A DNA stretch of 64,000 nucleotides from Tubiluchus corallicola. Its lineage: Eukaryota > Priapulida > Priapulimorpha > Priapulimorphida > Tubiluchidae. The position numbers and the translations under genes are program-made. The DNA is taken from assembly GCA_030141605.1 (NCBI GenBank), contig JAQGDQ010000277.1:242803-306802 (forward strand), read 5' to 3'. Position 1 is the first letter of the stretch; every line of letters starts with the position of its first letter. A model generated the notes under the pieces. It ran no database searches, was not told the origin of the DNA, and saw nothing but the letters and a program-made list of their open reading frames with translations. Below are positions 1 to 64,000 of the stretch, piece after piece.

Positions 1-818
1 GATCTTTTCAATAGCTGGGTTATCACTTAAGTCTAAGTTGGCTCTCACTAACGATGCACTGTGAGTAATGCTCAGTCTGGCAAGACTTTTGAGTTGTGAA
101 AATGCACGTGGATTAATGTTTGTCAAGTTGGAGTTACCCGAGAGAAAGAGAAATCTAACATCCCCAGAAATGTCACCTTCTCCCAAGAATTGAATTTTAG
201 TATTACTAATTGTTAAGCCTACCAAGTTTTTGCCTTCAAGAAACCGAGGAGGCAGGTGGGTACTTTCATAGTTATTAACAACAAGTACAGCAAGAGAATC
301 TGGTACATACTTGGATATGAATTGCAAAATCGATTCTGTGATTGTACCAGAGTTGGGTAAACCACAGGTTATCTTACATGGGCCAAACTGCTCATAATTA
401 CATTTGCTTAATGGGCCTAGAAATGGTCCACAGTACTGAGGCTTTATTTTTCCACTTCCAGTTAAACGCAATCCACATTCAGCATAACAATGGCTAAAGG
501 CATTCTGTAAATCACATTGTTCTGTCAAGTATTCACATGCTGGTTTTCTACTAGTTGTCGCATCCACAGAATCCGAAGAAACTACAGGCCTTGTTTCATT
601 GGCTCTTCTGGTTGAGTCAGAAATTACTCTTCTAGACTGAGAAGTCTGACTTGCAGATGTTGTTGTGGTTTCTGGTGTTATTTGATCGCAACCAAATTCC
701 CCCAATGTTATTTCGTTCACTCCATGTTTCCTAGGTGGCTGTACACAATCAATCTCAGAAACCATCCAGTTTCTAAACTTGGTCCATGCTAGATCACAAT
801 CACATATGAATGGATTAT
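1..818 (-). CDS. LRR gene exon 5 (3' end outside the window)
   Basis: The acceptor TTTTTACAG is at 819. The reading frame from DNPFICDCDLAW through the linker, N-cap (SGKIKPQYCG) and LRRs is open to base 1. The LRR half differs from exons 3 and 4 at many sites, while the LRRCT and linker are nearly identical to exon 4. Up to the window edge it lines up with exon 4 at an offset of about 3,150 bases. Confidence 0.8.
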
Positions 819-3800
819 CTGTAAAAACAAAACAACCACCAGTTTCTAAACTTGGTCAATACTAGATCATAATCACATATGAATGGAGTATCTGTAAAAA
901 CAAAACAACCATCAGTTTCTAAACTTGGTCCATGCTAGATCACAATCACATATGAATGGATTATCTGTAAAAACAAAACAACCATCAGTTTCTAAACTAG
1001 GTCAATACTAGATCATAATCACATATGCAAGGACTATATATGCTGAAACACAAAAACCTAGCCGTTTCCTAAGTTTTGCCCACACTAGATCACAATAGAA
1101 TGTAGATTGTGTGTAAAAAGGAAAACTTTTTCAAATTATATCTGCTAGAATAGGGCACGCAGTGTTTTGCATCAATTCAAGAAAAATAGATACGTGTTTT
1201 CTCTTTTACATTGGCCGCTGATAAAAGATTTATACCAGTTAATGTTTTGAAACTGTACAACACTTTCAGAATAACCTCAGCTTATTTATTGTCATTTTCA
1301 ATTGTATGTCTGTTGATTTTGCAATTATGACCTTTGACCAGTGGTCACAAGTCTTTATTTTCTACTAGTTTGCCCGCATGTCACAGGAGACGATTAATTG
1401 CAAAATGATCAAATTTCAAGAATGGAATTGCATTCCCAGTGTTAATAACCAAATAAAAATATCCGTTTTCAATTCAGAATACTATTAAAAACTTGCCTAT
1501 GGCTAGCTATTTGTTAATCACAAAAATGTGATTACCCATCGCAAAATACTACTTCTATTACTGGAACTCGCAAATCCAGAAATCTGACATTCGATCGCAG
1601 AACTTAAACAAGGCAGAAATGCATTGGTGTGTTTGGGTCGGGTTCGCCATCATCCAGACCCCGAATCTCGTTCCCGTACTTTTCTTAAACCCCGAACCCC
1701 GGTCCCAAATATTCAGTCCCATCCCGAACCCTGTTCCCGAATCTCTCGTCCCGTCCCGGCCCCGATCCCAAACCCCGAACCTTAAAAGTTTATAATATTT
1801 GAAAAAGCAACATTTACTTCAGGTTTTTGAGGTACGTAGCGAAAGATAAGCCGTTTGTCAAGTTTTCAACAGTTAAATTTCGTGATAACATATTTTATAC
1901 TGAGATTTTATTATCTACAGTTGCATCGCATGATTGTCAACTGCTGTTTAATAGAAAACGTCCTGTAAGTAGTTTAAAGTCAGCATGACCATCTTTTTAC
2001 AACTCATACATTCAGCCTTCTGTAATAGTGACAAAGTTGTTCTGGTGGTTATTTGCCAATAATGATGGAAAAATTTTGGGAAAAATATATAAAACAATGA
2101 CACCATCTTACGAAAAATGTTTTGTGAGATTTTCGGCTCGTTGCTACTAGTACCTTTCCTATCTGAAATTCACCCAAGAACCTAATGCGTTATTATTCTT
2201 TTTAATAAATACTTAAATTTTATAGCAACGAGATTACCATTACATTTGCTTTACATCCACTTAGCATATTGAAGCGTACAAACTGTGCAAGGTTTGAATA
2301 CGCAGAAATCAAAGGGAAAGAGTGAATAACTTATTGCCACGCCTTCACCGCCAATATGTGTTTTGGATGATGCCATGTTTGTTAACTATATTTTATATAT
2401 ATACACAGAATAAATAATAAATAAATTGCTTCTACTGGGCAGCAAACAACAATTGCTGTTCTATCATTCACAGAACAGCAGGGTATTTAATGCATTTACA
2501 CAGCGCACTCCGAGAAGCAGAAATGTGTGGGTGGAACCTAGAGTCTAGACTATGTTTCTTTTATTCAGGACTCTTGGGCGATCTGTGCATCTATAATTAA
2601 AGGCTGAGTGAACTAATTTTGCTGTAATTTTCTTATCTCCATTTATTGATAATTATGTACAAAGTTTCGGGATCGGGAACCCCAATCGCGAACCTTTGGT
2701 CCTGACCCGAACCGCATTCCCAATCACTTGATTTCGAACCACGAAAAATCCTGGCCTCTAACTCAATTCGCCTCCCGAATCCTGATCCCGAACCATTAAT
2801 CTCGACCCGAACCCCAAAGCCTTTAGTTATGCAGAACCGAATATAGATACACTGTTGGCTAGAATGAGAATGATTAGTTAGCACAGGTTAACTTAGGGTC
2901 TAAACAAAACTTCAATATAGAGAACTTTTAGTTTGTCTAGTATACAGTTAGCTACTGAGTATTAATAACAAGAGGGTCTCTATTTTAAATGTTCCACCTT
3001 CCTGTAGCAAGTGTATGTGACATTTTACTTTGCATGAGCTAGATTTAACAAATTTGCACCTACCTGTTAATGTCAGTGCTAATCTGCTTGGCGCCGTGTC
3101 TGGATGCAGAAGAGGCATTGTCATCCTCGCTATAATTGTGTGGCGAACCTTGATACTTTCAATAGCTGGGTTAGCACTTAAGTCTAGGTTGGCTCTCACT
3201 AATGATGCACTGTCAGTAATAATCAGTCTGGTAAGACTTTTAAGTTGCGAAAATGCAAGCGGATTAATGTTTATCAAATTGGAGTTACCAACGAGAAAGA
3301 GAAATTTAACGTCCCCGTAAATGTCATCTTGTCTCAAAAATTGAATTTTAGTATTACTGATTGTTAAGCCTATTACGTTTTTGCCTTCAAGAAACCGATG
3401 AGGCAGGTGGGTACTTTCGTAATTATTGATGGCAAGTACAGCGAGAGAGTCAGGCACATACTTGGATATGAATTGCAAAGTCGATTCTGTAATTGCGCCA
3501 GAATTGGGTAAACCACAGGTTATCTTACATGGGCCAAACTGCTCATAATTACAGTTGCTTGTAGGGCCTAGAAACGATCCGCAGTACCGAGGCGCTATTT
3601 CTCCACCCGCAGTTAAACGCAGTCCACATTCAGCATAACAATGGCTAAAGGCATTCTGTAAATCACATTGTTCTGTCAAGTGTTCACATGCTGGTTTTCC
3701 ACTTGTTGTCGCATCCACAGAATCCGAAGAAACTACAGGCCTTGTTTCATTGGCTCTTCTGGTTGAGTCAGAAATTACTCTTCTAGACTGAGAAGTCTGA

Positions 3801-6800
3801 CTTGCAGATGTTGTTGTGGTTTCTGGTGTTATTTGATCGCAACCAAATTCCCCCAATGTTATTTCGTTCACTCCATGTTTCCTAGGTGGCTGTGCACAAT
3901 CAATCTCAGAAACCATCCAGTTTCTAAACTTGGTCCATGCTAGATCACAATCACATATGAATGGATTATCTGTAAAAACAAAACAACCATCAGTTTCTAA
4001 ACTTGGTCAATACTAGATCATAATCACATATGAATGGAGTACTGTAAAAACAAAACAACCATCAGTTTCTAAACTTGGTCCATGCTAGATCACAATCACA
4101 TATGAATGGATTATCTGTAAAAACAAAACAACCATCAGTTTCTAAACTAGGTCAATACTAGATCATAATCACATATGCAAGGACTACATAAGCGGAAACA
4201 CAAAAACCTAGCCGTTTCCTAAGTTTTGCCCACACTAGATCACAATAGAATGTAGATTGTGTGTAAAAAGGAAAACTTTTTCAAATTATATCTGCTAGAA
4301 TAGGGCACGCAGTGTTTTGCATCAATTCAAGAAAAATAGATACGTGTTTTCTCTTTTACATTGGCCGCTGATAAAAGATTTATACCAGTTAATGTTTTGA
4401 AACTGTACAACACTTTCAGAATAACCTCAGCTTATTTATTGTCATTTTCAATTGTATGTCTGTTGATTTTGCAATTATGACCTTTGACCAGTGGTCACAA
4501 GTTCTTTATTTTCTACTAGTTTGCCCGCATGTCACAGGAGACGATTAATTGCAAAATGATCAAATTTCAAGAATGGAATTGCATTCCCAGTGTTAATAAC
4601 CAAATAAAAATATCCGTTTTCAATTCAGAATACTATTAAAAACTTGCCTATGGCTAGCTATTTGTTAATCACAAAAATGTGATTACCCATCGCAAAATAG
4701 TACTTCTATTACTGGAACTCGCAAATCCAGAAATCTGACATTCGATCGCAGAACTTAAACAAGGCAGAAATGCATTGGTGTGTTTGGGTCGGGTTCGCCA
4801 TCATTCAGACCCCGAATCTCGTTCCCGTACTTTTCTTAAACCCCGAACCCCGGTCCCAAATATTCAGTCCCATCCCGAACCCTGTTCCCGAATCTCTCGT
4901 CCCGTCCCGGCCCCGATCCCAAACCCCGAACCTTAAAAGTTTATAATATTTGAAAAAGCAACATTTACTTCAGGTTTTTGAGGTACGTAGCGAAAGATAA
5001 GCCGTTTGTCAAGTTTTCAACAGTTAAATTTCGTGATAACATATTTTATACTGAGATTTTATTATCTACAGTTGCATCGCATGATTGTCAACTGCTGTTT
5101 AATAGAAAACGTCCTGTAAGTAGTTTAAAGTCAGCATGACCATCTTTTTACAACTCATACATTCAGCCTTCTGTAATAGTGACAAAGTTGTTCTGGTGGT
5201 TATTTGCCAATAATGATGGAAAAATTTTGGGAAAAATATATAAAACAATGACACCATCTTACGAAAAATGTTTTGTGAGATTTTCGGCTCGTTGCTACTA
5301 GTACCTTTCCTATCTGAAATTCACCCAAGAACCTAATGCGTTATTATTCTTTTTAATAAATACTTAAATTTTATAGCAACGAGATTACCATTACATTTGC
5401 TTTACATCCACTTAGCATATTGAAGCGTACAAACTGTGCAAGGTTTGAATACGCAGAAATCAAAGGGAAAGAGTGAATAACTTATTGCCACGCCTTCACC
5501 GCCAATATGTGTTTTGGATGATGCCATGTTTGTTAACTATATTTTATATATATACACAGAATAAATAATAAATAAATTGCTTCTACTGGGCAGCAAACAA
5601 CAATTGCTGTTCTATCATTCACAGAACAGCAGGGTATTTAATGCATTTACACAGCGCACCCCGAGAAGCAGAAATGTGTGGGTGGAACCTAGAGTCTAGA
5701 CTATGTTTCTTTTATTCAGGACTCTAGGGCGATCTGTGCATCTATAATTAAAGGCTGAGTGAACTAATTTTGCTGTAATTTTCTTATCTCCATTTATTGA
5801 TAATTATGTACAAAGTTTCGGGATCGGGAACCCCAATCGCGAACCTTTGGTCCTGACCCGAACCGCATTCCCAATCACTTGATTTCGAACCACGAAAAAT
5901 CCTGGCCTCTAACTCAATTCGCCTCCCGAATCCTGATCCCGAACCATTAATCTCGACCCGAACCCCAAAGCCTTTAGTTATGCAGAACCGAATATAGATA
6001 CACTGTTGGCTAGAATGAGAATGATTAGTTAGCACAGGTTAACTTAGGATCTAAACAAAACTTCAAATAGAGAACTTTTAGTTTGTCTAGTATACAGTTA
6101 GCTACTGAGTATTAATAACAAGAGGGTCTCTATTTTAAATGTTCCACCTTTCTGTAGCAAGTGTATGTGACATTTTCCTTTGCATGAGCTAGATTTAACA
6201 AATTTGCACCTACCTGTTAATGTCAGTGCTAATCTGCTTGGCGCCGTGTCTGGATGCAGAAGAGGCATTGTCATCCTCGCTATCATTGTGTGGCGAATCT
6301 TGATACTTTCAATAGCTGGGTTAGCACTTAAGTCTAGGTTGGCTCTCACTAATGATGCACTGTCAGTAATAATCAGTCTGGTAAGACTTTTAAGTTGCGA
6401 AAATGCAAGCGGATTAATGTTTATCAAATTGGAGTTACCAACGAGAAAGAGAAATTTAACGTCCCCGTAAATGTCATCTTGTCTCAAAAATTGAATTTTA
6501 GTATTACTGATTGTTAAGCCTGTTACGTTTTTGCCTTCAAGAAACCGATGAGGCAGGTGGGTACTTTCGTAATTATTGATGGCAAGTACAGCGAGAGAGT
6601 CAGGCACATACTTGGATATGAATTGCAAAGTCGATTCTGTAATTGCGCCAGAATTGGGTAAACCACAGGTTATCTTACATGGGCCAAACTGCTCATAATT
6701 ACAGTTGCTTGTAGGGCCTAGAAACGATCCGCAGTACCGAGGCGCTATTTCTCCACCCGCAGTTAAACGCAGTCCACATTCAGCATAACAATGGCTAAAG

Positions 6801-9800
6801 GCATTCTGTAAATCACATTGTTCTGTCAAGTGTTCACATGCTGGTTTTCCACTTGTTGTCACACTTGTTGTCGCATCCAAAGTATCTGAAGAAGCTGCAG
6901 GCATTGTTTCATTCGATCTTGTGGTTGCGTCAGGAATTACTCTTCTTGTAGGCTCTGAAGTCTGACCTGTAAATGTTGTTATGGGTTCTGTTGCCATTTG
7001 TTCACAACTAAACTCCTCCAATGTTATTTCGTTCACTCCATGTTTCCTAGGTGGCTCTGCACAATCAATCTCAGAAACCGCCCAGTTTCTTGACTTTGTC
7101 CATTCCATATCACATTCACATATTAACGGATTATCTAAATAACAATGGAGATCACAATTTATTCAGCAGTAAAAAAACAAAAAAATTTTAAAATTGCAAT
7201 CGACTACAAAATTTCATATTAACTAAACACAAATGAAAACACCATGATCATTGCATACACATAAAAAGAAATTTTTTTCTATATTTATACAAGTGCAGTT
7301 TGAAGTGTTTTAGATTGCTGAGCTTTCTTCTTTGTTTTAGAATAAATTCATATTAATTAGAATACAGGTGTTCAACAATGCGGACTCCTAAATATTGTAA
7401 ATTGCAACTAAGCTGTGTTTAAACATAATGTTATTTGTTCCTTATAAAAAGTCCATCTAATGACATGCATGGCTGCCAGAACCAAGCAAATTAGTTTACA
7501 TTGCGTGAGGTAAGCATGCACATAGTGTGTTTAAAACATTTTTACAGATATTTGCAAAAAATCAACAACGCTAAAGCACAATCGTGATGATTAGTTTTGC
7601 TGATGGGAAATAATATGTTTATTGCAAAAACTTGATTTTCCAGTAATTTCAAAAAATTTAATAGCAACAAAAATGATTTTGATAAAGCTGTAGAGATTGT
7701 TAATCTTCTTTGGCAGAGTTTCCTTTTATTTCATCTGTACTTGCTTTTCATTAGATTCGTACATTCCTTTCAGGATTTTCCATTTTTGATATCGATCAAA
7801 GATTGAATCATCGTCACCAAAAATATGCAAAAATTGACTAGTGATGTTATACCTTGAAATCTAGTTTCATCTTTATCTCTAGTATGGAATTTGAATTGTC
7901 CAAATGGAAAATCTTGACAATATCAGCAGTAGGAGTGTCACACTGTTTTAGCTTGGAGAAATTGTAAAATATTTTTATATGCCTACCTGTTAATAATAGT
8001 TCAATTTCGTTTGGTGACGTGTCCAGATGTAAAAGTGGCATCATCATTTTCGATATATTTGTATGACGGATTGCAATCTTTTCAATAGCGGAATTATTAG
8101 TTAAATCCAAGTCTACTTTTATTAATGATGGACTGTTAGTAATGCTTAATCGTGTAAGACTCCCAAGTTGTGAAAATGCACGAGGATCAACGGACATCAA
8201 GTTAGAGTTCCCAACAAGAAAGAGGAGTTTAATACCACCGTAAATAGCATTTTCTTCTATATGTTCTATACGTCCATTAGTAATTGATAAACCGACTATG
8301 TTTTTGCCATCGAGAAATTGCAAAGGAAACCGTGTACTTTGGTAGTTTTCAATAGCAAACACAGCAAGAGAATCTGGCAGATACTTGCTCATGACTTCCA
8401 ATTTAGATTCAGTCAGCATGCTAGCATTAGAAGAACTGCATGTTATCGAACATGGACTAAATGGTTCATAATTACAGTCGTTCAAAGGCCCTAAAAATGG
8501 CCCACAATACTGGGGTTCTACTCTTCCACTTGCTGCTATATGTAAACCGCACTCAGCAAAGCACAAGGCAGAAGCGTCCTGTAATTCACACTGATTCGTT
8601 AAATGTTCACATGTCGGCTTCTGTATTGGCACGTCCTGTGCTGGACTCAATGATGTAGCAGCAACTGTTGTAATCATGACCTTAGAGGTCTCCGTTGTTG
8701 ACTGTGTGGTTTCCATCTCGCCAGGTTTGAAAAATGTTGCTGGCATTGCTGTTGTTTCTATGCCCGCCATTTGAACAAACTCTGCCGTTGTCAACATATC
8801 TGCAGCGTCTCTTGTTGCTGTCTCAGCAGATACAGATGCAGTAGTTGGTTCTGGTGCGAATTCTGTAAATGCTTCTGTCACATTTTTTACAGACGCTGTT
8901 GTCGTTGATATTGTAGTAGATTCCACTGTTGATGACTGCACAGATTCAAGTGTTACTTCTGGCATATTAGTTGTCGAGTTCATCATCGTGGGTATTGTTG
9001 TTTTCTCCGTCATTACAGTTGTGCTTTCTGTCGTCATCATAGCTGACATTGATGATGCAGGATCTATGGTTGGAATTTGAGTAATTGTCGAGTCCATTCT
9101 GGCTGTTGTCACAGTTGTGCTTTCTGGTGTCATGACAGACATCGGTGACTCCTTGTCTACCATGTCACCCATCGTTTCTCTGCAACCAAATTCTTCAAGT
9201 GTGATCTCGTTGATACCAGCTTGTCTCAGTGGTACCTGACAGTCAATTGTAGAACTTCTCCAGTTGACGGCTTTTGTCCATGATAATGAACAATTACAAA
9301 CCAATGGACTGTCTGGAAAATACAAACAATAATCTTACACAATTGCTTATAATAATTACGCAAACCAAAAAGTTCACACCAGATTTGTGCAGTTAAAAAA
9401 TGAAACAGCTTACAAGTAACAAATAATAATTTCCACCATTGATAAATCGGAGGATTGCTTTCAATATTTATAGGGTGTCCCATAATTTGAGCCAGTGTAC
9501 ACTCTGTTTTATAATCTTCTTTTCAAAATTTTCTCCTGTCTCGGCAAGTAGTTGTCTAGCATGAATAAGAAGGAGTCTTTAGCAATTTTTTATTTATATT
9601 TTTACTGGAATTCCGTTGCTAATCCGAAGACAGCAATGTTAGAAATGTTAGAAGCTTAAAATCTCAGCGTGGCATCTTTCGATCACGAATTCAGATAGTC
9701 TAGACCCAAATCATGAAAATGTGCTTCTATAAAATTCTATTCGAAAAAAGCTGTTGCTGGCTTGGAAAATTAACGGAAAACGGTCAAAAGCGCAAACAAC

Positions 9801-12623
9801 GAAAAGGCTGCAAAGTTTTTGCGCATGCAATGTAAATCAAAACAAGTTCCCAGAAAATTATGAAGCCATGATGACATCTGTTCCAGGGTCTTTGCAATCC
9901 ATTTCTGCTACTTTTGATACAAAAACGGTTGTGGTTTTCAAACTGGCCGCCACACAAAAAGAAATTATGTCGATCAGTTCTAGTACCAGTTTTACCTAAA
10001 GATTTATTATAAAAACAAAAGCAACTCACTTTATTTTTAATTCGACCTTTTTGAATCTAAATACTGCTAGACTAATAACTAATAATAAGAAATAAGCAAA
10101 AAAGAAAGTGACCTCGACGTATAGTCCAGCAGAATCGTGAAAAATTGCTCATGTCGTCTAAACGTTATGAAATTTAGCACAATGCTAAAACCCGTCGTTA
10201 TTAATTTTGGATAAGAAAATCCTCCAACATGGGCGCCATTGTCAACATGGCCAATAAGATGGCTGGTTAGCATATAAAGGTCATATCTTAACGATTAGAA
10301 CAGATAAAATGATGATTTGGTGTCTAAATATAGGTTCTAAGGGTCAAGCAGCTCATAACTAATGCTTAAAAACGCTTATGTGCTCTAACAGCTAAAATGC
10401 TGCTTTAAAAAAACTAGCAACAGCCTTCCATCTTCTAGGCCATTTTGAATGAGTTTTTTCGGCCTCATATCCAAAATTAATCACTTTGATGGGTTTTAGC
10501 TTTGTGCAAAGTTTTTTGGCCGTTCTACAAGAGACTATTACTTTAGGATCCAGGTCAATTTCATGGCGGTTGCCAGATTGTTATGGCACCTTGTGTTTAC
10601 AATACATTAGTAAGAACGCATGTTCTAAGGCAGATAAGATAATAATTTTAGTGTCTAGATATAGGGCTTTAAAAGTGAAAGCTACAGATTAGTGTCCATT
10701 GAGGCCGCAACTTTCATGATGGCCAATAAGATTCCTATCGCTAGCATCGAATAAATACGACACTACAGTTGTCAGAGCAGATAAGATGATTTTTTGGTGC
10801 ATAAATGTAGTTTTTCAAGGTCAAAGAATCCATATCTGGTGTTAGGGCAGTGATTAATACTTGGACAAACAGTACCTGCCTGATATACTATTCCTCTGGT
10901 GTGCCCCAACTATGAGGCATATGTTGGAAGAATTGTCACCAAAACACCTTTCTAGTGAACAAGCCTTTACATGCTTTCCAAACTGACATCAATGTGCTAG
11001 CTTTGTGATACAGGAGTACAACAAAAACTGGTCCTACCCTAAACCCTTGACCTTTAAAGCCTACATATAGATACTAATATCATAGTCCTATTTACCTTTG
11101 GTCAGGTAATATAGCTAATATATTACCCACCCGGCTGCAAGTATTTTGGCAGCCATTTTGAAATCTAACTGCAGTAATGTCATAGGTGTTTCTGGGCATC
11201 AGAAATTGATTCCCTGCCAGTGAAAACCTAACATACATTTTGACACCGAAGTTGTCATCTTAACTGTGTCAAACGTTAGGATATGGCTTTCAAAACTAGC
11301 AATTACAGGCATGGATCTTGTCAACCAGTTTGAAAATGGCACCAATATTGGATTTGGATGATGTTCGGTTGGCCTCATATCCAAAATTAATCACCCTGAT
11401 TGGTTTTAACTTTGTGCAAAGTTTTGTAACCTAGCGAAAATAACAGATTTTTCACCATTCTACAAGACACTTACGTCGGGATCCCGTCGGCCATTTTGTT
11501 TTTTATTTATTGGGCTGTTTGAATCGCTTTGTATTTTTTGAGACTAGTAGCAGTTTTCTGTATTCAAGAAGATCCAGTTGTTCTTGTTTGTATAATGAAT
11601 CTTATAATGAAACTGTTAAGCAAATGCATGATCGGCATTATTTCGTTATTGCGCGGCAGGCATTTTGAATACGGTAGTTATTTTTGAAATGAAAATGACA
11701 GAAATGGGGTCCTCAGATCCAACTACCTGAGGATCGCATCTAGCCAATTAAACAAACAAACAAATTGATTTTGTAAATGCAATTCACAAACAGCATCGAC
11801 AACCTGTTTAAACGTTTAATTAAGTGTTTTCTGGTATTTTTAATGCAATTCTTAAAGTGATTATAGTTTTTATAAGTGATTTGATAGTATCTAGCTATAA
11901 GCACGATGAGGATAAATGCTGTGAGGCCATTCAGCTTCTCATATTTTTGTTACCTGTTATTTCCAAAATTATTCCTTCTGGTGGTGTTTCTGAAGACAAA
12001 ATTGGCATCCTCATGGTCTCTATCCCTGTTGTATGAAAATCAATTCTCTCTATCCGATCATTGTTGGTCAAATCAAGATCAGCAGATGTCAAAGCAGTGC
12101 ATTCGCTAAATGAGAGGCTAATGACATCTGTTAATCTCGAAAAAGCCAGTGGATGGACCGTGGTCAACCGGTTGTTAGACATAATCGACACTTCTGATAT
12201 GTTGCCCGCTAAGACGTTGGCTCCCAGTTCTTCGAGTTTGGACGAAGATATGGTCAATGTGCCAACACTTCTTCCTTGCAGAAACCCCCGTGGCAACTGG
12301 GAATCTTGGTAGTTGTAGACACTTAGCTGATGTGTGGAATCTGGTAGAGCATTTGTCAAGATGGCCAGATCAATGGCGAATACTTCTGCATCCTGTAATC
12401 TACCACAGATAACGATGCACTGTCCAAAGATGTTGTAGCTGCAATCTGGTAGAAAAGCACCGCACATTGAATCTATGTCATTATCGGATATCTCAATGCA
12501 GCGAATATAGCACAGTGTTGAGTGGTGGTAGTCGCAGTCCCTGGATAAGTGTGTACAGATAGGTTTCTGAGACTTGGAAACCATCATCAGAATCAGCACA
12601 ATCCACAAACTCCTTAAAAACAT
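1..12623 (-). CDS. Secreted multi-module leucine-rich-repeat protein (partial, runs off the left edge)
   Basis: Five exons join with all introns in phase 1: 12623-11954, 9312-7987, 7134-6214, 3969-3064 and 818-<1. They give about 1,547 codons with no stop. The protein starts with a signal peptide (MFLRSLWIVLILMMVSKSQ). It then repeats one module: a Cys-rich N-cap (C-x-H-L ... YCG-x-FL ... C-x-Y ... C-x-I-x-C), about four degenerate LRRs (PDS-x-x-x-L-x-x-x-NY, LP-x-x-FL-x-G-x-x-V-x-x-L-x-I, AFS-x-L) and an LRRCT cap (DNPFICDCDLAW ... IDC). Modules are separated by Thr/Ser-rich, probably O-glycosylated linkers. Four complete modules and part of a fifth are visible. It is presumably extracellular. 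The module loosely recalls LRR proteins annotated in invertebrates as oplophorus-luciferin monooxygenase non-catalytic subunit-like; that is recollection and does not establish function. An alternative is several separate genes, but only the first unit has a signal peptide, and the LRRCT caps are complete only after splicing across units. Confidence 0.8.
819..1040 (-). repeat. Tandem array of copied splice-acceptor/exon-start units (about 73 bp) upstream of exon 5
   Basis: The first roughly 50 bases of exon 5 with its polypyrimidine-AG acceptor recur about three more times in the intron just 5' of the exon. The shared motif agtttctaaact starts near 768 (real exon), 841, 913 and 987. The copy near 913-985 is almost identical to the real acceptor and exon start. 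Reading on from the copies meets in-frame stops, so using them would truncate the protein. Confidence 0.85.
1628..2825. mobile_element. Possible DNA-transposon derivative with GC-rich CCCGAACC arrays at both ends (copy 1)
   Basis: In very AT-rich intron DNA, 1635-1790 and 2660-2820 are packed with variants of CCCGAACC/CCCGATCC. The outermost bases face each other: tttgggtcgggttcg at the left and cgacccgaaccccaaa at the right. Subterminal arrays inside inverted ends are typical of some hAT-like elements. No transposase or clear target-site duplication was found. A simple minisatellite is the alternative. Confidence 0.4.
3064..3969 (-). CDS. LRR gene exon 4: chimeric module exon
   Basis: The acceptor TTTTTACAG is at 3970 and the exon opens DNPFICDCDLAWTKF. 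Its 5' half (LRRCT and the SASQTSQSRR linker) matches exon 5 almost perfectly. Its 3' half (N-cap and LRRs, such as GGEIAPRYCG) matches exon 3. The switch is near 3695-3715. Frame and phase (1-1) are intact, so it reads as a working hybrid made by unequal crossing-over. Confidence 0.82.
3970..4190 (-). repeat. Second copy of the splice-acceptor array, upstream of exon 4
   Basis: This is the same array of about 73-bp units as upstream of exon 5, carried along by the 3.15-kb duplication. It has a few differences, including a one-base deletion in the first decoy unit (ggagtactg against ggagtatctg). Confidence 0.85.
4778..5976. mobile_element. Possible DNA-transposon derivative with CCCGAACC arrays (copy 2)
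   Basis: This is the duplicated copy of the element at 1628-2825, inside the intron between exons 3 and 4. It was carried by the 3.15-kb duplication and did not insert independently. Confidence 0.4.
6214..7134 (-). CDS. LRR gene exon 3: LRRCT of module 2, short linker, module 3 LRRs
   Basis: The acceptor ATTTAG is at 7135 and the first residues are DNPLICECDMEW. The linker contains TEPITTFTGQTSEPTRR and SVTTSGKPACEHL. The 3' half (about 6214-6850) is almost identical to exon 4, whereas the 5' half (about 6860-7134) is clearly diverged from it. Donor GTAGGT, phase 1. Confidence 0.82.
7135..7986. other. LRR gene intron 2, no further feature seen
   Basis: About 850 bases of AT-rich intron between exons 2 and 3. 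It lacks the acceptor array and the CCCGAACC element found in the two duplicated introns. Confidence 0.7.
7987..9312 (-). CDS. LRR gene exon 2: LRRCT of module 1, long Thr/Ser linker, N-cap and LRRs of module 2
   Basis: The acceptor TTTTCCAG is at 9313 and the codon is completed as G|AC, giving DSPLVCNCSLSW, an LRRCT start. After the LRRCT cysteine (EEFGC) comes a linker of nearly 200 residues with many STT/TTES/PESTTV motifs, far longer than the roughly 50-residue linkers of later exons. Then come CEHLTNQCELQ and the LRR block. The exon ends in phase 1 at a GTAGGC donor. At 1,326 bases it is the largest exon of the gene seen here. Confidence 0.82.
9313..11953. other. LRR gene intron 1 with degenerate internal repeats
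   Basis: The intron contains diverged repeated blocks. A motif like cagataagatgattttttg followed by a short run and aaggtcaa recurs near 10300, 10635 and 10777. A block beginning ggcctcatatccaaaattaa recurs near 10461 and 11371. These look like remnants of a dispersed repeat family. No coding capacity was recognised. Confidence 0.5.
11954..12623 (-). CDS. LRR gene exon 1: signal peptide, Cys-rich N-cap and LRRs of module 1
   Basis: The ATG at 12623 is preferred over the in-frame ATG at 12662, because a TATA-like element at about 12679-12682 would place transcription start near 12650. The signal peptide is followed by ICTHLSRDCDYHHSTLC and the LRR block. The exon ends ...EIT-G| at a GTAACA donor in phase 1. 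It is the most diverged of the five N-caps, as expected for the founding module. It carries no Thr-rich linker. Confidence 0.82.
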
Positions 12624-12678
12624 TTTTGTTCGGGTACAAGGGCTAAAATTTTGTGAAAACACGGCAGTGTTTGCCCTC

Positions 12679-12682
12679 TATA
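12679..12682 (-). promoter_or_regulatory. TATA-like element of the LRR gene
   Basis: On the minus strand the sequence GAATATAGAGGGC lies 56-60 bases upstream of the ATG at 12623. A TCACA initiator-like motif lies about 25 bases downstream of it, near 12655. Position and context fit a core promoter, but a short TATA match in AT-rich DNA is weak evidence. Confidence 0.35.
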
Positions 12683-12683
12683 T

Positions 12684-14480
12684 TCTCCCCTTTGTCTACC
12701 TAGTCTGTTGAAGTGACACGCATTTTGATCCAAACTAGTCTGAGACAATAAATTTTTGGGATCTCTCATTCAGGTCACTGAACGTATTAATTTGGGATAA
12801 ACTACCTAAACAAGTTCATACGGGGGTTTTCTTTTATGATACTGTTGTAAATCACATCTTTTTTTGACAAGGAACATATTTGCAAGGAGCATATTAAGTT
12901 TAGTTTTGTTTGATAACCTTTGTACGGTTCCATTTTTACCCTAAGGCTACACCTGAATTGAATCAGTAGGCTGGAGCATTTTATAGGCAAAGATCTGATA
13001 TAAACGCTTGACGATTCTGAACGATTTCTGAAGAATCAACTCACCGTATGAAAGGTCAAAAGTGCTGTTATGAGGGCAATAAGCAGCCAACCTCGATTTT
13101 AGAAGTAAATCGCAGTGTCGTCCTCAGGCACAATTGCAGCCAGTTCTTTTAGGCAGATACGTAGTTTTTAACTTCTTAATAATTACAACATAGGAAACAG
13201 GTATGTGTAGGCTGCACCGTGAAATTAACCTGTCGATCTTAAAACTATGAAGTGCGTATTCTACTGTTTCTGCTTGAACAGTTTTATTTTTGTTTGCTAT
13301 TCTTCTCTCTTGCTCTTCAGGTTTCTTGCATGCCCTTATATATTTTTGGCTGACGTAAACGACTTCACGTAAAAAAACAAAAACTATAAGGCGGTTGAAA
13401 ATAAAATTTATGTGATTAACAGGTAACGACCCGGATGGGCATCGGTGACTTGACTTTTTACCGCAGGTTATTTAAACTAGTATGAGTTTGAGGGGTCGGT
13501 GATCTAGTGAATTGTAAAGGTAGGGATAATTCGTAGTAATAAAGAACTGAGAACATATTAAGCTAGGGGGAATGTAAAAGAAAGTCCGATTTTATAACCT
13601 TTTGCAAATTGCAGTTAGGCCACAGTTATTTCATGTGGAGGTCAGCCGGACGATACCTGTACAGTAGCAGTATAGATATTCGATTCGAGGTGAGTTGATC
13701 GGGTGGGGCACTGGGAAAAATTGAATGCCTATCGGTGGTTAAACGAAGATAAACTAAGATTAAATTAAGTCACAATTAAAATGTATTTATTTTATATGAA
13801 TTTATGCAAATCCGTACTATTCGTCAAAAATCAATTAGATCAAGTCACGTTATTTTTATGGGTGAAACAATTTAGCGAAGTCAGTAATCTAATCTTGATG
13901 CTTAAACCTGTTAATAGTAATACGGAACCCGTAATAAAGGAAGTAGAAGAGGGATGTGGTAACTACGCAATATTTGTAGGGCGTTACCTAGATGACACAG
14001 AGATAAATTCTTTCCAGGAAGAGACGAACTAATAAATAGAAAATCCACAAAAAAGAAAAAAAGAAGAAAACGTTTCAGTCTACCACTGTAGCCAATCTTA
14101 AGGTGAAAAAGAAAGGCACAAAATATTACGTAAATCACAGAGTCTATTAACATGAATCCCCCCAAAAAATTAATTTAGTGACGATGGAATAAACCCAAAA
14201 TTGTTGAATTCTGAAACAAAACTTGGCCGAAAAAAACGAGATGTGAACCAGGCTTCTGTGAACACGACACGTCTTAATTCAATCCTTATAGCTAGGCAAC
14301 ATTTGTGGCTTTATTCTGTCTTTAGTGATGATCTTCAAACATTTTTGTAGATTTTTACTTGCCTCCCAGAGAGAATCATCAGCGTGTGTTTTTGTTCCTT
14401 TGTTCCGGGGATCAGCCATTTATTTTGTAACATTGTGTATTTGATTGCTAAACCAAAACCGTTGCCATATAAAATCGATC
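12684..14480. other. Intergenic region upstream of the LRR gene
   Basis: AT-rich sequence with only short, featureless open frames. No domain, RNA gene or repeat that I can support. Confidence 0.5.
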
Positions 14481-14483
14481 AGA

Positions 14484-14560
14484 CGGTATAGTCTAACGGT
14501 AAGCGCGCCAGCTTTTCGTCTGAGAGGTCCTTAGTTCAATATTGCGGCCGGGTCATAATA
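14484..14560 (+). mobile_element. tRNA-derived SINE head (degenerate)
   Basis: An A-box-like stretch (tagtctaacggtaagcg) is followed about 35 bases later by a B-box-like stretch (tagttcaatattgcgg). The acceptor and anticodon stems do not pair well, so this is a SINE head and not a working tRNA gene. Confidence 0.4.
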
Positions 14561-14769
14561 GATTTTAAAAATTGTACTAGTAGTTGCACTTTCTGATGCG
14601 TGGTATTCAGGGCAAAAATGGGGTTATATTAATCTCTGTTATGTAGTTGTAGTTTGCTATTTACAGTTGGCGAAAAAGCCTTGTGGCAGGCTTGTGTTGT
14701 CTGCTGAATTTAAACCAACTTTTAATAAAGGTTATTTTTATTATTTATAACCGTGGTCACCGACTGTAT

Positions 14770-15124
14770 ATCATCATTATCATCTCTGGAGACACATGTC
14801 CTCTGACATGACCCTTACAATCACTTTAGACCGCGCCTCCCTGCCACCCTCAACTTTCCATGTCTCCGTATTTTTCATATGTAATGGCGTTGATAAGACC
14901 TTTTATGATGAAATGATGTAAGTCAGCAGCTGTCCTCCTTTCCTTTCTGCAGTGCTTCTTTGAAAGCTAATTTTAATGGGCTGTCATCTGGCAGTCGTAT
15001 AACATGTCATATCCATCTTAATCTTCTTCTTTTGATTTTAACTGTTCATTCCTCTGTCTTGAATTTACTATACAGATCCTGATTTGATATTTTCTTTGAC
15101 TATTTTATTCCTAGAATGTACACT
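14770..15124 (-). mobile_element. Non-LTR retrotransposon 3' fragment (degenerate)
   Basis: The minus-strand translation gives ILGIK, then ISNQDLYSKFK, RRRLRWI and VIRLPDDSPLKLAFKEALQ with stops and frame changes. This order matches the C-terminal tail after the reverse transcriptase in many animal LINEs (R-I-L-x-I ... ISN-x-x-L ... RRRLRWIGHVLR-x-PDD). It is a dead fragment. Confidence 0.55.
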
Positions 15125-15779
15125 TTACACTGGCATACAGAGCAGGGAGCTACATGTTCCACGTACATCTTACACGTTCGCTGCAAAACGATCTGAATTG
15201 TCTGAATAACCGTCTCGTTAGTCGGTTAATGGGCAACAAATTTACTGGCACTAATAACGCTAGCCAAAGCCGAATTTGCGGTAAATTGGTGCTAAACCTG
15301 TTGACGTTTAGGAGAGGATTTTATATAATTTCACGCGATGTGTTTGCCGCTTCTGACCAGAGTGGTAATCGGGTGACTGCTTCATCAGCTGCTGAGCAAA
15401 ATTGCTTGGAAGGGTGGCAAGGATGGACGGAAGGAAAAATAGCTAAATAGCTCATCGTGTAAGTTCAGCAGCAGCTTTTTAAATGCACCGAATGAAAGCT
15501 TTAGCTGTGTTAAGTCAAGTCAATAACTTGTGAATATTGCTGATAACGAAGCGGCACAGAAGGTAATGGTGCCTCCACCTTCTCTGTGGCCAGTAAATAG
15601 TACGTTCAACCGTGACAAATGGCGAAAGTTTAAAGAAGCCATTTCTGACAAGATTGAGCAATTACAAACATTTTCACATCGCTCATTCTACGGAAGTCCT
15701 AATACGAAAGTAATTTTTCCCTCCTGTATTTCCTGATCAAAGTGAGACGCAAAAACCTAGTTTTTCTATTGCTGTTTAG

Positions 15780-15780
<1 letters not shown>

Positions 15781-15817
<37 letters not shown>
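15781..15817. repeat. (ATT)n microsatellite
   Basis: A run of about 12 ATT units in intergenic DNA. Confidence 0.95.
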
Positions 15818-15819
<2 letters not shown>

Positions 15820-15969
15820 CCATACAAAATACCTATTTACTTATTGAAAAGAAGAAGACACGCATGGCAGATCGTGTCATTTCTGTTAAACCAATTTTTA
15901 ACTTAAAATGAAAATAAATGCCATCACTCACTTAAGTAAAGACATTACTATTTATTCCATCACCATCAT

Positions 15970-16265
15970 CTGCGACGTTTCAACTATAACATGGTCATGT
16001 ACCTAACAAAATATAATGCATAAAAATAAACATTGAGGTTCAAAAATCCACATTGTGAAAAGCAAACTAAACAATTACCAAATTGTAAACTTATAACATC
16101 GAGTAGTACATTGCCAATCAGCAGAACATAACATTGTGCTGGAGTAACTTCATTTTTTCTGTCACAATATGCATTTATCTAATTCATTATCAATTTTTAT
16201 ACATTATGTTTTTGTTAGGTAGATTGTTGCGTGATCGTGACCACGTTATGGTTGTGAAATGTTGG
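15970..16265. mobile_element. MITE-like inverted-repeat element
   Basis: The left arm (about 15977-16028, containing acctaacaaaatataatgca) is the imperfect reverse complement of the right arm (about 16190-16262, containing gcataaaaat-type and gttaggtaga blocks). The arms are 50-70 bases and flank about 160 bases of unrelated DNA. No target-site duplication was established. Confidence 0.5.
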
Positions 16266-17058
16266 ACAGTCATTTTCATTTTAAGAATTCGTTTTCCGTA
16301 TTACCTATAAGCTTTTCACTTTGCAAAAAACCACGCAAAGAGATTATGAAAAAGAATTTAACACAATTGCCTTTTGATAGAGTTACGTAAAAATGAATGT
16401 CATCATTGCCGTAGGGAATTCGTAAAAATCATGTTTTTTCTGATCATGAATCAACTTAGTGGTGCAAACACTGAGCTTTTACTTGCCGATGCAAACAGGC
16501 GTTATGGACTATTTACTATTACCATACTTCTTATCGAGCAAATTGCAAATTAGTCGTCATATAATTTCGATATCATATGTAATTTAGACAAATTATGTTT
16601 GCGTTAAAGAGTTATTTTATCTAGCCGCGGGGCAGGAAAGAAACGGAGTGACATGAAATACAATTTAACCCTAAAAGCGAGGACGTTATACAAGTTTTCA
16701 CCTCTGTATTATAACAATAAATAAAGCTCCTAGCTTACCAAATACCTGATATGATTTGAATAAAAACACCAGTACGGCAAATCCGAATAGATGGCCAGTA
16801 TAACATAACGACTTTTAATTTTTAATTCCAGTGTTTGATTCACCGCGGCTGGTAAAGAGTTAGAAGAGAATTTAATATAAGTGAATCTATGCAAATTGAG
16901 TTATGGTGACGATGATAACAATTTTGTACACGATTTGCACACTCAAATCTGCCCTGGGGGAAAATCAGACTGATCAGGTGCATTTGCAGAGGAGTGATAA
17001 AACAGAAAAAAGGAAAAAACAATGAAAAAGTGCTTATACAATGAAAATATACATGCGC

Positions 17059-17260
17059 ATTAGTAGCTCAAGTGGTAGAGCATGTACCACAGAAGGACAA
17101 GGTTCGGCTCAAATCCTGATTGGGCCATAATTTCTCTGTTCTTCCCTTTCCACTTAATCATTAGTCATTAGGCAGCTAGGATGGCCTTGTAATGTGTGCG
17201 TGTGTGTATGCGTGTGCACATGCTCGTGTTAACATGCGTGAAATTGCTAGAGAGAGAAAG
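17059..17260 (+). mobile_element. tRNA-derived SINE
   Basis: The A-box tagctcaagtggtagagca and B-box ggctcaaatcc are correctly spaced, and a non-tRNA body (attaggcagctaggatggcc) and a GT-rich tail follow. The head is closer to a tRNA than the other SINE heads here, but it is still not a foldable intact tRNA. Confidence 0.6.
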
Positions 17261-17994
17261 AATGGACAGAGAGGAGGGAAGAAAATGCAGGAGGAAGTGT
17301 TGAAAGAGAAAAAGTTACCTGTAGAAAAATATAAAGCTATTAAAATCGCCAGTATATCGAATTAATATTTATTAGATACATTTTCACAAAAAAATATTAT
17401 AAATACAATTATAGGCCATATTCACTAGTAATGCAAATAAATATAATATAATTAAATACAATACAAGGAATTTCCAAAATTAATTAGAGCAAACATTTGT
17501 CCAGGACACCTGAGCCCGAACATAAGTTGTTGTTAAAAATATAGCAAAAGTGTACACAACATATTACCATAAATAAATAGACTGACAGCAGGCAATTATG
17601 GATTTAGAATTTAAAATACCGCTCATATGGACGACACTCATTTGTAATTCTTTTGATGAGTTTGAGAATAAAAATAAATAGAATAAATTAATATAACTCT
17701 GGCTGGACGTATTTATAAGATAGAAATATTACATGAAATATATCCAGTATCATGCAAGATGTGAAAAATTAATGACTGGGTCTGGATTTTTACGGTAGTG
17801 CACATTGAAAACTAGAAGTACACACTATATTGTGATGATGGTAGTTGCAGTCAAGGTTGTGATCAAGGTTAAATTTGATCATCTATAAAAAGAGTTTAAT
17901 AATTACTTTAGCAGCAGTAATCCAACATTGGGGCATGTTAAACGGGCTGGTGCATTATTAGACTTGTCATAAAGTCATGATCATGAGGAGCTGT

Positions 17995-18060
17995 ATAGTT
18001 TACAGGTCACGGAATGGTGTAATCCAAAAGTTCCAGGTTCAAATCCAAGCTCAGTATCAC
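17995..18060 (+). mobile_element. tRNA-derived SINE head (degenerate)
   Basis: There is a good B-box (aggttcaaatccaagc) preceded by a weak A-box-like stretch around 18010. An AT-rich body follows. Confidence 0.4.
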
Positions 18061-18064
18061 CTTT

Positions 18065-19190
18065 GCACATTTACTTCTATTTTAATTTCATTTTAATTTT
18101 TAATTTAAATCAAGATTAATTTAAATTTTTTTATAAGTGTAAGTTTATTCCACACTTGCTCAGTATGGAATTGATCAGAAAGTGAGAGGCTATATTTCCT
18201 CTAAGGAGAGTATTTAGCAAGGAATAAATCAAATGTTGTGAAAAAAAAAACAGCTTAAAATATATAATTAATTTCATCAATTATGAAAACAAAGAAATTA
18301 TTTCTCCAGAATAATACAACTTTTACAAAACTCTGTTAGGAAATTAAATAAACTTAAGCACAAAAACTGCAATAACAATTTTATAGAATTAATTTTTATA
18401 AAAAGCTCGTAAATAATATTAACATCCACAAAAACGTCCAATCAAATTCTGACAGTAGAAATGGAAAATCAGCAGTAAACCAGGACTGCAAAGAACTGTA
18501 CATGTAATTTTACACAACACAAAATTAACTTAATAATAACGTAATTACTGAACGTAAGATGATTAAAAAAATCAAGCATCTTAATAAGCAGTTTATGACA
18601 TAACATGAGAGCTCTCAGTAAAGTGGTATTGTTGTCCGAATGAAATCGACATACTGCAGATGACCGCAGAAAATTGATTTCCTACATTGACACAGATTGT
18701 AAGTTTTCACTTAAAATTACATAGACTGACCCAAAAATTAGTAAGCTCCTATAGTATGACATATAGCAGTATGCCAAGTACCGGCTTAATAGATTACGCC
18801 ACGTTCGAGAAAGACACATATAGCTACCCAATTCGCTCAGGCAACTATAACAAAGAAAATATTGGAAAACTGAAAGTCAAATTAGTGAAGAGTTGTGATG
18901 GAGTGGTAACTGCTGGGATGTGATAAAAAACATTGGCTGCTATCTTACTAGGACATGCAGCATTTAGAATATAGCAGTTAGCTTAAATCCTATTTCGGAT
19001 CTCAACCTTTTTAATACCTCTTTTGCTTTTTTCAAGCCCCCAAAAACATTAACATTTGTTAATAGCTAGTACTGACAGGTATTACTCATACAAGGTGTTA
19101 CTTATCAAATGTTATTCAGATTCGACAATCCAGTCACCATATGTTATAATTTAACATGAATTAAAATACTGGCCGGTATTAGGAATCAAT
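18065..19190. other. Region downstream of the USP20/33-like gene
   Basis: AT-rich sequence that would hold the 3' UTR and polyadenylation site of the minus-strand gene ending at 19193. TTTATT motifs (AATAAA on the minus strand) occur, for example near 18145, but the true site cannot be chosen. Confidence 0.4.
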
Positions 19191-19192
19191 AC

Positions 19193-35630
<16,438 letters not shown>

Positions 35631-36539
35631 CTGTGCAACTTTGAAGTAACAACAAACTTTACTGAGATGTGACAAATTTCCCAAATCAAAGCAGTCAGGC
35701 TTTTTTCAGAAATAATAATCACTAAGCATCCAGTTATTTTCACATTTCTTCTCACAGTTTGTTGTTTGGTAGCCTAACTTTCCTGTAACTGTTCCAAGTT
35801 CAGTAGCACTTCTTACTGTTTTCTTTACAATGCATACATGTGATACTGTTGAATTCTATGAAGGAACCTTGCCGAGTGTTAACTTTCACAGTTCGAGTAT
35901 ATTATAAAATAATTTAAAGTAGTGTCATCAAGTTATGTTGTACTCTAAACAAAAAAGTCGATTGCCGAGACACGGTGACAAAATTTGTCTGACAACCATC
36001 GTTCTTTACGCAGAAAAATCAATTCTGTGAAACAGAACAGTGCTACAGTAGTTCTAACAACAGATGCCTAAAACAAAACAAAAAAAATCATCATTACTGA
36101 TTACAGAAAAAACATTTTTAACTAGAAAAAAAATTAGTCAGTATTATACTAAATAGTTTTCTGTTTAATTATTTTAAAACTTTTTTTAAGACTAGAAATA
36201 TTTTAATATTTATTATAAGACTTTTTTAAAACTTAGTGGCTGCTGACTTCCATAGAGGATCCGTGTTCAGAAGAAATTTTGCTCCAACAACAAATGATCA
36301 CATGTTCTCCTGTAATATCGGTGAGCTCCGACAATGAGTGACTGAGTCCCTGAGGACAACACAAGCACTGCCGCCACAGATGGTTCTCATAGTAGGCTAC
36401 CATCGGGAAGATATTGCTGCACATTGGAATTTTTAAACATTCTATGAAAATTTAAATAAACTTACATCATTTATCCAAATGAATTGCGACAAACTGTGTA
36501 CTTTTACAGTTTCCAAACATTCCAACACCAAAGATAATA

Positions 36540-37291
36540 TGCTTAGCTTAAAATATTAGTTTCTATCTGTATCCAGAGATCTTTGCACTGCATGTCGGAT
36601 TGCAAAGCAAGAGATGAATTAGCATTTTGGATAGAGTATTTTGTGATTTTATCATTATTTAGCTGATTAGATACATACAGTCCAACCCCACCTGCTCTTG
36701 TATTAGAATCAGTAGGTAAAAAAGAGTAATTGGGTATATTACATAAAAAATATTTTTATTGTTAACTCGAGTCTTCGACACCGCTATTATGTCGGGTGGC
36801 CTCTTAAAATGCTGAAGCACATCTGTTATGTCATGATAGTGTTTGTGAAGGCTATTGGGATTAATATGTATGAAGCTAAAATCCTTATCATTGTGGTGCA
36901 AAAAGGCCGATGACAGTAGCAAGGTGAGTTTGTAGTATTTGCTATCATACAGAGTGTTATGATTAATGTCGGGATCTTTATCATCATCATCATTAAACGA
37001 GGACAAGCTAGCTGTACAATTGAGTGATAGTAACTGTTCAATTTCACTATTGCAATAATTAAAATGGACAAAATCATGAAAGTCATCATCGTCTGCCATC
37101 TGAAGTGGTAATATCGAATTAATGCAAGGCAAGCAAAAGTATGTATCACTAGAATTAGCTAAATTTTGAAACTGTTGTAATGATAGGTATGTGCACTTCA
37201 GATGGCACCAATTCTAACAGTTGTCACAATAAAAGGCATTCTGATTTGACCTACAGACTTTAGAGCAAACTGAACATGGATAAGATGCCAT
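36540..37291 (-). mobile_element. CR1-like LINE 5' fragment: PHD-like finger and endonuclease start
   Basis: On the minus strand, MASYPCSVCSKVC ... FYCDNC-stop-NWCHLKC is a decayed PHD-type finger. It is followed by a linker (DFHDFVHFNYCNSEIEQLLS) and an AP-endonuclease-like start (FIHINPNSLHKHYHDITDVL ... PPDIIAVSKTRV). After frame breaks, CKDLWIQIE follows. This order is typical of CR1-clade LINE ORFs with N-terminal zinc fingers. It is broken and truncated. Confidence 0.65.
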
Positions 37292-37299
37292 ATATTAAA

Positions 37300-38280
37300 T
37301 AACTGAAAAGTGCAACAATAAGGTTAAAGATGAGAATTGGTCTGCGATGACATGGTTATATCCCTTTCCCAGCAGAATTAGAAATTACATGTAAGGGTTA
37401 AAAAAAAGTTACTGCTTTATTTCTGTGTTGTCTGCATTAGCCTGCTTATCCTTATGTTCGCAATCGAGATTCTGTTTTTCATTATCAATTCAAACATCAA
37501 TACAGTTCGATAAAGTATGCAACCCTAAAATCTCGTAACCACTCTGAAGCCGTGATGTGATGACACGAACGCCTAGATGAACCATATAAAAGTAAATCTG
37601 GCTACTTTTAATTTATTTTGGTTGTCATTCATACACACCTACATGAAAATGAGTAATCAGTATGATGCGACGAGTGCGTAACCTAACGAACTCAATTATG
37701 CGGACTGACACATCCGTTCACGGAGCGATTTGTCTATCGTACACAGATATCCGTTGCAGGAGCCACTGCGTTTTTAAAATCTGCATGATGAACGACTTTG
37801 CATAATTTTCAAAACACAACGACCATTACACAGATAAATAACGGATACATAACCTAAAATAATGAAAACTCTGACGCAAAAACGATAATCGAAAACTAAT
37901 TGAAACTACTACTCTTGCTCTTGCTTTTTTACGTTCATCAATACGGGCAATCTTAGAATCCATGTGGAGCGTGATTGGGATTTCTAACATTTCGTTCGTA
38001 AGCATTGACTATAAACTCAATAGATTTCTGGATCGCTAAGCCTGGTATAGATGAACATTTAAAACAATTTTTGATACACTGACAGCGTTGAAACTTGTAC
38101 TAACGTGCATTACAGCTTTCCATGATAGCTATGGTAATTAATTATATTTTTAATGATGGTATAAGACTCAGTGAGTATGCACAAACATTGTTCTGTGCAT
38201 CGCTGTTCTAAGTTTGCCCACTCAAGAAAGTCATAGGAGTTACACCATTATATTACATCTCTATGATATTGTAATTATTA
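37300..38280. other. Upstream region of the USP gene, possible promoter area
   Basis: Contains a slightly more CpG-containing stretch (37660-37980) that could hold the USP promoter and a 5' exon. No first exon can be placed with confidence. Confidence 0.3.
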
Positions 38281-38284
38281 CTCC

Positions 38285-38949
38285 TACACAAATCCTACCA
38301 CCTGTGCTGCACTCGCTCAAGTTCCAAAAGAGTTATAGCTTTTGTATGGATCTCAAACTGAAGAAAATATACGTATTCTAATTTTGGCCTTAATATAGAC
38401 TTGCAAGCAGAGTCTTTGATAGCTTTTTGGCAATGCTTGAGATTTCTGTGAAGAATTCCCATAACGTATTCATGACTTTGGTTGCTACTTTTTAATTCGA
38501 ATTTTTTAATGATTTACCATCTAAAATGCACAGTGGTTTGTAAACATTGGAATAAACGTAAGGAAAACGTATATCGCACAGTCAACACTAAAATGCTATA
38601 GCCAATCTGGCTTCTTTTTATGTAATGTGTCTAAGTCCTTTTGTAAAGTATGGCAGTCATTATAAAATTTGGTAGGATGATACATAACACAGTCGTAAAT
38701 AAAACCCATGCTGCAGATAAAAATTTGCAGCAAGATCATTAAATTTTGTGAATATAAAAATGATACTAGTCCCAATACTGTCCCTTGCAGAGTTCCAGAA
38801 ATTAGATTACCAGGTTCAGGACCGTCCCGAACAATAGTCCACGTCATTCTTCTGCCACCAGAAGTCTTTCCTGAGCACTGAGCAACAGTATCGAAGGTTC
38901 TGCTAACAATAGCTGTTCTTATGATGTGTCGAAATATATAAGCATACAT
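38285..38949 (-). mobile_element. LINE reverse-transcriptase fragment (degenerate)
   Basis: Minus strand: LISGTLQGTVLGLVSFL (RT motif like SGVPQGSVLGPLLF), a ruined ADD box (FIYDCVMYHPT), DCHTLQKDLDTLHKK, then in another frame MGILHRNLKHCQKAIKDSAC, SILRPKLEYV and ITLLELERVQHRW. This is a clear non-LTR RT and tail with the catalytic Asp-Asp lost. It lies on the wrong side to belong to the same copy as 36540-37291. Confidence 0.75.
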
Positions 38950-40820
38950 ATCGGAATATACCAGGTCAGCTGAACAAAGAAGTTAGTATCTACCTTGCTC
39001 CATCCAACTCTAGCCAGCTTCTAATTATTTTAGACGACTGACTTGACTAATGACTAGGTGACTTTTGCCTTTTCTGTTTGCCCAGTTTCACTTATCACCA
39101 TTCGTACATTTTCTTTCTTTGTAATGGAGATAAATGCAATTAATTATTATGAAATACTGATAATTTAGAAACAAGAAGATTGTCGGTAGACAAGAAGGAG
39201 GTTAGCAAAACTCCTTTAGGACCGCGCCGTTCAAAGTAGGTATCTTAAGATCTATGATTTTTTTGCTGCGGTATGAACACAGACATAATTAAATGACTAC
39301 AAATTTGGTACAGTTCTATTCAGGAGGATCTCATGCTGCTATACAATCAAACTTTTTTAAAACATTTATGATTTAACTGAAGAAAATTAAGAAAAACACA
39401 CTATTTACAGGAACTTCAACTTAGCCTGTTGAGTAGCTTAGTCTGATATATACTTGCGTGATCGTACACACTATTTTATATTGATCGCCTGCTTGCTGCA
39501 ACCCAAGAGATTCGTCTCCTGTACAGAGTTCCAGGAAAACCAACCGATCAGTCAAATAGAAATTAATGGTCGTTTTATCTTTTAACAGGAATTTCTTCTT
39601 AAAAATACAGTAGACTTGTAGGGAAAGTGTACCAGAGTGTTGTGTCTGGACAGCTGAAATTTTCAGCACTAGCCCATTTCACACAAGTGATACTGTACAT
39701 TGTTAGAGCGCAAACATTGCAGTTGCTGAAAGCTTTTTTCATTTTTTTTCGTCAAAATGATTTTTAATTTGTCTAAGGTAAGCAAATGCACTTCATGTAT
39801 AAATAATTGCCAGAAGTAGAAACCTACAAAATCATCAAAAAATATAACGTAATTGCTGCTTACAGACAGACAGAAGAAATAGAAACTGTACAGTACGTCA
39901 CAAATTGTGACGAATGTCTGGGCATTATTATTGTTGTCGTCGTCGTCGTCGTCGTCCTTCTTCTTCTTCTTCTTCTTCTTCTTGTTCTTTTTGTTGTTCT
40001 TGTTCTTCTTTTTATTATTGCTATTGCTATAAAATTTGTATTGTAATTTTTTAAAACAATTTGCAGATCAGTACGTCAGTCGACCAAACTTACAGGCGTG
40101 TGAATTTGAAAACAACGTTCAGCCCGGCTATATTTATAGTTATTGCTAAGCAAAAGTAATGGTTATTACAATGTCACTGTTACACTTTTTAACCGAGGCA
40201 AGTATTTCCAATATGACCTTATCATTAATCACTGCTATATTGGGGACACTCAGAACACAATATAGGTGTGTGCTAAACCATACAACTTTTCACTGCAAAG
40301 AAAGTTAATTTGCTTGACAGTCACTAAAAGCTTTTGACTAAGGCATGATTAATTATCATTAGCCGTCTATAGGGTGACGCGAGAGAATGTCTATTTCTTT
40401 TATTGTATTAGGCGTGACTTACCTTTCTTTAGTAGAGCAGAGTTTTGCAAGTTTAAAGGGACATATGAACAGAAGGTAACCTAGGTTATGAGTTAACGAA
40501 CTGAAGATATTTAGCCATATACAACCTATACTGCGGTTATTCTTGTTTCTAGCACCGTTTATCAGCTGCAGCGAGAAATAATTCTTGAAAAACTCACCGT
40601 AGTTAATGCATTTTAATTTAAGTTAAATTATCAAAGTATAGGCGTTTTTCGTGAATAAAATTAATTTCTATACAATTTTTGCTGTTTTTCACCTTCTTAT
40701 AACGCTTTTCAGTATACAGTGGTGAAATATAATAGGCTTTGAATACACAAAAATTGCGCGTATCATTATTTAGCGTTTTTCGTGAGAATAAGATTTTATA
40801 ATTTTACTAAAGCCGACAAA
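38950..40820. other. Intergenic region with a short triplet tract
   Basis: AT-rich intergenic DNA between the divergent USP and ZP-like genes. It includes GTC/TTC triplet repeats at about 39934-39990. No further gene recognised. Confidence 0.5.
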
Positions 40821-45209
<4,389 letters not shown>

Positions 45210-48200
45210 AAAACATATTTTTTATTTTTCAAAAATTGCCTTCTCTTATATTAATAATATTTAGTACCGTACTCTAGAGTGTAGAGTATGTGAACTACCA
45301 CAAAAGCAGTCAACTTAAATGCTGATCTACAGTTAGAAGTTTGAATGTTACAGAAGAATATTTTTTTAAATTTGTTTTACTTAACAAGTTTAGGCTACAT
45401 ATGGGCTATATAGAGGTCATGAAAACTCTATGTTGCATACTCAATGACAAGGCCGACGTTTGATTTTTGTAACTCACAATGGCCACGTGACTTTACCAGA
45501 ACCTAGTTCACTGTCACCGACACTCCAGTCCTCTATGGTGTTTAGCTGAACAGGCAGAAATTCTCAGCCGGATTCAGACGCGGTATGCGTTCTCTATCGT
45601 ATAGTAAATAAACGCAGTAACTGACACCCAAAAGCAGTTTTTCTAGGGTTTACTCATTCAGTCACTCACAAGGTTCGTTGTCGCTTAACTTCTGCCGCTA
45701 AACACGCATCGTAAAATGCAATACTATTCCCCTCGTTACGTGCAGAAATTTAGCCCAGTCTTTGCTAGTCTGTTTGCGGATGAAAATATTTTTTGCTAAA
45801 AAATTAAATTTTTTAACAATACCTCTGCAGACAACGTCTGTTACTATATAGGCTGTACGTAAGGCAGTTGAAGTAAGCGCGTTGGTAAAAGAGGGAGACG
45901 GAGACATTATTGCAAAACTTAATTTTTTCGCTTTTTCAATCAACTCTTTTGAATTTAGGCCATGAACTTTTCTCTCGCACCTCGTGCCAACTTAATTAGC
46001 TTTGAAAAAGCAAGTAATTACACATAAGAAAACAAACCCATGATAGATAAGGAGAAAAAATGTCGGCTTGACACAGATTACTTTTTATTTGTACAAATAG
46101 CATAGAAAATTGAGTTAGTGTAATTATGTCAATTTAATTTAACTTCATCAGTAAAACGTTTTTCAATTTGTGTATGAAATCAAATCTGTAAGAAGAAGAA
46201 CACGAATAGCCGTGGAACGCAAAAATAAGCAATTTCAATTTTGAGTTACTAAAAATGTTGCTTTCAATTTTCCATTGTTTAGTATTTCATTTCCCTTCGT
46301 TTTGCCTCTCAGTTTTAAGAACGGCTGCACGTCGGCATCATGTTCTTTCTTTTTTCTTTATAATAATATCTCAATTTTATAGGTTATGATTCGTATATAT
46401 AGTTTTAGGCACTTTTATTATGTCTTTTATATTTTTATTAGTATCTCTCTTATTAATGTTGAAATTTTAAATGACAGTTAATGTGCATGCTTGTAATTGC
46501 ATTGTATTATTTTTGTAAAATCATTTAACATTTTATAGATTTTTACTATTATTTATTCCATTATATTAATGCCATACTATCATACTGGTAGATGTTTACT
46601 GTAGCATAAAAAACAGAATTATTTTGCATTTTTATAGGCATAAAGCAAATGGACATTCACCATATAATATGTAGATAAACAGTTTTTTGTGGTTTTAACT
46701 TTGGCCTGCTACAATATAGTCAATGACAGTGTCAGAGTTTAATTTTATGTAATAAAAGCCTCCGTATTTTGACATTTCTTTCGATTTTTATAATAGTTTT
46801 AAATGTTATTATTGCGTGTATTTTTGAAAATCAATCTTGTGGGTGTTATTACCAATGTGTGCCGTTTATATGTATTTTTTGCATTGATTTAACGCATTAC
46901 AACCAGACTACGTCGACTGTAGCCAGTTGCACTTGAAAAATTGACTTTTCAAAATTCGATTATTCAAAGTCCAGTTTAAATAGGCTAAGTTTCACTCCAT
47001 TTGGAATGTGGCTCCCCCGCTTATAAGTCCAGTTCCTTCACTATGCTTATCAAAAAGGCTAATAAAAAAGCGACGACTACAATTGCTCACAGTTAAGAAC
47101 TTTTTCTCCAATGCGTTGTTACGACTATGAGGTTACATTTTTCTTGTATTTTATCAATAAACATTTTTTTCCAATTCTTTACAGAAATTTTACTGAAACT
47201 CATTTACAATTTCTTAATCTTGCTGTTTTCCAATAGAAGTAATAATTAACCCAGTAATAAATATCTGTCCAGCTATCTTCACTCTTTTCTAGTGGGTAAT
47301 CAAGTTGATTTCATTAACATGTACTCTTCCATACATCCAATGCTAATTCTGGTGAAATCTAATAACATTCTAGAACAGCGTGTTAATAGGCACTGATAAG
47401 AATCGGTCAAAACCAAGATTTTGTGGGCTTACAAAATAAGCATAGGCCTACTTAGATCTGTAAACAGAATGAGAATATTTTCGCACATGCACGGAAACAC
47501 CTTTGATCACTCTATATTTTTTGTTTTCAGTGACAATCATGGGAAGTTCGATAGAATATTGACCTATACGTAGAATTATTCTAGCATGTGGATTTATGAT
47601 TATCATGCATATTTTTATATGAAGTATGCAGAACACATTTAAGCGGTACACTCAACTGATAGGCAAAATAGGGGTTGTATAGTGAAATAATTAATATTTG
47701 AAACAAATATTAAAATTTATTTCTGAATGATAGTAAAACATTTATTATAACATATATATATTTGAAATCATGGCCTGACCAAATAACAACAATATCTATT
47801 GCCCATTCCTTATGGCACTTGATGATTTGCAGTATGCCTAATGACTTTTTTAATGGAAAAACATTTTTTCTTTCAGTGATTTTTTTTCAGAATATTTAAG
47901 ACCTTAATAAAAGCACTTAAAAAGCAGATTGTGTTCATTTGGCCGAGAATTAATGGTGCTAATATAGCTATTTACAAGTTCACAACAAATTGTCTAACAA
48001 CTTCAAAATGGACAAAAACTTTGAACAACATTTAGGCCCAATGAGTTAAAGATAAATGCAACGTGAAATAAATGCATTTTACAAAAGTTACACAATTCCT
48101 GTCTTTATCAGATGTACAATCTAGGTTCTACATCCTATAGTGGCTATATAATATCTATTGTACAATAATTATTGTAATAATAATTATAACGAAGTTACAT

Positions 48201-48438
48201 TTACTGCGCAGTTTCTTGTTTACAATACAAAAAAGTTGAAATTGTGAAATTAGCATTAATTTAGGGCATATTAGATACACCTCAGATATGGCAGCTTATA
48301 CTAATATAAGATTTTTTATATGTAGTTAAATAAAACTTTTATCTAGACATACTGTCTAGAATGAAGGCAGTGAGAAAAAGTGGATAATAATAAAAGTCCT
48401 CAAAAGATTTAACAGATGATGGTGTTCTCGCGGTATTT
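45210..48438. other. Intergenic region between convergent genes
   Basis: 3' flanks of the ZP-like gene (plus) and the IGFBP-like gene (minus). An AATAAA at about 45607 could serve the ZP-like gene. Otherwise AT-rich with no recognisable gene. Confidence 0.5.
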
Positions 48439-51400
48439 TTAGACTCCTTCCCATGGTCCTGGAAAAAAGATATTTTTTAGAAAACTTTGATTAATTAACC
48501 TACTTGAATTATCACAATTTTAAATCCACGTATGGTGATGGTGTGCCATAATAACTATTGTTTATTATTGCTTGCTATCTCTTAATTTTTTCATCGTGTG
48601 TTTAGGACTATATGTCTAGCCAGGTGTATTTTTCTCTTTTACTTAAAAAATGAAATAAAGGTGGCAATAAAACTAGTCTGAGCATATAAAGTGGTGCCAT
48701 TTGCAGGCGTAAGTGGCAATCAAAAGCAATTCAGTATAATTTTATGGAAGATCGTGGGAAGTATGAAATAATCCTACCCTATCAAATTTCAATTAATAAT
48801 AATGATTTGTGATGCTATTCATTGAAATTAATAAATATATGGTTTTACCTGTATTGGAAAAAAAAACAAAAAAGGTTTTAAATGTCTCAAAAAAAGATAA
48901 ATTTTCTGGAATGAAGACAATGTTTTTTTTACCTTTTTCGGAAAGATAAATGGAGTAATTATTTTATCTCATTTGGACAAATTATTGGGTCGGATGGTAA
49001 TGAGCTTACCTGTCGTGAAAAGACGGAAGCGATTTTACTTGTCCTGGAAGGATGGCATGATATAACCTGTACGTGTAAGGTGTTAAAATTTTTTACCTGT
49101 ACTGGAAATAGAGACTTGAGCTGATGCCTCAGCAATGCCAAGTTCGTTACTGGCATGACACGTGTATACTCCTTCATCTTCCTGACGAAGACCTTGAATT
49201 TGGACCCATGAAGTAATCTCATAACTCTCAGGTCCACCTCGGGTTTGAATAGCAACATGATCGTCATCCTCTGTTGTAAATCAGATGTATGCTAATAAGG
49301 TAATTATTAGCACACCACGTATTTACATGCATATGCAGCACTTATTTCATTTACTTTTAACAGAATATGGAGAATAAAAAATATACCAAATGTCTTAAAA
49401 TTAGCAGTTTCATTTTATAGTCAACTAGAAAGCTTAAATGTATTACCAGCTGACACAAAAGAGCACATGTTCTATCAGAAAATAGTATTTTAAGGTTGTA
49501 GCAATGTAGGAATGAAGAATAAATTTGACAAAAACAAATGGGGAAAAGGAAACGTTTTAGCACCGTACTTGGCAAGTAGACAGTTTCTCCATCACTTCCA
49601 ATGAATGTCCATTCAAATACCGGAATTGGATATCCCATTCCTTCGCATGCCAATGCAACGTCATTTCCCAAAGATTCTGTTACATCGTCTGGTGGTGAAG
49701 CTATCCATGGCGCTAGGTGGAGAAGACGAAAATTTGTGAAGCATAGAGTTAAAATAAAAAAAATGTGCGAAACAAGTTTGCAAACTAAAAACGCACTTAT
49801 GCGAAGTGTTTAACAGGAAAATTGAAAATGCAAGACATGCTTGAAAGATGAAAGAATATCAAAACATCAGAAATATGTATAAAAATGTTTCAAGAAAAAG
49901 TCCCCACTGACGCAGGTACGCCCACAGGTCGGTACAGGTGTAAATTACCTCCTCGGTGTTTCCTATATAGTTTTCAGCAAAGTTGAGATTTTTTCATAAG
50001 AAATATAATACATTTAAGAAAGACTGTTACATTTATATATAAATAACAAAATAATAATAAAACCGCTTTGGCGAGGTGTCTTTCATTGTTCAATAATACC
50101 AACAGTGTAATTTTACGTACGTTGATATGTTTTATTATAAACACTGGAATCAAAAATGAAACATGAACATTGAAAGACAGTTGCAATACAACTGTTTATT
50201 GTTGTCAGCATTTTCCTTTTTTGTTAGGCTTGTTTGCCATTATGAAAAACACGTTTTGTAAACATAATTAGAAAGAATATAAACATAATATTATTGCATG
50301 TATTGACATGTTTTTCCAAACTTTTGCACTTTGAAATTTTTACTATACGTAGTTTGATATGCCATAGATTTCACGCCATAAATGTTAGCACAGACTATAT
50401 TTACTGCATATGCAAGGCATTTTGCGTTCTAACCCATGCTATGCGCTCATAGTACTAGTCGTCCGCAAGTTACTGTTGCTTGTGCTGCAATTTGTAGGGC
50501 GTTTCTTTGGAACGACGTAACCAAAGATGCTGAGCTCATGTAAGCAGACGCCTCCATTTTCGCATCTGCTGACATGTGTGGATGATGGGAATGTACAGCA
50601 TCAGCAACAAGCTACAGCAGGCTGATGTGTTTGAAACAAGGTCAGTGCTCGATGATGGTTTCATTGCATTCGTTTTCCGCTCCGGCAGCAATGGCAGCTC
50701 GGTGAATTACACATTTAGATTAGCAACTCCAAAACATTCGTTCAAAATTTTGAATTGATAGACCTATTTGCCGGACAAAATGCACGTTATCCTAACCTGA
50801 TTTGCAGGCTCCACGACGAGCAATTTTGATTTTTTGTCTGGTCGCGTAAGCTTCTTCCATCAAGTGGCACAGATTCTTGTAGGTCTTTCCGTTTTCCCCA
50901 CATAAAACTTCTGTATACCTGCAAGAGGGGTATTTAAAGTTAGATAATTTTAACTCGTCGCATTCATGAATTAAATCACGTGTAATAAAAATAAAAATTG
51001 TTGGACATTGCAGTTAGACATTGGGCAAATTGTGTGAACGCTCGTTTAAATATATTGTGGGTCTTTTTGTGAGGCTTTTTGTGAGTCAACCTTAAGTTAC
51101 TTAGCCTTCAAATCACCTAAACCTTCACGCTTTAGTTACTTTTCTTTTTACACTTACTTTTTGAGCAATTGTTCTCCACATCGAAACATCATTTCGCTAT
51201 TACTGTCGTCGTCGACGGTGTCATCATCACCATCATCATCGTCGTTGCCGTCGTTATCTTCATCGCTATCATCATCATTATCGTCGTCATCATCATCATC
51301 ATCATCATCATATCATCAACACCATCACGGTTTGTGATAGCTTTGATCACAGTATTAAGGGTGTTACTATCACATTATAACTATCTTTGCCATTGAAGAC

Positions 51401-51559
51401 TGCTATGGATGTCACAAAATCACTATTATCAGTGATATTATTATAATCATCACCATTCATTTTTGTTATCATTGTCATATCTTACCGTCATTGTCGTTAT
51501 TGCCAGTGCCATCAACGGCAATGACAACAGTAACAACTACTACATCAAAAGCTATACAG

Positions 51560-51652
<93 letters not shown>

Positions 51653-53833
51653 GCTTTTTACTACTAGCTAGTGGTTGTTGTTCTGTCTTCATCAAAAATA
51701 TGGCAGTTACATTCTCATTTCTGACAGAGCTAATACAGTCATTTTCTATGACCATTTTGCAGCTACATGCCAAGAAATCAGCATGTTGAAGGGATTAAAT
51801 ATTTTTTCCATAAATAAAGAAAGACCGAAATTGAAACATGGAAACGATTGTAAATTCAATGCAGAACACATTCCAAAAATGTACTGGATGGAGGGTGTAT
51901 AATGTGTTGGTTTGACAGTTCAACTTAGTCGATCCTTATCTTCAGCTGCATCTGTGTGTTTATCAGTCTGGCTGTTCTCGCTGTTCACGCTATCAATTCT
52001 GGACCGCTGTTCTAATTTCAGTCAAACTGGCACCTATCTTACATACCTTGCAGGAAGCGTATGCCCGAGTTCTAGCTATGCAGTAAAAGTGGGTTGTTAT
52101 GGTAACCATGCTTGCCTGGTACTTGCAAATACTCCTAAAATTGATACTTTCCGCATTCAAAATGTATCTACTCCAAAACTGCTAAGGTATTGAAGACGAA
52201 ACTGCATGTCCGTCTGTCTCTCAGAGCCGTCGAACCAGTAACAGCCAGACGGCTTTCTGTTACCACATCTAATAACACTGTGATGTACACATCATACTCG
52301 TAGGCTCAAAAACCTTATTACTTTATTACTTTTCTGTTATATTTTTATTACTATGTTGTTTTGTAGCAGTAATTCCTAGTCACATTTTAGTACATTCTAG
52401 TTGGTAGTTGGGTGGTTGAGCTTAATCAATTGTTTTAGCTTGAAGAAGCCACATACAAACAATTGGACATGTAAAATGTAACGAAAAGGTCCTACCCTAT
52501 CACAGTATGTAAAATTGCTGTTAAGTCAACTGCACAGAAAAGCTTGTTTTCACCTGAATGTGTCGATTCCTAAATTTCAGAATTGCTTGGCTGCAGTCAC
52601 ATGCACTTGGAAATTTTACATATCCTTCTGGTATTGATCTGGCAAGATGGACAGACGTCTCCCGACATACTGTAGTTGCTTAAGGTAGGACAAGGGAAAC
52701 TCCACGCGGATTGGCATGATATGCTTTGTATGCCAGGCGGTTTGTTGGAAGCAGGACGTAGTGATGTTCTATGGTTGAGGCGCCCAAAATAATTAAGTTA
52801 ATATGAATAATTGGCCAGTATCTCTTGAGTAATCGAACGGTATCGGTTGTTGTGTACAATTCACGTATTATTATTATTTGCTAGCTTTTGTTTTTATTTC
52901 TTTCCTTTATATGAAATATTTAGAAGCGTTGTGCAATCATTACACGTTTACACGTTATTACGTATGGAATTGATTATGGATATTAGACAGGTGTGAACGT
53001 GCGTTATCTTTTTTTGAGAAATAGCGAAATTAGTCCCGACAGATATTTCTAAATACTACTCACACTGCCACAAATTTGTGTTGGAAAATTTTAGTGATTT
53101 ATTGACTTCTAGTTTAGTGTTTCTTGATTATTTTTGTGGTTGTGTAGCTTACTGTGTAGGTGTCATGGCTTCTTTATCAACGTACTATAGTCGAATAACC
53201 AAAATGCGTTAATTAGTTCTTTGCGTTTTCATAGAAGACTTTATTACAAGCGGTTTTTGCAGAATTCCATTCTGTGCCAAACTTCTCTGGGTGTCAAGGC
53301 ACATCCTGTATAGTTGGCTTGTTGTGAACCGGACTGGCTTGCGATTTTTCTGGGTAATTTGATAAGCATTGTTGTTTGTCATGCTGTTCTTGCTGTTAAA
53401 CTGTCTTCCTTTTGGATTGTAATTACTGTATGCGGTTATTTGGAGACGAAAGAGTGTGAAGATTAATTCTTAATGATGACATTCCTTAACAATAGGGAAA
53501 ATTATGATTTTATAAAAATAATTATCACAACTAATGTGATGCTCTAAAAGTAAATTGCAATTTAACATACTTGCACTGACACACAGCTTGTTGAGGTACA
53601 TCGTCTGGTGTATCATTGCGCAAGAGACATTCAAGGTCGTCTCCGCATTTAAGGTCATCGCTGTTGCATAGTTGACCTTCTTTCATACCGCACTGCCAAC
53701 AGCATCCACATTTATCTTTGACCACGCCAGCCACACATTCGCGCGGGTTATTACAACGTTTTGGGTCACATTGTCCACACTCTTCTGCGAATGCCACCCC
53801 CAGGAGAAATAACAATACCAATAATGTCTTCAT
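48439..53833 (-). CDS. Secreted IGFBP-related protein with IB, Kazal and Ig domains (IGFBP7/IGFBPL1/KAZALD1 type)
   Basis: Exons 53833-53571, 50918-50797, 49712-49569, 49270-49097 and 48458-48439 join to 723 bases (240 aa) with matching phases (2, 1, 1, 1). A signal peptide (MKTLLVLLFLLGVAFA) precedes an IGFBP N-terminal domain with the CGCC core (CGQCDPKRC ... DKCGCCWQCG ... GQLCN). A Kazal-like segment (VLCGENGKTYKNLCHL ... ARRGAC) follows, then an I-set Ig domain split over two exons (VALACEGMGYPIPVFEW ... DEGVYTCHASNELGIAEA). The tail is GPWEGV. Relatives bind growth factors or extracellular matrix; the ligand here is unknown. The final exon is only 20 bases and rests on one acceptor and frame match. 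An AG acceptor directly before the start codon implies a non-coding first exon upstream. Confidence 0.88.
48845..49110 (-). repeat. Degenerate array of splice-donor-like units after the Ig exon
   Basis: The exon-4 end TTTCCAGTACAGGTAAAA is echoed downstream on the minus strand as TTTTCACGACAGGTAAGC, TTTCCGAAAAAGGTAAAA and TTTCCAATACAGGTAAAA. The spacings are about 79-86 bases (donors near 49097, 49011, 48932 and 48848). The flanks are weakly similar, so this may be an old tandem duplication. Confidence 0.45.
50919..53570. other. Large first coding intron of the IGFBP-related gene
   Basis: Holds (CAT)n-type triplets at about 51180-51320 and the (CTA)n tract at 51560-51651. No other exon or element recognised. 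Confidence 0.6.
51560..51651. repeat. (CTA)n microsatellite
   Basis: About 30 CTA triplets. The poly-Thr and poly-Val open frames over it are artefacts. Confidence 0.97.
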
Positions 53834-53879
53834 ATCTGCAAATGTAAAGCTAAGTACACAGCATAAAAACAATGTACAG

Positions 53880-56800
53880 TAGACATAATTTATAAAGACG
53901 AGATACTTTTATTAAGCATTTCCTTTTACTGAAGTATCCTCCTGTTTATGCCAACACCACTTTCAATCTAAATCCTTAATCCTCTGCCTTTTCATGGCTT
54001 TCGCTATTTTCAAATCTGAACATGACAACCTGACAGATAACGCCAGTGAGACAGTAATATTTTGTCTAGTAAACCTACGTGAACATGTTGTTCTTCCATT
54101 TCTTTCCACTTTCTTTTGCTGTTCATATATTTCTTTCTTGTTTTTACAACTGTTTACTATATTCAAAGTGCAAGTTGCTCAAAAACTAATACGCGTGTCA
54201 GCGAATTGCAGAGACCCAAAATGATTAATATTTTTGCGTTAACTCTTTCTTTAATGTCATAATGGACCATAAAAGATATAACATCGTTTGTTTTTTCAGC
54301 TAAAAGGTGACCTTTTTTATCAGAAACTTAATTGACGACCCCTAACGAATGCGTAAAATATGATAGAGCTAGAACGGCATTATTAGACGACCTACTCGAC
54401 CACCAGATTATCACACGTGAGCTCTTACAAAATTAGAATCATGTAGTATTATACAGAAACGTATTCGAAAAATTTAAAACTGGTCATACAATCTTGCTTT
54501 ATTATCCATAGTTTATAACAGGAGTTTATCAAATCAACTTTTCGCTTTACAATACAATAGAATTTACTGTTAGATGATTTACCAGCCAACTTACCTTGTA
54601 AATGTATTTCATTATTACTGCTGTGATTAAAATATTGTGTTTATACTGTTCATGTATGTAAGTGTAATCACCATCTGGTGATTGATATTGAGTCAATTGA
54701 TTTATCAAATCGAGTGTGATATTAGTTTTGATGCCCGTTATTCTTTTATTAACACTTTGCACTCAGCACTTGCGCGGCGGAGATACCTGTATCAGACACA
54801 GTCTGTTTTGTAAATCCACTATAAATAAATAAAGTTTAAACTAAACTGTATAACATGATGTTTTTGTGTATCCAAGAAAAAACTCTTCTAACATTTTAAT
54901 TCCATGTCTAATGTCGTTATAAATTGTTATAAGTATTCAGCTTCAGTAGAACCAGACTGCCCAAGTGTTGCTTTAGGCGTAAGTGTAAGAACATAATAAA
55001 AAATAGCAGCAATTAAGTTGGAAGTAAATAAGTCAAAAATGAAATTTAGATAGCAAATGGTAAAAAAGATTGAGACAAATTATCGAAAGGCAAAAACGAA
55101 AAGGTAATAGGAAAAAGGCAAGGATATAAAAGGGCGAGATACGTATCAGGGTAAGTACAGGGGCAAAGAAAGACAAAGAGAACAAGCAAAAGTGTGAATT
55201 AGTCGAAGAAAAAGTTGTATAAAAGGCTAATAACTGGGCAAAAGATGAAATCGGCATGTCAAATAATGACAAAAAGGCTAGAAAATAAGAAGTTTATAAA
55301 TAACAAAACTAGATTAAAGGCCAGTTATAAGAATTAATAGACAAAAAATTAATAAATCTCGTAAATAACTTTACATTAACTCCTTCAGAAAACACATACT
55401 TTATATTAAATAAATCGAAACGTTTGCAAATTGGTACAGATGAATTTTAAAAAACCTTGGGCGATTCTATTAGTCAAATTAGACGAAAATCTGAAAACAA
55501 CTACTGCATTGGTAAGCTTCTCCATTTTTGCTCCCTCCTTCGATGCACTTCTGCTAATGATTAACACGTATTTCCAACATTTGATTCAGCAGGCATTCCA
55601 GTCAAACGTTTGCACAACAATCTTTATTATTGTTATTTCGAAATCACGAAGGGCGATTGAAGGTACGTTGGTCTTTTAGTGAAATTTTAAGTGGGTTGTG
55701 CAAAGTGCAGGATGTCAATTTGTGAAGTTCTAAACTTCCAGTGGAGATAGCCTCATGAGCCAATTCAGTGGCAAGCTGGATATCTTGCTTTGAGAACGTG
55801 ATACACAATTTGTGAGCAATGAAGAATGATTTTGCCTTGTTGCAATTCTACATTGTTAATAGTGAGATCATAATTATATGATCAGTTCTAAAATTTCAGT
55901 ATATTTCAGTCTGTGATTGAAGGTCTCCTTCTCAGACTGAGGGGCTGAGACTTTGCACCTCATTTCTAACTAACTTTAGAGTGCTGTCGCCATATTAAGT
56001 AGTTTCAGCCAAAATTTAAGCAAAAAGAATTGCAGAAGAACGCATTTGAGCGACGCAAAAGTTTATTAAGATTGGATAAAAACTAAAAAGAAAATCAGAA
56101 ATCAAAGTATTGTACACTCAGCAAAAAATACTTATTACATAATCTGTTTATGTAATACATAAAGTTACATTACTTAACTTTAAATCTTACCAATAACGGG
56201 GTTTTTTATAATTCAAAAGCTATCAAAAATTTTTGGTTATGTTTTGAACATTTTTGTTTGCTGTAATAGTTTAGACGCTGCATTGCTGAGTGGAAATCAC
56301 ATGTTTATCACATGAAATTTTCATAAACAATAAACAAATCCATCCTAAAACTAAACGGTGGACAACGGTGGTGAAGCATAATCATAAAACATAAGAACAA
56401 AAAGCAAAAAGTGGATTTTTCCAGTTTAGTAATTAACTGAAAGAAATACAATTAAAAACAACACTGCCAATAATTAATTAATTAACTGCTCGCCTGTGTA
56501 GGAAACTGACTTTTATCTTAAATCCGACAGCAAGAAATAAACGAAGAGCAACACTCTACATAAAGAAGTACAATAAACAAAGTCGGTCTAAGCCCCCTAT
56601 AGTAAATTTTAAATAACAGCCTAGTAATCATATTAATAAACTTTAAGGTAAGGTAAAAATCCACTACATACCGTGCACTGCTAGTTTCAACCTACAAAAA
56701 GACCAATTCACTTTGTGCCAGGACCACTATCCCTATCTCAACTGTATTCTAGAGCACTGACTGAGCGAAGCTGATTTGTGGATGCTGCCAGCTGCAGCCG

Positions 56801-59160
56801 AAAATAGAACACTGCCAAATTTTCCAATTCCCAGTGATGTTTGGTTACTGCACTAGTCCCCAAAGGACAGCGCAACCTGTTTTATTGTGGTTTTCACCTA
56901 CTTTGGGAGGATTAAGCAATAGCGATTACTACGAAATCCATTACAAATTACTGTAAAATTAATTAACATCTAGAGTGCACATGTAACTACCAAATTCCTT
57001 TAAAACCTCTGATTTGAAATCTGAACTAAAGCAGTCTTGAAAACCTACCAACTCGCTTTACAGAATACACAGTCGCTGAGTATCTAGAGTCACCAAACTT
57101 GTAGGGTAGACAGATCCCTAGGGTAGTGGCAAAGACAATGGTGTAGTGAACTTTGGCCTCGTTGTTCTCATGCTAATGTTTGTTGTTTTTAGTATGTGTG
57201 TGCAATGCCTAAAAGTCTTTTTGCTTAAACGCATTTTTTGCCTATGACGATTACACATCTTCCAAAAAATTAAATTGCACAGACTTAGACCTAGACACTT
57301 GTGAAAATTGTCAGTCATTTGTTTCCTGAATATTATTTTCGAATTTAGGTCCGTTTATTTTCTTGTAGTTGTACACTTTGTCATTGATTAATTAAGAATT
57401 CTCAACGAATTTGAAACGTCTCACCAATATACTCCATTAACTTTGATAGAGTTATTTAATATTCGTTTAGGATTTACTCCCAGTAAAAGTTTATTTTCTT
57501 GAACATGAATCTGAACAAACTAATGAGTGTCGAAATATTTGTTTTATTTTTGATTTAAACTATCCATTGACACATTGCTAGCTGCTTAGTTTTTTAATTT
57601 CCCGCACCGTCTAACTACCGTTGCATTCTGGCAAATAGGTCGTGTAATGGTGTCTGGGGTCACTCCATCGATCAGCTTCAAAAGAGCCGAGGGTAAAACT
57701 TGTAATCCATTGCACGTGCGACAAAGTAAGTTGCACGCTGCTGCCACTAGGTGGCAGTTATGATGTCTTACTAGAAACCCTAGTAACAATCGATTATTTA
57801 GCAAAACAGAAAAAATATTACATTAGACATCAGTAGTAAGTAAATAATTAACTATAGCATGTAACTATGATAACTAACCATCCTCTAACAATTGACTATA
57901 AATTATTAAATACATGTATATATAATAGAAAATTAGCACAAGGTTAACCTATTGTTGAAAAACCGCATGGTGCTGATTTACTCTCACGGAATAGTTGTGC
58001 ATAAAACGTCAACATGTAAAAAACAAAATGAAATTAAAGTTGGACTAACTGAAAATATCTCGCGAGAGATCTAATCCATTGTGTTCCATGCTGGCTGTCT
58101 TTACGGAACAGGCGCTGAGATTAAATACGCACCTGTATATCAGTCTATTCATCGATGAGATGAGGCCATTCCGCAACGGTGGTTTTATACTTGGTATTCA
58201 ACGTCACTATGTAATGGCTCAGTACGGATGAGTAAATCACAATGTAGAAGGGAGGGAGTGAAAAGTAAAGGACGTTTTGCGTGCCGTAACACTATTTAAA
58301 CTTAGAGCTTGCGTCATAGCAGTGTCGCCACCGGCGACTATTTGAGTGGATGATACTAACAGTAAGAGGATATGTTGTATTAATTTACCATTTTTGTTTG
58401 TAGGCAGATTTAAAACATGTAGTTGTAACAGGAGTACTTGTACACAAGCCTCTCTATTTATTCCTCTGAAACCTGAAATTTTTTGGTCACCTTTACTTTA
58501 TTGTTAGTAATGCGCGTGGCGCCATCCATTGGCAAGAGAATACAAACTGGTGTTCCTTTATTTGCATTTATTACAGAAATACCTGTTTCATTTGAAGAAT
58601 GTTAGAGTAATGGCTTGAACGAAGTATGAAATCAATGTTAACTGCCGCAACAAAGTAGCCCAATAAAGAGCTTAGCGCAAAAGCTTTTTGACTTCACTCT
58701 ATAAATGATCAATAGTCGATTGACCTTTACGAGCCGGAAGCTGATTTAAAACCAGTAACACAACTTCCTCCTTCTCCCAAGCATTTTTAACTCTCAAAGT
58801 AATTTCGATTTGTTAATGGTTTAAAAAACTATAGTGCTTAATGAAATTTTTAATGTTACCGTAAATCTACTAGGGTTTTTGAGCATTGAGAATGGGCCAC
58901 AACTGAACCCTGAGCAGCCTATGAGGATTAAATGTGATTGTATGATTTGTAATAAAGTCCATAAAGTTATTTCAGAAGCGATCGTGAAAGACGTAATGAT
59001 AGAAAATTACAGTTTAGTCCTTTGTTGAAGCCGTTTCATGTCAATAATCCAAGTGGAAAATGCGCCACAGTGGATAAGAGGGTTAAAATGTTCTTGTCTG
59101 TGAAATGGATCACAAATGTTTCTCTAAAAAGCACTAGCATTAAGGCAAAAGCTTTTTTGT
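53880..59160. other. AT-rich region without a supportable gene
   Basis: Upstream of the IGFBP-related gene. Short frames (for example 57586-57804 and 58834-59028) show no domain I recognise and no convincing splice context. Confidence 0.5.
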
Positions 59161-59164
59161 TTAT

Positions 59165-59200
<36 letters not shown>

Positions 59201-59227
59201 TATATATATATATATATATATATATAT
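59165..59227. repeat. (CA)n-(TA)n compound microsatellite
   Basis: About 12 CA units run into about 19 TA units, interrupted once (atagta). Confidence 0.95.
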
Positions 59228-59900
59228 TAATAAGTATATGCATAGCTGACACTCTAAAGAGCGATTTCTAAACGGTTTCAACTGCCTTCAGGTAGCTATT
59301 TACTTGTGGGAGATGTGGGCGTTCTGCGCGCTCGGAGTCTCTCTAGAGTCACATCCCTTGACCATGCTGCAACAATCATTTACGTTAATGCCTTCAGGGG
59401 CCCTTCACCGTTGACTGCTCGACTCGGACTGGCAAATACAGACCATACAAAAAAGTTCCAGATTGTTGTACAAAATTTAACCAAGTTTACATAAATGTTT
59501 ATCATACAAAGACTTCTTCCACGGTTATACGTCCTTTTGTGTGGTGTCATAGTATTTGCGTCTACCATAACGATTTTTCACCACAGCGATTGCCAGACTG
59601 GGTTTGAAAATCAGGTACATGAGTTCGTGTGCTTCCGTTTGCTTCTTCTGCATTACTACGTATCTTTTTCGTCTATTGCTCTCTTTCTTCCCGTTAATGG
59701 AATGCTTGATGCCGTGTGGTTTAATGTAGCTCTTGTCGTCATTTTCAGCAAAAACTATAGTTTTCGACACTGCAGTGTTCGATACAAAGAGAGGTTTATG
59801 AATTGTCGTACAAATGAACTTGACTTGATTGCAGTTTATTTATAGTCGATGTTCACAACAATAAAATATTGGTCAGCGGCTATTATAATCGATTGTATGT

Positions 59901-60010
59901 CGTTTCGCCAGTTATCATTTCACCAATCTATTTTTTCGCCAGTCTCTTTTTTCGCAGTGCACTTTTTCGCCAGTGCACTTTTTCGCCATTCTACTTTTTG
60001 CCAGTGTAAT
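59901..60010. repeat. Short tandem array of TTTTTCGCCAGTGCAC
   Basis: About six imperfect copies of a 16-18-base unit (cactttttcgccagtg). Its style resembles the subrepeat arms of the fold-back elements at 22.0 and 42.8 kb, but the sequence differs. Confidence 0.75.
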
Positions 60011-60388
60011 CATGACTAACAATGACTTACCTATATATTTAGAAGTCACCATTGACATCTTAGGTATCGACACGGTTTAATTTAAAGGCTTTGTGAACGG
60101 AAGGTGTAGTCCTACAAAGGCGTACCATATATCATTGGATTCACAATGAAATGAAGAATCTGATGCTCGCAAGTCCAGTTTCTTTTAGCCAGAAAACGGC
60201 AATAAAAAGGATGTCCGATAGAAAATTTAACATTCAGAATCTGCTGTTATTTTCGTTTTCGCGATGTTTAGTTTCCGAGATACGCATCTCTTTGGAATAA
60301 CCCAAAAACTAGACAGAGCTACTCCACCAAGTTTGGCGTGCTTGTAGCTAGCCAAAGCTAGCACTTCAGCGCAGAATGCTATCTAATT

Positions 60389-60716
60389 TACAATTTCGGG
60401 TCGTGACCCTTTGACCAGAAAATCGACAAAATACGTCTATTTTTGAGAAGCGATTACTCCGACAAGAAGCGCCACCTGCCAAGATGGCGAAGAGTGGTGA
60501 TTATCCGATCAATTCCCTCTATTGAGCCACCGCCACAGGTCCTGTTTACATAGCGTTTAAAGGAAACCATGTCGATACCTGCTATATAAAAATGGTACCG
60601 ACATTGGTCCAGAAAAACGGCCGTAGCGTGGCAAGCCTGTTTCGGTAGCTACTGTGTGGCACATGGGTGTCATCGTGGTAGGGTTAGCGCTCAAAGGGTC
60701 ACGGCCCGAAATTGTA
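60389..60716. mobile_element. MITE with 26-bp near-perfect inverted ends
   Basis: 60389-60414 and 60691-60716 are inverted repeats differing at one base (core caatttcgggtcgtgaccct). The 328-bp element has no coding capacity. TA or TTA at the edges could be a short target-site duplication, which would suggest a Harbinger- or mariner-type parent. Confidence 0.7.
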
Positions 60717-60719
60717 CTT

Positions 60720-63700
60720 AACGTGTTGCAAACAAAGTGTCGACATTGAGAAACCAGCGAGGAGAGGCGCTGAAAGCATTTTCCATAGAAGTACCGACAG
60801 TAAGTGGTTTAACGTAGCAAGTGACCTTCGATAAGCAAGGGACTGTAGGGCTGACCCCCGATCAGATCCAACCAGATTCATAATATTGCTTTGCTCAACG
60901 TGCCTGAATTTTTTTTCGCCTCGCTTGACAAAGTTGAAACGCTTGCCCATTATTTTAGCAAGCATGCTAATACAAACGTTCCATTATTTGCACCTAAACC
61001 CAATTATTCAGAATTTTCGTATCACCAACTGCGTATACCATACGACTGACTATATCTATAAATATAACATCTCTGTTTGATAGCCTTTAGTGTACATCCT
61101 CTTTCGTGACACCATTCCAGAAAGCGAGCTGCTATTACCACTAGGTTGAATAAAACGATTTTATATATGTAATAGCTTTATTACTGTTATACTTATTGTG
61201 TTGTTATCTATGTTTAGAGACAATGGTAACACGTCTCAACACCGAGTGCTCAAAGCTTCTCTGATTGATAAATATGTCTACTATAGCACGAATTCTCTAC
61301 TTAATTCAGGGTTTTCCAGAACATTTTTTCTGCATTAATATTAGGAGCTGGTCGTGATGTGTGCTTGGCTGTAACAGTTGAGCAGGACCGAGTTTAAAAA
61401 TTACGAGGCAATTATGACGTATTGATTTGGCTGCGCGCGACATTTGCAAAATTCGTGAAGGATATAAAGCAAGCCTAAGGTTGTTTTTAAATTGCCCAGT
61501 GTGTATAATCCTTTCTAGAGCAATTCTAGTACATTGTGTTGAATTCTGCTACCGTCTATTTATAAAGTAATTTTGAAATCCCAAGGGGGGTGAAATAAAT
61601 GAATAACCGAGATTAGAATCTTCCTTTCGAAGCAACTAGATATGTTTTAGAAGTTATTGAATGGATGAGAGTGGATCATAAAATATGTATATAACTAATG
61701 GATTTATCATATCTCAGACATGCGTCATTTTTCACCTTGATTCGCTTAAGATACAAATTTTTGCTGTGCTATTTTGTATCTTGAACGATATTGAAAATCT
61801 GAGTTCATTGACCCCACACTGTAACAAGTGAGAGTTATTATAGAATTAAATGCCAGTCACAAAAGTGAAGCTAGTCTGGGTGGAAACTGATTATATATTG
61901 AACACATATATGTATTTGGTATTAACTCTCCCAAAAATAACAAACATCTTCCGTCTCAGTTAAATTTTAGAAAGGCATAGAAAGTAAAAAATGTGATTCT
62001 GATTGGTTTCAAATCCACCAATTTCAAGAGACGCGTTTTCTGACACTAATTTGTCAGAATTAACTACGAATAAAATACCCCAAGTCTCAAAATTCCGGGA
62101 AAAATAATAAATTAATAAAAACAAACTTTCCCGTTTTGTTTTAAACTAAAAAAAATCATTAAGACAAAAAATGGGGGATATTTTCTTCTTACAGTTAATT
62201 TGGTCTTAAGTCTGGTAACCAGTGATTGTAAATTACCGTTTTGCTTGAAGCAAACCAATGACCAATTAAACTTTAATTAAAATAAAAGACAATTAGTACT
62301 CAGCGCTCCCTTCCGACAAAGATCGAAAACCATCTATAGACGTTCTAGAACAGACTGTGTGCTCTACTATAATGAGATGCTTTATCCCTCTTATGCTCTA
62401 ACAAACAGAAATTCGTGATACGTTACTGCAAGTAATTAATTCGTTACTGCAAACTTACAAAATGCCGATAAAGTTGTTTATAAAAATGGACAGTAATTAT
62501 AAGAAACAATTATCAAAGAGAGTGGGGCTTTAGCTGGTTTGTTGTTCAATTAAATCTAGAGTAATTATATGTTATCAAATCAGACACGAAGCCAAGTTTT
62601 ACACATTCTCCTGCATTTAATTAACATTGATCTCATGTTGAGAGAAAAAGAATGAAGGATGTTGGTTGAAATCGATAAAGTACAATCAACAGGAGCAGCA
62701 AAGTGTAGTCACAAATAGTGGACTAACATAAATTCTGCACTCAAAACCAGGCAAAGCAAATCTTCATGTTAGTAGATTCCCAGCGAACTACATTCATGGC
62801 ACCCCACACCCATCTATCGATTTTTTTTGAGAAAATAGGACAGACGTTTAAAGTTCGAAGAATAGCGTTCCAATTTAATGGTATCATTTCTCTGTTACCT
62901 CTTTTGAAAAATAAGTATAGGTACACCTAAACTTGCCCTTGAATTTTACGCAGTGTATGAAAAGAAACTTTTAGGTTGCATCTAAATATGACCATGAATT
63001 TTACGCAATCATCATTCATAAAGATTGTTGTTGTGAATAATTCCGTGGCCTGGGGAAACGCCAATGTTCATTTCACTACCTAGTCACGTATTTTTATACA
63101 GGTGCGTAAGATAACTTTCCTAGGTATTCTACGCGTTGCCATAGTTGTAATGTAAGTTGATAACATGTTGTTATTTGGGAGTTCATCTTCTCGTCTTAAC
63201 CTATTTTTCAAGGGCGCAAAAATGAATTTAAAATGACTTAGCGAGCGAGTTAAATCTACGAAGTGGAACCTGTTATATAAAACGACGGCGTAATAAACTT
63301 TAGGAATAGCTGAGCCTGTGTAATAACAATTAGTGATCAGTTTGGGATCAATCTACGTAAGGCATTTTTTTAATTTGTTTTTTAACTTACGTTGCTTTGG
63401 TCTTGTTCGCTTAAGAAAAATTTGAGAACTCGAAAGATTCTTTTCGTGCAAAGTGGCTTTTTTCATTTCGACGCAAATATGTACAGTAAACTGAATGATA
63501 GGTTGATTCGTCTATTTCAAGTTTAACTTATTTTTAGTTATACGAATTAATTTTGTGCAAATAGTACGAAGCAGCGAAAAAGCAACTGAAAGTAATACAT
63601 TTTTCAGTTGCGTTAACATTATTCTTTTTAAATCCCTTTCTTCGTTTTATTTTTTTGCAATTTCATTTTGCATGTCTTTTCCTTTTCTGATCTCTTACCC
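60720..63700. other. AT-rich region, nothing recognised
   Basis: No open frame with a recognisable domain and no clear repeat. Confidence 0.5.
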
Positions 63701-63719
63701 GTATCGTTTTCTTAACAGC

Positions 63720-63960
63720 ATCACTGGAACTACCATTGCCATCGCTATAACCACCAACACCACCATCACCGCCACCACCACCACCACCACCAAAACCACC
63801 ACCACCACCACCACCACACACCCTATCACCCCACCACACCATTAATAACACAACACACAAAGCACACCATCACCACATCAAATCCACCACCTCACGTGCT
63901 GATCATGATGTTGATGATGATGATGATGATGGTGGCAACGATGACGACACCTATAGCACA
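63720..63960. repeat. (CCA)n/(CAC)n-rich low-complexity tract
   Basis: CCA triplets dominate 63749-63830, then imperfect CAC/CAT and GAT triplets follow. The Gly-rich minus-strand frame is a repeat artefact. Confidence 0.9.
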
Positions 63961-64000
63961 AGCACCAACAGCACAGCATTACAACAAAACCATTCCAAAC

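What the first reader, a model, noticed from the sequence alone, without database searches (positions are those of the whole stretch)
1..12623. One-exon-per-module LRR gene with module boundaries offset from exon boundaries
Each internal exon runs from the middle of one LRR domain's end (LRRCT) through a mucin-like linker to the next domain's last LRR, with phase-1 introns on both sides. Any exon can therefore be gained or lost without breaking frame or the LRR fold. Seen: five exons, open frames, matching phases. Inferred: a single transcript and an expandable extracellular array.
Basis: partly seen in the sequence, partly recalled or inferred. Interest (0 to 1): 0.7.

Follow-up and report, generated by a model that had tools for sequence, protein, structure and literature searches.

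The report
LRR gene growing by exon duplication
An animal gene for what looks like a secreted or cell-surface leucine-rich-repeat protein carries a row of similar exons, and the sequence indicates that its newest module arose when two of those exons recombined with each other: a clear but ordinary example of how repeat proteins grow.

Summary
Seen boundaries are AG/GT and phase 1, and all eight include/skip combinations of exons 2-4 stay open. Each internal exon is a rotated module: LRRCT-like cap, Ser/Thr-rich linker, eight-cysteine N-cap, LRRs. Joining exon 2's end to exon 3's start aligns across the junction to SLITRK1 (E 9.3e-7); unspliced read-through does not list that chain at E<=1.

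Exon 4 is a clean chimera: 5' part like exon 5, 3' part plus intron like exon 3, one switch within 14 nt (103 of 105 informative sites fit). The simplest cause is one in-register unequal crossover between two exons, adding 3.15 kb, with 0.48% substitution since. Intron-phase symmetry was not needed.

Exons 4 and 5 follow a 73-bp minisatellite of splice acceptor plus exon start; upstream copies lead to early stops.

Such growth is already proposed for Tetrahymena LRR genes (PMC6564038). Transcript, 3' end, species and assembly correctness remain untested.

The parts
11954..12623 (-). Exon 1 from the ATG: signal-peptide-like stretch (by eye), eight-Cys N-cap and LRRs, ending phase 1 at donor CAG|GTAAC
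   Evidence: 34-35% aa identity of the N-cap+LRR part to the same part of exons 2-5
7987..9312 (-). Exon 2: LRRCT-like cap, ~187-aa Ser/Thr-rich linker (35% S/T), N-cap, LRRs; phase 1-1, 1326 nt
6214..7134 (-). Exon 3: LRRCT-like cap, ~52-aa linker (38% S/T), N-cap, LRRs; phase 1-1, 921 nt
   Evidence: AlphaFold model with a confident repeat solenoid from residue 98 on
3064..3969 (-). Exon 4, chimeric: 5' part like exon 5, 3' part like exon 3; phase 1-1, 906 nt
   Evidence: 103 of 105 informative sites fit one switch; 0 of 10,000 permutations reach it
3704..3718 (-). Crossover interval in exon 4, at the linker end just before the N-cap
   Evidence: bounded by the last exon-5-like site (3718) and the first exon-3-like site (3704)
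1..818 (-). Exon 5, incomplete: runs off the window within the LRRs
   Evidence: open frame to window base 1
3970..6213 (-). Intron 3, one copy of the duplicated intron
   Evidence: 11 mismatches in 2243 aligned bases and 3 gap columns against intron 4
819..3063 (-). Intron 4, the other copy
3911..4177 (-). 73-bp minisatellite (3.7 copies) of splice acceptor plus exon start before exon 4; upstream acceptor copies lead to first exonic bases 4041 and 4114
760..1027 (-). Same minisatellite before exon 5; upstream acceptor copies lead to 891 and 964, and a degenerate one to 1042

Best explanation
This is the 5' part of one animal gene for a secreted or surface protein made of repeated LRR domains joined by Ser/Thr-rich linkers. 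Each intron lies between a domain's LRRs and its LRRCT-like cap, so exons are rotated modules, all phase 1-1. The array grew stepwise (exon 1 most divergent, then 2, then 3 and 5). Most recently, an in-register unequal crossover between exons 3 and 5, at the linker-to-N-cap boundary, inserted 3.15 kb and created the chimeric exon 4. Shown: exon structure, open frames, phases, the mosaic of exon 4 and its switch point, intron near-identity. Inferred: splicing into one transcript, protein location, unequal crossover as the route, and that the copy is real rather than an assembly product.
For: Open frames and phases. Coding-type substitution in the N-cap+LRR part: dN/dS 0.21 and 0.30. Joining exon 2's end to exon 3's start brings SLITRK1 (4rca_B) to E 9.3e-7, aligned over residues 99-250 across the junction at 211; that chain is unlisted at E<=1 for exon 2's end alone, for the unspliced read-through of nearly equal length, and for the cap alone (one hit, Slit2, E 0.89). 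Mosaic: left of the switch 39 of 40 sites are exon-5-like, right of it 64 of 65 are exon-3-like, 0 of 10,000 permutations as extreme. Introns 3 and 4 are 99.4% identical, while the 4 other intron pairs compared show no match.
Against: No transcript data. Pfam's LRRCT and LRRNT models gave no match at E<=10 on 3 joined modules and the exon-5 part, so these caps rest on cysteine pattern and PDB alignment. Only one junction was tested against PDB. Of the 34 PDB sequences listed for exon 2's end alone, 12 score higher after joining, 18 lower (by up to 4.6 bits, 7wrq_A) and 4 drop off the list. In the exon-3 model the cap and linker (residues 1-97) have pLDDT below 50; the exon-1 model is poor (mean 40). 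The cap+linker part shows no clear constraint (dN/dS 0.94 for exons 3/5). The 3' end, any membrane anchor and the species are unknown, and assembly error is not excluded.
Confidence: 0.75

Rival explanations
1. Exon 4 and the second intron copy are an assembly artefact: two alleles, or a mis-joined walk through the similar exons 3 and 5, were laid in tandem.
For: 15 substitutions in 3149 aligned bases (0.48%) could be ordinary allelic difference; no reads could be checked.
Against: The junction is in register at homologous positions of two paralogous exons and keeps the frame; a blunt misjoin would do so by chance in roughly 14/3150 cases (my estimate). A homology-led misassembly is not excluded by this.
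Confidence: 0.15
2. The phase-1 exons are spliced alternatively (skipped or mutually exclusive), so the gene makes proteins with one to several LRR domains rather than one fixed long array. This is compatible with the main reading of how the array grew.
For: All 8 include/skip combinations of exons 2-4 stay in frame; any upstream LRR part can be capped by any downstream cap.
Against: Frame compatibility follows automatically from duplication; no signs of regulated choice were searched for.
Confidence: 0.2
3. Exon 4 became mosaic by gene conversion from exons 3 and 5 rather than by one unequal crossover.
For: Conversion also yields mosaics between paralogues.
Against: One switch point, continuous with a full near-identical intron copy on the expected side, and equal spacing (3150 and 3151 bp) between homologous points are explained by a single tandem duplication.
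Confidence: 0.07
4. The exons belong to separate tandem genes.
For: Tandem LRR gene clusters are common (general knowledge).
Against: In the open frames of exons 2-5 no ATG precedes the cap, and each starts with a cap lacking its own LRRs.
Confidence: 0.03

Closest known systems
Tetrahymena 90-bp-exon LRR genes (PMC6564038; abstract and 'find' passages seen)
   Same: LRR genes with tandem arrays of equal-phase exons, proposed by the authors to gain and lose repeats by unequal crossing over between exons of the same gene.
   Different: There the unit is a 90-bp exon with phase-2 introns in ciliates; here the unit is a whole capped LRR domain plus linker, phase 1, in an animal.
Slit-type proteins with several LRRNT-LRR-LRRCT domains in series (domain description seen in PMC10199209 passages; Slit2 chains in PDB lists)
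   Same: Several capped LRR domains in tandem in one secreted protein.
   Different: Here Ser/Thr-rich linkers separate the domains, the N-cap has eight aligned cysteines, and one exon carries a whole rotated module.
SLITRK, LGI1, LRFN5, reticulon-4-receptor extracellular LRR domains
   Same: LRRs followed by a C-terminal cap; detectable sequence similarity.
   Different: Weak similarity only; same domain class, orthology not shown.
Phase 1-1 symmetrical extracellular exons and tandem exon duplication in animals (recalled from general knowledge)
   Same: Symmetrical exons that can be duplicated in frame.
   Different: Here the recorded switch lies inside an exon, not in introns.

Membership tests
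Extracellular capped LRR protein | Leucine-rich repeats | tested here: met
   LRR_8 above its curated cutoff in the exon-5 frame (E 2.7e-7) and below cutoff in the other 4 of 5 exon frames; regular strand spacing and block-mean pLDDT 67-92 from residue 101 in the exon-3 model
Extracellular capped LRR protein | C-terminal cysteine cap (LRRCT) | tested here: inconclusive
   C-x-C...C...C pattern in exons 2-5 and PDB alignments reaching into the cap for the one joined pair tested, but no Pfam LRRCT match at E<=10
Extracellular capped LRR protein | N-terminal cysteine cap (LRRNT) | tested here: inconclusive
   eight cysteines aligned in all 5 exons; no Pfam LRRNT match at E<=10
Extracellular capped LRR protein | Signal peptide | tested here: inconclusive
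   hydrophobic stretch after the ATG of exon 1 read by eye; no predictor was used
Tandem exon duplication | Adjacent homologous exons of compatible phase | tested here: met
Tandem exon duplication | Duplicates used in the transcript | not testable with these tools
   no RNA data
Slit family | Four LRR domains followed by EGF and laminin-G-like domains (as described in PMC10199209) | not testable with these tools
   window ends inside exon 5

The most novel reading that the evidence does not exclude
The 73-bp minisatellite of splice acceptors before exons 4 and 5 works as a decoy switch: choosing an upstream copy leads to a stop after 9-25 codons, so the number of copies would tune how often the transcript is completed, alongside module number set by exon crossover.
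Probability: 0.06. Interest if true: 0.55.

Novelty: new member of a known kind. Interest (0 to 1): 0.28.

Why it matters
If the assembly is right, the locus catches tandem exon duplication soon after the event, with the crossover mapped to 14 nucleotides. It indicates that the newest module of an animal repeat protein came from recombination inside exons, so symmetrical intron phases need not be the cause of expansion. It also predicts copy-number variation among individuals. The kind of process is well known, so the interest is as a clean worked example.

Tried and rejected
Relatives were sought with the 5-exon alignment in IMG/VR viral contigs (69 pattern matches, 0 confirmed) and in GTDB prokaryote genome contigs (27 pattern matches, 0 confirmed). 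No collection of animal genomes was on hand, so orthologues and species could not be found. Rfam at gathering score and ARAGORN on the window gave 0 matches.

Separate genes were rejected because exons 2-5 lack their own starts in the open frames. Phase symmetry as the driver of the last duplication was rejected because the switch is exonic. Homology between introns was sought in 5 of the 6 possible pairs (I1/I4 was not run): only I3/I4 matched; upstream sequence against intron 1 also gave 0. The single-sequence AlphaFold model of exon 1 was too poor to use.

Paper searches: 0 papers; 1, wheat phasing; 23, of which 20 were listed; it gave the Tetrahymena paper; 2; it gave the amphioxus paper; 3; 153, of which 10 were listed, mostly on plant resistance genes; 3; 3. 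No listed title or abstract start described this gene; no claim of absence from print is made beyond these listings. PMC6564038 and PMC10199209 were seen as 'find' passages only.

The control supports the junction. I lowered the main confidence from 0.78 to 0.75 because the assembly rival at 0.15 and the conversion rival at 0.07 leave little room for more.
Full report
What is there. The first 12.6 kb of the window, read on the minus strand, hold five long open stretches (495, 354, 352, 285 and 248 aa from stop to stop). In 200 first-order Markov simulations of the region the longest frame never exceeded 201 aa. The exon edges are AG acceptors and GT donors: 12623-11954 (from the ATG), 9312-7987, 7134-6214, 3969-3064 and 818 to the window edge. 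The three internal exons are 1326, 921 and 906 nt, all phase 1-1. The joined frame runs 1547 codons without a stop, and each of the 8 include/skip combinations of exons 2-4 stays open. The window edge cuts exon 5, so the gene's 3' end is unknown.

What a module is. Exons 2-5 each begin with D-N/S-P-x-x-C-x-C...C...C, an LRRCT-like cap. A Ser/Thr-rich linker follows (187, 52 and 47 aa in exons 2, 3 and 4 as I delimited them; 35-43% S/T), then an eight-cysteine N-cap shared by all five exons, then LRRs. Exon 1 has the ATG, a hydrophobic signal-like stretch (judged by eye), the N-cap and LRRs. Pfam finds LRR_8 above its cutoff in 1 of 5 exon frames (exon 5) and below cutoff in the other 4. LRRCT and LRRNT models do not match at E<=10 in three joined modules or the exon-5 part. 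An AlphaFold model of exon 3, from a five-row alignment, has mean pLDDT 66.7: a confident solenoid from residue 98 on, while the cap and linker at its start (residues 1-97) are below 50. That is what one expects if the cap belongs to the previous exon's LRRs, though shallow alignment depth would also do it.

Test of one junction. Exon 2's N-cap+LRR part alone does not list SLITRK1 chain 4rca_B at E<=1, and exon 3's first 45 residues alone give one hit, Slit2, at E 0.89. Joined as splicing would join them, 4rca_B matches at E 9.3e-7 over residues 99-250, across the junction at residue 211; SLITRK2 (4y61_B) goes from 13.0 to 30.1 bits and reticulon-4 receptor (1ozn_A) from 18.1 to 25.3. As a control, the unspliced read-through of nearly the same length (257 aa against 258) lists neither 4rca_B nor 4y61_B at E<=1 and gives 1ozn_A 16.7 bits; another SLITRK1 chain, 4rcw_A, is listed there at 19.0 bits, against 24.3 when joined. 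Against this: of the 34 sequences listed for exon 2's end alone, 12 rise on joining, 18 fall (by up to 4.6 bits, 7wrq_A) and 4 leave the list (my comparison). The other junctions were not tested this way.

How the array grew. In the N-cap+LRR part, exon 1 is 34-35% identical to the others. Exon 2 is 58-59% identical to exons 3-5 (dS 1.2-1.4, dN/dS 0.21-0.22). Exons 3 and 5 are 84% identical (dS 0.29, dN/dS 0.30). Exons 3 and 4 differ by 3 nonsynonymous and 0 synonymous changes in 211 codons. In the cap+linker part the pairing is different: exon 4 is 98% identical to exon 5 and 68% to exon 3, and dN/dS of exons 3/5 is 0.94, so this part shows no clear constraint (all). Of 105 informative sites in the three-way alignment, 39 of 40 on the left are exon-5-like and 64 of 65 on the right are exon-3-like. 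The two exceptions read as private later changes in exon 5 and exon 3. No permutation of 10,000 matched the split. The switch lies between 3718 and 3704, at the end of the linker. Over the duplicated unit there are 1 substitution in 265 bases (left part, exons 4/5), 3 in 641 (right part, exons 3/4) and 11 in 2243 (introns, plus 3 gap columns): 15 in 3149, or 0.48%. The 4 other intron pairs compared show no match.

One event explains all of this. Exon 5's linker recombined in register with exon 3's, adding one copy of [3' part of exon 3, intron 3, 5' part of exon 5]. Spacing of homologous points is 3150 and 3151 bp. If so, the crossover was homologous and exonic, and frame was kept regardless of intron phase; the common phase then follows from common descent of the exons. 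An assembly artefact at this similarity cannot be excluded without reads.

A splice-acceptor minisatellite. Upstream of exons 4 and 5, but not reported by the repeat finder before exon 3, lies a 73-bp repeat (3.7 copies each). Its unit is the last ~21 nt of the intron plus the first ~52 nt of the exon. The acceptor string TTTTGTTTTTACAG occurs 6 times on the minus strand of the window, 3 at each of these two exons. Older, degenerate units lie further upstream. Of the 4 sites examined at each exon, only the one at the exon itself opens the frame; the other three (six in all) reach a stop after 9-25 codons, and one of these six, before exon 4, does not end in AG. A yUnAy branch-point-like motif 21 nt upstream is present at 5 of the 6 TTTTGTTTTTACAG acceptors, and missing at exon 5's own. 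This is a simple pattern match, not evidence of use. The array seems to predate the crossover, since both copies of the unit carry it. It most likely arose by slippage and is tolerated; a regulatory role is speculation.

What is known. Growth of LRR genes by unequal crossing over between exons of equal phase is proposed for Tetrahymena (PMC6564038, passages), and serial capped LRR domains are known from Slit (PMC10199209, passages). Phase 1-1 exons of extracellular modules and tandem exon duplication are textbook matters (recalled). The locus is therefore a new member of a known kind. Its value is the freshness of the event and the mapped switch point.

Limits. The host was not identified; gene content (UCH and IGFBP domains above cutoff, zf-UBP and Ig domains just or well below it), long introns and the LRR type point to an animal. 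No animal genome collection, reads or transcripts were available. The own-genome search and the fold search did not complete.

Noticed in passing
window 760-1111 and 3911-4260 (minus strand): 73-bp minisatellite made of the 3' splice site plus exon start, in alternating unit types; the unit junction creates a branch-point-like motif, and upstream copies lead to early stops.
   Followed up: partly
window 25311-35705 (minus strand): One UCH match above cutoff (25311-25571), a second (30633-30902) and a zf-UBP match (35397-35705) just below; probably one ubiquitin-specific protease gene, USP20/33-like by eye.
   Followed up: partly
window 49357-53908 (minus strand): IGFBP domain above cutoff (53531-53908) and an Ig domain below cutoff (49357-49809), possibly one IGFBP7-like gene.
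   Followed up: partly
window 44961-45209 (plus strand): EB-module match, 21.6 bits against a cutoff of 24.3.
   Followed up: no
window 36659-37213 and 38596-38982 (minus strand): Two frames that look by eye like remnants of a non-LTR retroelement; neither gave a Pfam match at E<=0.1.
   Followed up: partly
window 28377-28478, 42344-42474, 51560-51652: Long perfect microsatellites (GA)51, (AAT)43.7 and (CTA)31.
   Followed up: no
window 1691-1772 and 4842-4923: 32-bp TTCGGG-rich repeat in both copies of the duplicated intron.
   Followed up: no
window 10461-10515 and 11371-11425: 55-bp direct repeat pair (93% identical) within intron 1.
   Followed up: no
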